Shown here piece after piece: positions 1 through 64,000 of a stretch of DNA of 64,000 bases. The stretch is taken from positions 31,417 to 95,416 of the IMG/VR virus record IMGVR_UViG_3300010885_033832; one strand, 5' to 3'. This DNA comes from a virus. The first letter of the stretch is position 1. Every line of letters starts with the position of its first letter. Both the position numbers and the translations under genes were made by a program. The notes beneath the pieces are model-generated. The model saw nothing but the letters and a program-made list of their open reading frames with translations, ran no database searches and was not told the DNA's origin.

Positions 1-3000
1 ATTCTAGTGCCTGCATGATCTCTTCGATTGAGGCGTTGTAGCGGTTAGCCACACCACCAGCAGAGTACTCAAGCGGTACGGACATACGACCCTCAGACAT
101 GGCTTTCCGGTACTGAGCAAGAAGCGCATATCGGTCGAAGATCTCAGCCATAGTATCGGGCGAGAGCTGGCTCTGGCCTGTGGTCGGTGCTTGGCGAGAA
201 CCTGCGCCCTTGCCTGAATCTTCTGGCTTGTCAGCAGAATCTCCGCCCATCAAGAAATCAAAACTCTTGAGGATGTCGAGTACGTCCTCTGAAGCTTTTG
301 GCGCTGGCGTCTCTTCTACTGGCTCGGCTGGAGGCTGCGCGGGCTTGCGCGGTGGACGTGGCTTACGCGGCGCTTTGGGGGGAGTAACTGTCTCAGTGGG
401 CGGAGCCACTTCTGGGGTGTCTGGCGCAACAGGCACCTCTGGAACCTCAGGAACCTCAGGTGCGTCAGCAGGCTCAGCAAAGTACGCGTTGAGCTTATCC
501 AGCTCACCATCAAACAGCGCAGCAAACTGACGACGAACTTCTGGAATAACCACTCCTGCATTCTCTTTAGCTCGGAGTCGCTTGAAGATTAATCCTTCAT
601 AGAGTCCACGCAGGTTAGTTTTACGCTTATACAGCGCCTCAATTGCTGGATCGCCGGTGGGGATCTCGAGAGACGGATTGTTGTTGCGATCAACTAAGAA
701 CTTAGCAAACCCAAGAAGCTGTTCCTCCGAGAACTTCTCCAGAATTGGGAATGGAGCATCCCCGGGAATACGTCGCCAGTCTAGTGAGTTGTCGAAGGGC
801 TCTGGGAGTGCCGGGAAGTCCTGGTAGTGAGTAGAAGTAGAAGTTGGGCTTCTCCACTGCACGCTTGGGTTCTCAAGGTTGATTCCCTCAGGCAGAGCCA
901 TCGTTGCTCGGGACGCCCGTCGTGCGCGGGAGCTGGTGCTGGCAGGTCCTGCGCCTTTCTCCTTGCCCTTTTCCTGCTCTTCGTAGGCTTCTTTGTACTG
1001 TTCAATGAAGAAGTCAGTTGGGTAGGCGGACGTGGTGGTACTCCAGATGTCGTAATCCTCGAGATCCTTTTTATCGATTCCACGTTCTTGGAGAAGATCC
1101 TCTACTGTGGCGGCGATTTCCAGGAGGCGAGCCATGTTACCAATATCCATGGCTTCTTCAGCTCGGGAGAGAGCGACATAGAGCATGTTAGCCTGTTGCA
1201 TAATCTCGTCATCTGAGAGATCACGGAGTTCGCGCTTTGGCTCACCATCTGCGTTCTTTTCAACTTCCCAGAAAGCAAAGACACTGTCACCTACCTTAAC
1301 ATTGGGGGCTTCCAGACCTTTTGCGCCGTGCACGGTCAGCAAGGCCACATCGTAGCCCAGCTCGTCAGTGTAGGGGTCGCCAGATTTAGTTCCATCAATC
1401 AATGCGCTGTACTTTGTACGAGCCGACTTGTCGACAGCGCTCATCTGGAAAACAGTTTGACCCGGACGGATTGTCTCATATTGAGCGTAGGCCACGGCGT
1501 AGAAGAGATCATCGGTAGATTCTTTGTTCTTTGCTCTACCGTCGATAAACTGACCAACTACCTCTTCGCGCGGCTTGGGCGACCCAACAGCCTTGCCGTT
1601 AGACCATAGTGTCAACATATCTTCGCCGTCAGAGCCTTCACTAACAATATATGTGCGAAGACTCTCAATGGTAGGAGTCCCCTCTTCATCAGGGGCTCCC
1701 TCGAGTCCAAAAGTAACAAGGTTTCCCGCTCCCAATGAGTACTTGAAGTCAATTAAGCCGGGTAGATTTTGCTTAAGAGAGGGTTTTTCGTTAGGACTAT
1801 TGGTTCTCTTTTTGTCCTCTTTGCCCAGATTATTTGTGTAAAACTTAGAGAACTCTCCTGGAGTAGGTTTGTCGGCTTTTTCAGCCTCACGATACGTAGA
1901 CTCAAATCCGAGGACATTGAGAGCGTCTTTACTGAGTGGGTTGTGCACCGAAGCATCTGCTTGGTACTTGAGACCACCGTCCAGGATTGATACAGTGACA
2001 ATCTTTGTGCCTTCATTGCGCTCGAAGAGAAGCTCAACAACGCCCTCACCGAGGATTACACTAGGATTGCCAGCTTTGTTAATTTTATCTGGGTCCCGGA
2101 GTACGTTTCCGTCTTCATCACGGAGGGCAAAATTGGTGGAGGTGTAGAACTGCTTGACAATCGGCTTACCACCAGCGGCCCGGAACTCAGCGTCAGTTGG
2201 CATACTGACATCGCCCATCAACTTGTCTTTGTCGAGAGCTTCAATTCTACTGCGGGCTTTGGCTGCTTCTTTGAGCAAGACATTGACTGTATCAGAGCCT
2301 GGGTACACATTTGCAATTCTCATACCCTCGAACTCTTTGTCGGTGGTGTTGAATTTAATTAATTCAAGCTCTTCCCGCAGTCTGTCTGAGATGTTTGGAT
2401 CGGCCAGCAGGTCACGCTTGGAGCGCTCGAGTCGCTGACGGAAGCCTAACAATCCAATGTTCGAACCTGTGATTCTAAGGTTTAACAGCTCGGAAGACTT
2501 TCCCTTTGTAACCGCGTACTTGAATCTGCCGGGAACGAGGGGCTCAAAGTCAAACCCATCACCATCAAGATCAGCCATCCGCTGAGGAATGTTGGGAGTT
2601 ATTAGTCCCTCATACTCTTCGACATAGTCCTTTTGTCCGGAGATCAGGTATGAAGGCTTGGGAGATACAGTCTGACGGATAAGTCGGAGCATTTCTTGAC
2701 GCCGTTCAACTGCCTTGACAACTACATCTTTCTTTATGGTTTTTCCGTCAGAAGATTTTTCTTTTACGGTTTTGGTATCATCCGAAATCATGCCAAATTC
2801 TTCGGCGACTCGGAGGAAGGCAATCACCTTGGAAGACAAGCCAGCACCACCTTTTCGGTACTTATCCATGATAGATTGCTCACCGCTAGTTCCAGGAGCG
2901 TTCAACCGAAGATCGGGGTAGTTTTGGAATACGCCCATTTCATGGTTGGCAAATGCCTCTTTACGAGACCTAGTTGTTGGTCTCATTTGCATCAAACTTA

Positions 3001-6000
3001 GAGCTTCAATGTTTGTGATGAACTCTTCACGTCGGTTGGCGTTGATTGCAACGCGACGTCCAGCAGAGGCATATGTAGGTAGGACACCTAAGAGTGCGGT
3101 GTTAGTGGCTTCGATGTGCATGTCAACTTGTTCAGTTGGCATAGAAGTGCCGCCAGCGCGCTTGATAGCCGCTTGAATTTCAGGAGTCATCTTTTTCAAA
3201 ACTTCGGGGGGAAGAATTCTAGAGAAGATTTTTCCCTTGGGTGCTTCGTCTGACTTGCCAGAGGTAGTACGAAGCGGCTCACCCATCAACCACAGTGGGA
3301 CGTTCGCCACATCAACGAGTGCCTGGGGGGAGCGGTATGTTTTGGTAAGACCATTCTTGACGTCAGCGACGCTATCTGCTTGATCGTAGAACTTGAACAT
3401 CTGGTTGACAGCACCACGGAACGCGTACAGAGCTTGTCGGTTGTCACCGACTACAACCACTTGCACAGCTAGCCCATCTTCGTTCGGCATAGCAAGCTGG
3501 TTTACTAGGTCGATTTGTGCAGCGTTAAGGTCCTGAGCTTCATCAACAAACAGAGTGTCTGCTGTGGAACCTCCAGGGACTTTTTTCACAACATTGGCAA
3601 GGCCCGATAACTGCCAAATCTTTGACAACATAGAGTTAGTGACTGGAAGCGGGGAGAAGGGCTGTCCATCGATAGCGCTAAACGCCAGCTTATTCTTGAT
3701 GGTGATAGGGACCGTTATATTTTCGTCCCACATCCTCTGTGCAATTTTGACATAGTCCCATGCAAGCGCCTCATCTTTAAGAACCTTTTTTCTTAGAGCT
3801 GAGCTCATGTGTGGGAGCAGGTGATCTAGTGTTATTTTTCTATCTGCTGTAGACGCAAATCCATTCGCAATACCGCTCATGAGGTCGCTAAAAATAATAT
3901 CAGAAGTTATTTTGTCATCTTTACTGATTACTACTTCTTCAATACCGTAAAGCTCGGTGGCCTCATAAGCAGACATAAATGAGGTGCTATCTAGTTTGGC
4001 GGACCTTCCGTCTTTGGCTCCCATCGACAAGTCGAGCTTGGCGTTGAGAGTGGCTCGTTTTGTTGCTTTGAGGTCAGAGTCAACGTAGGTTGTGTTGGGG
4101 TCGTCGAGTGTCATTTCTACCCCGAAGAAACCCAAGCTGTCCAAGGTTCGAGCCTGTACGTTGGCTCCAAATCGAGCAGCGGCTTCCTCGGCAGTGCTAC
4201 GGTTGAACGCGGCCAAGAGTATCTTGTGTTCGGGGAACATATCGGACAACAGTTTGAGCGTACTGGTTTTTCCGGTACCAGCGCGGGCGACAATCACCAT
4301 ACTCTGGTTCTGACCAAAGTCGTTGATGATCTTCAGCTGTTGCTCACTGGGGGTAATACCAGTCTGTTGGTAGACCTGCTCAGCGGTATACGTCCGGGCC
4401 TTGTAGCCACCCACTTTTCCTCGACGAATCTTGGAGAAGTTGTCAGGCTCGCCAGACTTGCTCACACGCGAGGCGGCCCCAGTACCAGTTGAATTTTGCT
4501 GATCCGACAGGGCGTCGCGGAGGCTTTGCTTCTTATCGGAGATGAAGATCATGCCAGAGTCAATCTCGGAAATGAGCGCACTCTTTTGGGCATCGCTAAT
4601 CGGGTCTTCTTCGGTGAGATCGGTTTCAGGGGAGACACGGTACCACTGGCCGTCTTCACCCTTGGCGTAGGTGTCCAAGGAGACCTGACGAGCGCCCTTA
4701 GTTGACTCTCCATCTGCGCCTGCGATTACGTCGCGGGAAATACGAGCACCTGTTGGAGCCACATCGAAGATGTCCGCCGACGTTACGCGGGTACGAGAAG
4801 CAGACTGGTTACGGTCCTGAGAAGTGACCGGACGCTCAGAGTTGGTAAGGCTCGGAGTGAAAGGAGCGCGCGAACCGCTAATCTCAGACTGACCGTCGGC
4901 TGCATCAAGAGCGTCAAACACCTCAGACGATGAATACGAACGCGTGTTGTCGGAGACTCCAGCATCGTCAGCCGCGTACCACAGTCCGTCGGATCCCCGG
5001 ACAAAGTTGTCTACTCCGTTGGATACTATATCTCCAGCAGTTGCTGAGTTGAGATCGTCAACGGTAGAGATAGACATATCAATCTCATCGGGCAGCGCTG
5101 CACCAGCGCCCTTACCTTCTTCAGCATCTTCTTGTTTAGGTGCTCGTCCTCGGTCAGGACGGCGGCCCGATGCTTCGGTAAAGGCAGCGATGACACGCTG
5201 GACGGTTTCTTGTCGTTCTTGCGCCTTAGCAATTCGCTCGCTGTACCCATTGAGGATTTCGCGCTGTTCGTCCGTCAGGTACTGCTCGTCAGGGTTGTCA
5301 AGCGAGTTGGCGTATTCGCTCTTCTCGTTGTTTAGTTCCCCGAGAAGTTCTTGGTACTCACGCCACTTACGGAGTGCCTGTTTGCGTCGACGAGCAAACT
5401 CCTCAATGGGGATACTGAGGAAGTCGCGGTAGTTAGTCGACTCTGTGTAATCTTCTTCGTCCTCGCTAGCAGCAGAAGGCCTCGATCCGTCGCCATCACT
5501 CGGCTCGGGCTCTGGTTTGCTTGGCTCGCTGGGTAGGGCACCCGGACCCTTGGGTGGTGGGTTACCTTCAAGAGGGAGGAATGGACCAGACGGTCCTCGG
5601 CCATCAGGCTGTCCGTCTTGAGAGTCGCTTTTACCCTTCTTTCCCAACTCAATGAGTGGGATAAGTCCGCCAAAGAATTCGATGTGCTTGATGTAACCAA
5701 CCATGTCGTTTTCGTCGTACATCTTGCGAATCTGGACAGAGCGCTTATACGCCCAACGATCCCAGAGTGCCCGCTCATTGGGGTCCAGTCGCTGAAGGAA
5801 CTTGTACGAGTCAGTGACAAAGTCTGAACGCTCTTTTTCGGCGCGCTGAAAGTTAGCGAAAGCTGCGGCTTTTTCAGAGGCAGAAGCATCGGGATTTTTC
5901 TGAGCTTCGCGCGCATCAAAGTAAGCACGGCGGACACGATCTTCAAGGTAGTCGATGTTTGAGATGATGTCGTCGACCTTGAGAGGCATGAACTTGGTAT

Positions 6001-9000
6001 CTTTGAATGCCTGCCATGCATTGAATACGGCTCGGGGATCGGCCCCGACCGGACCATCAGCAAAGCGATCTGCTGTAGGGGAGTAGGGGGCTCCTTCGTC
6101 GTTGACGTAGTCCCCACTCTTCATCTCTTCGTTGATGCGGTCGTCGAGATCCTTAATGGATATGTTAAGTTTTCGCTCTTCAGCAGCAATCTGGTTCTCA
6201 AGGATGGTGATACGCCCACGCCAGAAGTTGAAGTCGCGAAGCAGCTCAGTGCGGCTAATGATGCCCATTTGATCAGCGTTCTCGATCATCTTACGCACAC
6301 GGTTGTATTCGCGGTGAGCATCTTCGAGGCGACGCTGAATATCGATTAGCTTGCGGACACGCTTGTCTTGGAAGATTGGAGCGTTAAAGTCGGTACGCGA
6401 GTTGATGGGTAGTTCTTCTTCTACCAACTCAGGGTATTCATCCCACCAATTTTTCTTACCTCGGGGCTCCTTGTCGCGTGGACGTCGACCGCCACCGCCA
6501 CCGCCGCCTCCGGATCCCCCACCACCGCCGGGTCCGCCCGGACCACCAGGAGGGGGAGTCTTACCGCCAGGCTTGGCTCCTTCGCCTTGACCAGTGCCAG
6601 GTTGTTCGCCTCCTTGACCGGATTCTCCGCCTTCTTCTGGTTCAGGGTCAGGTTCAGTGTAGTCTTTTCCGTTGATAACGCCAGCCAAAAGTTTGCGACG
6701 GCGCATTATTTCTTCGATGCGACGTTTTTTCTCAGCCATCGACAGACGAGCGTCCTTGAGGCGATCCATCTCAACACCGTAGTCGTTGTAGAGGCCACGC
6801 AGAGCATCTTTTTGATTGTCGTTTAAGTTCTGGCCCAAATCCGTAAGGTCTTGATTAACTCCATCAACAAAATCAGCGTAGTTTTCAGCGTTAAGGAAGA
6901 ACTTTCTGGGTTGATCTACACCCCTATCGTCCTTTTCAGTGCCGTAAACAACCTCAACTTCACCAATCTCTTCGATGTCGTTCAGGATTTGCGTAAATGA
7001 CTCATACGCATTGAGAGCGTCCTTGAAACGCTTAATAGTTTCTTTAGCTTCGGCCTTTTCGTCTTTGTCCTGGTCCTTATCCTTATCCTGCCCAGCACCA
7101 GTATCACGCTGGCCCTGACCGCCAGAAGTGGGGGGAACTTCTTCCTCGGCACCGTCAGGAATACCGGCGTCCTGGTTGATAAACATCTGACCAGTGCCCT
7201 CCATGCGTTTGAGCTTGGAGGGGTCATAACGACGCTTCTGGATGTCGATTAGATCGGCTGCGGTATAGCTTTCAGGGAAGAATTTTCCAGTTGCTGGGTT
7301 GAGTCGTCGCCACGACGTAGTTCCGTCTTCTCGAACTTGGTAGAACTCAAAGATGTTCTTTTTGGTTTCGTCGTCCTCGTACCGAATAACTACACGCGAT
7401 CCCCGAGGAACTCCGGTTACATCTGCAATTCCCGTAACAGGGGTGAGGTTTTCTTCGTCGGTGGTGGTTGTGGTTTCATCGTCTTCGTCGCCGGGACCCT
7501 GCAGGTTGATATAGCCGTTTTCAGTCTTGGCAAAAAGCTCTTCGCTAGAGAGTCCTACAGCGTCTTCGCCGTCGGCCACATTAAACCAAAGACCGTCTCT
7601 CTTGGTGTAGAACTCGTCGTCAAGCTCAGGGTCGTTAATGCGGAAGTCAGCTTCTGCGCCCTCGACGGAGTCATTAAGTTGGTCGACACTATCAACTTCG
7701 TCGCCCAGAAAAAGCGTAATGTTGTCGTCAGTAAGTTCAGAGATAAGATCAAAAATTTCTTGGCTATCAGGAGTATCTCCAACGAGTTGTTCAATATCCT
7801 TGAGATACCCTCGGAGATCATCGCGATCTTGACGGTTTGATAGATCATCCAGACCTTCAATAGTGCTGTTGAAGTCGTCAATGAGCGAGAGTACTGCATC
7901 ACCGTCTTCTTCACCGAGCAATGCCTTGAGGCGCTCGCGTTTGAGCTTGCGAGCAATCTCTTCGTCGGAATCTTCCGTGGTGGTAGCGGTGCTGGCAGCC
8001 TTGAGCTTTTTGATGGCTGCTTCGTGAATACGAGCCAGCTTTTCAAAATTAGCTTTGTTCTCGAGGTTGTCGTCAAAACGTCCCGAATCGATGGCGGCCC
8101 TGATTTGGTCGAGTTTTGCTTGGAGAGCTTCGACGTCGTTGTTCATTTCCGCAATGAGATCGTCGACATCCTTATCGCTGAAAGCATTGGGGTCGACTTC
8201 TTCTTCGATACCGAGGAGTTTGTTGACCTGCTTCTTGATGTCTGAAAGTGCTTCTTGAGCAAGCTCCTGCACTTCAGGGTCGTCGTCAAAATCTCGCATT
8301 CGAGTTTCAACAGCCTCAACCAAAGTGTTCAGCGCCTCAATAAGGCTTTGGCGGTCTTCGTCAGAAATTTCATCCAGCTCGTCGACGTAGTCGAATAGGT
8401 CTTTCACATCACTCAACGCTGAGTCAACGTCTGGGTCTAGCAACGAGTTCTTTAGGTCATTGTATGGATCACCCGTTGAGCTGACCGCTGTCTCTTCTTC
8501 GGAGAGGTCCGCCACCTTTGAGTTGATATATCCGTTGTATACCTCGGTCGGGATAGCGACGTTGTCTTCCCGAGACTTGTTGATGGCAAAGTCAATGTCA
8601 TCGCGGTACTTGGTCAACTCGTCAACACGGTCGGGAGACAGGCTCAACTGTCCGTTGGCGTTGCGATTCAGAATGTCGTCAACTAGTTTGCGTCGCTTCT
8701 CGAGATTCTGGACATACGCTTTATTGGTCGGAGAATCAAATCCGCTAGGGGTTTTGGCGCGATCGATGGCGGCTGCCAAAAGCTTCATAACAAGTTCTGC
8801 TCGAGCTTTGCGCTCTAGAGTGTCATTGAAGACTCCATCATCGTAGTCCTTCTTGACTGCGTCATAGTCAGCCTGCATCTCATCAATAGAATTGTTGTAC
8901 TTATCAAGAATTTCTTGGATGTCATCGTCAGAAACAGCAGTAGACGTTGGTGTAGCCGGGACTGCTGGGGCTGCAGGAGCCTTTGTCGTACGAGCGGCTT

Positions 9001-12000
9001 TTTTGGCTGCATCAATTTTATCTTGCTCAACTTTGAGAGCTTGGAATGCTTCAGAGGAGAGTTTGACACCCTTATCGTTGCGGGGGAACTCTCCCTTGTA
9101 CAGGTTTGAAATGCTACCTTGATCTAGGGCAGCAGCAAGATCCTCGCCACTAGCAATTCCAGTGTCTGGGTTGTTAGCGTCGTACCAGTACCCGTCGTCG
9201 CCTCGAACTACTTCTTGGAACTTTCCGCCTCTTCGGTTGAAGAATACTCGGTCTCCGGTTTTACCATTGAGAAGGAATGCCTTTGTCGCACGCGTGAGTA
9301 CGTTGGCCTGTGGCTTAGGGGTTGCAGGAGCTGCAGGTGCTTTGGCCTCAGGCAAAGTCTCAACTGTATAAGTACGCTCCTTGAGGAACTCTGCTACTTG
9401 CTCTTCGGACGGCACAACCATGCCGTTCCAGACATTCTTTGTATTCTTCTTGAGTAGCTGTGCGCCGTTGACCTTGCCGTCTGGACCAACAGTGAGTCGC
9501 ATGGCCTGCTTGCGACCTGACTGAGGTGTGAAAATAACTGTGTTGAGTGGCAGAGTCTTGAGCTCATCAAGCGTCGTTACTTGATCCCCTACTTTGAGGG
9601 GTGCAATCTCCGGCTTGGCTGGGCCGACACGTTCGACGGTTGACTCTCGTTGGCCAAGCTGGTAGGTGATGTCCTTGTCTGAGGGGAGCACTGCTTGTTC
9701 GAGCCACTGGCCACTGTTAGTCTGTAGCTCTCCCTTAGAGACGAGGTTGTTAGGGTCATTGCTGTCACTACGCGTGTAGCGGAATGGAAGATTAGTTCCC
9801 TGTCGCAGAATGATGGTGGACCCGGCAGGAAGGTTCTTAAAATCTTTAATGGTGGCAACATTATCGCCGACCTTAGGGGTTGCAGGAGTCGCAGGAGTTT
9901 GAGCCTGCTGACGAGCTTTTAGCCAATCTCTGAGGGCCTCTGTCTTTTTTATGTACGGCTTAACTCCGTCTGTCCAACCCCAGTCCATGTCCACATCAGA
10001 GGCGTCTAAATCCTTGGTTAGTTTCTTAGCTTCGAGGAACTTGCGATTTCCTTGAATGACGAGTCCCGTGGGGATGTGATATATAACAGATTCCCCTGGA
10101 CGTCCACCAACAACACCAAGAAGACCGCTCGGAGAGATGTCTTTCTTCTTAATAACAGCAACCCCTAGGCGGAGAGATTGTCCATTTGGACCGAATTTTT
10201 CGATCTCAATGTCGCCGTTTTCTAGACGAGTAACACGGGTTGTTCCCCCATCCTCGCCGTAGGGAACAAATCGCTCTGCGGCAGTCTTTACGTCGGCAGG
10301 GGTTGCAGAAGTTGCAGGAGTTGCAGGAGTTGCAGTCTTTGCTACAGGATCCTTGAGCAATTTTTCTGGAACAACAGACTTAGCCCGGGGAGCCCCCTTG
10401 ACGGGGAGCTTGTCCGTACCCTTGACATACCTCTTGAGCAGAGTGGGCCAGACCTCAAAAGTGTAGTGAGACTGAAGTGCGGCAATCGCGTTCTGAACGT
10501 GGGTCTGGTCTGCATCTGGGCGACCCTTCCACTCATTGATTTTGTCGACAGCCTTGTAGTACTCGGCCATGTCTGGGTCAATCTCTGCCAATTTACGCAG
10601 GAATTCGACGCCAGCTGTTTTATCTTTTTGTTCCTTGGCAGCGGCAGCGCGAGCGTCCCAAAGCTTTTGCCCAAACTCAACCTTTTCGTCGTAGGACATG
10701 TTTGAGGTGTCTACGGAGAGGAGTTCGTCGGTAGCAGTGTCTGCGTCTGTCGCGGCAATCTCTTCCTCGACGATGAAAGCGTCATAAACTTCCTTGCTAA
10801 CCTCTACCTCGTGGTCTTCAGGGTCGGTTGCGGATGTTCTTTCATCTATACGAACAAAATACTTGTTAGTGTCCGGGTCAAATCTCTTAGCGTAGCCACC
10901 CTCTTTGAGAAGTTGTTCGAGTGTTAGAGCCTTACCGCTGGCTCGTCTCTCCGCTATGTTTGTGTTTAGGCGGCGAGCCAGACCAGGAGTAGCGTCAACT
11001 ATAGCTTGATCAAAAGAGCCATACTTTTTGAGATCAGGAACAGTGGCGTCGCGGGACACCAAATCAAAATCTTTAATCTCAGTAGGATTTTCGTACTTTC
11101 GTTCAAGATCTTTTCTGGGGTTATCCGTGGCAAAGGTAATAATGACGCCTCGTCGTTCGTTGTCACGTCCAATCCCAGACCAAGTGACCCCAGTTGAGAT
11201 GGATCGAACAGTTACGGGTTTTCCGTCAACTGTAACCACATCTCCAGCGCGAAGTTCTGAGAAGGGGAGCTTCTTAGGTGCATTAGTGTCGGCTGCAGGA
11301 ATCGTGGCAACGGGGGTGGATTTTACATCTTTCTTAAACTTAACCTGTTCGAAGAGATCGTCGCTTCTAAAATCATCAAGGAGCATGTCCTGCAACTCTT
11401 CGTCGTCAAGACCAAGTGCAGTAATCTCGGCGTCAGCCGCGTCCAGAAGATTGAATGCCTCTTCGCGCGTGAGGTCTTGGTTGTCCTTGGAAAGTGCGGC
11501 CTGCTGATTGATCTTGGCTTCGAGGGCTTTGAAGGCGTCGGTCTTTCGGAGGGCGAGGAGTTTGGTGGCGTCTTCATCTGAAAGCTCACGTCCGGTGACG
11601 GATTTGAAGTGCTCTTTGATCTTGGGGCGTGAGAGGTCTTTACTATCGACGTTGAAGTGCTTCTTGAAAGCGTCTTTGTAGGACTTTTGGAAGTTGTTGA
11701 CGTCGGCAATGAGGCTATCGTCGCGACCAGGAGTCTCGACGTCGGTAATATCCTCAGCGGTGACTGGGGTACCCTCTTTTACAGGAGGAACATCAGGAAC
11801 GTCTTTGCCGTAAACATCTTCGAAAGACTCAGCTGGCTTGTCGCCGTTCAGTGTGGCATAAAGCTCTTTTGCCTTTTTACCTTGACTGCGCTTGACAAGA
11901 CCCTCAATGATACTACTTACGGTCTTCTTGACGCGGTTATCGTATTCTTCTTTAGTCTCTCCTGGGCGCGCCCTGAGGTTGAATTTAGCACTAGTCGCTA

Positions 12001-13246
12001 GGTTTTTAGCAAGAGTCAATGTATATCCGTAGTCTTGCTCGAGAAATTTTTGATCGGCGAGTTTGCCAAACTTTTCTTGGTTGGCCGCTGCGGCTGCTTC
12101 GCGCTCTTCCTTGGTCATAGGGGGGGAAATTGGCGTCTGGAATCCGACTGACCGCTCCCGAGCGGGGGATTTTTTAGGCTTTTCTACAATCTCGCCATCT
12201 TCAGTAATATCGACAACATCTTCTTCATCTTGATTTTTAATGTCTTTATTAGATGGCTCTTCAGGCGTGACTACTTCTGGCTCTACTTTTGTATCTTCTT
12301 GGGCTTTTGTTTCTTTGTACTGAGCGCGAGTAGCATCAATCTTCTGCTGGAGGGCGGCGTCTTTCTTGTCGAAGTCTTTGTCCATGGGGTCGAGGTCTTG
12401 TTGCTTACCCTCGAGGGCAACAATCTCGTCAGCGAGTTGTGCTGAGGTCTTTTCGGTCGGCTTCTTAGCTGCAGCACCCTTACCCTTGGCAGTGCCGCTT
12501 GAGAGAGCGTCCCGGAGGGCACCCTTGGCACGGTTCTGCATGGCCGCGGCTTCTTCTTTAGACTCGGGGACCTTCTCGCCAGCCTCTTCAATGAGGGTGC
12601 GGTTGACCGTGGCAATAGCGTCTACCCAGTCGTCAGCCTCGTAACTCTCTCCGGTAAGTTTGTCTTTGATGAGGAACTTGCCCTCAGACGTAGTTGTGAC
12701 GTCGAAGTCGCCACCCTCAGTTTCGTAGTGACGGTTGCCATCCGAATTAGTTCCGAGGTCTTTCCACCCAAGGGGGACGTCGCGACGAGTGATGCTGGAA
12801 AGATCAGGAGTAGCGGTCGTTACCCGAGCTCCAGCAGGAGTCTTGACTCCGGCACGCTGAAGTGCTTCGGTGGAGAGTTCGGCCTCAACCTCAGAGGTTG
12901 CGCTGACGTCGACGTCATAGAATCCAGAGCGGATCCCAGCTTCTCGAGCCTGCTTGGGGTTGACGTAAATTTCAATGTTCTTGTCACCAGAACCAGGCTG
13001 GGTGACAGTACCTGTGATACGAACGGGCTTGGCGTTACCGTTCTTGTCGCGACCGAGAAGAGCAAACAAACGACGAAGGGCGCGCTTGAGGCCTCCACCC
13101 ATATAAATCCACTGACCACCGTTTTCTCCGCCTGGGTCACGGAGCTGTCGACGGGCTCGAAGTGAGAGGGCTAGGCGGGAGTTACCACCTGCTGCGATGA
13201 GCGCCTCAATCTCGTTGAAGTCGTCGAAGTCGTTATTGTCCGTCAC
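1..13246 (-). CDS. Giant multidomain protein with SF1 (UvrD/Rep-type) helicase domain; 3' end beyond window
   Basis: One uninterrupted minus-strand frame runs from a GTG at 13246 (GGAG five bases upstream; in-frame TAA just before) to base 1 with no stop: at least 4,415 residues. Order: an N-terminal module with QWIYMGG at residues 45-51; long acidic, coiled-coil-like stretches with Ala/Thr-Pro linkers (about 975-985); several short modules containing a DG-x-W-Y/F signature; a Pro/Gly-rich linker (about 2200-2270); then an SF1 helicase. Helicase motifs seen: ARAGTGKTS near 2989 (Walker A), VDEAQDLN near 3233 (motif II), VGDNRQALYAFRG near 3265 (motif III), TYRSP near 3300 (motif IV), TVHGAKGLE near 3970 (motif V) and LYVALSRAEEA near 4025 (motif VI). 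It lies downstream of portal and metallopeptidase genes. The layout resembles 'polyvalent' proteins (Iyer, Burroughs and Aravind). Delivery with the DNA is inferred; open frame and motifs are direct. Confidence 0.93.
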   Translation of the reverse strand, partial: MTDNNDFDDFNEIEALIAAGGNSRLALSLRARRQLRDPGGENGGQWIYMGGGLKRALRRLFALLGRDKNGNAKPVRITGTVTQPGSGDKNIEIYVNPKQAREAGIRSGFYDVDVSATSEVEAELSTEALQRAGVKTPAGARVTTATPDLSSITRRDVPLGWKDLGTNSDGNRHYETEGGDFDVTTTSEGKFLIKDKLTGESYEADDWVDAIATVNRTLIEEAGEKVPESKEEAAAMQNRAKGALRDALSSGTAKGKGAAAKKPTEKTSAQLADEIVALEGKQQDLDPMDKDFDKKDAALQQKIDATRAQYKETKAQEDTKVEPEVVTPEEPSNKDIKNQDEEDVVDITEDGEIVEKPKKSPARERSVGFQTPISPPMTKEEREAAAAANQEKFGKLADQKFLEQDYGYTLTLAKNLATSAKFNLRARPGETKEEYDNRVKKTVSSIIEGLVKRSQGKKAKELYATLNGDKPAESFEDVYGKDVPDVPPVKEGTPVTAEDITDVETPGRDDSLIADVNNFQKSYKDAFKKHFNVDSKDLSRPKIKEHFKSVTGRELSDEDATKLLALRKTDAFKALEAKINQQAALSKDNQDLTREEAFNLLDAADAEITALGLDDEELQDMLLDDFRSDDLFEQVKFKKDVKSTPVATIPAADTNAPKKLPFSELRAGDVVTVDGKPVTVRSISTGVTWSGIGRDNERRGVIITFATDNPRKDLERKYENPTEIKDFDLVSRDATVPDLKKYGSFDQAIVDATPGLARRLNTNIAERRASGKALTLEQLLKEGGYAKRFDPDTNKYFVRIDERTSATDPEDHEVEVSKEVYDAFIVEEEIAATDADTATDELLSVDTSNMSYDEKVEFGQKLWDARAAAAKEQKDKTAGVEFLRKLAEIDPDMAEYYKAVDKINEWKGRPDADQTHVQNAIAALQSHYTFEVWPTLLKRYVKGTDKLPVKGAPRAKSVVPEKLLKDPVAKTATPATPATSATPADVKTAAERFVPYGEDGGTTRVTRLENGDIEIEKFGPNGQSLRLGVAVIKKKDISPSGLLGVVGGRPGESVIYHIPTGLVIQGNRKFLEAKKLTKDLDASDVDMDWGWTDGVKPYIKKTEALRDWLKARQQAQTPATPATPKVGDNVATIKDFKNLPAGSTIILRQGTNLPFRYTRSDSNDPNNLVSKGELQTNSGQWLEQAVLPSDKDITYQLGQRESTVERVGPAKPEIAPLKVGDQVTTLDELKTLPLNTVIFTPQSGRKQAMRLTVGPDGKVNGAQLLKKNTKNVWNGMVVPSEEQVAEFLKERTYTVETLPEAKAPAAPATPKPQANVLTRATKAFLLNGKTGDRVFFNRRGGKFQEVVRGDDGYWYDANNPDTGIASGEDLAAALDQGSISNLYKGEFPRNDKGVKLSSEAFQALKVEQDKIDAAKKAARTTKAPAAPAVPATPTSTAVSDDDIQEILDKYNNSIDEMQADYDAVKKDYDDGVFNDTLERKARAELVMKLLAAAIDRAKTPSGFDSPTNKAYVQNLEKRRKLVDDILNRNANGQLSLSPDRVDELTKYRDDIDFAINKSREDNVAIPTEVYNGYINSKVADLSEEETAVSSTGDPYNDLKNSLLDPDVDSALSDVKDLFDYVDELDEISDEDRQSLIEALNTLVEAVETRMRDFDDDPEVQELAQEALSDIKKQVNKLLGIEEEVDPNAFSDKDVDDLIAEMNNDVEALQAKLDQIRAAIDSGRFDDNLENKANFEKLARIHEAAIKKLKAASTATTTEDSDEEIARKLKRERLKALLGEEDGDAVLSLIDDFNSTIEGLDDLSNRQDRDDLRGYLKDIEQLVGDTPDSQEIFDLISELTDDNITLFLGDEVDSVDQLNDSVEGAEADFRINDPELDDEFYTKRDGLWFNVADGEDAVGLSSEELFAKTENGYINLQGPGDEDDETTTTTDEENLTPVTGIADVTGVPRGSRVVIRYEDDETKKNIFEFYQVREDGTTSWRRLNPATGKFFPESYTAADLIDIQKRRYDPSKLKRMEGTGQMFINQDAGIPDGAEEEVPPTSGGQGQRDTGAGQDKDKDQDKDEKAEAKETIKRFKDALNAYESFTQILNDIEEIGEVEVVYGTEKDDRGVDQPRKFFLNAENYADFVDGVNQDLTDLGQNLNDNQKDALRGLYNDYGVEMDRLKDARLSMAEKKRRIEEIMRRRKLLAGVINGKDYTEPDPEPEEGGESGQGGEQPGTGQGEGAKPGGKTPPPGGPGGPGGGGGSGGGGGGGGRRPRDKEPRGKKNWWDEYPELVEEELPINSRTDFNAPIFQDKRVRKLIDIQRRLEDAHREYNRVRKMIENADQMGIISRTELLRDFNFWRGRITILENQIAAEERKLNISIKDLDDRINEEMKSGDYVNDEGAPYSPTADRFADGPVGADPRAVFNAWQAFKDTKFMPLKVDDIISNIDYLEDRVRRAYFDAREAQKNPDASASEKAAAFANFQRAEKERSDFVTDSYKFLQRLDPNERALWDRWAYKRSVQIRKMYDENDMVGYIKHIEFFGGLIPLIELGKKGKSDSQDGQPDGRGPSGPFLPLEGNPPPKGPGALPSEPSKPEPEPSDGDGSRPSAASEDEEDYTESTNYRDFLSIPIEEFARRRKQALRKWREYQELLGELNNEKSEYANSLDNPDEQYLTDEQREILNGYSERIAKAQERQETVQRVIAAFTEASGRRPDRGRAPKQEDAEEGKGAGAALPDEIDMSISTVDDLNSATAGDIVSNGVDNFVRGSDGLWYAADDAGVSDNTRSYSSSEVFDALDAADGQSEISGSRAPFTPSLTNSERPVTSQDRNQSASRTRVTSADIFDVAPTGARISRDVIAGADGESTKGARQVSLDTYAKGEDGQWYRVSPETDLTEEDPISDAQKSALISEIDSGMIFISDKKQSLRDALSDQQNSTGTGAASRVSKSGEPDNFSKIRRGKVGGYKARTYTAEQVYQQTGITPSEQQLKIINDFGQNQSMVIVARAGTGKTSTLKLLSDMFPEHKILLAAFNRSTAEEAAARFGANVQARTLDSLGFFGVEMTLDDPNTTYVDSDLKATKRATLNAKLDLSMGAKDGRSAKLDSTSFMSAYEATELYGIEEVVISKDDKITSDIIFSDLMSGIANGFASTADRKITLDHLLPHMSSALRKKVLKDEALAWDYVKIAQRMWDENITVPITIKNKLAFSAIDGQPFSPLPVTNSMLSKIWQLSGLANVVKKVPGGSTADTLFVDEAQDLNAAQIDLVNQLAMPNEDGLAVQVVVVGDNRQALYAFRGAVNQMFKFYDQADSVADVKNGLTKTYRSPQALVDVANVPLWLMGEPLRTTSGKSDEAPKGKIFSRILPPEVLKKMTPEIQAAIKRAGGTSMPTEQVDMHIEATNTALLGVLPTYASAGRRVAINANRREEFITNIEALSLMQMRPTTRSRKEAFANHEMGVFQNYPDLRLNAPGTSGEQSIMDKYRKGGAGLSSKVIAFLRVAEEFGMISDDTKTVKEKSSDGKTIKKDVVVKAVERRQEMLRLIRQTVSPKPSYLISGQKDYVEEYEGLITPNIPQRMADLDGDGFDFEPLVPGRFKYAVTKGKSSELLNLRITGSNIGLLGFRQRLERSKRDLLADPNISDRLREELELIKFNTTDKEFEGMRIANVYPGSDTVNVLLKEAAKARSRIEALDKDKLMGDVSMPTDAEFRAAGGKPIVKQFYTSTNFALRDEDGNVLRDPDKINKAGNPSVILGEGVVELLFERNEGTKIVTVSILDGGLKYQADASVHNPLSKDALNVLGFESTYREAEKADKPTPGEFSKFYTNNLGKEDKKRTNSPNEKPSLKQNLPGLIDFKYSLGAGNLVTFGLEGAPDEEGTPTIESLRTYIVSEGSDGEDMLTLWSNGKAVGSPKPREEVVGQFIDGRAKNKESTDDLFYAVAYAQYETIRPGQTVFQMSAVDKSARTKYSALIDGTKSGDPYTDELGYDVALLTVHGAKGLEAPNVKVGDSVFAFWEVEKNADGEPKRELRDLSDDEIMQQANMLYVALSRAEEAMDIGNMARLLEIAATVEDLLQERGIDKKDLEDYDIWSTTTSAYPTDFFIEQYKEAYEEQEKGKEKGAGPASTSSRARRASRATMALPEGINLENPSVQWRSPTSTSTHYQDFPALPEPFDNSLDWRRIPGDAPFPILEKFSEEQLLGFAKFLVDRNNNPSLEIPTGDPAIEALYKRKTNLRGLYEGLIFKRLRAKENAGVVIPEVRRQFAALFDGELDKLNAYFAEPADAPEVPEVPEVPVAPDTPEVAPPTETVTPPKAPRKPRPPRKPAQPPAEPVEETPAPKASEDVLDILKSFDFLMGGDSADKPEDSGKGAGSRQAPTTGQSQLSPDTMAEIFDRYALLAQYRKAMSEGRMSVPLEYSAGGVANRYNASIEEIMQALE

Positions 13247-13293
13247 AAAATCTCCAATGCGGATCTGGCTAGCAGAGCGTAGGTCTTAGAACT

Positions 13294-13299
13294 ATTTTA
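13294..13299 (-). promoter_or_regulatory. Candidate -10 box for the giant gene
   Basis: TAAAAT on the minus strand lies about 48 bases upstream of the GTG start of the giant gene, next to a short inverted repeat ACACTA/TAGTGT. No convincing -35 was seen, so this is tentative. Confidence 0.35.
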
Positions 13300-13326
13300 C
13301 ACTAATAATGGTGTCTAGTGTTGAGT

Positions 13327-13494
13327 CTACTTGTTCTTGCGTTCGGCTATTTTCTTGAGCAGGCCACGTCGGATGTACTCCGCCTCGTGCGCCAAAGAAC
13401 CTCGGGATCCAGCAACAATGAGGTCGGACTCGGGGACCTGTGACAGGTCCTCATCGTCTCCAGGGAACAAGTTGTCAACAATTTCTTTAGCCAT
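13327..13494 (-). CDS. Small acidic/basic protein of 55 aa, unknown function
   Basis: ATG at 13492-13494 to TAG gives 55 residues beginning MAKEIVDNLFPGDD and ending with a basic KKIAERKNK tail. The acidic N-terminal half and basic, probably helical C-terminal half suggest an adaptor or small virion component, but no family is recognised. It sits between the metallopeptidase gene and the giant gene on the same strand, with about 80 bp to the latter. A TAGGAT sequence lies exactly six bases before the ATG; it could be a -10 box of a leaderless transcript or an AGGA ribosome site. Confidence 0.75.
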   Translation of the reverse strand: MAKEIVDNLFPGDDEDLSQVPESDLIVAGSRGSLAHEAEYIRRGLLKKIAERKNK

Positions 13495-13500
13495 GTGTCT

Positions 13501-13506
13501 ATCCTA
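13501..13506 (-). promoter_or_regulatory. TAGGAT box six bases before the 55-aa gene
   Basis: Fits the TANNNT-N6-ATG pattern repeated in the window, but AGGA could equally be a Shine-Dalgarno site. Confidence 0.35.
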
Positions 13507-13523
13507 TCTAACTTTGTCTCAGA

Positions 13524-15005
13524 CTAGAAAACGTACTTCTCAATAAAGTCGCGGAGGGCGTCGGGGATTCGAGAGTCAATGCCAGCGCCAGAGAACTTTT
13601 CCATGAATACCTGAGCAAAAAGTTCGGCAAACGCTTCGTACGGGTTAGTCATTCCATACTCGCTGAGCGCGGCCAAGATCCATGGGTTAGCCTGAATGAG
13701 TTTGGCTAGTCGAGCTGAAAACTGAGCTGCGTCTTCGCGTTCTCCGTTGAAGTCGACCTCTTCTGTTACACCCTCAGGGGAGTCGCCAAAGTCGATGACG
13801 TGCCCCCACTCATGGTTGATCACATACTCAACAAATCGGTCTACCCCACCTGAGTAAGCAGCCATCATCTGCCATGCCTGATCACCGCGCTGTGCTTTTA
13901 GACGTTGTCTATCAAAGAACCTGTCAAGACGGTCTTGCGCGGCAATGTTGTCAGGGAGGAGGACCGACGCGTCAACAATGATTGACCTCGTGGCTTTGTC
14001 GTAAGTTGGTTCACCATTTTGATCTAAATACGAGACTGTGGAGCTTCGAGCATACCCAGTGTAATTATCGTTGTCTGTATCATCAGGAATTCGATTAGCC
14101 AAAATAGTTACTTCAACAAGTCCTCCAGTGTCCTTGGTGTTATCACGAAGCTTTTGAATATTCTTGAGGAAAGAGTCAATCTTATTGGGGTGCGCCCTAA
14201 ATTCTTTACTGATTGCAACGGTAACATTGCCTAGCCGATAAAGATCGACATTCTCGTAGGCTTCAGCCTGTTTCGCAATAAAATCTTGCTGAATATCGAG
14301 GATATCCTTGCGAAGACGATCCTCCCACCCCGGACCATCAGCTTTGTAGCTATCGATGATGCTAGCGCTACTAGGGTCACTGATAAATCGATCATATTGC
14401 CTACTCGCAACGCGCCCAGCAATCTCATCAAGATAGGACGAGGCCGATACATTTTCCCAGCCGTCGATATCTACGCGGGGGAGAGACCGAGCACTCCCAG
14501 CATCTCGCGCCATAGAAGACCCGGGAGTGACGTCGGGACTTTGATATCGCTGGGTGTAGTCGTCGTCAATGATGATTTCTATACCATCGTCGTCTTCGCC
14601 CATCTGAGAGGCAGCACCCTTACCCATGTCGGAGAGATTAGGGATGTTGCTAAGATCGGTGGGAGGCTTGGATTTGATTCCCAGTTTACGAAGAGTGCTT
14701 TCGGGAATAATGGCACTGGCTTGAGTAAGATTTTTAGAATCAGCGAGGTAGTCTCCGCCGGGGACGTCGCCACCGTTCTTAGCATCGACGCGGACAACGG
14801 CTTGGGTCGGCGACGTGATTTTGACAATCTTGCCAACACCACTACCAATTTTTCCATTAGCAAGGCGTGCAAAGAAGCGGACTAAACCGCCCATGTAAAT
14901 CCACTGGCCTTCTGCATCTCGCAGTTGCCACTTCCAGTTGTCGTTTCCTTGGAAGGCGGCAGATACTAGTGAGTCAATGTCTCCATCGTTACTCTGTGGT
15001 GCCAT
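13524..15005 (-). CDS. Zinc metallopeptidase-like (zincin) virion-type protein with N-terminal QWIYMGG module
   Basis: A 493-residue protein. The C-terminal domain has HEWGH at 398-402 and a downstream NPYEAFAELFA segment that could supply the third metal ligand (E457 or E461), the arrangement of zincin peptidases. The N-terminal segment has LRD..GQWIYMGG (QWIYMGG at 34-40), matching the start of the giant helicase protein, which suggests a shared tag or docking module. The middle is acidic and repeat-poor. It overlaps the upstream 236-aa gene by 17 bases, so it is probably translated together with the portal operon. Phage zincins of this layout are known among polyvalent proteins; possible targets are host surface or defence proteins. 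Substrate unknown. Confidence 0.85.
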   Translation of the reverse strand: MAPQSNDGDIDSLVSAAFQGNDNWKWQLRDAEGQWIYMGGLVRFFARLANGKIGSGVGKIVKITSPTQAVVRVDAKNGGDVPGGDYLADSKNLTQASAIIPESTLRKLGIKSKPPTDLSNIPNLSDMGKGAASQMGEDDDGIEIIIDDDYTQRYQSPDVTPGSSMARDAGSARSLPRVDIDGWENVSASSYLDEIAGRVASRQYDRFISDPSSASIIDSYKADGPGWEDRLRKDILDIQQDFIAKQAEAYENVDLYRLGNVTVAISKEFRAHPNKIDSFLKNIQKLRDNTKDTGGLVEVTILANRIPDDTDNDNYTGYARSSTVSYLDQNGEPTYDKATRSIIVDASVLLPDNIAAQDRLDRFFDRQRLKAQRGDQAWQMMAAYSGGVDRFVEYVINHEWGHVIDFGDSPEGVTEEVDFNGEREDAAQFSARLAKLIQANPWILAALSEYGMTNPYEAFAELFAQVFMEKFSGAGIDSRIPDALRDFIEKYVF

Positions 15006-15699
15006 CGTACTTGTCCATTAGCGTCAGACCATCTGCGTCATCGAGGTCTGGGTCAAGAGCGGACGTTGGTGTCCACCGAGGTTTGTCGATGCGGTCAAGG
15101 TCGTTGGCTAAACGCTGTTCAGCGTTAGCCTCAATCTCAAGTAACTGCTGGACATACTGAGGGTCGTCTTCAGGATCGTCCACCTCATCTTGCTGGGCTA
15201 TTTCTGCAGCAGCAACAATGACCGAGTCTGCCAAGTCAACAAGGTAGGCGTAACTCACGCCTTGGTCCATGATGGCGTAGTTGTTGAACTCACGCTCAAG
15301 GCTTCGTGGCTGAGCACAGATTGATGCAATAAGGGCATCTTCGATAGATGCAGGAGCCTGCGTCGAGAGGTATTCAGCAAGAGCAGCGCGGGGCTGAGCG
15401 TCGGGGCGTCGAGGGTGTCCGTCAGGGAGGAGTTCCGTGTAGGAGGTGAGGACGTTGCTGTGGATGTTCTCCGCGTCGGAGATGTAGTTCATGACCTCGC
15501 GGAATGCCTGGGCGTCTCCGTATCCTTGGTAGCGCTCGTTGGCGTAAATGTAGGACAAGACCTCGTGATCGATATAAACCCGACTCTTGTCAGCAACCTC
15601 AAAGGCAGATGCGAGAAGAGGGTCTACCGCTGGTGCGGGGAGAGACTTCTTAGCGCGGAGAGGCTCTTCGTCGTAGGAATCAATGATGTCTTGGAACAT
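14989..15699 (-). CDS. Unknown 236-aa protein of the portal operon
   Basis: Starts MFQDIIDSYDEEPL and is strongly acidic and Ala-rich, with helical segments and a C-terminal end rich in Asp. No family recognised. The preceding 145-aa gene ends about 10 bp upstream. A TAGAAT box lies exactly six bases before its ATG, so it may also be transcribed separately as a leaderless message. Its 3' end overlaps the metallopeptidase gene by 17 bases. Position after the portal suggests a structural, scaffolding or portal-associated role, but that is inference from location only. Confidence 0.8.
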   Translation of the reverse strand: MFQDIIDSYDEEPLRAKKSLPAPAVDPLLASAFEVADKSRVYIDHEVLSYIYANERYQGYGDAQAFREVMNYISDAENIHSNVLTSYTELLPDGHPRRPDAQPRAALAEYLSTQAPASIEDALIASICAQPRSLEREFNNYAIMDQGVSYAYLVDLADSVIVAAAEIAQQDEVDDPEDDPQYVQQLLEIEANAEQRLANDLDRIDKPRWTPTSALDPDLDDADGLTLMDKYDGTTE

Positions 15700-15705
15700 G
15701 GTGCG

Positions 15706-15711
15706 ATTCTA
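15706..15711 (-). promoter_or_regulatory. TAGAAT -10-like box six bases before the 236-aa gene
   Basis: TAGAAT-N6-ATG arrangement predicts a transcript beginning at or next to the start codon. It overlaps the end of the preceding gene. Confidence 0.45.
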
Positions 15712-16146
15712 CCTCTCGGTCTTGTACGGAAGCAAATCAGCGTCGGGCGATTCGTAAGTCTGGGTCGCCAAGCTAGTTACGCGGGAGAAGGGGTCGTCAC
15801 CTTCGGAGACAGCGCGGAGCCACGTGGCCCGAAGGGCGGGGACAATCTCGTGCCCGAGTCCCGAGTATTCTGCCAAAGAGAACAGCGCATGCTCAGGGGA
15901 GGAGTATTCCTCCTCAGGAAGGATGGTCGTGAAGGACGGAACCTCGGGAAGTTCATAAATAGGAATGTAGTTGTCCGAAACCGCATACTGAGCCGCTTCT
16001 CGAGGGGTGAACCCTGACGCCGTAACCGCGTAGCGGTAGCGGGCACGTACATCAAGTGGGTCGAGGTTCTTTTCGTCAGCGGTCTTGTGGAGGAGTGACT
16101 CCACCTCAACCGAGAACATGAGTGGACGCTCTGGATACTGGTTCAT
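15709..16146 (-). CDS. Unknown 145-aa protein downstream of the portal
   Basis: The start chosen is the ATG at 16144-16146 (MNQYPERPLMF), just after the portal stop and preceded by a GAGG ribosome site inside the portal's last codons. A longer reading would overlap the portal gene. The protein is acidic and mostly helical, without recognised motifs. Tight spacing to the portal suggests co-translation and a head-related role; function unknown. Confidence 0.8.
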   Translation of the reverse strand: MNQYPERPLMFSVEVESLLHKTADEKNLDPLDVRARYRYAVTASGFTPREAAQYAVSDNYIPIYELPEVPSFTTILPEEEYSSPEHALFSLAEYSGLGHEIVPALRATWLRAVSEGDDPFSRVTSLATQTYESPDADLLPYKTER

Positions 16147-16147
16147 A

Positions 16148-17779
16148 TTAGACCTCGGGTTCTGCAAGTGGGACAGGAGGAAGTGCCTCAGGTGGTGCTT
16201 CACCTGGGTTTACGGGTGTGGGTCCGGGAGCGCCGAGAGGCTGACCTGCGAGAGCCTGTTGGACCTCGGGTGGGATCGGAGCGGGGTTGTTAGCCTGTGC
16301 GCCCTGACGGATTGTCTCCATAACCTCGGGTGCGAACGCCGAGAGCATGGCTTCGGTGAGTTCGGGCGTGATAACGGCGCGAGACTGAAGCAGGCGGAGC
16401 GTAAGTTCAGTTGGCGTGGGTGCATCGGCGTCGGAGAAGCCGTGGGCACGTCGCCACGTCTGGTACGAGATCGCCATGTTGCTAAATCCAGCATCTGCAT
16501 CAGCCGCGCGGTCGTTTCGAGTCGAAACTTCGGCGGGGTCATACCAAACTACAACGCGAGAGATCTCTTCGTCGATGAACCCGAGGCTTTTGAGGTAGGG
16601 GCGGAGGTAGACAACGGTCAACGCGTCAGACAGGAGCAACATGATGGGTTCGATGTGTGCCTTGTAGAGGCTTTCATCAATTTGGACGGCGTTGGAGTAC
16701 TTGACGTTGGCAAGACCAGTAACGGTGTCCTTAGGAACGTCGAGGCCCTGCAAGATACGCTCCAAAACTCGGTCTGAACGCTGAGCGAGGGCTGGGTCAA
16801 AGGAACGCTCAAACTTAAACTGCTTAATCTTGTCGGCAAGCTCGGCTGGGCCGCGAATAATGAGTGGCACGACGGCGCTCGCAGAGGATTCGTCCGAGAT
16901 CGGAGTCGTCATGGCGTCAACGAGTTGATCTTCGAAGTCGTCCTCCTGCTCCTCAGGCAAAATGTTGGTTCCTTGCTCGTCATCGTCCGAGTAGGGGTAG
17001 TCAGCATCGGCAGAAGCGGCCAAAGAGAGGCCGTCGGGGAGGTAGAGTGCTCCGGCGTTGAGGCGCGAGCGTGCTGTAGCGCGGAAGGTGCGGTTCAAGA
17101 GGAGAAGTTCGGCGCACAGGTCGAGGACACCGCGCATTGAAGAGTCTGGCTCGTCCGAGAAGCGGGGGTGAGCTCGCCAAATGCGTCCGACGAAGGCTGA
17201 CTTAGAGATAGGGATAGAATCTCCTGCTGGTGAGTCGCGTCGCTGGAGGATGGAGTAGTTTCCACGTGCGTCCATGACTAATTCGTCGGTGGAACGGATA
17301 TCCCAGCTCTCAAGGAGGCCAGAACCAATCATTTCGGGACGCTGGACGAGGTAGCACTCGCCTGTGACGCAGAGATTGAGAGCAGCGTCGCGCAAGAGGC
17401 CAGCCTGACCACCAAAGGTTGAGCTGAGGCGAGCAAGACCACGTTCTGCAGCCTCCGCCATACCGTCGGGGATCATATCGGACGAACGAGCGTTGACTGG
17501 AGTCTCGGCGGGGTTCTCAATAACGGCTGCGTAGAGCTTGATTCGGGAAACGATAGACGCAACGAGGTTGAAGGCATACTTGACTTCACCAATAGCGTCG
17601 TAGTATTCCCACGCCTCTTGTTGCCACTGCGTTCCGCCCGATGCCTTGCGACGTTTGAAGGCTTCGCCCTCGGCTTTGTCGTCGAGACGCATGCGAGTAG
17701 CAGCAGCGGTCAGTCCTCGGGGGGCTGCGTAGGGGGCAGCGGTGAAGGGGATGCCCGAGTCCTTGCGAAAAACGCCCAC
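16148..17779 (-). CDS. Portal protein
   Basis: A 543-residue protein with the layout of actinophage portal proteins: a basic N-terminus (MGVFRKDSG), a WYYDAIGEVKYA-like helix region (AWEYYDAIGEVKYAF here), a central wing and stem, and a C-terminal tail rich in Pro, Gly and Glu. The ring-forming portal sits at the unique capsid vertex and is the channel for DNA packaging and exit. The start is GTG at 17777-17779, with AGGA shortly upstream. It is followed immediately by a 145-aa gene and preceded by DUF1360. Assignment rests on general similarity and on its place in the packaging block, so it is firm but not motif-proven. Confidence 0.85.
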   Translation of the reverse strand: MGVFRKDSGIPFTAAPYAAPRGLTAAATRMRLDDKAEGEAFKRRKASGGTQWQQEAWEYYDAIGEVKYAFNLVASIVSRIKLYAAVIENPAETPVNARSSDMIPDGMAEAAERGLARLSSTFGGQAGLLRDAALNLCVTGECYLVQRPEMIGSGLLESWDIRSTDELVMDARGNYSILQRRDSPAGDSIPISKSAFVGRIWRAHPRFSDEPDSSMRGVLDLCAELLLLNRTFRATARSRLNAGALYLPDGLSLAASADADYPYSDDDEQGTNILPEEQEDDFEDQLVDAMTTPISDESSASAVVPLIIRGPAELADKIKQFKFERSFDPALAQRSDRVLERILQGLDVPKDTVTGLANVKYSNAVQIDESLYKAHIEPIMLLLSDALTVVYLRPYLKSLGFIDEEISRVVVWYDPAEVSTRNDRAADADAGFSNMAISYQTWRRAHGFSDADAPTPTELTLRLLQSRAVITPELTEAMLSAFAPEVMETIRQGAQANNPAPIPPEVQQALAGQPLGAPGPTPVNPGEAPPEALPPVPLAEPEV

Positions 17780-17781
17780 GC

Positions 17782-18078
17782 TTACGTCCTATCTAGAAAA
17801 TCAGAGATAATTCCCGTCACAGCAGAGAGTGCGAGCACCACGCAGACAGGGAAAAATATGGTTGGTATAAGTATACAACCGATTACAATAAGTGAGGCCG
17901 TCCAAATGGACGTGCACCAGTTGCAGGTGAGGAGGTACCCGAGTTGAGTGTTCGGGGGGAACCGCTTCCAGATTCGATCCCGAATGGGCGCGGAAATTTG
18001 GTCGGTTGTGATGATCCGCGCGAGGCGGAAGGTTGCCAAGGTGAGGGTCAGGAGAATTATGGGGTCTGTGAAACTCAT
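17782..18078 (-). CDS. DUF1360-like membrane protein (98 aa)
   Basis: ATG at 18076-18078 overlaps the stop of the upstream gene (ATGA). The protein carries FRLARIITTDQI near the N-terminus and LLTCNWCTSIW in the middle, the signature of DUF1360 proteins found in Firmicutes, actinobacteria and actinophages. Two to three hydrophobic segments predict an inner-membrane location. The paired Cys may be structural. Role unknown; it lies directly before the portal, which is a recurring neighbourhood for this family. Confidence 0.8.
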   Translation of the reverse strand: MSFTDPIILLTLTLATFRLARIITTDQISAPIRDRIWKRFPPNTQLGYLLTCNWCTSIWTASLIVIGCILIPTIFFPVCVVLALSAVTGIISDFLDRT

Positions 18079-18419
18079 GCGAGAGCCTTGTAGGGGTTCC
18101 ATGAGCGGAGGCGCGACCCACAACCACAACTCGAGGTGATGTGGAAGGCGATTTGACGCCCTCCTCGAGTCTGGATGCGATGGAGGCCTCGACGTTCGGC
18201 GTCGCGGATGTAGAGTCCGGGGTCGTACTCTTCTTTGAACACAACTTGAGGCCCGCCCGGCCCGTCCTGCGCCATGATGATGTGCGTAGGAGTGACAATG
18301 ATACGGACAGCCGTGATGTCATGCCTTTCCGCGACAGAGAAGTCAAAGGTGTTGAGGGGCTGATCGGTGGCTGGGCGGAGGATGGCCTCGGCGGGAAACA
18401 GGTCTTGGAGGATTTTCAC
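18075..18419 (-). CDS. Unknown 114-aa protein
   Basis: GTG start overlapping the TAG stop of the upstream HTH gene (TAGTG), and its own stop overlaps the next ATG. The sequence is largely beta with a C-terminal SSCGCGSRLRSW segment; the CGC cluster might bind metal. It has an RDAERRGLHRI element. No family recognised. The chain of one- to four-base overlaps from 18.9 kb to 17.8 kb shows an operon leading into the portal. Confidence 0.8.
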   Translation of the reverse strand: MKILQDLFPAEAILRPATDQPLNTFDFSVAERHDITAVRIIVTPTHIIMAQDGPGGPQVVFKEEYDPGLYIRDAERRGLHRIQTRGGRQIAFHITSSCGCGSRLRSWNPYKALA

Positions 18420-18907
18420 TAGTTCTTGATCCTTTTGTACATTGCGCGGTAGGAAACCTTGGCCGCGTCGGCTAGTTCTTGAATCTTAACGCCATTTTCA
18501 TAGAGAGAGACAACAAGAATAGTGAGTTGCTGATTCGCGAGGGCGTAAGGGTGGTTGAGGGCGTGACGCGAACGGAAAAGTCGGGCTTGTTGGGAAAGGT
18601 ACAAGATGGTTGACAGGTCGGTCGGGTTGACACCAGGCGAGGGAAGTCGACGATTGACGTACTCGGAGAGGTGTGGGATGGGGATTGGGGTGGTATCCGT
18701 GGTTAGAGTGAGGGTTTCGTGGATCCAGTAGTGAAGAGCGCTTCTCGAACGTCGAGCGTGGCGGGGGAGGGCTTCTTGGATGGAGCGAAGAGTCCATCCT
18801 GCATTGAAGAGATCGCGTACTCGTTCGCGGAGGTGTTGAGGGGCGAGATCGTACAGGTAGACGGATTCACATTCGGGGAGGTGCTGTCCACGGGCTGACT
18901 TTCTCAT
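18419..18907 (-). CDS. HTH DNA-binding protein, candidate small terminase or regulator
   Basis: 162 residues. Two helix-turn-helix-like regions are visible: RDLFNAGWTLRSIQEALPRH near residues 31-50 and a C-terminal VKIQELADAAKVSYRAMYKRIKN segment. Two HTH units in a small basic protein at the head of the portal operon fit either a terminase small subunit recognising packaging sites or a transcription factor. It is separated from the terminase large subunit by the AAA/VWA genes. A TAAAAT box lies six bases before the ATG. Which role applies is undecided. Confidence 0.7.
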   Translation of the reverse strand: MRKSARGQHLPECESVYLYDLAPQHLRERVRDLFNAGWTLRSIQEALPRHARRSRSALHYWIHETLTLTTDTTPIPIPHLSEYVNRRLPSPGVNPTDLSTILYLSQQARLFRSRHALNHPYALANQQLTILVVSLYENGVKIQELADAAKVSYRAMYKRIKN

Positions 18908-18913
18908 GGTTTC

Positions 18914-18919
18914 ATTTTA
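18914..18919 (-). promoter_or_regulatory. TAAAAT -10 box, leaderless arrangement
   Basis: TAAAAT followed by exactly six bases and the ATG of the HTH gene. No Shine-Dalgarno sequence is present, so a leaderless transcript is likely. Confidence 0.6.
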
Positions 18920-19697
18920 CGCCATATGTTCAGGACGGATAAAACTGAACAGAAGACGATGTTTTAGTACCTTTACGATAAATGCTTTTGGCCGGAGAGA
19001 CGGATACGCGCTATTTTCGGGCCTTCGCGAAACGTTTCCAAAACACCGACGCCCCCCTTGCGCCACGTCGCCAAGTGTGGTAGGGGGTCAGTCTTTTCTA
19101 GAATGGTCGACCCCCTCCCCCTCCCCTGCCAATCATCATGTCGTGCCTGTCGACGACGACGAGGTCGAGGTGGTCATGATGCCTGACCTTGATGACAGGG
19201 GGGGTGGGGGTAGGGGCTGGCTAAGTCACCACCTAGTCAACGAGGTTGAGTCACCACCTGCCCACGCCCACCACCATCGAGCATGCCTAACATCACTTGA
19301 TGAGTGTGACAGTCACGAGGGGGCTGGGCTAGGTGATAGACATCAAGGCTAGTCGACTAGGCTACCTGCCTCGACGATGCCTCGAGGTGACCCTGACCAC
19401 GACCCTGCCCAGCCTGCCAGCCCGACCACCCTGCCAGCCCACCCTGCCAGATAGGCTAGCCGCATGACCTTGATGGTCGATACATATTGTCAGGGACCAT
19501 GACCACTACACGAGAACACGTCGAGAGATGCATCGAGGCAGGGGGGTGGATGCATCGACAGGTATGCACATCAAGGTTGATGGACTCGACTCGACCATGC
19601 TCACCCGACCGACCATCGAGGGGATGCCCCTAGGTACCCATCACCTCGAGGTACATCACCTAGGTAGGACGGCGTAAAAGGCTCACCGCAAGGGGTG
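18920..19697 (-). other. Gene-poor region of about 780 bp with unusual base usage
   Basis: No convincing gene on either strand. The plus-strand frame here lacks a ribosome site and becomes simple-sequence in translation. From about 19.05 kb the DNA is rich in TCGA, CTAG and CATCGA words and in C- or G-runs, like the AAA/VWA genes that follow. It could hold a regulatory region, a packaging or replication site, or the remains of a gene. It ends close to the 3' end of the VWA gene. Confidence 0.6.
19406..19452. repeat. Imperfect tandem CCTGCCAG repeat
   Basis: Three copies of CCTGCCAG separated by short C-rich spacers inside the gene-poor region. No coding sense is apparent. Confidence 0.6.
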
Positions 19698-21494
19698 TCA
19701 GCGACTCGTGCCAGCGGTGGTCAGAGCCTTAGCCGCAAGGCGACCCACGACCTCGACGACGTTGACGACTGACCCATTCCCGAGGGGTACGAATTCAGCT
19801 GACCCTCGAGTGCAGAACGCCTTAGCCTTGGACAGGCCATAGTCTCCAGCACCTAGCCATAGCACGCCCACCCCGGCGCGAGCGGCCTGAGCCAACCGCG
19901 CATCGACGGCCTTGAGCTGGTCGAGGCGGTACTGCCCATCGGACACGATCACGAGTAAGCGAGCACCCTTGCCCTCGGTCAGGGTCAGCCCACCATCGAG
20001 CGCGAGGAACGCCTTGTCGAACTCCTCGGTCGAGTCGGGGGCAGTGTAGACCTGCACCTCGTTCAGGTGTTGTCCAGGCTTGAGCGTCGAGAACACGGAC
20101 GACCCATAGTAGACCATGGCCACTCGCCCCTGAACTCGGCGTACTGCTTCGGATAGCACCCACGCAGTTGAGGCCATCGACTTCATCGCCGAGCCCATCG
20201 AGCCACTGACATCGACCATCACCCCAATGGTCAGGGGTGGGTTGTCAACATGACGATGCTGGACTCGATTCCATGGCTCGACGTCGACCATCATCCCACG
20301 TGCACGTTGCGCCTGCCCCTGTACGAGAGCACGAGTTCGGAGTCGTCCAGGTGGTAGTCGACTGGCTGACTCGGTGCGAACGCGGTCACGATAACGGGCC
20401 TTCTCGAGTTGACGTGCGAGGAGTACTGCTGCCTGTCGTTCTTGAGCGTTGGGGGCACGGGTCTCAACGAGCTTGGACGAGGTCGAGCTACCCCTGACCA
20501 CGGACTTGACACCAGCCTGAAACACCTCGCGAGCCATCGTCTTGGCCTGTGCACGCTCGTTGGCCTTGGCCCTGTTCTCGACCGACCTCTCATCGTACTC
20601 AGCCATCTTGGCCTGCCTGCCTGCCTCGGACTCGACAGCCATCGTGACAGTGAATCCATCCTCGCCTAGTGCATCGAGCATCTCGCCCAACTGCTTGGAC
20701 GTGAGGATCATGCCCTCCTTGCCCGACTGACCCTGACGTTCAGCCTCAGTGGTGATGATCGTGTTCCAGTCTCGCGCGAGGTCGATCATCCCATCGACAT
20801 CACCATGTGAGGTGACAGCGAACTTGGACCATACGCGAGACAGTGCATCGACGACCTCGTCCGACAGGACACGTCCCACGAATGCGCGGACGTTGACCAC
20901 GTCCTCGTCGAGGAGGATGCCCACGTCACGTCGCCCGAGGATGAGCGTTGCCATCTTGGCAGCCTGCCTGACCTTGGGGATGTCATCGTCGACGCCCACC
21001 TTGAGGTCGGACATTACGATGCCCATCGCCGATGCTCGGAGCATGATCTGATTCTCTGGGTACTCCAGAACACCTCGTGCCTCGATACGTACCTCCTCGA
21101 GGACGACCATTGCATCCCATACACCAGCCTCGTGCTTGAGGCGTTCTTGGGTCGCCTCGAGTGGCCACAACGAGTATCGTGCATGACACGCCTCGTGGAA
21201 GATTGCCCCTGTCGCCTTGGCATTCTCGAGCTGGACCACACGACGTGTGAAGTCACCAATCACCTCGGGGTTGCCATGGTCGAACGCGATGTCGGAGTTG
21301 ACCTCGATCTCGGACGTGGCAGGGTTGTACGCTGCGGGGGCACCATGGTCCATGCCTACCCATGGGCCGACGAATACAGTGAGGTCACCACGACCTGACC
21401 ACTCGTTGACCATCGACCCAATCGAGGCACCGACCTTGAGCCACTTGGATGATGTGGTGCGACGTGCAACGACGCTGTGCCCGAAGTGTGTCAT
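19698..21494 (-). CDS. VWA-domain protein with HEXXH motif, partner of the MoxR-like ATPase
   Basis: 598 residues. Near the N-terminus HEACH (100-104) forms a zincin-like HEXXH. A charged, helical middle follows, then a von Willebrand factor A domain with the MIDAS motif DVSGSMGS (428-435) and a later VIVSDGQYR. This order resembles DUF2201-type metallopeptidase-like/VWA proteins, which pair with MoxR ATPases as substrate adaptors in metal insertion or complex remodelling. It starts 8 bases after the AAA gene ends, so the two are one unit. The codon usage is richer in GAG, CTC and TCGA-containing codons than in the rest of the packaging block. The client is unknown; a capsid or portal assembly role is guesswork. 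Confidence 0.85.
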   Translation of the reverse strand: MTHFGHSVVARRTTSSKWLKVGASIGSMVNEWSGRGDLTVFVGPWVGMDHGAPAAYNPATSEIEVNSDIAFDHGNPEVIGDFTRRVVQLENAKATGAIFHEACHARYSLWPLEATQERLKHEAGVWDAMVVLEEVRIEARGVLEYPENQIMLRASAMGIVMSDLKVGVDDDIPKVRQAAKMATLILGRRDVGILLDEDVVNVRAFVGRVLSDEVVDALSRVWSKFAVTSHGDVDGMIDLARDWNTIITTEAERQGQSGKEGMILTSKQLGEMLDALGEDGFTVTMAVESEAGRQAKMAEYDERSVENRAKANERAQAKTMAREVFQAGVKSVVRGSSTSSKLVETRAPNAQERQAAVLLARQLEKARYRDRVRTESASRLPPGRLRTRALVQGQAQRARGMMVDVEPWNRVQHRHVDNPPLTIGVMVDVSGSMGSAMKSMASTAWVLSEAVRRVQGRVAMVYYGSSVFSTLKPGQHLNEVQVYTAPDSTEEFDKAFLALDGGLTLTEGKGARLLVIVSDGQYRLDQLKAVDARLAQAARAGVGVLWLGAGDYGLSKAKAFCTRGSAEFVPLGNGSVVNVVEVVGRLAAKALTTAGTSR

Positions 21495-21502
21495 GCCCGG
21501 CC

Positions 21503-22576
21503 TCAGATACGCGAGGGGAGCATGGACTCACCAAAAGCACGACTGAAGACATCGGACACTACAGGTCGGTCCATCTCAGGCGCGGAGGCCAACAGGTTCT
21601 GAATCGCGAATCGTGCCCCGAACTTCTCGGTCACATCCCTGAATGCCAGGAGCTCACGGAGCTGTGGAGCCCACGACACGTCGCCTGACTCGAGGCGCTT
21701 GTTGAGGTTCTGGGCCGCGGTCACTGCGAGGCGTTCGACGCCCAGCTTCTTGGCCAGTGCCCAGTCCGTCGTCATCTCAGTCTGGATTGCGAATCGAGAC
21801 AGCAACGCCTCGGACAGGTTGACACCTGGGGCGTGGGGATTCGTCGCGGCCACGATGAAGAATCCAGCCTGAGCCTTGACGGTCCCGCGTTCAGGGTTGG
21901 CAGTGACGGTGTACTCGCGACGACCATCCATCAGGCCATAGACCACGGACAGGACCTTGGGGTCGATGAGGCCGACCTCGTCGATGAGAAGGACCTTGCC
22001 CTCCTCGGCTGCCTTGATGAGCGGGCCGTCGACCCACGAGAATCCATCGGGGGTCTGGATGTATCCGCCAACGAGGTCGGACACCTCGGTGTCGCCCGAG
22101 CCCAAGATCGTGTACAGATTCGTCCCGAACGCGGCCTCGACCAGCGCGGTCTTGCCTGTGCCGGGCGGGCCATAGAACAACGAGTACAGCCCTGACTCAC
22201 GTGCCTCGCGAAGGACATCGACGTCGACGTGCTCGCCCCACTTGCGCGTGTAGTACTTCTCTCCGTTGGGCCGGAGGAACGACTCGTCTTCGGTTGCGTT
22301 CGGGAGCATCTTCTTCTCTTCTAAGGACTTGGGAGGAATCATGGCTTTCGAGGGGGTCGAGCCATTCTGACCGCGACCACGTGCTCGTGAGGACGGCGTT
22401 GAGTATGCCTCGAAGTTGCCCGTGAGCATGTCGACGTCGGCCCACTTCGAGTCTACCTCACTGAGTAGGGCCGAGACGAGGATGTATGAGATCTCCTCAG
22501 GCAGGTGGATGTCCTTGCCATAGTGATCGGCCAGTCTCTTGTTGATCTTGAATGGTGATGTGCTGTACGTAGGCAT
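21503..22576 (-). CDS. MoxR-like AAA+ ATPase
   Basis: 357 residues with GPPGTGKT at 136-143 (Walker A), VLLIDEVGL with D199/E200 (Walker B) and AATNP with N246 (sensor 1), followed by LSEALLSRF. This is the MoxR/CobS branch of AAA+ ATPases, hexameric machines that act with a VWA partner, and the VWA gene is next downstream. The N-terminal 100 residues are specific to this protein. The pair lies between terminase and portal, which is unusual for a phage packaging block. Function as a chaperone or remodeller is inferred from the family. Confidence 0.9.
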   Translation of the reverse strand: MPTYSTSPFKINKRLADHYGKDIHLPEEISYILVSALLSEVDSKWADVDMLTGNFEAYSTPSSRARGRGQNGSTPSKAMIPPKSLEEKKMLPNATEDESFLRPNGEKYYTRKWGEHVDVDVLREARESGLYSLFYGPPGTGKTALVEAAFGTNLYTILGSGDTEVSDLVGGYIQTPDGFSWVDGPLIKAAEEGKVLLIDEVGLIDPKVLSVVYGLMDGRREYTVTANPERGTVKAQAGFFIVAATNPHAPGVNLSEALLSRFAIQTEMTTDWALAKKLGVERLAVTAAQNLNKRLESGDVSWAPQLRELLAFRDVTEKFGARFAIQNLLASAPEMDRPVVSDVFSRAFGESMLPSRI

Positions 22577-22578
22577 GG

Positions 22579-23211
22579 CTAGACTGCACTCCCCGTTGTC
22601 AGCAGTGCAGGGATCGACTTGCCTATGGGCTCGGTCACGGACTCAGGGAATCCGGCGTCACGACGGACACGCTCGAGACGTCGGAGCAGGGCCGATGGGG
22701 TCTGCTTGCTATACGCCTCGCGAGCATCGGTGTCGGTCACCTCGATGTACAACGGCTTCTGGATCGCGTACACCTCGGGCTTGCCCATCATCGCACCGAG
22801 CCAGTCCATGATGTACTCGTACGCGTTGGAGTCCATGACTTCGGACACCACCTCTTGGACATCGAGGAGACGATCGAAGACGAGGCTCTGCTGCTCGATT
22901 CGGGTCATGTAGTGCATCTTCGGGGCGGTGACACTGCCAGCGCTATGCACGACGCCGCCCGAGCTCGAGAACGTTTCATTACGGACTGAGCCATGAATCG
23001 CAGCGAATCGCCAACGGGCTCGAGGATTGGTCGGGGCGGTAGAGCGGTGGAAGATCGACGGCCACTTCCACTCCCGAGTGGTCACGTCGCGGTGGGGTGG
23101 CATCACCAGCACCTGACGGGTGTAGACCTCGGTCCCATTCCCAGCGATGGGTCGGGCCTCAAGGTACAGTGCGAATCGTTTCGGTGGGGCTTTAGTGGTG
23201 ACGACAGCCAT
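22579..23211 (-). CDS. Unknown 210-aa protein upstream of the AAA gene
   Basis: ATG at 23209-23211 with a GAAAGGA ribosome site. It ends two bases before the AAA start, so it belongs to the same unit. Predicted mixed alpha/beta with a central SSSGGVVHSAGS loop and a helical C-terminal half. No family recognised. As the third member of the AAA/VWA unit it may be a client or adaptor, an inference from position only. Confidence 0.8.
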   Translation of the reverse strand: MAVVTTKAPPKRFALYLEARPIAGNGTEVYTRQVLVMPPHRDVTTREWKWPSIFHRSTAPTNPRARWRFAAIHGSVRNETFSSSGGVVHSAGSVTAPKMHYMTRIEQQSLVFDRLLDVQEVVSEVMDSNAYEYIMDWLGAMMGKPEVYAIQKPLYIEVTDTDAREAYSKQTPSALLRRLERVRRDAGFPESVTEPIGKSIPALLTTGSAV

Positions 23212-23241
23212 CAGAGTCCTTTCGTGGAGACGTAAGACTCA

Positions 23242-23472
23242 CTATACGCCCATGGCCTCCAGCGTCAAGCTAAGACACGCTGAGCACGAGATCTGCACAT
23301 CACCATCGTCGGCCATCACGGCCCATCTCTCGGTGCCTTGAGCATCCTGACACCCAGCGCAGGCAATACTTCTACCCTCGTCGACGATGCCTGACTTCTC
23401 AACGGCGTCGAGGTCACAGCGAAGTCCGGCGTCGAACTTGACGACCTCGAACGCGCGTACGGTCATGCTCAT
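23242..23472 (-). CDS. Small Cys-containing protein (76 aa)
   Basis: The start MSMTVRAFEVV is chosen because its ATG overlaps the terminase TGA (ATGA). Five Cys occur, including CAGC and CSAC pairs that would make one zinc knuckle. It lies between the terminase gene and the 210-aa gene. No recognised family. Confidence 0.75.
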   Translation of the reverse strand: MSMTVRAFEVVKFDAGLRCDLDAVEKSGIVDEGRSIACAGCQDAQGTERWAVMADDGDVQISCSACLSLTLEAMGV

Positions 23473-24887
23473 CGGACCCTGAACTTCGATCCGCCAGCAC
23501 CCTGCTGACCGATGCCGGGCAGGGTGAATCGGCGACCTGCTGGTGACTTGGCTGATAGCCCACCACCGAGGAATCCAGCGGGTGGCTTGATGAGCAACGC
23601 GGTCAGTGCATGCACGAGGGCGTCGACGCGGTCGGGGGACTTGCCCTCGCCAGGGATCCACGACATCATCTGGGACTCGAGCTGAGGGAACACGCCCACG
23701 TGGTGGACACGGCCCTGCTCATACGCGAGGGTGATCGGCTCAGCGCGGAGTGCCTTGCCATACTTGGAGTGCACCTCGAGGACCTTGATCGTGGGGTCGA
23801 TTGTGTGGATGGCGTTCTTGACGAGCGCCCCACCCTGATTGACCTCGGCGACAACGGGGCATCCCCACTTCTTGGCCGCGGCGACAACGGCCTGTGCCCA
23901 CACGGTGGGGGACCCGAGGATAGATGTATCCTCGAGTACCCATGACTGACGCTTATACAAGTCTCGTTCGCCCGTTGAGCCTACCACGACGATGCCACAC
24001 TCGTCCTTGGGGCTCTCGGCGACGGATGGGTCGACACCGATCACGCGCAGTGGCATCTGTGGCGGGTAGGCACCCTGTCGATAGTTGTCGATGATGTCTT
24101 CGGTCCAGAGCGCACCATCAACGGAGTCGAGCATCTCACCATAGAGCTCTTGAGCGGCGAGGGAAGTACCACCATAGACACCGAGCATGGTATCGAGGTA
24201 CGCGCTCGACAGGTTCCCGGCGTTGTCCATCGTCGATCCGCGAGTGACACGGACGCGGTTGGGGTGTTCCTCGGATTCCTTGAGAAGTTCGCGGAGCATG
24301 GCCACGCGCTTCGGTGTGGTCGTGATCATGATCTTGGGGACGGCTCCGAGACGCGTAGCGATACGGAGGTTCTGCCACGCGGTCAGTCCCGAGTCGTCGG
24401 GCATCTGTCGCCAAGCGGCGGCCTCGTCGGCGAGTGACGCGTGGAACTGTGGACCACGGAGAAGGTTGGGTTCGTCGGCGGAGAACGTCGTCGCGATGGT
24501 TCCGTTGGGCCACGTCAGTCGTCGCTTCGACGGCTCGTACAGTGGCATCTCACTCGGTGGTGAGATCGACATAATCCCTGACTGTCCTTCGACCACAACG
24601 TCGCGGGCGTCGGCGGCTGTACGGGCAACGATGGCGATACGCTTCGGCCCTGTCTTACTGATGTCGCGGGCTTGCTCTCTGAGCCACTCGGCTCCGGTCC
24701 GGGTCTTACCCCAACCACGACCCGCGAGGGCAATCCAGATGTTCCAGTCACCATCCGGCGCGTGTTGTTCGGGGCGACCCCAGAACGACCAATCCCACAG
24801 CAGACCCTCGGGGTCCATACCTGCCATCATCCGAGCGCGATCGTCGGGGGATAGCTCAGCGATTACCTGCGCGAGTGACTTCGACAT
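23469..24887 (-). CDS. Terminase large subunit (packaging ATPase and nuclease)
   Basis: 472 residues. The ATPase domain has GRGWGKTRT (K61; Walker A) and SLADEAAAW with D154/E155 (Walker B), followed by ITTTPKR (coupling motif). The nuclease domain begins with VIGVDPSVAE (D286, a metal ligand of the RNase H-like fold). It docks on the portal and pumps DNA into the prohead. Length is normal for the family. No small-subunit gene is adjacent; the HTH protein at 18.9 kb and the 308-aa protein at 47 kb are candidates. A hairpin lies between it and the thioredoxin gene. The start ATG is preceded by TAGGAT at six bases. Confidence 0.95.
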   Translation of the reverse strand: MSKSLAQVIAELSPDDRARMMAGMDPEGLLWDWSFWGRPEQHAPDGDWNIWIALAGRGWGKTRTGAEWLREQARDISKTGPKRIAIVARTAADARDVVVEGQSGIMSISPPSEMPLYEPSKRRLTWPNGTIATTFSADEPNLLRGPQFHASLADEAAAWRQMPDDSGLTAWQNLRIATRLGAVPKIMITTTPKRVAMLRELLKESEEHPNRVRVTRGSTMDNAGNLSSAYLDTMLGVYGGTSLAAQELYGEMLDSVDGALWTEDIIDNYRQGAYPPQMPLRVIGVDPSVAESPKDECGIVVVGSTGERDLYKRQSWVLEDTSILGSPTVWAQAVVAAAKKWGCPVVAEVNQGGALVKNAIHTIDPTIKVLEVHSKYGKALRAEPITLAYEQGRVHHVGVFPQLESQMMSWIPGEGKSPDRVDALVHALTALLIKPPAGFLGGGLSAKSPAGRRFTLPGIGQQGAGGSKFRVR

Positions 24888-24893
24888 GACACA

Positions 24894-24899
24894 ATCCTA
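24894..24899 (-). promoter_or_regulatory. TAGGAT box six bases before the terminase start
   Basis: TAGGAT-N6-ATG. It can be read as a -10 box of a leaderless message or as an AGGA ribosome site; it follows a terminator hairpin, which favours a promoter. Confidence 0.45.
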
Positions 24900-24909
24900 C
24901 CTAAAGGTT

Positions 24910-24935
24910 GGACCCCCTAGAAAACTAGGGGGTCC
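24910..24935 (-). terminator. Hairpin between thioredoxin and terminase
   Basis: Perfect 11-bp stem GGACCCCCTAG with an AAAA loop, just after the thioredoxin gene. It lacks a clear T-run. Confidence 0.6.
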
Positions 24936-24957
24936 CGACGGCGACGACAGCAGGGCG

Positions 24958-25278
24958 TTATACGAGGTAGTCCGATAGGTCAGACTCGAGGGCTGGGCGT
25001 GGCTTCGCGCCGACAATTGTCTTGACGACTTCTCCGCCAACGAACACCTTCATCGTCGGAATCGAGACAACACCATACGCGGTGGGTGTCTCGGGATCCT
25101 CTTCGATGTTCAGCTTCACGATTGTAAGGCTGGGGTATTCATCGGCGATAGCGTCAAGTACTGGACCAACGGCGCGGCAGGGGCCACACCATTCAGCCCA
25201 GAAGTCAACGAGGACCGGACCCTCGGCGCTGAGCACATCGGCGTCGAAGGTCGAGTCGGTTGTTTTTCCAGCGGGCAC
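24958..25278 (-). CDS. Thioredoxin
   Basis: 106 residues with FWAEWCGPC (active-site C31 and C34), SIPTMKVF containing the cis-Pro, and a normal thioredoxin length. It reduces disulfides and is the usual electron donor for class I ribonucleotide reductase, encoded at 60-64 kb here. GTG start overlapping the TAG of the upstream gene (TAGTG), so translation is coupled. A hairpin follows. Confidence 0.95.
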   Translation of the reverse strand: MPAGKTTDSTFDADVLSAEGPVLVDFWAEWCGPCRAVGPVLDAIADEYPSLTIVKLNIEEDPETPTAYGVVSIPTMKVFVGGEVVKTIVGAKPRPALESDLSDYLV

Positions 25279-25652
25279 TACACAACCACCTTGACGGTGT
25301 TGTCACCCTTGAAGATAGCCTTGAGTGTATCGGCGTTGAGGACGTCGGTCACCTCGAGTCGGTTCTTCGACTGGAACTGCTGAACGGCGATCTGGGTACC
25401 GTTCTGGTAGACACCGGGCTTGTCCCCAATTACGGACACGAACTCAAGTTCGCGGAGGCGACGCTGAAGTTCGGTGACGCTGGTGGACTCGCGCTGGTGC
25501 AGTGGGTTCTGCAGAATCGCAGCGAGCACAACCTGAACGGCGGTGCTCGGTGCTTCGACAGACGCGGGGGCAGACGGCGCAGCGGGCTTGGACGGAGTCG
25601 AGGCGGGCTCGAAGGGTTCGGGGACGATGGAGTCGATGTTGTTATCAGTCAT
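25278..25652 (-). CDS. Peptidoglycan-binding-like protein
   Basis: Chosen start MTDNNIDSI; an ATG three codons earlier is possible. A Pro/Ala/Ser-rich N-terminal linker of about 40 residues leads into a C-terminal domain with LQRRLRELEFVSV, GVYQNGTQIAVQQFQ and LNADTLKAIF, the pattern of PG_binding_1 repeats. It would anchor a protein to the cell wall, but no catalytic domain is attached and no signal peptide is visible. A TAGAAT box lies seven bases before the ATG. Coupled to thioredoxin. Confidence 0.75.
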   Translation of the reverse strand: MTDNNIDSIVPEPFEPASTPSKPAAPSAPASVEAPSTAVQVVLAAILQNPLHQRESTSVTELQRRLRELEFVSVIGDKPGVYQNGTQIAVQQFQSKNRLEVTDVLNADTLKAIFKGDNTVKVVV

Positions 25653-25672
25653 GGAATTCATTCTACCGAAGG

Positions 25673-25858
25673 TTACTCACCCTTACTCGAGAGGACGGCG
25701 AGCGCCACCGCGGCCAGTCCTAGAGCTTGGATAGTAGCGAACGGATTACCGAGATCGACGGCGACGACTATCGCAGCGACGGCGAGCGCCAGCGCGACGA
25801 CAGGTAGCCAGTTGGTGTTGCTGATGATGAAACGGATTCGTCGGAGTAGTTGATTCAT
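25673..25858 (-). CDS. Small membrane protein (61 aa, two helices)
   Basis: MNQLLRRIRF basic start followed by two hydrophobic segments (about 17-35 and 41-56) around a short polar turn. Size and topology would suit a small holin or membrane peptide, but no family is recognised and lysis genes are far away. TAGGAT lies exactly six bases before the ATG. Confidence 0.75.
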   Translation of the reverse strand: MNQLLRRIRFIISNTNWLPVVALALAVAAIVVAVDLGNPFATIQALGLAAVALAVLSSKGE

Positions 25859-25864
25859 ACCGAA

Positions 25865-25870
25865 ATCCTA
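25865..25870 (-). promoter_or_regulatory. TAGGAT box six bases before the 61-aa membrane gene
   Basis: Same TANNNT-N6-ATG spacing as other first genes in the window; an AGGA ribosome site is the alternative reading. Confidence 0.4.
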
Positions 25871-26050
25871 TCACGACTCTTCATCGCGGATCGTGGCCCG
25901 GAGATCGTCGGCGCGAGTACGTCGGCGCTTCGTGCGCTTGTCGGCATGCGTTCCCCACGCGTTCGATTGGGCGCGCTCGGCGTCTGCCCGTGCCTTGTCT
26001 GGATTCGCAGCGGGCACGTAACGGCGTGGCTTCTTGTCGTCGGCGCTCAT
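25871..26050 (-). CDS. Small basic protein (59 aa)
   Basis: Start chosen at MSADDKKPRRY because TACAAT lies exactly six bases before this ATG and a TTGACG -35 lies 18 bases before that. The protein is very basic (KRTKRRRTRADD) and likely unstructured or nucleic-acid binding. No family. It overlaps none of its neighbours and begins the block of GGCGAGCGCC palindromes. Confidence 0.65.
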   Translation of the reverse strand: MSADDKKPRRYVPAANPDKARADAERAQSNAWGTHADKRTKRRRTRADDLRATIRDEES

Positions 26051-26056
26051 CCCCCC

Positions 26057-26062
26057 ATTGTA
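26057..26062 (-). promoter_or_regulatory. Promoter of a leaderless gene: TTGACG-N18-TACAAT
   Basis: The -10 box TACAAT is six bases before the ATG and separated by 18 bases from TTGACG. There is no leader or room for a ribosome site, only GGGGGG. Confidence 0.75.
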
Positions 26063-26249
26063 CCGCGAGCGCCGGAGTCCCGTCAACGGCGCTCAGCGCC
26101 TCTCTGACGGCGTAACGCGTTCCGGCCACTACGACAGACGGCCTGCCGGAGTGACGCGTCTAACGACGGCGCAGAGCGTCGGCGAGCGCCTAACGGCGTC
26201 GGCGTCCGGCGTCCGCGATCGCAGCGCAACGGCGAGCGCCGACCAACGG

Positions 26250-26287
26250 CGAAACGCCCAACCGTTTCCACTCGGCTGGGCGTTTCG
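26250..26287 (-). terminator. Hairpin after the 71-aa gene
   Basis: 11-bp stem CGAAACGCCCA/TGGGCGTTTCG, directly downstream of the gene. Confidence 0.7.
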
Positions 26288-26293
26288 TCGGCG

Positions 26294-26509
26294 CTAGTTG
26301 TTCGGGTCGAATTCTTCGACGTGGCGGACGTTGCAGACTTCGCAGTCGTCGACGATGGCGAGCGCCTTACCGTCGGCGAAGTACTGGAACGTGGCGGGCT
26401 GGTTGTGGAGCGTGGTGTCGTCGTTGTCCCAGCCACAGGCTCGGAATCCAAACTCTCCCTCGTTCTCGGCGACGCACCCGTTTGGGTCGGTGTCGTAGTA
26501 TCCGCTCAT
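26294..26509 (-). CDS. Cassette gene: 71-aa Cys protein
   Basis: ATG at 26507-26509 with AAAGGA six bases upstream; longer readings would ignore this site. Cys occur at GCV, RACGW and CEVC, enough for one zinc site. Otherwise acidic. First (leftmost) member of the minus-strand cassette array; it has its own hairpin downstream. Confidence 0.8.
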   Translation of the reverse strand: MSGYYDTDPNGCVAENEGEFGFRACGWDNDDTTLHNQPATFQYFADGKALAIVDDCEVCNVRHVEEFDPNN

Positions 26510-26682
26510 TGTGTTTCCTTTCGTCGCGGTCGGCGTTTCCTCCCGCGTAATCAGTCTATCGGCGGGCACCGACATGTAATAGCCTCCCCTCCCCGACTGT
26601 GGCCGGAATCAGGCCGGCCATCGATGGCCACAACGTCACGACGACGAGCGCCGAAGTCGCCGCGGACAGTCGACGCAGACGA

Positions 26683-26714
26683 CGAAACGCCTACCCTTTC
26701 GGGTAGGCGTTTCG
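26683..26714 (-). terminator. Perfect 14-bp hairpin
   Basis: Stem CGAAACGCCTACCC with TTTC loop, downstream of the 81-aa gene. Confidence 0.8.
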
Positions 26715-26721
26715 GAGGGAC

Positions 26722-26967
26722 TCACGCCTGAGGGTAGGCGCGAGTGGACAGGCTCTCGGTGCTCTGAGCGAGTCGGGCAAACGTCTTCGCGAGACGGTAC
26801 AGTGCGTCTCCGACGACGACGCGGACGCGGTACTCGGCGTCGACCTTCGGCGTGAAGGGGTAATCCTCCGTGATGGTCGCAACGATGTCGGCATAGCACG
26901 TCGCGCAGACTGCGTCGTACGCTCCGTCGGCGAAGTTGGCAGAGCAAAGGCGCTCGTCGTGGTACAT
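26722..26967 (-). CDS. Cassette gene: 81-aa protein
   Basis: ATG at 26965-26967 follows GAAAGGA. The N-terminal part has LC, VCATC (possible metal site), the rest predicts beta strands followed by a helix (ALYRLAKTFARLA). No family recognised. Own promoter region and hairpin. Confidence 0.8.
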   Translation of the reverse strand: MYHDERLCSANFADGAYDAVCATCYADIVATITEDYPFTPKVDAEYRVRVVVGDALYRLAKTFARLAQSTESLSTRAYPQA

Positions 26968-27078
26968 GGTCGATTCCTTTCGGTTGGGGAGGCGTGTTCC
27001 TCCGTGACTCCACTCTATTGGCGAGCGCCGACATGTAACGGTATCCCCTCCCCATCGGCGAGCGCCGCACAACGACAA

Positions 27079-27102
27079 ACAGCCTCCCCGAAGGGAGGCT
27101 GT
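27079..27102 (-). terminator. Hairpin after the 64-aa gene
   Basis: 10-bp perfect stem ACAGCCTCCC with CGAA loop. Confidence 0.75.
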
Positions 27103-27114
27103 CGGTCGTCCAAG

Positions 27115-27309
27115 TCAGGCGAAGTCGGGGAGGTGATACTTTGCGGCGAGAGCGGATTCCATTGCTTGGAGCGAGGCGATGGACTCGGCGATGTGGTCGC
27201 GCATATCTCCGACCTCGTTCGCTTTCCACAGCACCATCGCGTCGGTGAGTGACGCGGCGGCGGCCGCGTAGTTTGACAGCACAGCGCTGTCGGTAGCGTC
27301 GTACAACAT
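27115..27309 (-). CDS. Cassette gene: 64-aa helical protein
   Basis: Preceded by GAAGGAG. Ala-rich and helical throughout (NYAAAAASLTDAM, SIASLQAMESALAAKY), probably a helical hairpin or coiled-coil dimer. Unknown function. Confidence 0.8.
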   Translation of the reverse strand: MLYDATDSAVLSNYAAAAASLTDAMVLWKANEVGDMRDHIAESIASLQAMESALAAKYHLPDFA

Positions 27310-27377
27310 GGTGACTCCTTCGATTCGGGAGGCGTGTTCCTCCGTGATATCAGACTACGGCACGGCACGGACAAACA

Positions 27378-27413
27378 ACAACCTCCCCTCCCCGAATCGG
27401 GAGGAGAGGTTGT
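27378..27413 (-). terminator. Hairpin after the zinc-ribbon gene
   Basis: Stem ACAACCTCCC pairing with the GGGAGG-rich arm, followed by TTGTTTG on the minus strand. Confidence 0.75.
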
Positions 27414-27420
27414 CGGCGCG

Positions 27421-27615
27421 TCAGAGGATTATCGGCTCAACGACTAGGCGCGTTTCGTTCAGCGCACCGCAACCGCACCGATACCATTGCGCGATTCGAC
27501 CATCGGTGCGCCAGATGATATGAATGGTCGGGTGTTCGTGACCGACTCGGCATCGTGGGCAACGGTGATTCAGCGGGGAACGGCGTTCCTCCGTCTGGAT
27601 GATATCGTCTAACAT
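27421..27615 (-). CDS. Cassette gene: 64-aa zinc-ribbon-like protein
   Basis: ATG at 27613-27615 with GAAAGGA. CPRC and a later RCGC pair form a four-Cys zinc ribbon around HIIWRTDGRIAQWYRCGC. Such mini-ribbons bind nucleic acid or proteins. No closer family. Confidence 0.8.
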   Translation of the reverse strand: MLDDIIQTEERRSPLNHRCPRCRVGHEHPTIHIIWRTDGRIAQWYRCGCGALNETRLVVEPIIL

Positions 27616-27671
27616 TCGGGATTCCTTTCGTTCGTGATTCCAGACTACGGCCGCAACGGCATAGACGGCGA

Positions 27672-27702
27672 TAGCCCCCCTGACGGTGTGTCAGAGGGGC
27701 TA
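27672..27702 (-). terminator. Hairpin after the 78-aa gene
   Basis: Stem TAGCCCC..CTGA / TCAG..GGGGCTA with short loop. Confidence 0.7.
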
Positions 27703-27712
27703 CCGTATGGCG

Positions 27713-27949
27713 TTACGCTTGGCGAGCGTATCGGGCAACCGCATCGGCAATTCGCGTACCGATGTAGTCGGGCGTGAGCATCGAACGGCGAGGCGCGCGT
27801 GCTTGGGCGAACCGTCCAGAGGTGTTGCCGACCTCGTGAACGATGACAACATAATCGCTACGCGAGATGTTGCCGAGGTAGCGGAGTAGGTACTCCGCAC
27901 CCTCGTAGGTGAACGGCGTGAGGGTGCCGCGTTTGAGTGTGATGGACAT
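27713..27949 (-). CDS. Cassette gene: 78-aa basic protein
   Basis: Starts MSITLKRGTLTPF after AAAGGAGG. Mixed alpha/beta, basic (RAPRRSM), C-terminal helix ADAVARYARQA. No family recognised. Confidence 0.8.
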   Translation of the reverse strand: MSITLKRGTLTPFTYEGAEYLLRYLGNISRSDYVVIVHEVGNTSGRFAQARAPRRSMLTPDYIGTRIADAVARYARQA

Positions 27950-27999
27950 TGTGTCCTCCTTTCGTTTTCAGACTACGGCATACCCCCGACACGAAACAA

Positions 28000-28031
28000 C
28001 CAACCCCCACCGCATAGGCGGTGAGGGTTGG
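28000..28031 (-). terminator. Hairpin after the two-helix membrane gene
   Basis: CCAACCCCCACCGC stem with ATA loop, followed on the minus strand by TTGTTTCG. Confidence 0.8.
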
Positions 28032-28040
28032 CGTTTGGCG

Positions 28041-28271
28041 TTACCGCGAGCGCCGAAGACTACGGCGGTACACTTCTTCCCCGACATTCCAACTGAGTAG
28101 GGCAGAGGCGACAACGATACAACCGACAACCATAACGCGGTCGAATGTAGCGTTGTAGGACAGTCCCGACATCTCGGCGGAACGGGCGAGGCTATCGGCG
28201 GTAAGCGCGGTGACAACCGCAACCGCATACAGCCCCAGCGCCATAAGGGCGCGGAATCGACGAATGGACAT
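28041..28271 (-). CDS. Cassette gene: 76-aa membrane protein
   Basis: Two hydrophobic segments (about 8-26 and 46-62) with basic ends (MSIRRFR and RRSLRRSR), so both termini are probably cytoplasmic. Good GAAAGGAG ribosome site. Unknown function; could be a small inhibitor or membrane remodeller. Confidence 0.8.
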   Translation of the reverse strand: MSIRRFRALMALGLYAVAVVTALTADSLARSAEMSGLSYNATFDRVMVVGCIVVASALLSWNVGEEVYRRSLRRSR

Positions 28272-28326
28272 TCCATTCTCCTTTCGTTGGTGATATCAGA
28301 TTACAACGGCGAGCGCCGAAACGGCA

Positions 28327-28360
28327 ACAACCCCCCACCGCATAAGCGATAGGGGGTTGT
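28327..28360 (-). terminator. Hairpin after the 34-aa gene
   Basis: ACAACCCCCC arm pairs with AGGGGGTTGT around a CGCATAAGCG inner stem. Confidence 0.8.
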
Positions 28361-28374
28361 CGGCGGCGACTACT

Positions 28375-28479
28375 TCATCGGTTGAAGACGAAGTCGAGGT
28401 CGTGCGTGTGGTACGCAATTCCCTCGGTGTCGCGAGTACCGCACTCGGGGCACGGGTCGGTGAGGTCACCAGTAGCCAT
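28375..28479 (-). CDS. Cassette gene: 34-aa CxxC peptide
   Basis: ATG at 28477-28479 after AAGGAGGTGACT. MATGDLTDPCPECGTRDTE shows one CPEC pair; with the later His residues (YHTHD) it may bind a zinc ion. Flanked by hairpins, so it is an independent cassette. Confidence 0.7.
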   Translation of the reverse strand: MATGDLTDPCPECGTRDTEGIAYHTHDLDFVFNR

Positions 28480-28557
28480 AAGAGTCACCTCCTTGGGGCA
28501 ACGGCGTGGGGCGTGTCCCCCACGCCGACAACGATACGCGGCCCCACGCCGACAACG

Positions 28558-28595
28558 CAACAACCCCCCACGCCGATTGGCGTGAGGGGCTGTTG
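28558..28595 (-). terminator. Hairpin after the SSB gene
   Basis: CAACA..CCCC/GGGGCTGTTG stem with inner ACGCC GATT GGCGT. Confidence 0.75.
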
Positions 28596-28601
28596 GTGGC
28601 G

Positions 28602-29003
28602 TTACTCGGCGGTGGCTTCGGCGGTAACGGGGGCGTTCGCGTTGGACACTACAACGCGCTTGGCTTCAGCGGTACACCAGAACAGGTCGTGACCGAGCGT
28701 TTCCGCTTCGATTTCGACATTCGTTCCCGTGCGGTCGTCGGTCTGCCAATCGCGAACGCGCAAGCGACCGACGACTACGATACGGTCGCCCTTGTTCAGC
28801 GACGCCATTGAGTTCACGGCGAGAGCGCGGAACGCCGTGACCGTGTACCAATTGGTCGAAGCGTCAAGCCACTTTTCAGTAGCCTTGTCGTATCGTCGCT
28901 GTGACGACGCGAGGCGGAATGAAGTGATGGGCAGACCTTCTGCCGTCACGATATGGCGTGGTGTCGTGGCGATAAGCCCCGTCACCGTGAGCGTGTCGCT
29001 CAT
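28602..29003 (-). CDS. Single-stranded DNA-binding protein-like (OB fold), copy 1
   Basis: 133 residues. MSDTLTVTGLIATTPRHIV, ITSFRLASSQRRYD, NWYTVTAFRALAVNSMASLNKGDRIVVVGRLRVRDW and NVEIEAETLGHDL follow the SSB OB-fold order. Unlike bacterial SSB, it lacks the acidic DDDIPF-type tail and ends in an Ala/Thr tail. It would coat single-stranded DNA during replication or recombination. A second copy is at 33047. Start at 29001-29003; promoter TTGCGT-N18-TATCGT upstream. Confidence 0.9.
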   Translation of the reverse strand: MSDTLTVTGLIATTPRHIVTAEGLPITSFRLASSQRRYDKATEKWLDASTNWYTVTAFRALAVNSMASLNKGDRIVVVGRLRVRDWQTDDRTGTNVEIEAETLGHDLFWCTAEAKRVVVSNANAPVTAEATAE

Positions 29004-29046
29004 GTGATTCTCCCTTGCTTGTGTGAGCCGTGTTGCCCACACCTCA

Positions 29047-29076
29047 ACGATAGCGCGGCCACACCCGACAACGCAA
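29047..29076 (-). promoter_or_regulatory. Cassette promoter upstream of SSB-1
   Basis: -35 TTGCGT (29071-29076) and -10 TATCGT (29047-29052) with an 18-bp spacer; the -35 lies in the tail of the preceding terminator hairpin. Confidence 0.75.
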
Positions 29077-29110
29077 CAACCCCCCCACCGCATAAGCGAT
29101 AGGGGGTTGT
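29077..29110 (-). terminator. Hairpin after the 59-aa gene
   Basis: Nearly identical to the 28327 hairpin; its minus-strand tail TTGTTGCGT contains the -35 of the SSB-1 promoter. Confidence 0.85.
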
Positions 29111-29116
29111 CGGCGG

Positions 29117-29296
29117 TTAGACAGGTTCGTTGTTGATTGTTCCGTTGGCGCAGGCTTGGTTGTATTCCTCAACTAGTCGCGTTGCGTTGTCCACTACGAT
29201 AAAGTTCGCACCTACTCCCTCACCGAAGATACCCTCTTCGGTAATCGCGCGAGTGATGAGCGTGTGGGCTTGTTTCAGGATTTCGTAATCCGTCAT
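29117..29296 (-). CDS. Cassette gene: 59-aa protein
   Basis: ATG at 29294-29296 with GAAAGGAA. MTDYEILKQAHTLITRAI predicts a helix, then GVGANFIVVDNATRLVEEYN. Acidic. Unknown. Own hairpin and promoter. Confidence 0.75.
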   Translation of the reverse strand: MTDYEILKQAHTLITRAITEEGIFGEGVGANFIVVDNATRLVEEYNQACANGTINNEPV

Positions 29297-29325
29297 TTCG
29301 TTCCTTTCGTTCGGTTGAGAGTGTA

Positions 29326-29356
29326 GCGCGCCACCGTGTTCCCAACGGTGGCGCGC
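29326..29356 (-). terminator. 12-bp hairpin after the 60-aa coiled-coil gene
   Basis: Stem GCGCGCCACCGT/ACGGTGGCGCGC. It abuts a TACACT -10-like box serving the next gene. Confidence 0.75.
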
Positions 29357-29364
29357 CGTGTCAC

Positions 29365-29547
29365 CTATTCGGTGACGGTGGCGTTCGCCGTGTTATCGGC
29401 GTTAGCCGTAGAGAGCTTTTCGATTTGGGCGTTGATTTCGCCCAACCGCATAGCGTTCTCCACCATCAACTCTGCCACCGTGTTTCGCATTTCTTTTAGG
29501 GTGGCGATTGAGTTTTCCAGAAACTCAATCTGTTCTTGCTTGTCCAT
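29365..29547 (-). CDS. Cassette gene: 60-aa coiled-coil protein
   Basis: MDKQEQIEFLENSIATLKEM and following heptads (TVAELMVENAMRLGEINAQIEKL) form one continuous amphipathic helix, likely a coiled-coil dimer. Thr/Ala tail. Unknown. Confidence 0.8.
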   Translation of the reverse strand: MDKQEQIEFLENSIATLKEMRNTVAELMVENAMRLGEINAQIEKLSTANADNTANATVTE

Positions 29548-29589
29548 TGGACACCTTTCGATTAGCGGGGCGTGTTCCCCACATTCACA

Positions 29590-29619
29590 ACGATACGCCG
29601 AACGCCGAACAAACGCCAA
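29590..29619 (-). promoter_or_regulatory. Cassette promoter of the coiled-coil gene
   Basis: -35 TTGGCG (29614-29619), 18-bp spacer, -10 TATCGT (29590-29595). Confidence 0.7.
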
Positions 29620-29646
29620 CACCCCCCACCTTTCGGCGGGGGGTGT
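29619..29646 (-). terminator. Hairpin after the 41-aa gene
   Basis: ACACCCCCC/GGGGGGTGT stem; its tail forms the next -35. Confidence 0.8.
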
Positions 29647-29655
29647 CGCGTTCCG

Positions 29656-29781
29656 TTATTTCAGTTTGTCCAAGATTGCCATTATCTCGGCGCGTTGTGC
29701 TTCGGGCAACGCTTCGATTCGTTCCGCAGCGTCGGGGACGAAAAGGCTATCCAAATCGTCGGGGTTAGTCCAGTCGAACAT
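29656..29781 (-). CDS. Cassette gene: 41-aa acidic helical peptide
   Basis: ATG at 29779-29781 with GAAAGGAA. MFDWTNPDDLDSLF then AAERIEALPEAQRAEIMAILDKLK, a helical C-terminus. Unknown. Confidence 0.75.
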   Translation of the reverse strand: MFDWTNPDDLDSLFVPDAAERIEALPEAQRAEIMAILDKLK

Positions 29782-29845
29782 TGTTTCCTTTCGGGGGCGG
29801 TTCCCCCATACCGCAAAGGTAGCACCGGCATCGGCCAGAACGCAA

Positions 29846-29878
29846 ACACCCCCCACACCGTTAGGCGTAGGGGGCGTT
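29846..29878 (-). terminator. Hairpin after the 60-aa membrane gene
   Basis: C-rich arm CACCCCCCACACC pairs with GGCGTAGGGGGCG. Confidence 0.7.
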
Positions 29879-29886
29879 CGTTCGCG

Positions 29887-30069
29887 TTACTTGTTCTTGG
29901 ACTTGGTGAACGGTGAGTGGTTCATCGCGTAGATGTATTGGCGTTGACGGCGATTGAACCGTGGGCGGTGCTTGAGCAGATAGAACCAGTTGATCGTGAA
30001 TAGCGTGACGGCGATACCCGTCACGAAACTCGCGACAACCGTCACGATGAATATCGTGTCGTTGGACAT
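29887..30069 (-). CDS. Cassette gene: 60-aa single-span membrane protein
   Basis: ATG at 30067-30069. Hydrophobic segment IFIVTVVASFVTGIAVTLF (about 5-28), then a very basic tail (KHRPRFNRRQRQY), so N-out/C-in is likely. Unknown. Confidence 0.8.
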   Translation of the reverse strand: MSNDTIFIVTVVASFVTGIAVTLFTINWFYLLKHRPRFNRRQRQYIYAMNHSPFTKSKNK

Positions 30070-30092
30070 TGTTTCCCTCTCGTGAGAGTTGG

Positions 30093-30128
30093 GAACGGTG
30101 TGACCCTCTCGCGAGAGCCACACCGTTC
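30093..30128 (-). terminator. Hairpin after the 95-aa gene
   Basis: GAACGGTGTG/CACACCGTTC stem; the loop holds a second palindrome CTCTCGCGAGAG. Confidence 0.8.
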
Positions 30129-30134
30129 GATGGA

Positions 30135-30422
30135 CTAGGGGAGGCGAACCGAAGTCACCGAAGCGACATTGGTGAACTCGCCTTTGGATACCGCTTCCGC
30201 GATAGCAGGGTACGCCGAGAGAATGGATTTGGTGTCCGTTGTCTTGCGTTCGGTGACGGTTACGCGAGCGATTGTCTGCCCTTTGTATTCCACCGTTCCC
30301 TCGCCGACCGCGCCGATGATGAGCGCGCGGAGCGTTTCACTCTGCTTGGTGAGTGTGTCGATTTCCGCCTTGAGAGCGCGGAACTCGGCGACCGCGTCAG
30401 CGACCTTTTTGGTTACGACCAT
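30135..30422 (-). CDS. Cassette gene: coiled-coil/beta protein, paralog of the 97-aa gene at 43441
   Basis: 95 residues. N-terminal coiled coil (VAEFRALKAEIDTLTKQSETLRALI) followed by a beta unit GTVEYKGQTIARVTVTERKT and a helix ILSAYPAIAEAV. The same order recurs in the 43441 gene. This layout resembles small proteins found beside YqaJ-type recombination nucleases, but no such nuclease is visible here. Promoter TTGCGT-N18-TAGAGT. Confidence 0.75.
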   Translation of the reverse strand: MVVTKKVADAVAEFRALKAEIDTLTKQSETLRALIIGAVGEGTVEYKGQTIARVTVTERKTTDTKSILSAYPAIAEAVSKGEFTNVASVTSVRLP

Positions 30423-30468
30423 TGTCGTGTCCTTTCGTTGGGAGAGGGCGTGTCCCTCTCGTGATTCC

Positions 30469-30498
30469 ACTCTACGCGGCCACACCCGACAAACGCAA
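30469..30498 (-). promoter_or_regulatory. Cassette promoter
   Basis: -35 TTGCGT (30493-30498), 18-bp spacer sharing GTCGGGTGTGGCCGC with the SSB-1 promoter, -10 TAGAGT (30469-30474). Confidence 0.75.
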
Positions 30499-30526
30499 AC
30501 ACCCCCCACCTTTCGGTGGAGGGTGT
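30498..30526 (-). terminator. Hairpin after the 84-aa gene
   Basis: AACACCC..CCACC TTTC GGTGG..GGGTGTT; tail overlaps the next -35. Confidence 0.8.
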
Positions 30527-30534
30527 TCGTGGCG

Positions 30535-30789
30535 TTAGCCGATGTAGCGAGCGTAAACGGTAACGCGCTTACTGCGGTTGGAGTTCTTGCGCGAAGTCGC
30601 TTCAAACGACCCAGCAGGGGTGAATCCAATCAAGATACCTCGCTTGATTGACACCACATAACTTGCTGGTGCGTTGTCGCTAACGACGGCCCATTCTCCT
30701 GGATTTGCTTTGAGGGCTTTAGCAATCGCCCCGTACTTACCTGTTTGCACAGCGCGCTTCGGCGGTGCTTCCCAGCGGATTTTTACCAC
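30535..30789 (-). CDS. Cassette gene: 84-aa basic protein
   Basis: GTG start preceded by AAAGGAGAG. Sequence MVKIRWEAPPKRAVQTGKY, mostly beta with RKNSNRSKRVTVYARYIG at the end. The basic charge suggests nucleic-acid contact. It resembles short actinophage hypothetical proteins; function unknown. Confidence 0.8.
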   Translation of the reverse strand: MVKIRWEAPPKRAVQTGKYGAIAKALKANPGEWAVVSDNAPASYVVSIKRGILIGFTPAGSFEATSRKNSNRSKRVTVYARYIG

Positions 30790-30856
30790 GTCTCTCCTTT
30801 GCGAGGGGCGTGTCCCCTCTCGGTTCTACTTTACGACCAGAGCGAACACAACGCAA

Positions 30857-30884
30857 ACAACCCCCCCACCCGATAGGGCAGGGG
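30857..30884 (-). terminator. Hairpin after the 30-aa gene
   Basis: C-run/G-run stem with CCGATAGGG loop region. Confidence 0.65.
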
Positions 30885-30897
30885 GGCGCGGTTGGGG

Positions 30898-30990
30898 CTA
30901 GTACCCGAACACCCACTCACCTTTGTGTTCGCAGGTGAAGAGCGCACCGCACTCGTCGCACGGCACTAGCACAATCTCTTCGTTGTCCAT
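30898..30990 (-). CDS. Cassette gene: 30-aa CxxC peptide
   Basis: ATG at 30988-30990 after AAAGGAG. MDNEEIVLVPCDECGALFTC then EHKGEWVFGY: three Cys and one His, a complete mini zinc finger. It has its own hairpin and leader, which supports a real gene despite its size. Confidence 0.7.
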   Translation of the reverse strand: MDNEEIVLVPCDECGALFTCEHKGEWVFGY

Positions 30991-31049
30991 CGGTTCTCCT
31001 TTGTTGGCAGGGCGTGTTCCCCACATCTCCACCGTACGCGATCGTGGGG

Positions 31050-31097
31050 CGAACCGACAAACACCCCCCACCCTTTCGGGTGAGGGGCGTTCGGTTC
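31050..31097 (-). terminator. Hairpin after the 162-aa gene
   Basis: Core CCCCCCACCC TTTC GGGTGAGGGG with an outer GAACCGA arm. Confidence 0.8.
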
Positions 31098-31100
31098 AGG

Positions 31101-31589
31101 CTACCAACTTGCTCGGTAGGTGAAGTCACAATCGGCGAGTGACTTGTTGGCGAGTATCTGCGAGAGTTCGTCACGAGTGGTTTCCAAGTCCTTCCAGTAC
31201 CACTCGTCAATCTCGGTCGAACCGAAGAAGAAGCCAGCCTGTGGTGGCAGGTGTTCTTCCGCGATTGCCGTTCGGTTTGCTTCGCTCGCGCCGAGAATGA
31301 TGTCGCACAGGTTTCGCAACGCTTCCAAGCCGTCACGCGGTACGCCGATTTCTTGGCACTCGTCAAGCCCATCAGCGAAGTTGCTCACGAACCATTGGTG
31401 AATGGCGTTCGCTTTCCGCCAATACATTACCGTCACAGCGAGGGTCGCAGACGGCGAGTATTCGGGCAGTATCGCAGGGTCGAACCCTGCCGTTTCCAGC
31501 ACACTCGCAAACTGCTCGCGGTCTGCTTCGGGTCGGTGTTCCCAACCCGATAGGTACTTCTCGGCAGATAGATACATATCCAGTCCCAT
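31101..31589 (-). CDS. Phage conserved protein with MGLDMYL start (162 aa)
   Basis: Begins MGLDMYLSAEKYLSGWEH, the signature of a widespread family of uncharacterised phage and bacterial proteins. A central WRKANAIHQWFVSNF region and a C-terminal EIDEWYWKDLETTRDEL helix follow. Family function unknown. Good ribosome site; its promoter TTGCGT-N17-TAGTTT overlaps the next hairpin. Confidence 0.85.
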   Translation of the reverse strand: MGLDMYLSAEKYLSGWEHRPEADREQFASVLETAGFDPAILPEYSPSATLAVTVMYWRKANAIHQWFVSNFADGLDECQEIGVPRDGLEALRNLCDIILGASEANRTAIAEEHLPPQAGFFFGSTEIDEWYWKDLETTRDELSQILANKSLADCDFTYRASW

Positions 31590-31660
31590 TATGTTTCCTT
31601 TGCTTGGTGTGAACCGTGTTGCTCACATTTCCAAACTACGGCACCGGCGGCCACAACGCA

Positions 31661-31690
31661 AACAACCCCCCACCGTGAGGTGAGGGGTTG
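31661..31690 (-). terminator. Hairpin after the 68-aa gene
   Basis: CAACCCC..CACC/GGTGAGGGGTTG stem; minus-strand tail TTTGCGTTG supplies a -35. Confidence 0.75.
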
Positions 31691-31698
31691 CTCGGCGG

Positions 31699-31905
31699 TC
31701 ACTCGTATTGAGCGTGGATTACATCCCAGCAGGGGAAGCAGTACGGCTCTCCGTTGTCGCGGTGAGTTTTCTTACCACAGGCATCACAGGGAACTTTCCC
31801 CTCTCCACCGTCATAGCACGAATAGCAGGTGTAACCGTCTTCTTCGAGAATGTCCTCGTCGAGTTGGTCGCAGGTACAGGTCGGGTTGTTCGGGTTCTTT
31901 TTCAT
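31699..31905 (-). CDS. Multi-CxxC zinc-ribbon protein (68 aa)
   Basis: ATG at 31903-31905 shares one base with the stop of the upstream gene (TGATG), with GAGGGG as ribosome site. Cys: CTC, CYSC, CDAC and CFPC. Four pairs make two zinc sites, like rubredoxin or DnaJ-type ribbons. Likely a protein-protein or nucleic-acid adaptor. Confidence 0.8.
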   Translation of the reverse strand: MKKNPNNPTCTCDQLDEDILEEDGYTCYSCYDGGEGKVPCDACGKKTHRDNGEPYCFPCWDVIHAQYE

Positions 31906-32033
31906 CAGTTCCCCTCGCAATCGTGTCCGTAGGACAGTTCCTGCTCGTCAACCTCGTTGGTCGGGTCGAACACTCGCGAGCATTCGACACACTTGAGCAG
32001 AAGTCCTGCTCGCGTAATGGTGAGTTCCATCAT
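31905..32033 (-). CDS. Small Cys protein (42 aa) coupled to the zinc-ribbon gene
   Basis: MMELTITRAGLLLKCVECS and a C-terminal HDCEGN. CVEC plus His/Cys gives a possible metal site. AAAGGA precedes a double ATG; either may serve. Overlaps the next gene by one base. Confidence 0.7.
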   Translation of the reverse strand: MMELTITRAGLLLKCVECSRVFDPTNEVDEQELSYGHDCEGN

Positions 32034-32101
32034 CTCGGTTCCTTTCAGGGGCGGTTCCCCTCTACTTCCAATCTACGCGATCGGGGCGCAAACGCAAAGT
32101 A

Positions 32102-32133
32102 CCCCCCGAGCGAAAGGGATAACTCTCGGGGGG
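32102..32133 (-). terminator. Hairpin with no gene directly upstream
   Basis: Perfect 9-bp stem CCCCCCGAG/CTCGGGGGG. It ends a transcript from a segment (32134-32236) with no clear gene. Confidence 0.75.
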
Positions 32134-32236
32134 CGTTTCTTTGTGTGTGGCGTTACCGTCAAGGGGTAAACACGATTCCCTGACAACCACTCCGTCTAGG
32201 CTACCACACCGTGACGCGCGCAAAATACCAAAACAA
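32134..32236 (-). ncRNA. Candidate short untranslated transcript between two terminators
   Basis: Bounded by hairpins at 32102 and 32237. The minus strand contains promoter-like TTGTTTTGG..TAGCCT sequence but no ORF with a ribosome site that stays inside the unit. Either a small RNA or the relic of a lost cassette gene. Confidence 0.3.
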
Positions 32237-32266
32237 CGAACCCCCCTACCGAAGTAGAGGGGTTCG
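32237..32266 (-). terminator. Hairpin after the DUF2958 gene
   Basis: CGAACCCC..CTAC CGAA GTAG..GGGGTTCG followed by TTGTTTTG on the minus strand. Confidence 0.85.
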
Positions 32267-32275
32267 CGGTGACCG

Positions 32276-32587
32276 TCAGACGGTGAGGTTGCTTGCTTGG
32301 ATTTCAGCGAGCGAGCGCGGTTCCCAGTAGAGGTCGCGTTCGACCATCATTCCCATCGGACCGACCACGCCTGAGAGTTCCGAGAGCGAGAAGTATCCCA
32401 ACTCCATCTCGAAGCCGTTGACCAGACCGAAGAACTGGTCTTCGCCATCGAACTCGGTTGCGTACCAAGTCCAGTTCGCCCAGGGGGTGAAGTACTTGAC
32501 CGTAGCCATCGTTTCCTCAAGCGACTTGTTCTCGTTCGTGTAGAGCGGTGGAAGTGCTGCGCGCACCTCGTCGTTCATCAGTTCCAT
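32276..32587 (-). CDS. DUF2958 family protein (103 aa)
   Basis: Chosen start is the second ATG, four bases after GGA. The pattern RAALPPLYTNENKSLEETMATVKYF, TWYATEFDGEDQFFGLVNGFEMELGYFSLSEL and ERDLYWEPRSL follows DUF2958 closely, a family common on plasmids and phages with unknown function. Conserved FDGED and LGYFSL blocks are intact. Confidence 0.88.
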   Translation of the reverse strand: MELMNDEVRAALPPLYTNENKSLEETMATVKYFTPWANWTWYATEFDGEDQFFGLVNGFEMELGYFSLSELSGVVGPMGMMVERDLYWEPRSLAEIQASNLTV

Positions 32588-32655
32588 CATTTCCTTTCGG
32601 GGAGAGTGTTTCTCTCCACACTTCGACTCTACGCGCCGACCTCGCAAAACGCAAA

Positions 32656-32683
32656 CAACCCCCCTACCGAAGTAGGGGGGCGT
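32656..32683 (-). terminator. Hairpin after the 41-aa zinc gene
   Basis: CCCCCCTAC CGAA GTAGGGGGG with TTGTTTGCG tail on the minus strand. Confidence 0.85.
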
Positions 32684-32692
32684 TCGGGGGGA

Positions 32693-32818
32693 CTAGTCCT
32701 CGTCGCGACAATCCCAGCAGAGCCAAGAACCGAGGTTGTCGAACGCGTCGATGGGGTCACCGTCGTCGTATGCGCCACATTCGTCGCACACTATTTCGGC
32801 ATAAGGACTGATAGCCAT
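32693..32818 (-). CDS. Cassette gene: 41-aa zinc-ribbon peptide
   Basis: ATG at 32816-32818 with GAAAGGAA. MAISPYAEIVCDECGAYDDG and LCWDCRDED: two CxxC pairs 22 residues apart, a minimal zinc ribbon with very acidic surroundings. Confidence 0.78.
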   Translation of the reverse strand: MAISPYAEIVCDECGAYDDGDPIDAFDNLGSWLCWDCRDED

Positions 32819-32885
32819 TGTGTTCCTTTCGGGGGGAGCGTTTCTCCCCACGCTTCTACAATACGACTCCGGCATCCGTAACGCA

Positions 32886-32914
32886 ACGAACCCCCACCCG
32901 AAGGTGGGGGACTC
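32886..32914 (-). terminator. Hairpin downstream of the 29-aa ORF
   Basis: CCCCCACC CGAA GGTGGGGG perfect stem. Confidence 0.85.
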
Positions 32915-32915
32915 G

Positions 32916-33005
32916 TCAGCGGTCGCGGTACTGCCAGTAGGTGTATAGAGTCCCGACGATGAAAGCGATCACATTCGGGAGGACGATTAGAACGAATATC
33001 AGCAC
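32916..33005 (-). CDS. Possible 29-aa single-span membrane peptide
   Basis: GTG start, MLIFVLIVLPNVIAFIVGTL then YTYWQYRDR: a hydrophobic helix and charged tail, bounded by terminators on both sides. It has no visible ribosome site or promoter, so it could instead be a spacer. Supported mainly by the fact that a terminator follows it. Confidence 0.4.
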   Translation of the reverse strand: MLIFVLIVLPNVIAFIVGTLYTYWQYRDR

Positions 33006-33016
33006 TGAAGAAAAAA

Positions 33017-33040
33017 GGGGGAGCAGTTTCCCACTCCCCC
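33017..33040 (-). terminator. Strong terminator after SSB-2
   Basis: GGGGGAG/CTCCCCC stem followed on the minus strand by TTTTTTC. Confidence 0.9.
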
Positions 33041-33046
33041 AACCGA

Positions 33047-33370
33047 CTAGGCGTTAGCAGTTTCGCGCACGTTGACAGGGAACCACTGGTCGGCAACGAC
33101 CTCAACGAACGTGCCAGACCCTTCATCGTGTTCCCAGTCGCGGACCGTGACCGAACCGATGACCGTGATGTGGTCACCTCGGCGAACCGTTGCGATGATG
33201 TCGTACGCCATTTGGTCGAACGCCGTGAACGTGTAGTAGTTCCACTGGTCACCGCGCTCGTCGCGCTTCGTGCTGATTCGGAATGACGTAATCGCCGTTC
33301 CCTCGCTGGTCACCACTTGGCGTGGTGTTGTGGCAACAAGTGCGTTGCCGAGAATAATCGTGTCCGACAT
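33047..33370 (-). CDS. Single-stranded DNA-binding protein-like, copy 2
   Basis: 107 residues, start at 33368-33370. MSDTIILGNALVATTPRQVV, ITSFRIST, NYYTFTAFDQMAYDI, RRGDHITVIGSVTVRDW and FVEVVADQWF align along their length with the SSB copy at 28602, but this one is shorter and also lacks an acidic tail. The pair could be a replication and a recombination form or two strand-specific coats. Own terminator with a T-run. Confidence 0.88.
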   Translation of the reverse strand: MSDTIILGNALVATTPRQVVTSEGTAITSFRISTKRDERGDQWNYYTFTAFDQMAYDIIATVRRGDHITVIGSVTVRDWEHDEGSGTFVEVVADQWFPVNVRETANA

Positions 33371-33424
33371 TCTGTCCTTTCCTGTGGCAGGCGTTTCCTC
33401 CCACACTTTGACACTACGCGAAAA

Positions 33425-33450
33425 AGGGGAGAGGCGCGAGCCTCCCCCCT
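33425..33450 (-). terminator. Hairpin with T-tract after the 40-aa gene
   Basis: GGGGAGAGGC GCGA GCCTCCCCC, with TTTTTC following on the minus strand. Confidence 0.88.
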
Positions 33451-33456
33451 CCGACA

Positions 33457-33579
33457 CTACTTGTCGAATCGCCAATCCTCGTCTGTGTCGTAGACGGCTT
33501 CCTCGGTTTCGTCCTCTGGGTCGTCTGGCGGAGTGTAGTACGCCCGCTCCGCGCGACCCTGGTCGCTGAAATATCCCAT
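33457..33579 (-). CDS. Cassette gene: 40-aa acidic protein
   Basis: Start MGYFSDQGRAERAYY, seven bases after GGA. A second ATG in another frame gives a basic shadow. Strongly acidic (PPDDPEDETEEAVYDTDEDW), probably disordered; DNA-mimic behaviour is conceivable but unproven. Confidence 0.7.
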   Translation of the reverse strand: MGYFSDQGRAERAYYTPPDDPEDETEEAVYDTDEDWRFDK

Positions 33580-33647
33580 TTCATTTTCCTTTCGGGGAGG
33601 GATTTCCTCCACACCTCAACCGTACACCCGACCCCGGACACGAAACA

Positions 33648-33675
33648 ACCTCCCCCACCCGAGGGTGAGGGATGC
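33648..33675 (-). terminator. Hairpin after the 143-aa gene
   Basis: CCTCCCCCACCC/GGGTGAGGGATG stem. Confidence 0.7.
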
Positions 33676-33683
33676 TGTCGGGA

Positions 33684-34115
33684 TTACTCCCAGATGTTTC
33701 CGTCTGCTCCGTATTCCTCCCAAAGTACTTGGGCTTGAGCAATCGCTTCGTCGAGTTCGTGGAAGACCTCGCTAAACGATTCGTCTCCGTCACGGAGCGA
33801 GACAACCTCGAACCACGAATTGTTGATCCAATCGAAGTATTCCGCACCCTTGGCTTCCCATTCGGCAAGGTCGGCGTCCGTCTTGATACCGAATGACTCA
33901 AGGTCGTCCGTGTAGCGCAACACCTCGTAGTCCGAGAGTAGAGCCTTGCGAGCGTGAATCCGCATCTCTCCGTTGCGATAGACGCGGAACCGAGGTGTCG
34001 TGAAGTCGGCCCACACCAATTCCCAATCGTGAGTCCAAGTGTGGAAAGCCGAGTCCTGTCGAGCCGAGTCCGGCTCCAGAGGGAGGCTCACGCCTCCCTC
34101 CTTCGCCTGGCTCAT
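33684..34115 (-). CDS. Unknown 143-aa protein
   Basis: ATG overlaps the upstream TGA (ATGA), so it is translated with the 136-aa gene. Acidic, alpha/beta; notable stretches are WELVWADFTTPRFRVYRNGE and FSEVFHELDEAIAQAQVLW. No family recognised. Confidence 0.8.
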   Translation of the reverse strand: MSQAKEGGVSLPLEPDSARQDSAFHTWTHDWELVWADFTTPRFRVYRNGEMRIHARKALLSDYEVLRYTDDLESFGIKTDADLAEWEAKGAEYFDWINNSWFEVVSLRDGDESFSEVFHELDEAIAQAQVLWEEYGADGNIWE

Positions 34116-34522
34116 TCGGATTCCTCGATGTCGCGGAGGTAGCCGACCTTGAACATCGCGCCCATCGGCTCGTCGTGCGAGTATCGGGTGCAGGTCAGGT
34201 TGCCCGACTCAGGGTCGTACTCGAAGTCAAGGCGGTACTGCCCATTGATTGCGAGCGTGTCAACGATGGTGCCGACCTTACAGATGGCGTGTCCCGAAAC
34301 TCGGTCCCAATTCATCGCCTCGCTCCAGATGACGATGTCCTCGGTGTTGGTGATTCCGTGACGACTCGTCCATTCGGGGAGAAAGTTCTCGCTGTAGTCC
34401 TCTTGGTTGTCGTCCCAGCACCCGTGACAATCATCGCTCGGTGTGGATTTGTCGGTCACTTCGTCGTACACCTCACAGGTACACTCGGTCGTGACGACGG
34501 CTTTCATAATTGTGTTGGTCAT
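34112..34522 (-). CDS. Unknown 136-aa protein with N-terminal Cys cluster
   Basis: CTC near the start and CHGCW at about 33-37 could bind zinc; the rest predicts beta structure (GTIVDTLAINGQYRLDFEYD). Good GAAAGGA site. Coupled to the following 143-aa gene. Confidence 0.8.
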   Translation of the reverse strand: MTNTIMKAVVTTECTCEVYDEVTDKSTPSDDCHGCWDDNQEDYSENFLPEWTSRHGITNTEDIVIWSEAMNWDRVSGHAICKVGTIVDTLAINGQYRLDFEYDPESGNLTCTRYSHDEPMGAMFKVGYLRDIEESE

Positions 34523-34548
34523 AACTTTCCTTTCCGCAGGGAATCTCC

Positions 34549-34824
34549 CTACACCTCAACACTACGCTTCGACCTAACTGTGGTCAAGTACCCCTCCCAC
34601 TCGTTCGTCAGGTGCCCAGCGGAGATGAGTATGTCCCCAACCGTGAGTCCGAGTCCCTTGGCGAGTAGCGCGAGGTAGTCACTCGACACCTCTTTCTTTC
34701 CGTGCTCGACCTCAGAGATGTAGGCGTTCGATACTCCCGAGGCTCGGGCGAGCTCGAGTCCGGTCATACCGAGATCGTGTCGGCGTGCGTAGATCGTGTA
34801 CCCAATGGCAGCGCGTGATTTCAT
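34549..34824 (-). CDS. XRE-family HTH transcriptional regulator
   Basis: 91 residues, start MKSRAAIGYTIYARR. The HTH is ARRHDLGMTGLELARASGVSNAYISEVEHGKKEVSSDYLALLAKGLGLTVGDIL, a Cro/CI-like fold with the normal length. The C-terminal 25 residues may aid dimerisation. It could control the cassette promoters or a lysis decision; no integrase is present to support lysogeny. The promoter of the next gene lies inside its 3' end and no hairpin follows. Confidence 0.9.
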   Translation of the reverse strand: MKSRAAIGYTIYARRHDLGMTGLELARASGVSNAYISEVEHGKKEVSSDYLALLAKGLGLTVGDILISAGHLTNEWEGYLTTVRSKRSVEV

Positions 34825-34840
34825 GTCGTTCCTTTCGTGA

Positions 34841-34877
34841 ACGGAGCGAAGCGCACCCCCGAAAGGGTGCGCTCCGT
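34841..34877 (-). terminator. Hairpin after the 108-aa gene
   Basis: ACGGAGC..GCGCACCC / GGGTGCGCTCCGT. Confidence 0.75.
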
Positions 34878-34882
34878 CTTGG

Positions 34883-35209
34883 TCAGTCTTCCTCGTCCTC
34901 GTCAAAGCCCTGAGGAATGAGGTCGCAGAACCCATCGTTCGGGTTCTCGTGGTTGGTGTAGACAGCGTTCACGAACCGAAGGCCGCACGACTCCTCGTAC
35001 CACTCCTTCACCTTTTCCAGCATGGCGTATGAGTCCATGTCGCTCGCCGAGATGAGAGGGTCGTAGCCGTACTCCGCCATTTGCTTCATCTGCTCCTCGT
35101 CCATCAAGATATAAATCTTGTGGCAGGTGTCGAACGCGATGCCACTAGCCTCCGAGAGTGCCGACTCAACAGCACCCCAGCCAGTCTGACCTTTGAGTTT
35201 CAGTTTCAT
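34883..35209 (-). CDS. Unknown 108-aa acidic protein
   Basis: MKLKLKGQTGWGAVESALSEA start with AAAGG. Helical middle (EEQMKQMAEYGYD, MLEKVKEWYEESCG) and an acidic FDEDEED tail. No family. Confidence 0.8.
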   Translation of the reverse strand: MKLKLKGQTGWGAVESALSEASGIAFDTCHKIYILMDEEQMKQMAEYGYDPLISASDMDSYAMLEKVKEWYEESCGLRFVNAVYTNHENPNDGFCDLIPQGFDEDEED

Positions 35210-35279
35210 TATGTGCCTTTCCGTGGCAGACCATCTGCCCACAACATCACTCTACGCCGACAGCGAAACCAACGCAAGT

Positions 35280-35303
35280 AGGGGGTCACCGAAGTGACCC
35301 CCC
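35280..35303 (-). terminator. Hairpin after the 106-aa gene
   Basis: GGGGGTCAC CGAA GTGACCCCC perfect stem. Confidence 0.85.
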
Positions 35304-35308
35304 ATTGC

Positions 35309-35629
35309 CTAGCGATTGGTGCGTGACCGAACGAACGCGTCAGCGTGTTGAGCGAACTGCGAACCGAGGTCCGAGAACGAGCGGTCAAGACCCGACCCCG
35401 TAGATTCGGTGTCAATGAACGCGAGGAGCGTGACACGAGCAAGTGCTTGGTGCAACTCGTCGTAGTACTCGTACCAGTCGTTCGCTACTCCGTCACTCCA
35501 AGCGAGGAGGTATTGCGACCGACCCGTTCCCGTGTCCTTCTCAACGAACGAGATCGTGACCTGCGTTCCGATGAACAACTCGGACAGGTCAATCCTGCGA
35601 GCGGTGACTACTGTGTCGAAGTCCGACAT
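35309..35629 (-). CDS. Unknown 106-aa protein
   Basis: Start MSDFDTVVTARRIDLSELF. Beta-rich N-terminal half (GTQVTISFVEK), then a long helix (WYEYYDELHQALARVTLLAF). Possibly a homologue of small actinophage hypotheticals; function unknown. Confidence 0.8.
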   Translation of the reverse strand: MSDFDTVVTARRIDLSELFIGTQVTISFVEKDTGTGRSQYLLAWSDGVANDWYEYYDELHQALARVTLLAFIDTESTGSGLDRSFSDLGSQFAQHADAFVRSRTNR

Positions 35630-35684
35630 AGTGATCCTTTCCGTAGGGAGCGTTTCCCCCCACACCTCAACGATACGCAAAAAA

Positions 35685-35713
35685 GGAGGAGAGGTCAACG
35701 ACCCCTCCTCCTC
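35685..35713 (-). terminator. Hairpin with T-tract
   Basis: AGGAGGAGAGGTC/GACCCCTCCTCCT, with TTTTTTGCG after it on the minus strand. Confidence 0.9.
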
Positions 35714-35721
35714 TCTTGCGG

Positions 35722-36165
35722 TTAGACCGAAGCGTTCTCGGTCACCGCCATTGCTTCCTGCCAGATACACAGGTTGGTTTCCAGACGGTCACCGAACACG
35801 CGAACCCAGTCCGCGAGGTCAACCGTTTCCTCGGTCACGAATGTCTGGAGCATATTGACGTGGAGGTCAACGGGGTGAGCGTACGAGAACCCGTTGCTTG
35901 ACCAGACGGGGACGGTCACGATTCGACTGTCCTCGTCACTCCGCCAACCGACTCCCTCGGTTCCGATGATGGCGACCCGGGGCTTCCTCCACGAGTCCGT
36001 GTCCTTGAGCGTGACGAAGACCAGCGGTTCGACCTCGCACTTCTCAAGCCCATCGAACTTGCCGTAGGTCAGTTCGAGGATTTTGTGGATGTGCTTGGTC
36101 AACGCCTCGCTGTCCACCTTGTGGGCAATGCAGCCTTTCCTGCGGGATTCATACCTGTCGTTCAT
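35722..36165 (-). CDS. Unknown 147-aa protein
   Basis: Start MNDRYESRRKGCIAHK. Alpha/beta; PLVFVTLKDTD and RVAIIGTEGVGWRSDED strands are notable. No recognised motif. Good GAAAGGAA site and own hairpin. Confidence 0.8.
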   Translation of the reverse strand: MNDRYESRRKGCIAHKVDSEALTKHIHKILELTYGKFDGLEKCEVEPLVFVTLKDTDSWRKPRVAIIGTEGVGWRSDEDSRIVTVPVWSSNGFSYAHPVDLHVNMLQTFVTEETVDLADWVRVFGDRLETNLCIWQEAMAVTENASV

Positions 36166-36218
36166 TGTGTTCCTTTCGGTGGCCGACCCTCGGCCACATT
36201 CCCAAACTACGCGAGAAA

Positions 36219-36244
36219 GGGGAGAGGTGCAAGCACCCCTCCCC
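36219..36244 (-). terminator. Hairpin after the 164-aa gene
   Basis: GGGGAGAGGTGC AA GCACCCCTCCCC, TTTCTCGCG after it. Confidence 0.85.
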
Positions 36245-36250
36245 AATCGG

Positions 36251-36745
36251 TCACACGAAGTCGCTGACCGTGTCGCGTTCGCGAGAGACCTTGTAGTCCT
36301 CGTCCGAGTAGAAGTCTTTCGACTGTACCCACTCGTCACGCGCGGTTGACTCTCCGTACTGCTCAACCAACTCCGAAGCGTCAATCTCGTGGTCGTAGGA
36401 AACACCGTCAATCTCAAACTCAACATTGACGTAGCCCATTTCAGAGACCAGTTCGTCCCACATTTCCGAGATGTAATCGGAAGCGAGAATCGGACGAAGC
36501 GTTCCGTACTTCATCATCACGCCGACCTCGTTCTCCCACTCACCGACCTTGTAGTTCTCGAACAACTCCTCGTCTGTGTCGTAGTAGAGGGCGTGTCCGT
36601 CCTGAAGCGCGTTGGCCGCGACCAAGAATCGCGCCCACTTCTGCTCCGTGGTTTCCTCCTCCAACGGAACGCCATTGACACTCACGGCAGTTGCGTTGTC
36701 GAAGCGGTGTTCTTGACCGTCTGCGGTCGAGACAATAACCAGCAT
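36251..36745 (-). CDS. Unknown 164-aa acidic protein
   Basis: MLVIVSTADGQEHRFDNAT start; N-terminal beta unit reminiscent of small ubiquitin-like or SH3-like pieces, then acidic helices. No family recognised. Confidence 0.8.
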   Translation of the reverse strand: MLVIVSTADGQEHRFDNATAVSVNGVPLEEETTEQKWARFLVAANALQDGHALYYDTDEELFENYKVGEWENEVGVMMKYGTLRPILASDYISEMWDELVSEMGYVNVEFEIDGVSYDHEIDASELVEQYGESTARDEWVQSKDFYSDEDYKVSRERDTVSDFV

Positions 36746-36799
36746 TGCTTCCTTTCCGTGGCAGAACCGTTCTGCTCACATTCCCAAACTACGACAAAA

Positions 36800-36826
36800 G
36801 GGAGGAGGTCGCAATGACCCCCTCCC
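36800..36826 (-). terminator. Hairpin after the 108-aa gene
   Basis: GGGAGGAGGTC/GACCCCCTCCC with TTTTGTCG tail. Confidence 0.85.
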
Positions 36827-36839
36827 CTCGTGTCGCTTC

Positions 36840-37166
36840 TTACGCGAAGACCCGACCGGCAATCCCCAGTGCTTCGACCACACGGCTCACGGCGAAGAGC
36901 GAGTCTCCCCCGATGTGCCATTCGTAGAGTTCGTCCATTTCTGGCGCACCGTCTTCGTATCGCTTCCAGTCGTACAGCGTTACTCGAGTACCGTCCTCGA
37001 ACAGCAAGTCCCACTCGGTCGTAACCTTGCTTCCCGAGTCGTTCCCTAGAGAGATGGTTGGTGATCCAAACACCGTCTCGATGTGTTCACGAGTTGTCTC
37101 GATGTACCCTTGCAGACTCGTTCCGTTTGCACCCGAGTCGTTCTCGGATAGTGTCATAAATTTCAC
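36840..37166 (-). CDS. Unknown 108-aa protein
   Basis: GTG start nine bases after AGGA (MKFMTLSENDSG); the ATG three codons on is too far. WDLLFEDGTRVTLYDWKRYEDG is the central beta block, a pattern seen in other phage hypotheticals of unknown role. Confidence 0.78.
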   Translation of the reverse strand: MKFMTLSENDSGANGTSLQGYIETTREHIETVFGSPTISLGNDSGSKVTTEWDLLFEDGTRVTLYDWKRYEDGAPEMDELYEWHIGGDSLFAVSRVVEALGIAGRVFA

Positions 37167-37192
37167 TGCTTGTTGTCCTTTCGGTTGGTGGT

Positions 37193-37216
37193 GAGGGGAG
37201 GCCGCAACCTCCCCTC
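37193..37216 (-). terminator. Hairpin after the 78-aa gene
   Basis: GAGGGGAGG CCGCAA CCTCCCCTC. Confidence 0.8.
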
Positions 37217-37220
37217 GCCG

Positions 37221-37457
37221 TTACTCGTTTCGTTCGCGAATGAGCGTGAACTCAAACTCGTCCGTGTCCTTGTCGAACGCCCGTTGGAACTCGGCTTCGT
37301 CTTGGAAGTAGAACCAAATCATATTGTCGAAACTCTCGTCCTCCACCATTTTCTCGTAGAGGTCGGGGTCGTTCAGTATGACCACTTGCGCTTCTGTATC
37401 TCCTGGCACGACTTCATCTTTCCAGATGTAGTCAACCCACGTTACTCGTTCAGCCAT
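37221..37457 (-). CDS. Unknown 78-aa acidic protein
   Basis: Start MAERVTWVDYIWKDEVV. Strands AQVVILND and IWFYFQDEAEFQRAF. Highly acidic. No family. Confidence 0.8.
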   Translation of the reverse strand: MAERVTWVDYIWKDEVVPGDTEAQVVILNDPDLYEKMVEDESFDNMIWFYFQDEAEFQRAFDKDTDEFEFTLIRERNE

Positions 37458-37498
37458 TGTGTTTCCTTTCGTTGTGGCAATCCAAGTCAACCACGAAA

Positions 37499-37527
37499 GG
37501 GGGGAGAGGTCAACGACCCCTCCCCCC
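37499..37527 (-). terminator. Hairpin after the 134-aa gene
   Basis: GGGGGAGAGGTC AACG ACCCCTCCCCC, TTTCGTGG after it. Confidence 0.85.
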
Positions 37528-37533
37528 TGACCG

Positions 37534-37938
37534 CTAGTAACTAGCGTGTGGAACTACCTCACCGAGATACTTGGCAACATCATAGATGTCCTCAAGCGAG
37601 ATGTGCTTGGACTCACCCTTGTTGTTGTACGCGCTGGCGAACCCTTGGAAGTATCGGTGCTTTTCCGAACCGACTTCCATAATGATTGCTACCCAATCAT
37701 CCGCGAGGTGCTTGATGAACAAGTCCTCCCAGATGATGACGGTGTCCTCGTCTGTCTCCTCGTTGTAGGTCGTGGAGGGCAGACCACCCTCGTCTGTGTC
37801 GAGGAATCCGAACAGCACTTGTCCGTCTTGCTCCTGCGAAATCATCTCGACAGGGTAGTTCATAATGTCCTCGCGGAATGCTTCAGGGTCTTTGACCGCG
37901 AAGTAGTTGGTACGGACCTTGCCGTAGTAGTTCGCCAT
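37534..37938 (-). CDS. Unknown 134-aa protein
   Basis: TAATG overlap with the upstream 56-aa gene. MANYYGKVRTNYFAVKD start; alpha/beta with GQVLFGFLDTDEGG and DDWVAIIMEVGSEKHRYF. This resembles a family of phage proteins of unknown role that begin with a similar Y-x-R-T-N-Y-F segment. Confidence 0.8.
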   Translation of the reverse strand: MANYYGKVRTNYFAVKDPEAFREDIMNYPVEMISQEQDGQVLFGFLDTDEGGLPSTTYNEETDEDTVIIWEDLFIKHLADDWVAIIMEVGSEKHRYFQGFASAYNNKGESKHISLEDIYDVAKYLGEVVPHASY

Positions 37939-38108
37939 TACTCGCTCACCTGCTCGACAATGTTTTCCATTGTGAACTCGCCACCCTGAACAAAGAAGTC
38001 ATCCGAAATCATCTCGTCAAACATCTTTTCCGCTTCCTCGATACTGGCCGCTTCGACCGTGGCTTCGAGGTTCTTGATGAGTGTGGCGTATGCCGTGTAC
38101 TTTTTCAT
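37938..38108 (-). CDS. Small 56-aa protein coupled to the 134-aa gene
   Basis: MKKYTAYATLIKNLEATVEAASIEEAEKMFDEMI: one beta strand, helix and acidic tail, the layout of many DpnD/PcfM-like short proteins that begin with a Y-x-V-x-I strand. Function unknown. Confidence 0.78.
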   Translation of the reverse strand: MKKYTAYATLIKNLEATVEAASIEEAEKMFDEMISDDFFVQGGEFTMENIVEQVSE

Positions 38109-38164
38109 TCTGTTCCTTTCCGATCGCGTGACCATCACCCGACCTGTTTCCAAACTACGGCAAA

Positions 38165-38192
38165 GAGGGAGGAGACGATAGTCTCCCCCCTC
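38165..38192 (-). terminator. Hairpin after the Api92-like gene
   Basis: GAGGGAGGAGAC GATA GTCTCCCCCCTC. Confidence 0.85.
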
Positions 38193-38199
38193 CTGTCCG

Positions 38200-38832
38200 T
38201 TACTTCGTGGCGAGTTCGATTGACTTGGGGCAATCGGCGTACCAGCATTCGGGGTCAGTCTCGACCTCGCAGTAGCACTCGCGGTCACGCTTCTGGTAGT
38301 CGGCGTGGCTGTTGGGGATGTCGTACTCCTCGTCCACGATTACCTCACCGTCCTTGAGCGTGAGTTCTCCACCCCAGCCCTGCTCCTCCTCGTACCACCA
38401 CGACATTTCGAGGTGCGGATACTGCTCGGCAAGGGCAGCGACCACGCCACGCGGATAATCCCACGGAGTCTGGAATGTGATTCGGATTTGGTTGTCCTCG
38501 TCCTCGAACTCGATGTCTCCGTCACCAGCGTCCCACTTACAACCCCAGTTGTCGGAGTTCCACGAGTACCAGTTGGTGTCGGTGTTCCCGACCTGCTCGC
38601 CGTTTACAACGCCCCTGCGACCAAAGTAATCGTCCAACTTGTCGGCTGGCGGAGCAATGATGTTCCAGAACGAGAAGCCACCCTCGTTCAGTTTGATTTC
38701 GCCTGTCGGCTCGAAGCCGTCATAGACCATTTCAGGTCGGGGCATTTCCATCTCGCGGAGGAACGATTGGAGTTCCATTTTGTCTCCGCTGGGCGCGGTG
38801 ACGGTCACGCTGTTGTAGACCCAGTTAGGCAT
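38200..38832 (-). CDS. Api92-like (DUF1281-type) phage protein
   Basis: 210 residues, start MPNWVYNSVTV after AAAGGAAG. The start MPNWVYN, the FSFWNIIAPP block, NWYSWNSDNWGCKWDAGD and FQTPWDYPRGVVAALAEQYPHLEMSWWYEEEQGWGGE follow the Api92/DUF1281 ferredoxin-like family of phage accessory proteins. Two Cys pairs near the C-terminus (CYC, CWYADC) may be local additions. Family function unknown. Confidence 0.85.
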   Translation of the reverse strand: MPNWVYNSVTVTAPSGDKMELQSFLREMEMPRPEMVYDGFEPTGEIKLNEGGFSFWNIIAPPADKLDDYFGRRGVVNGEQVGNTDTNWYSWNSDNWGCKWDAGDGDIEFEDEDNQIRITFQTPWDYPRGVVAALAEQYPHLEMSWWYEEEQGWGGELTLKDGEVIVDEEYDIPNSHADYQKRDRECYCEVETDPECWYADCPKSIELATK

Positions 38833-38884
38833 ACTGCTTCCTTTCATCGGGTAGCCAAGTGGCTACATTACAACAATAAACGAA

Positions 38885-38912
38885 ACCCCCCTCCGAGTCA
38901 AGGGAGGGGGGT
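38885..38912 (-). terminator. Hairpin after the 96-aa gene
   Basis: ACCCCCCTCC/GGGAGGGGGGT stem. Confidence 0.8.
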
Positions 38913-38918
38913 CGCGTT

Positions 38919-39209
38919 TTATCTGATGGGTTGTATTCGGTAAGCGACCTGTTCGCTCATCTTGGCAGCGAGGAACATCTTGTCGGTTACTTCGGGGAGA
39001 GGCTCGTCTCCCCACCAGTCCTGCTTGTCCACATCAAAGTAGTCGAGCAGGTAGGAGACCATTTCCTCGGAGTAGTCGGAGGTGTATAGCAGGCACTCCT
39101 TGGTGTCGGTCTTGGCGGTCAGGGGCGATTGGAAGAATCCACGCGCAATCCGATTCACATCAGATTCCCAGATTAGTTCCGCTTCGAGAGCGGTGGTTTC
39201 ACTCCACAT
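38919..39209 (-). CDS. Unknown 96-aa protein
   Basis: ATG at 39207-39209 with GGAGG upstream, inside the end of the previous gene (11-base overlap). MWSETTALEAELIWESDVNRI; acidic YLLDYFDVDKQDWWGDEPLP. No family. Confidence 0.75.
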   Translation of the reverse strand: MWSETTALEAELIWESDVNRIARGFFQSPLTAKTDTKECLLYTSDYSEEMVSYLLDYFDVDKQDWWGDEPLPEVTDKMFLAAKMSEQVAYRIQPIR

Positions 39210-39345
39210 CAGTGACCTCCAAGAGCATTGTCTCGGTTTCGATTTCTTTGTACTCCCCCTGACCAATGAGGTTCTGCGCTTCTTCGAGCGTCTCGGCGAT
39301 GACCTCGACTCGTTCCCCTGTGAGGAATGTGTATGTCTTTGGCAT
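39199..39345 (-). CDS. Small 48-aa protein
   Basis: ATG at 39343-39345 with AAAGGA. MPKTYTFLTGERVEVIAETLEEAQNLI: beta hairpin plus helix, like the 56-aa gene at 37938. Probable fold: short strand-helix dimer. Unknown. Confidence 0.75.
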   Translation of the reverse strand: MPKTYTFLTGERVEVIAETLEEAQNLIGQGEYKEIETETMLLEVTDVE

Positions 39346-39398
39346 AATGTCCTTTCCGTGAGGAGACCGTCTCCCCACGCTTCCAAACTACACAACAA

Positions 39399-39425
39399 GA
39401 GGGAGGAGCACAATGCTCCCCCCTC
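39399..39425 (-). terminator. Hairpin after the 126-aa gene
   Basis: GAGGGAGGAGC/GCTCCCCCCTC with TTGTTGTG tail. Confidence 0.85.
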
Positions 39426-39434
39426 CGTGTGTTG

Positions 39435-39815
39435 TTACTGTGGGCAGACCACCTTGACATTGGCGATGTGCTGGGCGAGAGCAGGTCGCTCGGAGTCCGA
39501 GGCTTCCTCAATCAAAGCCCAGTCGGCTTCATCCCAGTTACTGGTGTCCACCAGTTTGATTCCCTTGGCTACTCCGTACGAACCATCCTCGGCGAAGTAG
39601 GTCGTGGTAGCGACCGGCTGGGTCAGAGTGGCGAGTCGCTGGTTGATGATGTAGTCGAGTTGTTCTTCCTCGTCTCCATCAGGCCGCACCCATTCCTGCT
39701 CCTCGTCATCGAACCACGCCCGTTCGTGAAACTTGGCCATCAACGATTCATCGTCAAGCCAGAAGCCGTCATCGCTCGGATCGTAGTAGACCACGAAGTG
39801 GATTTGCTTGGTCAT
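39435..39815 (-). CDS. Unknown 126-aa acidic protein
   Basis: Start MTKQIHFVVYYDPSDDGFWLDDESL. Three beta strands, then acidic helices. FWLDDE and VRPDGDEEEQLDY are typical of acidic phage proteins. No family. Confidence 0.8.
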   Translation of the reverse strand: MTKQIHFVVYYDPSDDGFWLDDESLMAKFHERAWFDDEEQEWVRPDGDEEEQLDYIINQRLATLTQPVATTTYFAEDGSYGVAKGIKLVDTSNWDEADWALIEEASDSERPALAQHIANVKVVCPQ

Positions 39816-39868
39816 TCTGTTCCTTTCGGTTGGTGTGCCGGGTGGCACGATTCCATCGTACGCCGAAA

Positions 39869-39893
39869 AGGGAGGAGGCGTTAGCCTCCCCCC
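39869..39893 (-). terminator. Hairpin after the DprA-like gene
   Basis: AGGGAGGAGGC GTTA GCCTCCCCCCT, TTTTCGG after it. Confidence 0.85.
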
Positions 39894-39905
39894 TCTCGGT
39901 GTGGG

Positions 39906-40607
39906 TTACTCCCGACCCAACATCTCGATAATGTCGGCAACGGAGGTAATCAGGTTCGCACCACGCTTGATGAGTTCGTGAGTGCCAGCGGAAGTTCCCG
40001 AAGTAATCGGGCCAGGAACTGCTCCGACCTTTGCTCGACGCTTTTTGAGCGCGTGTTTCGCGACGTTGATGGAGCCACTGCGGTAGCCAGCCTCGATAAC
40101 CACGACAGCAACCGAGAGGTTCGCCATCAACTTGCTCCGCTTCAAGAATCGTTCGCGAGTCGGAGCCGTTTTCGGAGGCGACTCCGAGAGCAGGAGTCCC
40201 GTCATCGCGACTCGGCGGAACAGTTCCGAGTGACCCGATGGGTACGCGGAGTCGAGTCCCCCAACAGCGACAACGATGGTGTTCCCACCACACGCCAGAG
40301 TGGCGCGAGTAGCCATTCCGTCAATGCCGTACGCTCCGCCAGTGATGGTGGTGTAGCCACGCGAGACGAGGCCAGCCGCGAAGTCCATCGCGACGTGTTC
40401 GCCGTAGCCCGTTGAGGCACGTGCGCCCGTGAGGGTCACGGCGTTGTTGAGGTCGGAGAGCAGGTCGAGGTTCCCCAAGTACCAGAGGTCGGGAGCCTTG
40501 TCACCAAGTCGCCTCTTGAGAAGCAGAGGGTATCGCTCGTCGGTGACGGGCAGGAACCCGATGACTTCGTGTGGGACTACGACGTTCTCTTGTTCGGTAT
40601 CTATCAT
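39906..40607 (-). CDS. DprA/Smf-like protein
   Basis: 233 residues. Rossmann-like core: TLTGARASTGYG, TTITGGAYGIDGMATRATLACGGNTIVVAVGGLD, YPSGHSELFRRVAMTGLLLSESPP, RERFLKRSKLMANLSVAVVVIEAGYRSGSINVAKHAL and AVPGPITSGTSAGTHELIKRGANLI. These match the DprA order. Bacterial DprA loads RecA on single-stranded DNA; phage copies may act in recombination or bind nucleotides like other LOG/SMF Rossmann proteins. It lacks an added winged-helix domain. Neighbour of the GP88-like gene. Confidence 0.92.
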   Translation of the reverse strand: MIDTEQENVVVPHEVIGFLPVTDERYPLLLKRRLGDKAPDLWYLGNLDLLSDLNNAVTLTGARASTGYGEHVAMDFAAGLVSRGYTTITGGAYGIDGMATRATLACGGNTIVVAVGGLDSAYPSGHSELFRRVAMTGLLLSESPPKTAPTRERFLKRSKLMANLSVAVVVIEAGYRSGSINVAKHALKKRRAKVGAVPGPITSGTSAGTHELIKRGANLITSVADIIEMLGRE

Positions 40608-40660
40608 TGTGTTTCCTTTCGGTTGAGTGACGGGTGTCACAATTCCACATTACACAAGAA

Positions 40661-40688
40661 AAGAGGGGAGCGCAAGGCTCCCCTCCCT
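40661..40688 (-). terminator. Hairpin after the GP88-like gene
   Basis: GAGGGGAGC GCAAG GCTCCCCTC with TTTTCTTG tail. Confidence 0.88.
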
Positions 40689-40692
40689 CTCG

Positions 40693-41415
40693 TTACTTCT
40701 TGCTGGCGGAGAATACGATGTCCGCCTTGTTGAATACGCACAGACCACAGCGTACGCAGGCACTACCCTCGTTGGAGATTAGGGGCAATGCTCCCTTGTT
40801 CTCTGGACACTTGGCACCGGGTCGGCCAGTAATCTGCTTGATTACCGATTGACCCTGCTCGAAGTTGTCCGCGAGATACGCGAGACGGATCCCATACTCC
40901 TCGCGGAGCGCGATCGCGGTGTCGAGGTTCGCGCTGTCCGCCGAGAAGTACAGCGACAGATTCGGAATGTCGCGGAGGATAATCGCGCTGTCCTCGGTTC
41001 GGGTGTAGACCCAAAACTGAACATCGGGATGATTCTCGACCACGCGCTTCCACGCGTAGGTGTAGGCGTCGTTAAAGAAATCGCCGTCCCAGTGGATACG
41101 GAACAGTTTGTCCGCGCCTCGCTTGTCGCTGTCCTTCTCAAAGTCCGTCACCATGCCGTCAAGCAGGGCGTACATCGTGTCGAGGTCAGCGTTGCGGAGC
41201 AGGTTCCAGTTGTGAACCAGCACCTCGCGTACTCCCTTGTAAATCTTTTCGAGCTTCCCGGCGTAGCAGATAATCTCGCAGACCGAGGTTGCTCCCGGGC
41301 AAGAGAATGGCTTCCCCGAGGGCAGACCGAATGTGTTGGCGATTGCTGGCGTCTTACCCGAGGGCATGACAGCGTTCGTCACCTTGCGGTCTTTAGAGCG
41401 TTTGAGCGTGTCCAT
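40693..41415 (-). CDS. GP88-like Cys-rich protein
   Basis: 240 residues. CPGATSVCEIICYA near residues 39-52 and CPENKG...CVRCGLCVF near the C-terminus give a Cys set suited to an Fe-S cluster or zinc. The middle FRIHWDGDFFNDAYTYAWKRVV and PDVQFWVYTRT follow the phage 'gene product 88' family, which has relatives with radical-SAM-like barrels. Enzymatic activity is not known. It lies next to the DprA-like gene in a separate cassette. Confidence 0.82.
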   Translation of the reverse strand: MDTLKRSKDRKVTNAVMPSGKTPAIANTFGLPSGKPFSCPGATSVCEIICYAGKLEKIYKGVREVLVHNWNLLRNADLDTMYALLDGMVTDFEKDSDKRGADKLFRIHWDGDFFNDAYTYAWKRVVENHPDVQFWVYTRTEDSAIILRDIPNLSLYFSADSANLDTAIALREEYGIRLAYLADNFEQGQSVIKQITGRPGAKCPENKGALPLISNEGSACVRCGLCVFNKADIVFSASKK

Positions 41416-41468
41416 AATGTCTCCTTTCGTTGGACAGTCTCAACGATACGCGGTGTAATAAAAAAGCG

Positions 41469-41492
41469 CAAGGAGGGGGTCTCCCCCCTCCC
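41469..41492 (-). terminator. Hairpin after the 196-aa gene
   Basis: GGAGGGGG TCT CCCCCCTCC; rc tail TTGCGCTTTTTT. Confidence 0.8.
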
Positions 41493-41503
41493 TGCGTTGT
41501 CGG

Positions 41504-42094
41504 TCAGTAGTGGAAGTCCACTGGCACGAGGAACCATTGGTCGGCACTCTCGCTGTCCTCCATGTCCTTGAGGAGGTAGCGCATTTCCGTGACACCGTTG
41601 GTGATGTCATAGAAGTAGGTGTCGGGCAACCAATACTCGGCAGCCATGCGCGAGAGATACCCGAACTGGTACATCGTTGAGAGCGGGTCGTACGGGAACT
41701 CGGTCGAATCACTCAGCGAGTACGCGAGGTACTCCTCAACCCGTTCCTCGAACGATTTCCCGTCCTGCTCGTTGCGGAGTTTGATTTCCTCGAGACGGCG
41801 ACGCATTTCGGTAGCGCGTGATTCGAGGCACTCGCGGATTGTCTTGGAGAACTTCTTGGGGTCTTCCGAGAAAGCGATCACATTCATCGTGTCGAACACA
41901 TAAGCGTCAGTGTTCTGGAAGAACCGACCACCACCGACAACGAACCAGTCGTACCAGTCCGCGTAAGGCCGCTCGTCTCCCGAGAGAGTGTTGTTGACCT
42001 CATGGGCCGCGCTCTCTTTGGCCTCGTCCATGTCAATGCCGTTCTCGCCAATGGTCTCGTTGCTCTTGACGGCAACCCAATGTAAAGTGTGCAT
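41504..42094 (-). CDS. Unknown 196-aa protein
   Basis: Start MHTLHWVAVKSNETIGENG. WYDWFVVGGGRFF recalls short phage proteins with a WYxxGGRW motif. Long charged helix (CLESRATEMRRRLEEIKLRNEQDG) follows. Function unknown. Confidence 0.8.
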   Translation of the reverse strand: MHTLHWVAVKSNETIGENGIDMDEAKESAAHEVNNTLSGDERPYADWYDWFVVGGGRFFQNTDAYVFDTMNVIAFSEDPKKFSKTIRECLESRATEMRRRLEEIKLRNEQDGKSFEERVEEYLAYSLSDSTEFPYDPLSTMYQFGYLSRMAAEYWLPDTYFYDITNGVTEMRYLLKDMEDSESADQWFLVPVDFHY

Positions 42095-42152
42095 GCTGTC
42101 TATCCTTTCCGTGGTCGGAGTTTCCGGCCACACTCTGACATTACACAAAGAA

Positions 42153-42179
42153 AGAGGAGGGCGCAAGCCCCCCTCCTCC
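42153..42179 (-). terminator. Hairpin after the 140-aa gene
   Basis: GAGGAGGGC GCAA GCCCCCCTC, TTTCTTTG after it. Confidence 0.85.
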
Positions 42180-42186
42180 TGTGTTG

Positions 42187-42609
42187 CTACGCCTCGAAGA
42201 CTACTCGACCCTCGTAGATTCCGTGCGGTGTCCACTTCCAAATCTCGCCGTCCTCGCCACGCCAGATGATGTAGCACGACACATCCACGAGGTCGCGAAT
42301 GGCGTTGATGAACTGTGACTCGTCACCAATCTTGCTGTCGTATCCGTGGACATTGAGACCGCCGTCCTCCTGAATCATGCAGTCGAACCCGAGGAGTTCG
42401 AGAACCTCCTGTGCCGAGGACACAGTCTGGTCGTAGTCGGTGGGCATCCACGAGAACCACTTCTCGTTCTCCTCACCACTTGACCATCGGCCTCCACCCT
42501 TGATTGCGTTCGGGTCGTGGTTGAGTGCCTTGAACCGCTCGAGAGCCTTGTCAAGGTTGTGTGCCGGAATCACAAAGTTCGATTCCTGAATGTTGATGTA
42601 GTAACCCAT
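42187..42609 (-). CDS. Phage conserved hypothetical protein (140 aa)
   Basis: MGYYINIQESNFVIPAHNLDK start; later GGLNVHGYDSKIGDESQFINAI and IIWRGEDGEIWKW. This order (MGYYI...GYDxKxGxE...WxGEDGxxW) marks a common phage family of unknown function. Good ribosome site. Confidence 0.82.
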   Translation of the reverse strand: MGYYINIQESNFVIPAHNLDKALERFKALNHDPNAIKGGGRWSSGEENEKWFSWMPTDYDQTVSSAQEVLELLGFDCMIQEDGGLNVHGYDSKIGDESQFINAIRDLVDVSCYIIWRGEDGEIWKWTPHGIYEGRVVFEA

Positions 42610-42662
42610 CGGTTCCTTTCCGTGAGCAGACCTTGCTCACACTTTGAGTTTAGGACGGAAGC

Positions 42663-42687
42663 GAGGGGAGTGCAATGCACCCCCCTC
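42663..42687 (-). terminator. Hairpin after the 125-aa gene
   Basis: GAGGGGAGTGC/GCACCCCCCTC. Confidence 0.8.
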
Positions 42688-42692
42688 CTCCG

Positions 42693-43070
42693 TTACTTGT
42701 GGACGCTCTCGTTCCCACAGCAGGAGCAGTAGGACTCGTGTTCGACATGGTCACAGCAGTCGTGCTTGTCCCATGTCCACTCCCCACCACCGATTGCGTA
42801 GACCCGAGTACCGTTCTTGTTCAGGTATCCCTGATACTCGATCCGTGCTTCGCTCGGGTCGCGGTCAGGCTCAACGACCCAGACTGTATCGGTCTGGGCG
42901 TTGTACCCAAACTGGTTGTAGTACTCACCAGCCATCAGCATTTGGAATACATCGTTGACCACTTGGGTCAGCGTGAACTCGGGGATGACCCATCCGTTCC
43001 ACTTCCGTGAAGCGAATGAGACACACTCCGAGGCTGGCAGGTGTTCGTTGACCACGGCGTAGTTGGTCAT
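42693..43070 (-). CDS. 125-aa protein with C-terminal Cys cluster
   Basis: TAATG overlap with the upstream 87-aa gene. The end CCDHVEHESYCSCCGNESVHK packs five Cys and three His: a probable zinc or double-metal site. The body is beta-rich (DTVWVVEPDRD). No family recognised. Confidence 0.8.
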   Translation of the reverse strand: MTNYAVVNEHLPASECVSFASRKWNGWVIPEFTLTQVVNDVFQMLMAGEYYNQFGYNAQTDTVWVVEPDRDPSEARIEYQGYLNKNGTRVYAIGGGEWTWDKHDCCDHVEHESYCSCCGNESVHK

Positions 43071-43333
43071 TAGTACTGACCATCCACTTCGCTTGCCACC
43101 GCGATGAACGCGGGGTCGCTCGCCTTGCGGTCTGCCACGTACTGCTGGAACTCGAAGCGAACATCGAGTGCCTTGTTGATTTGGATGAACAGGTCGCGGA
43201 GTGCGTCTGCTCGCCCCGTGTGGTAGGCCGAGTCCTCGAGGTCACCAGTCTGCATGCTGTCACGCTCTGCCATCTGCCACTCCTCCTCGAGGTTCATGAG
43301 AATCCCCGGAACGGTATTCATTTGTGTCGACAT
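43070..43333 (-). CDS. Unknown 87-aa helical protein
   Basis: MSTQMNTVPGILMNLEEEW start with GAAAGGAG. Mostly helical and acidic. Coupled to the 125-aa gene. Confidence 0.8.
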   Translation of the reverse strand: MSTQMNTVPGILMNLEEEWQMAERDSMQTGDLEDSAYHTGRADALRDLFIQINKALDVRFEFQQYVADRKASDPAFIAVASEVDGQY

Positions 43334-43399
43334 CTCTGTCTCCTTTCGCGCCAGACTCTCTGGCTACCTCGAGCCTACGCTCATTACACAACAAATGCA

Positions 43400-43426
43400 A
43401 ACACCCCCCGCCGAAGCGAGGGGTGT
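43400..43426 (-). terminator. Hairpin after the 97-aa gene
   Basis: ACACCCC..CGC CGAA GCGAGGGGTGT with TTTGCATTTG tail. Confidence 0.8.
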
Positions 43427-43440
43427 CTGTTGGCGAAAGC

Positions 43441-43734
43441 CTACTGCTTGGCAGTGAGGATTTCGAGGCGGAGGGAGTGCGAGACCTTCTGAACCTTCTC
43501 GAAGATTGCAGGCCACTTCGCCTTGAGGAGGTCGCTGTCAACCAGAGTGCGCGGAACGCTCTTGGTCTTGGCAACTGCCTTGCCACGGTAGGTGGCTACC
43601 TCTGCCCCACCCATTGCATCGAGGATGCGAGTGCGGAGATCGGTGTCCTCCTTGTCGAGAGCGTTCTTCTGCTCCCGGACTTCAGCAAGTCGCTGAAGGT
43701 CGGCAACGATTGTGCCGGGTACGGATGTTTCCAT
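43441..43734 (-). CDS. 97-aa coiled-coil/beta protein, paralog of the 30135 gene
   Basis: DLQRLAEVREQKNALDKED coiled coil, then GGAEVATYRGKAVAKTKSVPRTLVDS and LLKAKWPAIFEKVQKV. The same architecture as the 95-aa protein at 30135. This kind of YxGKxVA strand followed by a helix is typical of short recombination-associated phage proteins. Confidence 0.78.
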   Translation of the reverse strand: METSVPGTIVADLQRLAEVREQKNALDKEDTDLRTRILDAMGGAEVATYRGKAVAKTKSVPRTLVDSDLLKAKWPAIFEKVQKVSHSLRLEILTAKQ

Positions 43735-43793
43735 CGTGTCTATCCTTTCGTGACCCTACTTGGTTTCGGGTACAGTTCCACTGTACGCGAAAC

Positions 43794-43820
43794 GACCCCC
43801 CCTCGCAAGTAGGGGGGGTC
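43794..43820 (-). terminator. Hairpin after the 167-aa gene
   Basis: GACCCCCCCT CGCAAGT AGGGGGGGTC. Confidence 0.85.
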
Positions 43821-43828
43821 TGATTCGG

Positions 43829-44332
43829 CTAGAAGCCAGTGAGTTCGGCTTCGAGGTTCTCGATGTCGATGTTGAAGTGAGCGTCATTGATGTGCTCAAT
43901 CACATCTCCGAGGAGCGTGCGCTCGTTCTCTTGGAGTCCGTCTTTTTCCAACTGGAGGTTGACGTACCCGGCGAGGTCTTCGAGGTTCTGGTGTAGGTAC
44001 GAGATGGTCTCGAGAAACACAGTCGAGTGCTCGGGGTCAGGGAAGAACGTCTTGACGAGTTGCTCGACCTGAAGTCCGATTGCGAATCGCATGAGCGAGA
44101 TCGGGTTGTCGTACTCCGAGAAGTCGCGTTCCTCCATCTCCTCGTGCGTAACCACCGGGTATTCGAACTCGGTGTAGAGGGCGAACAGGTCATGGTTCGA
44201 CCAGTTGCGGAGTTCGTCCGCAATGAGTTGCAGCAGGAGGTTACCCTCGAAGGTCTGGCCAGCTTTTTCCTTGGCCTCCTTGCGCTTGATGACTGTGTCC
44301 ATCAGGGCGGAGGAGTGGTGCGTTCCTTGCAT
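43829..44332 (-). CDS. Unknown 167-aa acidic helical protein
   Basis: Start MQGTHHSSALMDTVIKRKEA after AAAGGA. Long acidic helices (VFLETISYLHQNLEDLAGYVNLQLEKDG). No recognised motif. Confidence 0.8.
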   Translation of the reverse strand: MQGTHHSSALMDTVIKRKEAKEKAGQTFEGNLLLQLIADELRNWSNHDLFALYTEFEYPVVTHEEMEERDFSEYDNPISLMRFAIGLQVEQLVKTFFPDPEHSTVFLETISYLHQNLEDLAGYVNLQLEKDGLQENERTLLGDVIEHINDAHFNIDIENLEAELTGF

Positions 44333-44387
44333 AATGATTCCTTTCAGGTTGTAGGTGGATGTCACCCAATATCAATTTACAGAAAAG

Positions 44388-44412
44388 ACCCCCCGAAGTC
44401 AAGCCGGGGGGC
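44388..44412 (-). terminator. Hairpin after the 110-aa gene
   Basis: GACCCCCCG/CGGGGGGCC with TTTTCTG tail on the minus strand. Confidence 0.75.
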
Positions 44413-44427
44413 CCCTCTGTGTCAAGA

Positions 44428-44760
44428 CTATCCGTAGATGATGTCTCCGTAGACTGCGACCTGCAAAATTCCGCTCGAGGTGCAGAGGTCTTGGTCTTGC
44501 CAATCCCAACCACCCGAGCAGTGGCTGTAGTTCTTGTCGAGGCAGAACTGGTATGCCTTGAGCAAGTCCTCGATACCGAGTTCCTTGCGGACTTTCAATC
44601 CCTCGTTCTCAGGATCCTCGCCCGCGATTGTGAAGCGACCGAGTTTTTCCCAGGTGGCGTCTCCGTGATACTTGATGGTGACCCAGCAGGAGTCGAATTC
44701 CCATCCGCCTCCCATCGTCTCAGACCAGAAGTCCTCGTACTCGTCTTGTGTGATTTCCAT
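44428..44760 (-). CDS. Unknown 110-aa protein
   Basis: ATG shares a base with the upstream TAA (TAATG). MEITQDEYEDFWSETMGGGWEF; contains WVTIKYHGDATWEK and a Cys-bearing FCLDKNYSHCSGGWDW. Unknown family; coupled to the 95-aa gene. Confidence 0.78.
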   Translation of the reverse strand: MEITQDEYEDFWSETMGGGWEFDSCWVTIKYHGDATWEKLGRFTIAGEDPENEGLKVRKELGIEDLLKAYQFCLDKNYSHCSGGWDWQDQDLCTSSGILQVAVYGDIIYG

Positions 44761-45047
44761 TAGTTGTCCTCTCCGAACAGTCGCTGGCGTGCCGTCTTGG
44801 AACTGGCATCGCTGATGGGAACGTATGACCCGACAAAGCCGAATCCTCCGCCGTTGCCTTCCTCGTCCTTGGACAGGATAAAGAAAGTGTTGTCGTTGAA
44901 CAGGAACACGGGGGAGTGGTCGTAATCGCCCCACATGAAGTCCTCGCGTTCTTGAGCAGTGAGGTCGCGCACACCGATGATGGTTTTGTTCATCAGCGTT
45001 GCGAACTCGGTTTTGTAGAACTCGGTATAGCGTTCAGTGTCTGACAT
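44760..45047 (-). CDS. Unknown 95-aa protein
   Basis: Start MSDTERYTEFYKTEFATLMN with GAAAGGAAA. Beta pairs SPVFLFNDNTFFILSKDEEG. No family. Confidence 0.8.
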   Translation of the reverse strand: MSDTERYTEFYKTEFATLMNKTIIGVRDLTAQEREDFMWGDYDHSPVFLFNDNTFFILSKDEEGNGGGFGFVGSYVPISDASSKTARQRLFGEDN

Positions 45048-45092
45048 GGTGTTTCCTTTCGAGGGCGTCTCCCTCCTATTACCAACATAAAG

Positions 45093-45123
45093 GAACCCCC
45101 TACCTGGTGTCAAGTAGGGGGTC
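45093..45123 (-). terminator. Hairpin after the 83-aa gene
   Basis: GGAACCCCCTAC/GTAGGGGGTCC-type stem, TTTATGTTGG after it. Confidence 0.75.
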
Positions 45124-45145
45124 CCCGTTGCGCGTCGTTCGGCTT

Positions 45146-45397
45146 TTATTCTCCAGAGATGGAATTTGGGGGAGTGTCCATCCACTGTGTTGCTGAATCG
45201 AACAATCGGTATTGAACTTTGGTGGTTCCATCCGGATCAACCTGGATCAAGCGGAGGTGCACTTTGTTTTTCCACGGATCGAAAAAGAACACCGTCGACT
45301 CGGGACCTTCGTACTGCCAAGCCATCGTCATGAGCAGCTTGTTCTCTTTGATCACCGCATCCTGCTCCGGAGTAGTGATGATGATGTGCTTAGCCAT
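45146..45397 (-). CDS. Unknown 83-aa protein
   Basis: MAKHIIITTPEQDAVIKENK; a beta-rich middle, STVFFFDPWKNKVHLRLIQ. Its ATG lies 8 bases inside the end of the upstream gene, so translation is coupled. No cassette leader. No family. Confidence 0.78.
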   Translation of the reverse strand: MAKHIIITTPEQDAVIKENKLLMTMAWQYEGPESTVFFFDPWKNKVHLRLIQVDPDGTTKVQYRLFDSATQWMDTPPNSISGE

Positions 45398-45578
45398 TGA
45401 GACTCGTTGTTACCTTCCGCTTATGCTTCCAGTCCTTGGTTACATGGAACTGGCCGATATGTTCGTCGCACGGGTAGGCCCGTACTGATTTCGAGGCAAG
45501 CTGGCCAACCAGGGCTTTGCGTGCATCTTTCTTTGAGGAGTAGAGCGTCTTGTCGTGCTCTTCACATTTCTTAGTCAA
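45390..45578 (-). CDS. Small Cys protein with TTG start (62 aa)
   Basis: MTKKCEEHDKTLYSSKKDARKALVG then SVRAYPCDEHIGQFHVTKDW: a known actinophage small-protein layout in which C..H and C..H form a zinc finger and the YPC...FHVTK end is conserved. TTG start, since no ATG or GTG fits the frame before the terminator of the lysin-like gene. Confidence 0.72.
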   Translation of the reverse strand: MTKKCEEHDKTLYSSKKDARKALVGQLASKSVRAYPCDEHIGQFHVTKDWKHKRKVTTSLNG

Positions 45579-45640
45579 TTTTACCGTCTTTCGTTGGAGT
45601 TGTTTTGGCCGCGGATGCGGTTGCGGGGAATATTACACCA

Positions 45641-46459
45641 TCACTCAGCGGAATCAAAACTTTTCGGAATCCCGGGCGTGTCGTAACTTCCGAGATACTT
45701 CAATGTAGAAAGTGTAGGATCACCCGTTGCATTCACCAAGCCCATTCGTTCTCGCTGGAACTTCGCGAGCGCCGATCGAGTCTTGGCATCGAAGACGCCG
45801 CGGTCCGCTTGCTCTAGCCCGGCAACATCAGCACGCGAGAGCTCGACCTGGATCAGCTCGACACTGCGGGCGATCTTCGGGGATCGAGCAGCAGCCGCTG
45901 GAGTTGTACAGGTTCGGATCTCGCCGACGCGGACTAGCGGCAGCTTTGACTTAAGATCAGATCGCTGCTCACTTTCTACATTCTTTAATGTGGAAAGTGG
46001 GATCGGATCTGGCCGCACAAATGTGAGTACATCGTACTTGTGCCGGATCCGTTCATACACACCGTTGGGATCTTGCGGCGCTCGCAGGTTAGGCGTAGCG
46101 ACGTTGGCCTCGATCGCCGAGAACCGTCGGTGTTGTTTCCAGTGTGCGACTTCGGAGACAACCCCAATGTGCGGAGCTCCCATCGGATCGACCCCGAAGC
46201 TGTAGAAGACAAGGTCCCCTCGCCGAGGAGTCCTCACCGTTTGACCCCAAGCAAGGTAGTGGCCGAGAGCTGCAACCGTGTGAGTGTGGGAGACCGGGAG
46301 CTGTAAACCGTTGTCGAGGAATATTACATCAATAAACGATCCGTTCCAGGCGTGCCCATCCCAGCCGACTCGCCGACCGAAGACCGAGATATTTCCGTGG
46401 GTGCAGGTGTAGCCGAGATACTTCGAGGCAAGATCAGCGAGGTTGTCTTTAGTCTTCAC
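45641..46459 (-). CDS. Lysin-like cell-wall peptidase (CHAP/NlpC-type) with C-terminal peptidoglycan-binding domain
   Basis: 272 residues, GTG start. The N-terminal domain has GHAWNGSFIDVIF (36-47), RRGDLVFYSF (80-88) and PHIGVVSEV (H97), the order of CHAP/NlpC-P60 endopeptidases; a Pro/Ala linker leads to a PG_binding_1-like tail (VELIQVELSRAD..GVFDAKTRSALAKFQRERMG). The expected WC nucleophile reads W38-N39 here; the only nearby Cys is C19 in YTCTHG. So it is either inactive, uses another Cys, or is not a standard member. No signal peptide: release would need a holin. The GTG lies inside an ACGGACGGT repeat. Confidence 0.75.
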   Translation of the reverse strand: MKTKDNLADLASKYLGYTCTHGNISVFGRRVGWDGHAWNGSFIDVIFLDNGLQLPVSHTHTVAALGHYLAWGQTVRTPRRGDLVFYSFGVDPMGAPHIGVVSEVAHWKQHRRFSAIEANVATPNLRAPQDPNGVYERIRHKYDVLTFVRPDPIPLSTLKNVESEQRSDLKSKLPLVRVGEIRTCTTPAAAARSPKIARSVELIQVELSRADVAGLEQADRGVFDAKTRSALAKFQRERMGLVNATGDPTLSTLKYLGSYDTPGIPKSFDSAE

Positions 46460-46595
46460 CGTCCGTCATCCCTTCCTCGACACGCCGGACAATCCGATCG
46501 GTATCCATTGCCAACTGTACCAGTCGAATGTACTCTTCGCGGGTACTAGTCTTTCCTACGCTCGTCTCGATGCTCGACCTCAACTCGGTCAGCAT
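46449..46595 (-). CDS. Possible 48-aa protein overlapping its neighbours
   Basis: ATG at 46593-46595 after GAAGGA. MLTELRSSIETSVGKTSTREE, a helical peptide. It overlaps the end of the 308-aa gene by 50 bases and the lysin start by 11, and bridges two genes that would otherwise have a gap. Confidence 0.45.
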   Translation of the reverse strand: MLTELRSSIETSVGKTSTREEYIRLVQLAMDTDRIVRRVEEGMTDGED

Positions 46596-47472
46596 CGTCA
46601 GTAGTTCCTTCTTCACTATCAATCACCTCCGCCTCGAGTTCGGGGAGCGGCGACGAGGTGACGTTGATCAGCAGCGTCTTCAACCGTTCTTGTAATATGT
46701 CAGCAGCGGGCCGGACATCGATCGCGACATTCTGATCGATCTCGAATCCGCCGCGCACGCCAGCTCGATCGAGGAGCTCCGTCGCAGCTTTGAGCTTGAC
46801 GGGTTCCGACTCGGCAGACTCGAGGAGAGCTTCGAGGACCTCGACTGCTCGGGGAGCCGACTGCATCACCCGAAGGCGAGCAGCGTGGATCGCGCCCTGC
46901 GTATCGATCCTCACACTCGGGAGGTGCGTGGTGCAGAGACCGTCATCATCCCGGCGTCCCGATGTCCACTTGAGGCAGCGGATCGAGTCGGACTTGATGA
47001 AGCGACACCGTTGAGGTGGGCCGCCCAGTGAGGGCATGCCCTTGAAGTCGACATCCTCTTCTCGCCGCTTGCGAAGCCGGAGCCAGGTCTTGTTCGCCTG
47101 CAGCACCCACGGGGGTACGATGAGGTCGGCCCGTTCCTCAACGAGGAGTTCTTCCTCGGTGAGGTAGTCGGAGTTGCGATCTCGAGGATCGGCGAGGATC
47201 GGTTCGAACTTGTCGATCAGTGAGACGCGAGCTTCTGTCATAGACTCGGGAGCGATGGCCCGAAGGTACGGAGTGAAGGAGCCGCGTTCGTCGACGATGA
47301 TCTGATATTGCATCCGACTGACCCGGAGAATCTTTCGGTTCTCCATGGTGTCGTGGCAAACGCCTCGATCAACTTCGTCGATGCCGAGGATCGTCAAGTC
47401 GGGGCGAAGATCGACAGGGGTGTCGTCAGTATCGCGATAACCCGAACCGTCGGTTGGTTCTAGGTCAGTCAT
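46546..47472 (-). CDS. 308-aa protein, candidate terminase small subunit
   Basis: The C-terminal third has APRAVEVLEALLESAESEPVKLKAATELLDRAGVRGGF, a repeat-like helical pattern seen in some phage terminase small subunits and related HTH proteins. A Cys/His element (CRFIKSDSIRCLKW...CTTHL) in the middle resembles a zinc finger. The N-terminal part is acidic. GGAGGC precedes the ATG. The distance from the large subunit (23 kb) makes the call tentative; a regulator is the alternative. Confidence 0.55.
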   Translation of the reverse strand: MTDLEPTDGSGYRDTDDTPVDLRPDLTILGIDEVDRGVCHDTMENRKILRVSRMQYQIIVDERGSFTPYLRAIAPESMTEARVSLIDKFEPILADPRDRNSDYLTEEELLVEERADLIVPPWVLQANKTWLRLRKRREEDVDFKGMPSLGGPPQRCRFIKSDSIRCLKWTSGRRDDDGLCTTHLPSVRIDTQGAIHAARLRVMQSAPRAVEVLEALLESAESEPVKLKAATELLDRAGVRGGFEIDQNVAIDVRPAADILQERLKTLLINVTSSPLPELEAEVIDSEEGTTDDADRVEVEHRDERRKD

Positions 47473-47563
47473 GGGGCCTCCGAAGAAAAAATGGCGTGAG
47501 TTGCGAGATCGCAGCCTCCTGACCTAGTTTACCCCATTTTTATACACTATCTTAGAAGGTTGC

Positions 47564-47764
47564 CTATTTCTCGTTCTTATGTTCACTTAGACAGCATGGA
47601 CACTTATGCGTGTCACCGTCCGTTGAGGATACATAGTGGCCGATGCATGTCGAGTGTTGACCCGACATACACCAACCAAACTCGACAGCGTCAGTGATTT
47701 CTACCCCAGTCGGGGGAACGATATCACTCCGAGTCGTCGTCTTCCGAGTCACCATCTTCGCCAA
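47564..47764 (-). CDS. Small zinc-binding-like protein (66 aa)
   Basis: WCMSGQHSTCIGHYVSSTDGDTHKCPCC: four to five Cys and two to three His, a probable zinc finger pair. It begins 41 bases inside the end of the 157-aa gene. Confidence 0.72.
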   Translation of the reverse strand: MAKMVTRKTTTRSDIVPPTGVEITDAVEFGWCMSGQHSTCIGHYVSSTDGDTHKCPCCLSEHKNEK

Positions 47765-48197
47765 TCACCGTCCCATTCTCCAACTCGATGCCGTCCAGCA
47801 AATCGGTCGGCAACCCAACAGACTCGAGGACTTCTTTCATCTTGGTCTTGGTTTCTTCAATCTTCTGGGCGAGGTTCTTCTTGGAGCGTTCTTCCTCAGC
47901 CTTAGTCGACAAGACGTGCCACTGCGAGACAACCTCGAGGGCTTCAGCGAATGATAGCTCCTCGAAACGCTGACGGTCCGTCTCATCTACGATGCACTTC
48001 TTGAGGAGGCGAATAGCCGCAATCATGGCCGCAGGGCCGTGCACCTTTTCGCCGAACATCTTGCTGACATCATCAACGGACATCGACATAAAGTTGACTG
48101 CTTCCCCCCGGAAGGTTTCGGTGGACAATCCAACAATGTTCCACCGTCCGTTCATTTCATCTTCCCACGAGGAAAAGATGTCTCCTGCCTCACTCAT
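47724..48197 (-). CDS. Unknown 157-aa protein
   Basis: Start MSEAGDIFSSWEDEMNGRW with GGGA six bases upstream. Predicted all-alpha with an acidic tail (EDGDSEDDDSE). RFEELSFAEALEVVSQWHVLS recalls tail assembly chaperones, but no tape measure or slippery heptamer is present. Overlaps both neighbours. Confidence 0.72.
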   Translation of the reverse strand: MSEAGDIFSSWEDEMNGRWNIVGLSTETFRGEAVNFMSMSVDDVSKMFGEKVHGPAAMIAAIRLLKKCIVDETDRQRFEELSFAEALEVVSQWHVLSTKAEEERSKKNLAQKIEETKTKMKEVLESVGLPTDLLDGIELENGTVIGEDGDSEDDDSE

Positions 48198-48564
48198 TCC
48201 CATTCCCTGGTTCTTCACCTAAGTCTCCTTCTAATCCGAGTACATCCTCCACGTCTCGAACTAGATAGTACGAGATGGGGACGTAGTTGTAAAACTGCTT
48301 GTCCCAGTCTGGCTTAACGATGTAGCCGAACTTCATCGCAATCAAATCGATTTGCGGAAGGAGGTCAGCCGGGACTGCCACATCTATGGGAACAGTACCA
48401 GAGACAGACGAGACGCGCAACTTCTCGACAAGTCCACCAATGAAGTGTCCTGCAGCGAAGTCAGCGTCTGCGTACTTCCCGCCTTGCGATTCGATGCAGA
48501 TAATCATGAACTCACGATTAGCCCAGTCAGGTCTCCACGGTCCGCCCAAAGAATTATTTTCCAT
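48190..48564 (-). CDS. Unknown 124-aa protein
   Basis: MENNSLGGPWRPDWANREFMIICIESQGG; alpha/beta with SYYLVRDVEDVLGLEG tail. Overlaps the upstream gene by 11 bases. No family. Confidence 0.75.
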   Translation of the reverse strand: MENNSLGGPWRPDWANREFMIICIESQGGKYADADFAAGHFIGGLVEKLRVSSVSGTVPIDVAVPADLLPQIDLIAMKFGYIVKPDWDKQFYNYVPISYYLVRDVEDVLGLEGDLGEEPGNGNE

Positions 48565-49072
48565 CTCGGTACCTCATCTCGATCTCGCAGGTTCCGCAAA
48601 TCAATGTGAACCGTCCGGTGTAATCCTCGGAGCGAGACAGCCTGAGCAGGATTTCTCCATCAGCCCCAACCATCCGCACGTGCACATCGGTATCCCCGAG
48701 GAAGGGCCGACTGCAGGAAGCAACGTCGCAACGACTTGAAAGCCACGCATAGCTCAACCCTTTCTCCCTAAGACGATGTAGTCCCCAATCTAGCCCAGTG
48801 AGGTACCGTCCGTCTTGATATACCTTGATGCCCTTTTCCATGGTCTTGAGGCCGCCAGTCCACGCAGCACCTCGACCGCCGATGCGAACATCAAGTAGCC
48901 GAACGACAGCGCGATCTCCACCAGTGCAATAGCAACGAATTCCCGTAGAGGGTTGGCATCGAGCGTACTCAGTCCCGACCATGTGGTGTGTACCTAGTGA
49001 GTGCCCACAGATACAAATAAGCGTTCGGTCCGTCTTACTAGAACTAGACACGTGCTTTAGCGCGAGCGCCAC
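48554..49072 (-). CDS. 172-aa Cys-rich protein, paralog of the next upstream gene
   Basis: GTG start (uncertain, could be a later GTG). CICGHSLGTHH, CYCTGGDRAVVRLLDVR, then CDVASCSRPF and ICGTCEIEM. The first module aligns with CACGHSMKYHH of the 191-aa neighbour. Two zinc ribbons likely. Function unknown. Confidence 0.75.
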   Translation of the reverse strand: MALALKHVSSSSKTDRTLICICGHSLGTHHMVGTEYARCQPSTGIRCYCTGGDRAVVRLLDVRIGGRGAAWTGGLKTMEKGIKVYQDGRYLTGLDWGLHRLREKGLSYAWLSSRCDVASCSRPFLGDTDVHVRMVGADGEILLRLSRSEDYTGRFTLICGTCEIEMRYRDGK

Positions 49073-49619
49073 TCAGAAACTCAATCCCGTGTTCAAAGAC
49101 ACCTCGAGCACACGACTCACACATCACGCGTGAATACGCAGCAATGTCACCGTCGGACACTCGAATCCAGTGACGATCAAATGCCATAACGAATACAGGG
49201 GATTGACCCTTCTCGTCGACGAACCCAGTCGGTCCGGCACACGAGTCACAGGCAACAGCGCCTGTCTCGACAGTGTGGATCCACTCGACCATTTCTCCAG
49301 CACCTAGTGCCGCAGCTACTCCCTTGCTCAAAGAGTGGTTCATTCCATACCCCGGCTCTGCAGTCTTGTGCAGGAAGCGTCGAAGGTTCGATGTACGAAG
49401 TACCGCCCGTGTTTCTTTACAGCCACAGACGATCCGTCCGGGGGAGCAGGCAACGTAGCCTGAAGCAACATCTGTGTGGTGGTACTTCATAGAGTGCCCA
49501 CACGCACAAACATCCCTCGACCCTCGACCCATTTTCTCCGCGCGCTCTTTCATCTCGCGGAGATATTCTTGGGCCTCAGGTGACGTTGGCGATATCGCCG
49601 AGAATTCAATGTCAGTCAT
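49044..49619 (-). CDS. 191-aa Cys-rich protein
   Basis: Start MTDIEFSAIS is chosen because TATGAT lies exactly six bases before the ATG. CACGHSMKYHH, CGCKETRAVLRTSNLR, CDSCAGPTG and MCESCARG make two to three zinc sites. The first module is shared with the following gene, so the two arose by duplication. First gene of a minus-strand unit that runs to 45.1 kb. Confidence 0.78.
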   Translation of the reverse strand: MTDIEFSAISPTSPEAQEYLREMKERAEKMGRGSRDVCACGHSMKYHHTDVASGYVACSPGRIVCGCKETRAVLRTSNLRRFLHKTAEPGYGMNHSLSKGVAAALGAGEMVEWIHTVETGAVACDSCAGPTGFVDEKGQSPVFVMAFDRHWIRVSDGDIAAYSRVMCESCARGVFEHGIEFLSGARAKARV

Positions 49620-49625
49620 AGCCCC

Positions 49626-49631
49626 ATCATA
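49626..49631 (-). promoter_or_regulatory. TATGAT -10 box, leaderless arrangement
   Basis: TATGAT-N6-ATG for the 191-aa gene; no leader space is available. Confidence 0.6.
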
Positions 49632-50032
49632 ACACACTATGTCTACCTACCACTTATGTTTACTTATGTCTGAGGAGTCTGAGATGACGAGGAGTCAACT
49701 TATTTTCTCTCTATGTGCACGATGGCGCATACGCGTTAAGGAGAAACTAAGTTTACTTGATGTGACAATCTACTCGTCAGACATAAGTGGTAAAACTCCC
49801 GCCTAAACAAAGGGCCCACTATCTCCTACTATGTCAATCAACCAACACCATAAGCAAGGATCCACCCAACTAAAGCGCAAGGAGTCAACTAAATTTATAT
49901 ATTGAGCACATGGAAATCGACCTTGACAATCAATTTTTGGCCACCCCAGCCAAGTAAGTCTGCATAAGTCGACACGGTCCGTTCCTCAGACTCGTCAGAC
50001 ATAAGACGAAAAACAGCCTCCCTCACGAAGGA
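49632..50032. promoter_or_regulatory. AT-rich intergenic region with direct and inverted repeats
   Basis: About 400 bp with no credible gene. ACTCGTCAGACATAAG occurs at 49772 and 49990 as a 16-bp direct repeat, and ACTTATGTCTGA at 49662 is the inverted copy. AGGAGTCAACT occurs at 49690 and 49880. It may be a regulatory region, replication origin or another DNA site. Confidence 0.65.
49662..50005. repeat. Three-copy TCAGACATAAG repeat
   Basis: Copies at 49662-49673 (inverted), 49777-49788 and 49995-50005; the last two extend to 16 identical bases. Confidence 0.8.
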
Positions 50033-50644
50033 CTATTTAGTGATGAAATTTGACCTTCGGTGCCACTCATAGCCCCCAACATTCTTCGTCAGCCACGGCA
50101 GCGGATCGAAGAAAGTTCCGCCTCGAACAATTCCAAAGTGTAAATGCGGCCCCGAAGATCCTCCCGAAGAGCCACCCAATCCCACGACATCCCACGACGA
50201 AACGACGTCCCCAACCTCAACCGTCCGTTCAGATAGATGTCCGTACCAAAAGTCCAGTCCCCTACCAGGCGATCCAGCACCACCTCGAACGACGACCAAC
50301 CAGCCATATGGCCACTGCCACCCGGAGAAAATAACGTCACCGTCCGTCACAGAGTAGATGCGATCTCCAGTCTCTAGCGCCACATCGATGCCTCGATGCC
50401 CACGACCAGCGCCCCACCTATCATTCAGTTCCCACTTCCAAGGATCTACAGGGAGCACAACCTCAGGCGGCCTTTCAATGTATAAAAACCAATGTAAAGC
50501 GCCATGATCAACGATTTCATAGATAGCCAGATCAACTTTCACCGGAGGCGAAGGAGCCACGACTATAGGACTATTCTGTGCGCCGACAATAAGAACCCCC
50601 AACGCAATAGCGCAGAGGGCCACCGTCCGTCTCGACAGTTCCAT
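50033..50644 (-). CDS. Secreted M23-family peptidase
   Basis: 203 residues. Signal peptide: basic MELSRRTVAL then a hydrophobic run to about residue 22. M23 motifs: GHRGIDVAL (H83, D87), YGHLSE (H136) and GPHLHFG (H167, H169), the full zinc-ligand and catalytic set. LytM-type enzymes cut peptide bridges in peptidoglycan. Secretion by the host pathway would allow action from outside the membrane without a holin. A TAAAAT box lies five bases before the ATG. Confidence 0.9.
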   Translation of the reverse strand: MELSRRTVALCAIALGVLIVGAQNSPIVVAPSPPVKVDLAIYEIVDHGALHWFLYIERPPEVVLPVDPWKWELNDRWGAGRGHRGIDVALETGDRIYSVTDGDVIFSGWQWPYGWLVVVRGGAGSPGRGLDFWYGHLSERTVEVGDVVSSWDVVGLGGSSGGSSGPHLHFGIVRGGTFFDPLPWLTKNVGGYEWHRRSNFITK

Positions 50645-50649
50645 ACTCT

Positions 50650-50655
50650 ATTTTA
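50650..50655 (-). promoter_or_regulatory. TAAAAT box five bases before the M23 start
   Basis: Near-leaderless arrangement, in the gap after a terminator hairpin. Confidence 0.45.
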
Positions 50656-50668
50656 CCAGCAATAAGAA

Positions 50669-50702
50669 ACCCCCTCCCAGCCGAAGCTAGAAGGGGGTGG
50701 GT
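50669..50702 (-). terminator. Hairpin after the 120-aa gene
   Basis: CCCCCTCCCAG/CTAGAAGGGGG-type stem; TTTCTTATT follows on the minus strand. Confidence 0.75.
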
Positions 50703-50711
50703 GCTAAGAGC

Positions 50712-51074
50712 CTAAGAAGACAACGTAGCGCAAACGTGGCATGGTCCGCCATCTTCTGATGCAGACGGTCCGCTACCCCAACCACTGTGATATCCGGTGT
50801 CGTAGTCATAAAAAAGAGGGACAGGGAATGTGCGGTGATCTTTTAGAGCGTCTCTCGGATCCAAATGATACTCGGACAGGATAGCAACATCTTGAATCGC
50901 TGCCCACGGAATGATGCGAGGTTGCATAGTTCCACCGGATCGATCGACAACGGTCATCTCCAAGACAATTCCGACAAGATCGGAGGACTCTATGACATCC
51001 CTCAGGACTTTCCCATTGTTGAGAGTGATTTGCGCCGCTTGCTTGTGCACAATATCTTGAATGTGTTCTTTCAC
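50712..51074 (-). CDS. Unknown 120-aa protein
   Basis: GTG start after TAGGAG. MKEHIQDIVHKQAAQITLNNGKVLRDVI; a beta body with VPLFYDYDTGYHSGWGSG and a final CHVC pair. No family. Confidence 0.75.
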   Translation of the reverse strand: MKEHIQDIVHKQAAQITLNNGKVLRDVIESSDLVGIVLEMTVVDRSGGTMQPRIIPWAAIQDVAILSEYHLDPRDALKDHRTFPVPLFYDYDTGYHSGWGSGPSASEDGGPCHVCATLSS

Positions 51075-51136
51075 TGTTTCTCCTATATAAGAGGTTCCCT
51101 CCGACGAATGCCGAAGTACAGATAATCTAGCACAAG

Positions 51137-51168
51137 AAAAGCCCCGTAGGGTGACACCTAGGAGCTTC
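51137..51168 (-). terminator. Hairpin after the 32-aa membrane gene
   Basis: AAGC..CTAGG/CCTA..GCTT stem with TTTTCTTG tail. Confidence 0.7.
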
Positions 51169-51184
51169 TCTTTATTAAGTTGAG

Positions 51185-51283
51185 TTACTTACTGCCACGC
51201 GATCGCGCAGCAATAATAAACGCTATCACGAAGAATACGTTGAGCGCAAACGATGCGCCAACCAATCCACTAAACCAGTCCAC
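51185..51283 (-). CDS. 32-aa single-span membrane peptide
   Basis: GTG at 51281-51283 overlaps the upstream TAG (TAGTG) with GGAGG in place. MDWFSGLVGASFALNVFFVIAFIIAARSRGSK: one helix with a basic end. Lying in the cell-wall enzyme cluster, it could be a small holin or spanin-like helper, by position only. Confidence 0.7.
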   Translation of the reverse strand: MDWFSGLVGASFALNVFFVIAFIIAARSRGSK

Positions 51284-51663
51284 TAGTCACCTCCAGGTTT
51301 GATCGTTCCATCTTGTGCAAAATCTTCCCAGTCCTCGAACTCAAAGTCAATCAGCCAGTAGTGCCGTCCGTCATGTTCAATGTCGCCGACGATCTTCCCA
51401 ACTTCACCCCGATCACCTCGTCCAGCACCCTTGGCGAAGAGGACCTTGTCAAGAATCCCGAGATTGATAGCCATCAACACAGCCTCGGAGTCATCTAAAC
51501 CAGAAGGGACGGCCCATGTCCCCTCGGCCTGAATCCATTCGACATGTGTGTCTGTCTGGATAAAGACGAGGTCTGACATAGACCGTCCACTTGCTAGTTG
51601 GGTGTCGATCCACTCATCCATTGACGCCTTGCGCCGGAGGAGTCTATTCCACCATTTAATCAT
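51283..51663 (-). CDS. Unknown 126-aa protein
   Basis: MIKWWNRLLRRKASMDEWID start, preceded by TAGAAT at exactly six bases. Later VGDIEHDGRHYWLIDFEFEDWEDF. The DGR comes from an ACGGACGG sequence. No family. Confidence 0.75.
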   Translation of the reverse strand: MIKWWNRLLRRKASMDEWIDTQLASGRSMSDLVFIQTDTHVEWIQAEGTWAVPSGLDDSEAVLMAINLGILDKVLFAKGAGRGDRGEVGKIVGDIEHDGRHYWLIDFEFEDWEDFAQDGTIKPGGD

Positions 51664-51669
51664 TCACTC

Positions 51670-51675
51670 ATTCTA
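51670..51675 (-). promoter_or_regulatory. TAGAAT -10 box, leaderless arrangement
   Basis: TAGAAT-N6-ATG, with no ribosome site. Confidence 0.55.
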
Positions 51676-51682
51676 CATCATC

Positions 51683-52270
51683 TCAACCATCAAGGCGAAT
51701 AATCTTGTAGCGCGAGTTCCAGATTTTACGGATATCAACCCGCGTACCCGGCTTCTGGGAGTCAAGGATTAGACCGTCTCCGGCCCAAAACCCAACGTGC
51801 CCTGGCATCCATACAAGATCTCCGAGTCGAGCTTTTGATTCAGGGATAGTTTCCCCAGAATACAGTTGATCCGACGCAGAGTGTTCCAGATGAATGCCGT
51901 GCTTAGCCAGCACGAACCGAGTGAATCCCGAGCAATCAAAATACTCAGGACCGACCCCAGAGTATGAGTAGGGAGTGCCAATGTAATTCAGCGCTGTGTT
52001 GAATACATCGTCTCCCCACACCATTGTGTCAAGGTCGTAGGAGTGTTTCCCAGCCTTACGAACTATGCGATATGAATTGCGTTCAATCTCTGCCATCTCT
52101 GCCTTATCGGAGGCGACGGAGATTTGTACAGTCATAGCCGTTCGAGCGGAAGGGTTCCACCAGATACTGTCACTATTTAGTAATGACCCAGGAACTACAG
52201 CATTTGCCATATTTCCGGGAATAAAACTGACCAAGACAGCCAAGGTCAGAGTTCCAAGTTTGAGGTACAC
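51683..52270 (-). CDS. Secreted NlpC/P60 endopeptidase
   Basis: 195 residues. Signal peptide MYLKLGTLTLAVLVSFIPGN with a likely cleavage near ANA. Catalytic domain: YFDCSGFTRFVL (C113), GDLVWMPGHVGFWAGDGLIL (H158), the Cys-His pair of NlpC/P60. It cleaves peptidoglycan stem peptides. A GGAGG site precedes the start. The 9-mer ACGGACGGT is absent here but flanks it. Confidence 0.9.
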   Translation of the reverse strand: MYLKLGTLTLAVLVSFIPGNMANAVVPGSLLNSDSIWWNPSARTAMTVQISVASDKAEMAEIERNSYRIVRKAGKHSYDLDTMVWGDDVFNTALNYIGTPYSYSGVGPEYFDCSGFTRFVLAKHGIHLEHSASDQLYSGETIPESKARLGDLVWMPGHVGFWAGDGLILDSQKPGTRVDIRKIWNSRYKIIRLDG

Positions 52271-52297
52271 TTTGAACCTCCTTTATGGGTATTGAGG

Positions 52298-52345
52298 CCT
52301 AAAGCAAAAATCAGCCTTGCGACTGACTTTCTGCCTTGCTTTAGG
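52298..52345 (-). repeat. 10-bp inverted repeat CCTAAAGCAA/TTGCTTTAGG
   Basis: Lies between the 34-aa gene and the NlpC/P60 gene, with an inner GCAAGGC arm. It can end the upstream transcript or act as an operator. Confidence 0.6.
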
Positions 52346-52394
52346 ACTTTCTTACTTGCTAAGGCTTTACTAGTTTATCATCAAACAAGGGCTA

Positions 52395-52499
52395 TTACTG
52401 CCACCGTCCGTATTTATCTCGCGGCCACACTTGGAAAAGGTGCTTTCCCTGCACCCACGCAAGCGCCGAATACCACCAGTACTTGAGCGTAAACTTCAA
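52395..52499 (-). CDS. Possible 34-aa basic peptide
   Basis: TTG two bases after the upstream stop. MKFTLKYWWYSALAWVQG and a C-terminal DKYGRWQ: aromatic, basic, possibly membrane-active. Its end contains ACGGACGGT. Confidence 0.45.
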   Translation of the reverse strand: MKFTLKYWWYSALAWVQGKHLFQVWPRDKYGRWQ

Positions 52500-52500
52500 T

Positions 52501-52932
52501 TTATTCACCGTCCGTCTCCTCTTCTTCCTTCGGCAACTCAGAATAATGGATCGCAGTTACGCCACCGTCCGTTGAGAATATCTGTGAGTTCCGGAGATTC
52601 TGCCAGAGTGGATACCCCGAAATCTCGGAGCGGTCTTCCCACTCCGCAGGATCCGCCGTCAGGGGAGCAAGGTTCTCACCCTTCATCAGTCGGTGCAGGA
52701 TATCCGCCGTCAACTCCGCCGACGATCCAGAGTGTCCAAGCTCGGCCCACTTCGCCAAGACGGAGCAGTACCAATCGATAACGCGGGGATCTTCGCCGAC
52801 GAGCTCCAGCTCGTAACGAGCGTGCATCACCGTCGGGTGTTCGAAGTTTAGCGCCGAAAGACTCTTGTTCACAGGCTTGACTCGCTTGGGGGTCGGACGG
52901 TTTTTCCGCCCCTGACCGCGTGATTTCTTCAT
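52501..52932 (-). CDS. Unknown 143-aa protein
   Basis: Very basic N-terminus (MKKSRGQGRKNRPTPKRVK) followed by a helical body (VIDWYCSVLAKWAEL, ELTADILHRLMKGENL). AGGAG precedes the ATG. Contains two ACGGACGGT sites near its 3' end. No family. Confidence 0.8.
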   Translation of the reverse strand: MKKSRGQGRKNRPTPKRVKPVNKSLSALNFEHPTVMHARYELELVGEDPRVIDWYCSVLAKWAELGHSGSSAELTADILHRLMKGENLAPLTADPAEWEDRSEISGYPLWQNLRNSQIFSTDGGVTAIHYSELPKEEEETDGE

Positions 52933-52990
52933 GACTACTCCTAGATTCTCAGGACTACTTTATCCTAAAGACAGTCTACCGCCATCGATG

Positions 52991-52996
52991 TAAAAT
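52991..52996 (+). promoter_or_regulatory. TAAAAT -10 box, leaderless plus-strand gene
   Basis: TAAAAT-N6-ATG at 53003, with AAGACA 17 bases upstream as a weak -35. Confidence 0.65.
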
Positions 52997-53002
52997 AGAT
53001 GT

Positions 53003-54142
53003 ATGGATTACGACTACAATCTAGTTCCCGAAGAGCAGGAATTGGCCGACGCTCTGCGTACGATTGCCAACCGCTACGGTAAGTTCAACGACGACAACAC
53101 TGGCGTCTGGGCTGGATACACTCCCGCCTCGGAGAACGAAGACAACGCCAAGATCGGCGTCAAGTGTGGGAACTGCGTATTCTTCAACTCCCCTAACGGT
53201 TGCGAGATCATCGCCTCGGATGTAGAAGATGGCGGCCTATGCCGTTTTGCTGTCCTCCCTGATGGTGCCGTTACTGCAGCAGCTGAAGACGGAGAAACCT
53301 GTCCTCCCGCCACGAAGAGCATCCCACTCAATATCAAGAATCGCCAGAACGCAATTGACAATGTAGGTTACGGTCCGCTCAACCCCGCAGAGCCAAACGA
53401 TAAGTTCTGGCAGGACAAAGCCATGCGCTGGAACACCGACATCGAAGAAGCAAAGTCGGCCATCTGCGGAAACTGTGTCTTCTTTGATCGACGTCCACAA
53501 ACTCTTCAGTGTATTGAAGAAGGTCTTGCTCAGGGAGGTTCCGGCGATTCTGGTGCCTGGGATTCTATCGACCAGGCGGAACTTGGTTATTGCACCGCTC
53601 TCGACTTCAAATGCGCCGCCTCTCGCACCTGTAACGCATGGGCAGCTGGCGGTCCAATTACTGCCACCGCCGGATCGAAGAAGGCTCCCAAGAAAGATCA
53701 AATCAAGGGTTCAGATAAGAACAAGAAGGGCTCGGCCTCCGACGGTAAGGGCGTTACCTTCACCGCAGCCATCACCACTTCTCTTGAGAAGAAGGTCAAG
53801 GATCACAACGAGAAAGCGCCGAACGGTCGGAAGGTTACGCTCGCAAAGTTGAAGGCAGTCTACCGCCGTGGTGCCGGAGCATTCTCGACTAGCCACCGCC
53901 CCGACCAGAATCGTAACAGCTGGGCTATGGGCCGCGTCAACGCTTTCCTCTTCCTCGTCCGTTCAGGTAAGCCAAAGAACGCGAAGTACGTAACCGACAA
54001 CGACTTGCTTCCTAAGATGCACCCTCGTCACTCGACAGCCAGCACCATGACGCCACTTCTCGCCTCGATGCTTCACACCCTAAACTTTGAAGTCCCCGAC
54101 GCAGAATACGTCGAGGACCCCACAGAACCTTGGTTGTTCTAA
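53003..54142 (+). CDS. Virion-associated-type protein with duplicated Cys modules
   Basis: 379 residues. Two Cys modules: CGNCVFFNSPNGC...GLC (C55, C58, C67, C80) and CGNCVFFDRR...C...C...C. They resemble high-potential iron-sulfur or zinc modules in phage structural proteins. A Lys-rich linker precedes a C-terminal domain with VYRRGAGAFSTSHRPDQNRNSWAMGRVNAFLFL, found in phage head or prohead-protease-associated proteins. The gene is alone on the plus strand and converges on the minus-strand 63-aa gene. A metal cofactor is predicted. Confidence 0.75.
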   Translation: MDYDYNLVPEEQELADALRTIANRYGKFNDDNTGVWAGYTPASENEDNAKIGVKCGNCVFFNSPNGCEIIASDVEDGGLCRFAVLPDGAVTAAAEDGETCPPATKSIPLNIKNRQNAIDNVGYGPLNPAEPNDKFWQDKAMRWNTDIEEAKSAICGNCVFFDRRPQTLQCIEEGLAQGGSGDSGAWDSIDQAELGYCTALDFKCAASRTCNAWAAGGPITATAGSKKAPKKDQIKGSDKNKKGSASDGKGVTFTAAITTSLEKKVKDHNEKAPNGRKVTLAKLKAVYRRGAGAFSTSHRPDQNRNSWAMGRVNAFLFLVRSGKPKNAKYVTDNDLLPKMHPRHSTASTMTPLLASMLHTLNFEVPDAEYVEDPTEPWLF

Positions 54143-54330
54143 GAAACTAAGATCCAGATCAAGAGACCCACAATAATTAGTTGGTTCCCCAGCAAGACTA
54201 GTGATGTCCACTTCCAGACATTGCGCCACGACTCGGTGACAGATTTCTCTCGCGCTAGCGCACGAGCGGCCCGCTCAGCGAGCGTTGTCTCCCCGGTGCT
54301 ACTTCCGGTGCTTCCAATGTTGACGGCCAT
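54139..54330 (-). CDS. 63-aa C-terminally anchored membrane protein
   Basis: Polar N-terminal half, single hydrophobic segment WKWTSLVLLGNQLIIVGLLIWIL at the end. It starts at the end of the M23 gene. Possibly holin-like; unproven. Confidence 0.75.
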   Translation of the reverse strand: MAVNIGSTGSSTGETTLAERAARALAREKSVTESWRNVWKWTSLVLLGNQLIIVGLLIWILVS

Positions 54331-55412
54331 TATCGACCTCCCGCGAACTGCTTGAGTATGCGGAGTGGGTCAATAAACCGTCCGTCCCACTTGAGTCCAA
54401 AGTGCAGGTGCGCCCCAGTTGATACCCCGGAGTCTCCAACCTTTCCAATGGTCTGTCCCACCACAACTTCATCTCCAACAGAAACTGTTGCAGATCCTGG
54501 AATCATGTGTCCGTAGATTGTCTCGATGTGCTTACCGTCAGAAATAATGACAGTGTACCCAAGCTCACCATCGTAACCAACTAAAGTTACAGTGCCAGCA
54601 ATGGCTGCACTAACCTTGGTTCCGTATCCAGGAGCGAAGTCAATTCCTTGATGGTTGCTAGAGCACGCAGCACAGGGTGCAGTCCTATACCCAAAGTAGG
54701 ATGAAATATCTGCATTGCCAACTGGGTAGATCATATCTGGGAAGTAGAAGCCAGACCCAGGTTCTAGGTCGTTGTAGGCTTGGACGTTACTGGCAGTAAT
54801 CGATTGAGTCTCCTGCTTACCAGAACCCAAAAACATTACCTCAGGACCACAAAAAGCACTGCCGGCGTGTGCTGGAGAGCTAGCCAGGAGAACAGTTGAC
54901 GCCGCGGCCAGCACTGCATACTTCTTTGAACGATTAGCCGCTCTCTTACTCCAACTCTGAAGTAGCCCCAGACTCCTAGATAAACTAGTTGGACCGGGAA
55001 CCTGCTCCTCAGATAAAACAATCTCTGTTACTGGAGATGGATCTGTCTCGACTACATCCACAACTTCTTTAGGCTTCCTACGGAAAACCCCATAGATATC
55101 GTCCTTGAAGTCTTCAACAAGCTTTGCCACAATGTGATCATCAGGAAAGTTGACAAAAGGCTTATCAATGATGTCAAGAACTCGATTGCGCTCAAACTTA
55201 GCCACTTCGTGGTGGTTGCCAATTCCTTCTACATGCTCAAGACATTCTGCTTGATACTGCATAAGGCCGCGCTCGTTACCCACGACGCGGATGTAGTTGT
55301 CTCTACTCCGCTTGAGAACGTACGCAACTCGGTTCCTTTGCGAGATACCTGAGTTCAGCACCCACCTACTGCGAAGGCTTTCAAGTTGTTTTTTCTGTAA
55401 GTTAGTAGTCAC
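54330..55412 (-). CDS. Membrane-anchored M23 peptidase with long N-terminal domain
   Basis: 360 residues; GTG start overlapping the upstream TGA. Residues 1-165 are soluble and contain FERNRVLDIID, a motif also found in the neighbouring small genes. Residues about 165-185 (YAVLAAASTVLLASSPAHA) look like a signal peptide or anchor in the middle of the protein. The M23 domain has NHQGIDF (H254, D258), YGHMIPG (H302) and GAHLHFG (H335, H337). If cleaved, the enzyme would be released outside while the N-terminal part stays inside. Confidence 0.88.
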   Translation of the reverse strand: MTTNLQKKQLESLRSRWVLNSGISQRNRVAYVLKRSRDNYIRVVGNERGLMQYQAECLEHVEGIGNHHEVAKFERNRVLDIIDKPFVNFPDDHIVAKLVEDFKDDIYGVFRRKPKEVVDVVETDPSPVTEIVLSEEQVPGPTSLSRSLGLLQSWSKRAANRSKKYAVLAAASTVLLASSPAHAGSAFCGPEVMFLGSGKQETQSITASNVQAYNDLEPGSGFYFPDMIYPVGNADISSYFGYRTAPCAACSSNHQGIDFAPGYGTKVSAAIAGTVTLVGYDGELGYTVIISDGKHIETIYGHMIPGSATVSVGDEVVVGQTIGKVGDSGVSTGAHLHFGLKWDGRFIDPLRILKQFAGGR

Positions 55413-55681
55413 TCGTCCCACTCCTGTTTCATTTCGGTCACTTCCTCCGACCATGTCGGAGACAGACTATCTTGACCCTCTGTAATGCGCTCGATGTTCC
55501 GGCACGTCAAACAGTATGTCGGGTGCACCCACTTGTTGTCAAGTGAGTTCCAGACTTCTTGGTGCTCCATCAGATCAATAATCCGTCGACGTTCGGCGCT
55601 ACGCCCCAATTCTGAGCCAGCGCCGTGCGCCTTGAGCTCGATGTTGAAGACTTCTTCTTCTTGGAATATGCGCCTAATCAT
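55409..55681 (-). CDS. Small ERxRII-family protein (90 aa)
   Basis: Start MIRRIFQEEEVFNIELKAHG with GGGGAG. Motif SAERRRIIDLMEHQ, followed by CLTCRNIERI. Shares layout with the next three upstream genes. GTG/TGA overlap with the M23 gene. Confidence 0.78.
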   Translation of the reverse strand: MIRRIFQEEEVFNIELKAHGAGSELGRSAERRRIIDLMEHQEVWNSLDNKWVHPTYCLTCRNIERITEGQDSLSPTWSEEVTEMKQEWDE

Positions 55682-55871
55682 CAGTGCTCCCCCCGATACG
55701 TGCAATGTTTCTACACGTCACACACTGCTCCGACTGATGCGCCCCAAAGAAGTCTTTGGCGGAGCGAGCATCCTCGTGCTCAAGCAATGCAAGAATTCTA
55801 TTGCGCTCGTCCCACGCACCTTTTACGTAGAGGTCGAACTCTCCCTCGGTTTTGAAGTCGTCTGTGTTCAT
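55674..55871 (-). CDS. Small ERxRII-family protein (65 aa)
   Basis: Motif DERNRILALLEHED and CVTCRNIARI near the end. ATGA overlaps with both neighbours, so the run is translated as a chain. Confidence 0.78.
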   Translation of the reverse strand: MNTDDFKTEGEFDLYVKGAWDERNRILALLEHEDARSAKDFFGAHQSEQCVTCRNIARIGGSTDD

Positions 55872-56041
55872 TTGTTCTCTCCCTCGATAAGCGCAACAAC
55901 CCGACCCACAACACCCATGTCGTAGTAGTCCTCACCAAACTCTTGCTTCAGCAGTGCAATAATCCGCGCACGCTCTGCCTCTCGGCCCTGCTCGACAGCA
56001 GACTGAATGTCCTGAATACTAAATGGTGCGTGGTGTGTCAT
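55868..56041 (-). CDS. Small ERxRII-family protein (57 aa)
   Basis: Start MTHHAPFSIQDIQ (ATGA overlap). Motif EAERARIIALLKQEF. No Cys pair in this copy. Confidence 0.75.
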   Translation of the reverse strand: MTHHAPFSIQDIQSAVEQGREAERARIIALLKQEFGEDYYDMGVVGRVVALIEGENK

Positions 56042-56256
56042 TTGTTCTCTCCCTTGGCTAGTGCAATCTTGACCATAGCAAGCGCCGACTGAAAGCCAGC
56101 ATCCCACTCTCTGTTCTCCGCAGCACCCTCAACCTCGACAGAGAAACGAGATAACTCAAGGTATTCCTCAAGAATACGGATGATGCGTTCACGCTCCTGC
56201 TGTGCGCCCGTCCGTAAATCCTTCTGGCGCAATGGGGACAGCTTCTTCTCGCTCAT
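56038..56256 (-). CDS. Small ERxRII-family protein (72 aa)
   Basis: Motif QQERERIIRILEEYLELS; the C-terminus ends GENK like the 57-aa copy. ATGA overlap at both ends. Confidence 0.77.
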   Translation of the reverse strand: MSEKKLSPLRQKDLRTGAQQERERIIRILEEYLELSRFSVEVEGAAENREWDAGFQSALAMVKIALAKGENK

Positions 56257-56456
56257 CCGTCGTATCCGTATGCGGAGTCTTCGTCAGTCTTGCTGTATTC
56301 GCAGACATTGCAGATCGTGGTGATGATTGCGTGGTTGCGACCAACCACCTCCACCCACTCAGAGGTTGCGGTGAACTGCCCGCAGTCCGGGCACTCCCAC
56401 TCTCCATCTTGGTAGCCACCCTCGTCTGAGGGATCAATCGGTGCTTCAACGCTCAT
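56253..56456 (-). CDS. 67-aa zinc-ribbon protein
   Basis: Start MSVEAPIDPSDEG with AAGGAG. CPDCG and CNVCE pairs 25 residues apart: a zinc ribbon. First of the coupled run to the M23 gene. ATG lies inside the end of the 153-aa gene. Confidence 0.78.
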   Translation of the reverse strand: MSVEAPIDPSDEGGYQDGEWECPDCGQFTATSEWVEVVGRNHAIITTICNVCEYSKTDEDSAYGYDG

Positions 56457-56907
56457 GGTGGTGCGCTCCTTTTCGGTTTCCAATTCGCTCAATCTCTTGA
56501 GCAATTTTCTTGGCGTGCTCGTTCTCAGGTTCAGTCACAAGGAAGTCAGCAATCAACTGCCCAACCGACGGCTGGAACAACTCTATATATTGTCCGTCCT
56601 CACACCACAGCGTGATGATGGACCCATTATTTATGTGGCCGTCCGGCATCTCTGGAGTTCGGCGCAAGGAATACAAAAACATACTCAATCGCATCCCAAC
56701 ACCATCCCCCAGCGCCTCACGGAAACTTTTGCTTCCACCGACAAACAGCCAGTAGAACGCACTCTTGATTCGCTTAGACCAAGTGTCCCCATCATCCGAT
56801 CGATGAATATCAAGAATGAGATTGTTGTTGTCCACAAACTCCCACTGCTCTCGGTCGAATATGTCGTAGGCACGGATGAGCTCGTGCGCTTTCATCCGCT
56901 TAGCCAT
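56446..56907 (-). CDS. Unknown 153-aa protein
   Basis: Start MAKRMKAHELIRAYDIFDREQ; AAAGG upstream. Beta body with NNNLILDIHRSDDGD and GSIITLWCEDGQYIELF. No family. Overlaps both neighbours. Confidence 0.76.
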   Translation of the reverse strand: MAKRMKAHELIRAYDIFDREQWEFVDNNNLILDIHRSDDGDTWSKRIKSAFYWLFVGGSKSFREALGDGVGMRLSMFLYSLRRTPEMPDGHINNGSIITLWCEDGQYIELFQPSVGQLIADFLVTEPENEHAKKIAQEIERIGNRKGAHHHER

Positions 56908-57121
56908 TTTCAACCTTTCGCCATCCGTCGGCGATCATGTTGTCAACGACCGACTTGAGCATGTACTCAGTTAGTCCATCTGGATCATTACCAGTCTGAA
57001 CCCACGCCATCCCGGCAGCGAAGTAAGCATCGCGTGCGAGAAGGTAGGCGCGATTGCGCGTGTTTACATGAACCGAGGCAACAAGTGCCTCAAAGTCCTC
57101 TGGTGTTTTTTTCTTTGCCAT
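56900..57121 (-). CDS. Unknown 73-aa helical protein
   Basis: MAKKKTPEDFEALVASVHVN then helices; no motif. TATCTT lies exactly six bases before the ATG. Confidence 0.75.
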   Translation of the reverse strand: MAKKKTPEDFEALVASVHVNTRNRAYLLARDAYFAAGMAWVQTGNDPDGLTEYMLKSVVDNMIADGWRKVENG

Positions 57122-57127
57122 GCGACA

Positions 57128-57133
57128 AAGATA
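57128..57133 (-). promoter_or_regulatory. TATCTT -10-like box, leaderless arrangement
   Basis: TATCTT-N6-ATG for the 73-aa gene. Confidence 0.5.
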
Positions 57134-57138
57134 ACACG

Positions 57139-57399
57139 CTACTCCGTGTCGCGCAAGTTCTTAAGGTACTCAAGCCATGCAGTGTGGGCCTCAATGTCCT
57201 GCTCGACCTCAGCAATCATGTCGTCAAGACTCTCCGCCGAGGTCCACTCAAACGTCCAGACAGCATTGATTCCCTCAACGCCGTCTTCAGGGGCGTACTC
57301 GTAGACTCGGTTGCGAGCCCCATATAAGAGGTCCCACTCCCCGCGAAGAACAATCTTCCGCTTCGAGGTACCTTCTATCTTCTTACGACTACTTCGCAT
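57139..57399 (-). CDS. Unknown 86-aa protein
   Basis: Basic start MRSSRKKIEGTSKRKIV, then LYGARNRVYEYAPEDG and a long acidic helix ESLDDMIAEVEQDIEAHTAWLEYLKNL. No family. Confidence 0.75.
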   Translation of the reverse strand: MRSSRKKIEGTSKRKIVLRGEWDLLYGARNRVYEYAPEDGVEGINAVWTFEWTSAESLDDMIAEVEQDIEAHTAWLEYLKNLRDTE

Positions 57400-57589
57400 T
57401 ATTGGCTGCCTTCCTAGCCTTGCGCGCGCGGACTTCTTTCCACGACGTTGGATCAGGTTCTCCAGTTATATGGAGTTGATACTTATAGTGAGTCCAACCC
57501 CAGAGGTAGATAACCGGACTAAGTATAACTAGAGACACTACTACTATGACCACATACAGATATGACCATATCTTCCCTAGAAATTGCAC
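57389..57589 (-). CDS. 66-aa single-span membrane protein
   Basis: GTG start; LYVVIVVVSLVILSPVIYLWGW helix, then a basic tail (KEVRARKARKAANNAK). Overlaps the 86-aa gene by 11 bases; follows the DUF2637 gene by two bases. Confidence 0.78.
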   Translation of the reverse strand: MQFLGKIWSYLYVVIVVVSLVILSPVIYLWGWTHYKYQLHITGEPDPTSWKEVRARKARKAANNAK

Positions 57590-57591
57590 TA

Positions 57592-58221
57592 CTAACTTTC
57601 TACCTTCTTGAAGGCCAGGCGCGAGATTTCTTCCGAAGCCGCAAGCACAGCGATGGGAGCCGACGCCGTAATAGCTACACCGACCCAGAGTCGGTAGTCA
57701 CCAGCGCCAACGCCAGTTGTGCTCAGGTAGTCAAGCGTGTGGGCCACGTTGGCCGCCACGGAGATACCAGCAAAGGCAAAAAGCCACAGCACGGTTCGCC
57801 ATGTACCCTCCCCACGTGCTTTGAATACAAAGAGTGAGATTGTGTAGGCCAAGATCGCTGCGTCAATAAACAGAGCGGGGACCCACTGAAGAACCTCAGG
57901 GAGTCCGGTGTATTGGGAGATGTCCCAGATACCCGAGAATGAAACAACGAAGGATGAGACCATCAGGAGGAATACCAAGATTACGGCCAGCCACAGAGTT
58001 CCACGCGAGTCCGGGTTGATACGAGCTCCTGAGCCCGACTTACCGCCTCGACTACGATTCTCTGATCGCGTCAGTCTGGTATATGACTGTACGGACTCAG
58101 GGGGAGTGGGGAGTGCTCCTCCCCTCGAGGGGTCCACAATGTTTGCGTATCCCGATGGTGGCGCTGGCGGATCTACAATTACGCCCTCGTCATCAAACAC
58201 TACTTCGTTACGTGCTGCCAT
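57592..58221 (-). CDS. DUF2637-like membrane protein (209 aa)
   Basis: Four hydrophobic segments after a disordered N-terminus of about 75 residues. FIDAAILAYTISLFVFKARGEGTWRTVLWLFAFAGISVAANVAHTLDY matches DUF2637, common on actinobacterial plasmids and in actinophages, often beside transfer or replication genes. Role unknown. Confidence 0.85.
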   Translation of the reverse strand: MAARNEVVFDDEGVIVDPPAPPSGYANIVDPSRGGALPTPPESVQSYTRLTRSENRSRGGKSGSGARINPDSRGTLWLAVILVFLLMVSSFVVSFSGIWDISQYTGLPEVLQWVPALFIDAAILAYTISLFVFKARGEGTWRTVLWLFAFAGISVAANVAHTLDYLSTTGVGAGDYRLWVGVAITASAPIAVLAASEEISRLAFKKVES

Positions 58222-58247
58222 TTTTTACCTCCATGGAGTGTCTCGAT

Positions 58248-58276
58248 TTGCATTTTTATTCAACAAGTGTTATCTT
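58248..58276 (+). promoter_or_regulatory. Promoter TTGCAT-N17-TATCTT
   Basis: In the divergent gap upstream of the 165-aa HTH gene. Confidence 0.65.
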
Positions 58277-58314
58277 TTTCATTACAAGGACATCCACTAC
58301 ACAAAGGAGAACCA

Positions 58315-58812
58315 ATGTCCCGAACAAAAATCCGCTCCAAGGAGCAGGATGGTCTCGTAGAGACCTATACCAATAGTATCACGCAGTTGATGCCTCTGGC
58401 ATCCAAGGCACGAGGACCACGCACCGGAACCTCCATTGAGCAAAAAGCCTCAGACGAGTTCAGCAATCTCGTCCTGGAGTACATCAAGCTGGGTGGTATG
58501 CTTCAGGATCTTGCCGACAGCCTTGGTGTGAGTTACCACACGCTCCGCCGTCGCGCTAAGAACGCAGCAACCCCCGCCCACCGCGCTCCGAACTCAAAGC
58601 GTACCTCGGACGAGTACACCGCTGCCATCCAGCGCCTCAACTTGGCGAAGCAGATGTCCACCGTTGACTACCACGAACAGATCCTCCGCGAGTACGAGGA
58701 CGGGTTCTCCATGAACCGTATGGCCAAGTTGATGGGAGTCTCGTCTCCGTATCCTCTGTACTACGGACTCCAGACTGCTCGCGAGCGCCGCGCGTCCGGA
58801 GCGAAGAAGTGA
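58315..58812 (+). CDS. HTH DNA-binding protein (165 aa)
   Basis: Start MSRTKIRSKEQDG with AAAGGAG. Two HTH-like parts: GGMLQDLADSLGVSYHTLRRRAKN near 60-85 and YEDGFSMNRMAKLMGVSSPYPLYYGL near 127-155. Basic throughout. Similar in layout to the 162-aa HTH gene at 18.4 kb. Probably a transcription factor. Confidence 0.8.
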   Translation: MSRTKIRSKEQDGLVETYTNSITQLMPLASKARGPRTGTSIEQKASDEFSNLVLEYIKLGGMLQDLADSLGVSYHTLRRRAKNAATPAHRAPNSKRTSDEYTAAIQRLNLAKQMSTVDYHEQILREYEDGFSMNRMAKLMGVSSPYPLYYGLQTARERRASGAKK

Positions 58813-59006
58813 CGCAATTCACAGCAACGATAATCCCCCTAGCATATGCACTAGGGGGATATGTCGTTGGCATGCGTGCTGTCACATTTTTGCCAACATT
58901 CCTGCCTGTCTTTGCGCTCTGCGCTTTATTTGCAGTTCAGGATTTAAACCGCTGGTACGAGGCTACGATCGTCGTCGAACTCGAAGTGGGAGAGACACAG
59001 TACTAG
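58809..59006 (+). CDS. 65-aa membrane protein
   Basis: GTG start overlapping the upstream TGA. Two hydrophobic stretches and an acidic tail. The start region contains a 10-bp hairpin (58834-58862). Its end overlaps the convergent WhiB gene. Confidence 0.75.
   Translation: MTQFTATIIPLAYALGGYVVGMRAVTFLPTFLPVFALCALFAVQDLNRWYEATIVVELEVGETQY
58834..58862 (+). other. Hairpin ATCCCCCTAG/CTAGGGGGAT inside a coding region
   Basis: 10-bp perfect stem about 25 bases after the start codon of the 65-aa gene; it could slow ribosomes or act as a partial terminator. Confidence 0.55.
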
Positions 59007-59274
59007 CTCCGCCCGCACGCTTAATTGCTCTGCGTTCACGCTCCGTGGTCCCTCCCCAGATTCCTCCCTCGTTCTTTTCCATAGCCCACTCGAAACATTC
59101 ATAGAGCCGTGGGCATCCCGAGTTACAGATTGCTTGTGCGGCCGCCGTCTTTAATTTTATCTGTGGGTCGTCTTGATCCGGGGTAAATATGTCTTTATCT
59201 TCTCCCTGAAGTTCAGCGCAGAACGCTCCAGTTAGGTTGGGCATGTTGGTGAAAATTTCACTATCAGAGGTCAT
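58963..59274 (-). CDS. WhiB-like Fe-S transcription regulator
   Basis: 103 residues. Cys at 19, 50, 54 and 60 in the FCAEL and CNSGCPRLYEC segments bind a [4Fe-4S] cluster; GIWGGTTERERR is the conserved G-W turn, and the basic tail RVRRRS contacts DNA. WhiB proteins are specific to actinobacteria and their phages and bind the primary sigma factor. TAAGGT lies six bases before the ATG. Confidence 0.95.
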   Translation of the reverse strand: MTSDSEIFTNMPNLTGAFCAELQGEDKDIFTPDQDDPQIKLKTAAAQAICNSGCPRLYECFEWAMEKNEGGIWGGTTERERRAIKRAGGASTVSLPLRVRRRS

Positions 59275-59280
59275 ACCTGA

Positions 59281-59286
59281 ACCTTA
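59281..59286 (-). promoter_or_regulatory. TAAGGT -10-like box, leaderless arrangement
   Basis: TAAGGT-N6-ATG for the whiB-like gene. Confidence 0.5.
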
Positions 59287-59330
59287 TCTGGGATTGATTG
59301 CTGTGTCAAATCACCTCCGCATCCCCGCCG

Positions 59331-59336
59331 TACAAT
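59331..59336 (+). promoter_or_regulatory. TACAAT -10 box, leaderless arrangement
   Basis: TACAAT-N6-GTG at 59343; this fixes the start of the DUF7455-like gene. Confidence 0.6.
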
Positions 59337-59342
59337 GGAGAT

Positions 59343-59567
59343 GTGAACGTATCCATCGTGAAGGTCACCGCCAACAACTTGTGCGATTCTCCTTCATGTG
59401 GGGCCCCGTCCAGCGTAAAAGTGCTGATGTCAATGGGGCCCCTTTTCTTTTGTGGCCACCACTTCACAGCCAATGAGTTTTCCCTCCGTACGCAAAGTAC
59501 GCTCGTGTCGATCACCGACGAGAGGGACATAGATGTCGCGGAGTTAACTCCCGCCGACAGGGAGTAG
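59343..59567 (+). CDS. DUF7455-like zinc protein (74 aa)
   Basis: GTG start. LCDSPSCGAPSSVKVLMSMGPLFFCGHHF: C..C and CGHH form a zinc ribbon, the signature of a small actinobacterial family (DUF7455). Function unknown, possibly regulatory. Followed by a terminator. Confidence 0.8.
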   Translation: MNVSIVKVTANNLCDSPSCGAPSSVKVLMSMGPLFFCGHHFTANEFSLRTQSTLVSITDERDIDVAELTPADRE

Positions 59568-59592
59568 TTCGCTACCACTCCTACCACCGCCA

Positions 59593-59626
59593 GAAGGCCC
59601 AGTAGTTCTCCCGCTGCTGGGCCTTC
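59593..59626 (+). terminator. Terminator after the DUF7455-like gene
   Basis: GAAGGCCCAG/CTGGGCCTTC stem followed by ACTTTTAATTTTT. Confidence 0.9.
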
Positions 59627-59700
59627 ACTTTTAATTTTTGAATGTAGAAAGTGCGAATCTAGAGTGTAATAATTACACATAGATAGATGCCAGACACAAT

Positions 59701-59730
59701 TTGTTCGGGTGCTGAACGCCGTGCTACACT
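59701..59730 (+). promoter_or_regulatory. nrd operon promoter TTGTTC-N18-TACACT
   Basis: Upstream of the 28-aa gene, about 70 bases from its start. A leader of that length is consistent with the visible ribosome site. Confidence 0.6.
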
Positions 59731-59800
59731 ATATCTACGCGTCGCCCAAAATGTCAGGAAAACGCTTTTCTCGCTACTACACAGAAGAAGGAGATGGCCA

Positions 59801-59887
59801 ATGGCCCCTCAAAATAAAGATAATGTCGATGGCTATTACGTCCCGCAGGACCCAATGGATCTCCTGCAGTGTGACTCCTGCCAGTAG
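59801..59887 (+). CDS. 28-aa peptide ending QCDSCQ, first gene of the nrd operon
   Basis: ATG at 59801 with GAAGGAG ten bases upstream. MAPQNKDNVDGYYVPQDPMD then LLQCDSCQ. The C-x-x-C end resembles the redox tail at the C-terminus of class I RNR alpha subunits, and the alpha subunit in this operon lacks that tail. A trans-acting tail is a hypothesis; a leader peptide is the alternative. Confidence 0.65.
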   Translation: MAPQNKDNVDGYYVPQDPMDLLQCDSCQ

Positions 59888-59908
59888 TTCACGACTAACC
59901 CCGCGACA

Positions 59909-59946
59909 ACCCGGGCCCCTGCGATAGAGTAGAGGCACCGGGTTTT
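59909..59946 (+). terminator. Hairpin with TTTTCTCT between the 28-aa gene and RNR alpha
   Basis: AACCCGG/CCGGGTT stem with a C-rich inner arm, followed by TTTTCTCT: a partial terminator or attenuator ahead of the RNR gene. Confidence 0.55.
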
Positions 59947-59975
59947 CTCTCCCTACACAACGAAGAAAGACTGCA

Positions 59976-62900
59976 ATGAACATCAACGTCACCAAGCGTG
60001 ATGGCCGCCAAGAGCCATTCGACGCCAACAAGATCAACCTCGCTATCGAGCGGAATACCCGAGAAGTTCTCGCGGGAACCCCTGACGAGGATCGCATCAC
60101 TGAGTTTGTCACTCAGATTGCCACCGAGCTCTCCCTCACACTTTTCAATGGCATCACGACCGAACAGCTCGACGAAGCCGTCATCCAGGTTGCTCTGCAG
60201 AATGTCAAGGACGATCCAATCTACGATCAGATTGCATCCCGTCTTCTTCTCGGCACTATATATAAGAAGGTATTCAAGGGAGCGCCTGACTTCTTCAGTC
60301 TTCAGAATGCACACGAGTCATTCTTCCCCCACAACATCCGACGCGGAGTTGAGGAAGGTCTGTACGATGCTCGATTTACTGAGGTCTACGATCTTGATCG
60401 TCTTGCTTTTGTGCTTGACCCAGAGCGGGATAAGCTTCTCAAGTACACCGGACTCGTCACCCTCCGCAATCGCTATGGCATTACCGCCCGCGACGGACAG
60501 TTGCTCGAGACTCCCCAAATGTTTTGGATGCGCGTGGCGATGGGGCTCTCGCTAAACGAGGAGAAGCCTAACGAGTCAGCCATTCTCTTCTACGAGAAAA
60601 TGTCGAAGCTCGAGTACCTCGGTGCTGGATCAACTCTGGTCAACGCTGGAACATCGTACCCACAGCTGTCCAACTGCTTCGTCCTCGAAATGCAGGATGA
60701 CATCGAGCACATCGCCAAGACCGTCCGCGACGTCATGTGGCTTACTAAAGGTACGGGAGGTATCGGCCTGTCCGTTACCAAGCTCCGCGCCCAGGGTAGC
60801 CCAATCCGATCCAACAACACGTACTCGACCGGACCGATTCCGTTCATGCACACCATCGACTCGGTCCTCCGCGCAATTAGCCGTGGAGGAAAGAAGTTCG
60901 GGGCGCTCGCGTTCTATATGGAGAACTGGCACCTCGACTTCCCTGAGTTCCTTGAACTCCGCAACAACTCCGGCGACCCCTACCGTCGTACCCGCACCGC
61001 CAATACGGCTGTCTGGATTTCCGACGAGTTCATGAAGCGAGTCCAGAATGACCAAGACTGGTACCTCTTTGACCCTCTCGAAGTTGCTGACCTCAACGAG
61101 CTGTACGGCTCAGAGTTCTCCGCGCGCTACGCTCAGTACATCGAAGATGCAGAGGCTGGAAAGCTCCACCACTTCCAGAAAATCTCGGCCAAGGAACAGT
61201 TCCGCCAGATCCTTATCACTCTGCAGGCTAGTTCACACCCGTGGTTGACGTGGAAAGACACGATCAACCTTCGCGCGCTCAACAACAACACCGGTACGAT
61301 TCACTCGTCCAACCTCTGCGTCGCCCCCGAAACCCTCATCCTGACCGACAAGGGACACCTCCCTATTGGGCCGCTTGAGGGCAAGAAGGTAAATGTCTGG
61401 AACGGCGAGGAGTTCTCTACCGTTGAAATTAAGAAGACGGGCGAGGACCAAGAGCTCATCACCGTTACGCTCGACAGCGGAACCGAACTCGAGTGCACCC
61501 CGTACCACAAGTTCTACCGCGAGAACCGCAACGGAAAGATTGAAGAAGTTCGCGCTGGTGACCTCAAGTCTGGCGACAAGTTGATCCGTCGTCAGTTCCC
61601 CATCATTGAAGGTGGTACTAAAGAGATTAGCGGTAACCTTGCTTACACGCACGGTTACTACCTCGGAGCCGAGAAGTTCCACCGCGAGGCAAAGGTCAAC
61701 ACCACTTCGCGTCAAGCGTTCTTCTCGTACCGTCACGTCTTGCTCAAGGAGATAAAGTACAAGTCGGCTGACTCGCTGAACGTCGTGTTCCCCGACGAAA
61801 TGCCTCAGAAGGACTTTGCTCCGACCGCCAACCACACCCTCAAGGATCGCCTTGCATGGTTGGCTGGAATCTTCGACGCTGGACTCGAGAAGCGTAAGAG
61901 CCGTATGGGAGTCCTCCCAATTTGGAGCCTTTACTCGGACGATGCTGACTTCCTTGTCCGCGTCAAGTATGTTCTTCAGACGCTTGGTGCTGATGCCAAG
62001 ATTAAGAAGAACAATGACGACATGACCAAGCGCGGTAACTCGATGCGAATCACGTACCCCACGCTGTCAGCTCTGGTTGAACTCGGCCTCCCCATCAAGC
62101 GCGTCGAACTTCCTACTCTTCCCATCAAGCGTCGCTGGCTCCGCAACCCACAGGTTGTGTCGGTCAAGAGCAATGGTCGCATCTCGGACACCTTCTGCTT
62201 CACGGAGCCCCTGAAGCACATGGGAGTCTTCAATGGAATCCTCACCGGACAGTGCACCGAAATAACGCTCCCACAGGATCGAGATAACACTTCTGTCTGC
62301 AACCTTGCCTCCATCAACCTCCCTCGTCACTTGACGGCAGACAACAAGATCAACCTTGAGAAGTTGCAAGAGAGTGTCCGTCTCGCAGTTCGCCACCTCG
62401 ACAACCTGATTGACATCACCGTTTCCAGTGTTGATGAGGCAGACAACTCCAACAGCCAGAACCGCGCAATCGGACTTGGTGTGATGGGACTTACCGATGT
62501 CTTTGAGCGCATGGGAATTGCCTACGACTCAGAGCGTGCCCACGAAATCACCGACAACATTGTTGAGTTTGTTTCGTACTACGCAATCGACGAATCGACT
62601 GAGTTGGCACAAGAGCGTGGCTCTTATCCCAACTTTGAAGGCTCTGGCTGGTCCAAGGGAGTGGTTCCTATCGACACCATCAAGACAACGGAAGCCGACC
62701 GCGACTACGTCATTGACGTACCGCTGACGGCTGAGATGGACTGGGACTACATGAGGGAGAAGGTCAAGGAAGGTATACGCAACGCGACCCTCATGGCCAT
62801 CGCACCGACGGCATCGATCGGTCTCGTCGCGGGAACGACCCCGGGTCTCGACCCTCAGTTCTCACAGATCTTCTCGCGCTCTACCTCCAACGGTAAGTTC

Positions 62901-63338
62901 CTTGAGGTCAACGTAAACTTGGTCAACGAACTCAAGGGTCTCGGACTCTGGGAAGACGTCAAGGATGAAATCCTGCGTTCACAGGGTGACATCCAGAACA
63001 TTGAATCAATCCCCGACTCGGTCAAGGCGGTCTACAAGACTTCCTTCCAGCTCTCGCCTTACGCGTTCCTCAAGGTCGCAGCACGGGCGCAAAAATGGAT
63101 CGACCAGGCCATCAGCCGCAACATGTACCTCGAGACCCGAGACATCGACGAGATGGAAGAAATCTACACTTACGCATGGCAAGCGGGCGTCAAGACGACG
63201 TACTACTTGCACACTAAACCACGTCACACCGCCGAGCAATCAACGGTGAAGGTCAACAAGGCTGAAGCAATTTCTGCCGCCACTACACCCGAATCAGGTG
63301 CCCCTCGTAAGGGCTTCGGATTCAAGTCAGCTAACTAA
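59976..63338 (+). CDS. Ribonucleotide reductase class I alpha (large) subunit with intein
   Basis: 1,120 residues, about 808 without the intein. The N-terminal ATP-cone begins MNINVTKRDGRQEPF; barrel motifs include STLVNAGTSYPQLSNCF, KGTGGIGLSVTKLRAQGSPIRS, ENWHLDFPEFLELRNN and the extein join NL-CTEI at the catalytic Cys, then MAIAPTASIGLVAGTTPG. It makes deoxynucleotides for replication. The intein (448-759) interrupts exactly at the active-site Cys. The C-terminus ends GFGFKSAN and lacks the usual CxxC tail. The beta subunit starts 19 bases after the stop. Confidence 0.95.
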   Translation: MNINVTKRDGRQEPFDANKINLAIERNTREVLAGTPDEDRITEFVTQIATELSLTLFNGITTEQLDEAVIQVALQNVKDDPIYDQIASRLLLGTIYKKVFKGAPDFFSLQNAHESFFPHNIRRGVEEGLYDARFTEVYDLDRLAFVLDPERDKLLKYTGLVTLRNRYGITARDGQLLETPQMFWMRVAMGLSLNEEKPNESAILFYEKMSKLEYLGAGSTLVNAGTSYPQLSNCFVLEMQDDIEHIAKTVRDVMWLTKGTGGIGLSVTKLRAQGSPIRSNNTYSTGPIPFMHTIDSVLRAISRGGKKFGALAFYMENWHLDFPEFLELRNNSGDPYRRTRTANTAVWISDEFMKRVQNDQDWYLFDPLEVADLNELYGSEFSARYAQYIEDAEAGKLHHFQKISAKEQFRQILITLQASSHPWLTWKDTINLRALNNNTGTIHSSNLCVAPETLILTDKGHLPIGPLEGKKVNVWNGEEFSTVEIKKTGEDQELITVTLDSGTELECTPYHKFYRENRNGKIEEVRAGDLKSGDKLIRRQFPIIEGGTKEISGNLAYTHGYYLGAEKFHREAKVNTTSRQAFFSYRHVLLKEIKYKSADSLNVVFPDEMPQKDFAPTANHTLKDRLAWLAGIFDAGLEKRKSRMGVLPIWSLYSDDADFLVRVKYVLQTLGADAKIKKNNDDMTKRGNSMRITYPTLSALVELGLPIKRVELPTLPIKRRWLRNPQVVSVKSNGRISDTFCFTEPLKHMGVFNGILTGQCTEITLPQDRDNTSVCNLASINLPRHLTADNKINLEKLQESVRLAVRHLDNLIDITVSSVDEADNSNSQNRAIGLGVMGLTDVFERMGIAYDSERAHEITDNIVEFVSYYAIDESTELAQERGSYPNFEGSGWSKGVVPIDTIKTTEADRDYVIDVPLTAEMDWDYMREKVKEGIRNATLMAIAPTASIGLVAGTTPGLDPQFSQIFSRSTSNGKFLEVNVNLVNELKGLGLWEDVKDEILRSQGDIQNIESIPDSVKAVYKTSFQLSPYAFLKVAARAQKWIDQAISRNMYLETRDIDEMEEIYTYAWQAGVKTTYYLHTKPRHTAEQSTVKVNKAEAISAATTPESGAPRKGFGFKSAN
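61317..62252 (+). mobile_element. Intein in RNR alpha, residues 448-759
   Basis: Starts with Cys (CVAPETLILTDKG), block B is LECTPYHKFY, and ends FNGILTGQ before the +1 Cys. A LAGLIDADG-like element LAGIFDAG lies near 630, while the first copy is degenerate (HGYYLGAEKF). Splicing would rebuild NLCTEI. The last residue is Gln instead of Asn. Confidence 0.92.
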
Positions 63339-63356
63339 CAGAAAGAAGGTACCCCC

Positions 63357-64000
63357 GTGGGCATCCTCGGAACCGGAATCCAAGATGGACTCCTCCTCAA
63401 ACCCGTTCGATACCAGTGGGCGATGGACCTGTACAACCAGGCCGTTGCGAACACATGGTTCCCCAATGAAATCCAGCTCGGTGAAGATATCGCCGACTTC
63501 AAGAAGATGACGGACGAAGAACAGCAAGCAATCACGTTCCTCATGTCGTTCTTCAACCCCTCGGAACTGATCGTCAACAAGGCACTTGCCTTTGGCGTCT
63601 ACCCGTACCTCAACGCTGCGGAGGCGCACTTGTATCTCGCCAAGCAGATGTGGGAAGAAGCAAACCACTGCATGTCGTTCGAGTACATCCTCGAGACGTT
63701 CCCCGTAGATCGTGAAAAAATCTACGCTCAGCACGTTGATCACCCGGCAATCGCTGCCAAGGAAGAGTTTGAGGTCAAGTTCATCAAGCGAATGGCCGAG
63801 CGCAGCCTCGACATCACCACCACCGAGGGCAAGCAGGACTTCGTTCGCAACCTCGTTGCGTACTCGGTCATCATGGAAGGTATCTGGTTCTACACCGGGT
63901 TCATGGTCGCCTTGTCGTTCCGCCAGCGCAACCTGCTCCGCAACTTCGGTTCGCTCGTTGACTGGATTGTTCGTGACGAGTCGCTCCACCTCAAGTTCGG
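63357..64000 (+). CDS. Ribonucleotide reductase class I beta subunit, class Ic-like; 3' end beyond window
   Basis: GTG at 63357 with AAGAAGG. 214 residues visible. Metal ligands: E70 (FFNPSELIV), E101 and H104 (WEEANHCMSF), E174 (IMEGIWFY), E208 and H211 (RDESLHL). At the position of the radical Tyr (E. coli Y122) there is F108 in HCMSF, and the first ligand is Glu not Asp, both as in the Mn/Fe class Ic enzyme of Chlamydia. The rest of the protein is cut by the window. Confidence 0.92.
   Translation, partial: MGILGTGIQDGLLLKPVRYQWAMDLYNQAVANTWFPNEIQLGEDIADFKKMTDEEQQAITFLMSFFNPSELIVNKALAFGVYPYLNAAEAHLYLAKQMWEEANHCMSFEYILETFPVDREKIYAQHVDHPAIAAKEEFEVKFIKRMAERSLDITTTEGKQDFVRNLVAYSVIMEGIWFYTGFMVALSFRQRNLLRNFGSLVDWIVRDESLHLKF

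Follow-up and report, generated by a model that had tools for sequence, protein, structure and literature searches.

The locus and its features

The window, by which we mean the whole 64 kb stretch of viral DNA analysed here, is a fragment of a large actinophage. Its minus strand carries gp1, a gene whose product resembles terminase small subunits, followed by an endolysin gene; the same order was found in the annotated relatives that were examined and marks a conserved neighbourhood. An alternative genetic code, considered for the seemingly ORF-poor first 13 kb, was unneeded, as an open frame of 4438 codons spans that region. Gene gp1 is surrounded by copies of a nine-letter word, ACGGACGGT, and by variants of it, which are given below with the open frames that hold them; "intact" refers to the related contig L011. 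Three of the open frames holding exact copies are short (57, 66 and 37 aa).

54377..54385, minus strand: ACGGACGGT copy 1, DGR frame, end of M23 gene 54330-55454
52564..52572, minus strand: ACGGACGGT copy 2, TDG frame, ORF 52501-52932; intact
52507..52515, minus strand: ACGGACGGT copy 3, TDG frame, end of ORF 52501-52932; inside an indel relative to L011
52403..52411, minus strand: ACGGACGGT copy 4, YGR frame, short ORF 52395-52508; intact
50622..50630, minus strand: ACGGACGGT copy 5, RRTV frame, M23 gene 50033-50644, which is absent from L011
50339..50347, minus strand: ACGGACGGT copy 6, TDG frame, M23 gene 50033-50644
50220..50228, minus strand: ACGGACGGT copy 7, ERTV frame, M23 gene 50033-50644
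48805..48813, minus strand: ACGGACGGT copy 8, DGR frame, ORF 48554-49072; intact
48143..48151, minus strand: ACGGACGGT copy 9, NGR frame, ORF 47724-48218; intact
47615..47623, minus strand: ACGGACGGT copy 10, TDG frame, short ORF 47564-47764; intact
46458..46466, minus strand: ACGGACGGT copy 11, TDG frame, short ORF 46449-46622; overlaps the GTG start of the lysin gene; intact
53370..53377, minus strand: variant CGGACCGT, antisense inside plus-strand gene 53003-54142
50765..50772, minus strand: variant CGGACCGT
49974..49981, minus strand: variant CGGACCGT
48537..48544, minus strand: variant CGGACCGT
47973..47980, minus strand: variant CGGACCGT
48610..48617, minus strand: variant CGGACGGT, leading A missing
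46546..47472, minus strand: gp1, 308 aa, terminase-small-subunit-like, proposed reader of the words (no binding data)
45641..46459, minus strand: endolysin gene

A one-orientation array under selection beyond protein coding

The original prediction, of about twelve copies in one orientation over 8 kb, described a real array: we observed exactly 11 copies, all on the minus strand, between 46458 and 54385, and no exact copy in the rest of the 64 kb window. Dinucleotide shuffles gave a mean of 0.78 copies and a maximum of 3, and a trinucleotide model expects 0.06 copies in the word-bearing 10 kb. The proposed count beyond the window added a single copy in the remainder of the 95.4 kb contig, on the opposite strand at contig position 25134. 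The related form CGGAC[CG]GT has a strand ratio of 17:1 between -8 and +1.2 kb of gp1 and of 1:1 in the other 54.8 kb. A search of Rfam gave zero matches.

As had been noted, all three reading frames are used (5 TDG, 4 xGR and 2 RTV) and one copy spans the lysin GTG start; that copies also lie between genes is doubtful, as every copy falls inside an open frame. The further claim that the protein sequence does not explain the word, and that the DNA or RNA itself is selected, was supported by codon-preserving shuffles, which gave a mean of 1.17 copies within genes (maximum 6, 3000 shuffles) and of 0.42 when pooled (maximum 4, 1000 shuffles) against the 11 observed. At 11 of the 12 sites that the protein sequence permits, the word is used, encoding 5 of 6 TDG, 4 of 4 [DNYH]GR[FLSYCW] and 2 of 2 RTV peptides. 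Support is good both for the array and for its DNA-level nature.

Protein searches for closer relatives of the window phage yielded only contig L011, which is 86% identical. Of the seven copies that align without gaps, six remain intact there, compared with about 44% of all 9-mers. At copy 1 (54377-54385) L011 reads ACGGACGAT, a synonymous change, and at copy 9 (48143-48151) the word is unchanged despite an altered preceding base and residue. An eighth site, at 50622, was omitted because its gene is absent from L011 and the aligner had paired unrelated sequence.

gp1 as a candidate terminase small subunit

A profile built from 52 gp1 sequences matched only two entries in the PDB, 7joq (E 6.5e-4) and 6w7t (E 0.04), both of them small terminases, and 22 of the 52 members matched the PHROG terminase-small family. 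The window gp1 by itself reached this match only at E 0.13. Judged by these profiles, gp1 shows sequence homology, albeit remote, to known small terminases. Its structure model (pLDDT 74.9, pTM 0.49) is too uncertain for settling the fold; a fold search of the model against the PDB gave no significant match, and the matches among viral structures were weak, some of them named terminase small subunit.

Arrays in metagenomic relatives

Many relatives likewise carry short, uniformly oriented words at gp1, with a spelling that varies by lineage and is mostly CGGCNNGC in the metagenomic ones. Across 51 gp1 loci, this word occurs on the gp1 strand at about 0.1 per kb upstream beyond -1 kb and at 3-5 per kb across most of 0 to +1.8 kb, fading by +5 kb, compared with mostly 0.2-0.5 per kb throughout on the opposite strand. 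Word density is about equal in coding (2.46 per kb) and intergenic DNA (2.08 per kb). A test blind to word identity gave only moderately strong support (28 of 41 loci, pooled p 5.5e-5), and a clear array was not seen in DSL-LC01 or in roughly one third of the relatives. The ACGGACGGT spelling is not conserved in distant relatives outside L011, since 13 sense copies were found and about 8 were expected. Most of the window's words are found upstream of gp1, as far as -6.9 kb, unlike those of most relatives, which are found downstream. Two candidates were set aside, namely a CACGC cluster in DSL-LC01, which is a tandem repeat tract, and promoter-like TATAAT-type words in relatives.

In 12 cases a contig ends no more than 1 kb from gp1, where 2.8 would be expected. 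Turnover of the word was observed on the gp1 tree, on which word classes cluster (14 changes, compared with 26.5 when shuffled). Such clustering is also expected from common descent without co-evolution.

Arrays at the ends of isolated phage genomes

In six isolated phages (Big4, Pumpernickel, Cece, A3Wally, Zooman and Atuin) the array was observed at the deposited genome end, by the gp1 gene. They thereby meet the location expected of a packaging site, at the cut or genome end and beside the small-terminase gene; the terminus of the window phage itself is unknown. In five Microbacterium phages the word is AACCG and the genome starts about 62 bp before gp1. The AACCG count of Big4 is 42:3 by strand over the 3 kb next to the genome end, followed by none on the array strand over the next 9 kb; it is the top 5-mer of any 3 kb window in the unit genome, and codon shuffles gave 14.9 copies (maximum 24) where 40 were observed. 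An array had been predicted for A3Wally and Zooman, in writing, before their sequences were examined, and was confirmed in both (29:2 and 37:2 by strand). GTAAGCTG in Big4 and Cece was rejected, as it represents TTGACA-spaced promoter-like sites.

The word of the Arthrobacter phage Atuin is TGC[CG]G (96:18 by strand). The first Atuin gene matches the gp1 profile (E 9.4e-12) and is the gp1 counterpart; gene 4, also considered, was rejected. The words have the same orientation in plus-strand genes 1, 2 and 5-10 as in minus-strand genes 3-4, which argues for a function of the DNA and not of the mRNA. The control phages T5 (in its first 40 kb), SPO1, Jay2Jay and GMA2 showed no such array, only homopolymers, codon repeats or annotated repeats.

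A proposed distributed packaging signal and its alternatives

Among the functions listed in the original prediction, a packaging signal fits best, while a Chi-like site, a silencer site, an uptake signal and an RNA element fit less well or could not be assessed. The probable reader of the words is a packaging-recognition protein encoded by the phage itself. More specifically, we favour, with clear reservations, a distributed directional packaging signal, read by gp1, at the terminus of a large actinobacterial phage family, with ACGGACGGT as its lineage-specific form. The words would be recognition sites for gp1, which is encoded within or next to the array; many weak sites in the same direction would draw the terminase to the concatemer, and the array would set the cut near gp1 and give packaging its direction. 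Word and reader would change jointly, so that each lineage would have its own spelling. Binding by gp1 and its role in starting and directing packaging are inferred, in the absence of binding or packaging data. Further points against this reading are the mostly upstream position of the window's words, the lack of a clear array in DSL-LC01 and in about a third of the relatives, the weak match of the window gp1 by itself, the fold search without a PDB match and the limited strength of the test blind to word identity.

The words might instead act on gene expression. If they were sites through which a phage DNA-binding regulator, such as a silencer or a stoperator-like repressor, controls transcription of the gp1-lysin region, they would resemble stoperators in being numerous, short, asymmetric and oriented with transcription (PMC9283540), and most relatives carry their words on the sense strand of the local genes. 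We nevertheless consider this unlikely, given that the orientation in Atuin is independent of transcription and that the words are dense in coding sequence and limited to the genome end, not spread genome-wide over promoters and intergenic gaps. The same sense-strand position, in the window and in most relatives, would suit RNA elements in the leftmost mRNAs, such as binding sites for proteins or small RNAs. However, the variant word at 53370-53377 runs antisense to the gene that carries it, and the single DNA orientation through both gene directions in Atuin means that the mRNAs would carry complementary sequences, which leaves this option quite improbable.

Chi-type sites are short, asymmetric and active in one orientation. 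Words of this kind could act as instructions to a helicase-nuclease of the host or the phage close to the DNA end, so that the end is protected or recombination of the terminal repeats is promoted; the arrays are indeed close to DNA ends, and Big4 has genes for RecA-like, Cas4-type exonuclease and helicase proteins. We regard this as improbable, though less so than the RNA elements: a host Chi should be shared by the phages of that host, but the spelling tracks phage lineage, and neither the abrupt end of the array nor the empty zone beyond it would be expected. Moreover, if E. coli RecBCD is a guide, just one of the two strand choices would be recognised at the left end, and which strand is really active here is not known. 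Programmed single-strand nicks in virion DNA have a precedent in T5, which likewise combines a long terminal repeat with annotated nick sites, but its annotated major nicks are few and spread over the genome (three in the first 40 kb), whereas the arrays are dense and confined to the terminus; we consider nicking very improbable here. We give least credence to the view that the words merely result from codon usage, composition or protein repeats. The word is compatible with conserved dipeptides, DG and GR for example, and strand-biased words do arise from protein repeats elsewhere, but against this reading stand the codon-preserving shuffles, the use of all three frames, the equal intergenic density, the sharp array boundaries and the two confirmed predictions.

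Implications of a possible packaging signal

Returning to packaging, we only tentatively propose, and with more doubt than belief, the wider idea of a kilobase-scale directional address, written in short words within the genes around the packaging terminus of giant actinophages, whose spelling and reader co-evolve, bending the choice of codons and amino acids, and whose words are purged just beyond it. If true, this would be a packaging-specificity system of an undescribed kind and more than an enlarged cos or pac site; in the literature, we found no description of clustered one-way words at the packaging cut of giant actinobacterial phages. How small terminases recognise their own genome is a field that a review calls still filled with gaps, reporting that in pac phages their binding in vitro is weak and sequence-independent (PMC9611059). 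Arrays of many weak directional sites would account for such weak binding, and matching natural spellings with natural readers would make recognition testable. Furthermore, the arrays could locate genome ends from sequence alone, metagenomic contigs included, and perhaps indicate packaging compatibility too; they offer, besides, a clear example of a long non-coding code overlying genes.

Comparison with known systems

The stoperators of cluster A mycobacteriophages are likewise many short asymmetric sites of fixed orientation (PMC9283540). They differ in being distributed genome-wide, in promoters and short intergenic spaces, and in following transcription; the arrays are restricted to the terminus, are dense within coding sequence and, in Atuin, do not follow transcription. 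T5 shares a long direct terminal repeat, close to whose boundary repeats and nicks are annotated, but its first 40 kb showed no comparable dense array in one orientation.

Parallels are also found among packaging sites. P22 pac is an asymmetric sequence inside the small-terminase gene, and in SPP1 several binding sites flank the initial cut. Both, however, involve one or few local sites and no kilobase array, and the relatives with known ends show fixed long terminal repeats and no headful ends. In lambda, the cosB sites R1-R3, to which the terminase small subunit binds, also lie beside the cut and the small-terminase gene, and in cosB and its relatives site spelling and small subunit vary together from phage to phage (PMC4669245). 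Whereas cosB comprises three sites in about 120 bp, with R2 inverted relative to R3 and R1, the arrays described here consist of dozens of sites over 2-8 kb, in one orientation and within genes.

A strand-specific word around the gp1 gene

The 9-mer ACGGACGGT occurs 11 times in the 64 kb window, exclusively on the minus strand and between positions 46458 and 54385, and no further copy is present in the rest of the window. The original observation of a one-strand repeat without exact copies elsewhere in this DNA is confirmed, with the number of about twelve corrected to 11. In the array's 10 kb, 0.06 copies are expected under a trinucleotide model. The core of the word is nine bases long; ten of the 11 copies have a purine just before it and eight have a G just after it. 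A one-base variant, CGGACCGT, adds five copies on the same strand. Counting on both strands beyond the window gave a single extra, distant ACGGACGGT of opposite orientation in the remainder of the 95.4 kb contig, and CGGAC[CG]GT overall has a strand ratio of 17:1 around gp1 and of 1:1 in the remaining 54.8 kb.

Features of the window
1-13285 (contig 31385-44701), minus strand: one 4438-codon open frame filling the first 13 kb
25700-32700: structural-gene region with six copies of G-rich GGGGGTTGTT elements, several running on into TGTTTGCGTT, and GGCGCTCGC words; elements mostly in one orientation
45641-55454: one block of four cell-wall-lysis-type genes (endolysin, two M23 peptidases, NlpC/P60 protein)
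46546-47472, minus strand: gp1, terminase-small-subunit-like protein (308 aa)
49640-50020: inter-ORF gap in which TTATGTCTGACGAGT-like stretches recur, some in each orientation
59976-63338: large subunit of ribonucleotide reductase, probably carrying an intein (Intein_splicing E 5.7e-8, short of the curated cutoff)

The word had been described as lying in three frames and between genes. All three phases are indeed used, but each of the 11 copies falls inside an open frame, three of these frames being short enough to be doubtful. The view that protein sequence does not explain the word withstood codon-preserving shuffles, which gave 1.17 copies (within gene) or 0.42 (pooled) and a maximum of 6, compared with the 11 observed; the word is used at 11 of the 12 sites where the encoded proteins permit its spelling. 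In the one close relative found, contig L011 (86% identity), six of seven gaplessly aligned copies are intact, whereas only about 44% of the aligned 9-mers are intact overall, and the seventh copy differs synonymously. Site 50622 was omitted from this count: L011 lacks the gene in question, and the aligner matched unrelated sequence there as a result. One more copy lies within an indel and three within a gene missing from this relative. Taken alone, this conservation provides modest evidence (binomial P ~0.03, calculated by hand).

Identity of the phage and of gp1

Portal protein and gp1 group the window phage with Actinomycetia phage DSL-LC01 and with the Microbacterium phages Big4, Zooman, A3Wally, Pumpernickel and Cece (genomes of 186-195 kb), all of which carry an endolysin gene closely downstream of gp1. 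A related gp1 on one contig of an Aquiluna MAG is consistent with Microbacteriaceae hosts. The gp1 of Cece is annotated as terminase small subunit, and a 52-sequence gp1 profile matched only two distinct sequences in the PDB, 7joq and 6w7t, both small terminases. Entry 6w7t is named in a paper on the NV1 and PaP3 small terminases (PMC7672466), and we take both entries to be these proteins, 7joq by inference. A terminase-small PHROG family was among the matches for 22 of the 52 members, but the window gp1 by itself scored E 0.13 only; its predicted structure was not decisive. The assignment as a putative small terminase is remote and belongs to the weakest points of our case. DSL-LC01 also contains a degenerate CACGCA tandem repeat tract (4849-5218); the annotated CDS that holds it lies between the genes for the terminase large subunit and the portal protein.

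The array in related phages

The array is widespread in the family, and its spelling differs by lineage. While ACGGACGGT itself was not clearly enriched in distant relatives, screening each of them for its own word near gp1 revealed that many carry versions of a single pattern, CGGCNNGC, which uses several reading frames and lies nearly always on the gp1 strand.

Strand counts of the CGGCNNGC pattern in relatives' sequences (gp1 strand:other)
L047, 26:2
L021, 23:2
L018, 23:2
L064, 21:3

Across 51 loci, the gp1 strand carries ~0.1 copies of this pattern per kb at positions upstream of -1 kb. The density increases slightly in the final 800 bp before gp1 and then reaches 3-5 per kb across most of the region between the gp1 start and +1.8 kb, although it is lower within gp1; by +5 kb it is back to background. 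The opposite strand mostly shows 0.2-0.5 per kb, with up to 1.4 within gp1, and composition-like control patterns lacked a similar strand-specific step at gp1. Word densities in the relatives are about equal in coding (2.46 per kb) and intergenic DNA (2.08 per kb). Other lineages use TTCCAACG or GCAGACGG, and lineages with the same word class group together on the gp1 tree (14 changes versus 26.5 after shuffling). L036, the lineage joining that of the window, carries ACGGCNNG with a strand ratio of 20:0 from -100 to +2379 relative to gp1; a drift from CGGC..GC to CGGACSGT would explain this most simply. A second ACGGCNNG block lies at +6505 to +7691 in L036, beyond a 4 kb gap.

No comparable array was found in the first 40 kb of T5, SPO1, Streptomyces phage Jay2Jay and Gordonia phage GMA2, which yielded only homopolymers, codon repeats or annotated repeats. 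Some lineages, DSL-LC01 among them, also have no detectable array. In a test blind to word identity, 28 of 41 loci had an array region that scored above the mean of the controls for that locus (pooled p = 5.5e-5), a significant but not strong result; protein repeats included in the controls push the control values up. The most notable outcome of this test is that a CGGC-type word emerged independently from over half of the array regions, while no word was common to the controls.

Position at genome ends

The deposited linear genomes of the five Microbacterium phages start 61-62 bp upstream of gp1. Both genome ends were compared in three of them only.

Direct terminal repeats
Big4, 17,669 bp
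Pumpernickel, 19,963 bp
Cece, 18,079 bp

In the first 3 kb of Big4, AACCG occurs 42 times on the gp1 strand versus three times on the other, is absent from the gp1 strand in the following 9 kb and becomes denser again over ~4 kb ahead of the right-hand repeat. In no 3 kb window of the 174.7 kb unit genome does any 5-mer score higher than AACCG does in the first 3 kb, and genes 1-7 contain 40 copies compared with 14.9 (maximum 24) in codon-preserving shuffles. Arrays predicted in writing beforehand were confirmed in A3Wally (29:2) and Zooman (37:2) over the first 3 kb, with one and two copies, respectively, in the next 7 kb; as both phages are relatives of Big4, this replication is not fully independent. 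The array of Cece is weaker (27 versus 9 by strand over 8 kb). Metagenomic contigs end less than 1 kb from gp1 in 12 of 65 cases versus 2.8 expected, an excess that terminal repeats would cause. Poly-G tracts are present in Microbacterium phages L098 (~17100-17200), L114 and L115 (~14500-17500), near the inner end of the left terminal region's plus-strand genes.

Evidence for a signal in DNA rather than RNA

The first gene of Arthrobacter phage Atuin encodes a gp1-type protein (profile match E 9.4e-12), and its array word TGC[CG]G (CSGCA on the other strand) is distributed 96 versus 18 by strand over the first 6.5 kb. This orientation remains constant although genes 1-2 and 5-10 are on the plus strand and genes 3-4 on the minus strand. 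The window variant at 53370-53377 is antisense inside the gene at 53003-54142.

A proposed packaging signal

We file the array as a new form of packaging recognition site, with binding and function inferred. According to this proposal, gp1 would bind the words, their single orientation would supply the terminase with direction, many weak sites may provide avidity, and the word-free zone past the array would keep the signal unique. Among the weakest points are the lineages that lack a detectable array, such as DSL-LC01, and the layout of the window itself, in which the words lie mainly upstream of gp1 and the phage's own terminus is unknown. No description of such arrays was found in the literature, most subscription journals being outside our search. 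The layout described here, in which the small-terminase gene comes after the cut and the recognition sites lie within and beyond this gene, resembles lambda cosB and P22 pac, enlarged to kilobases.
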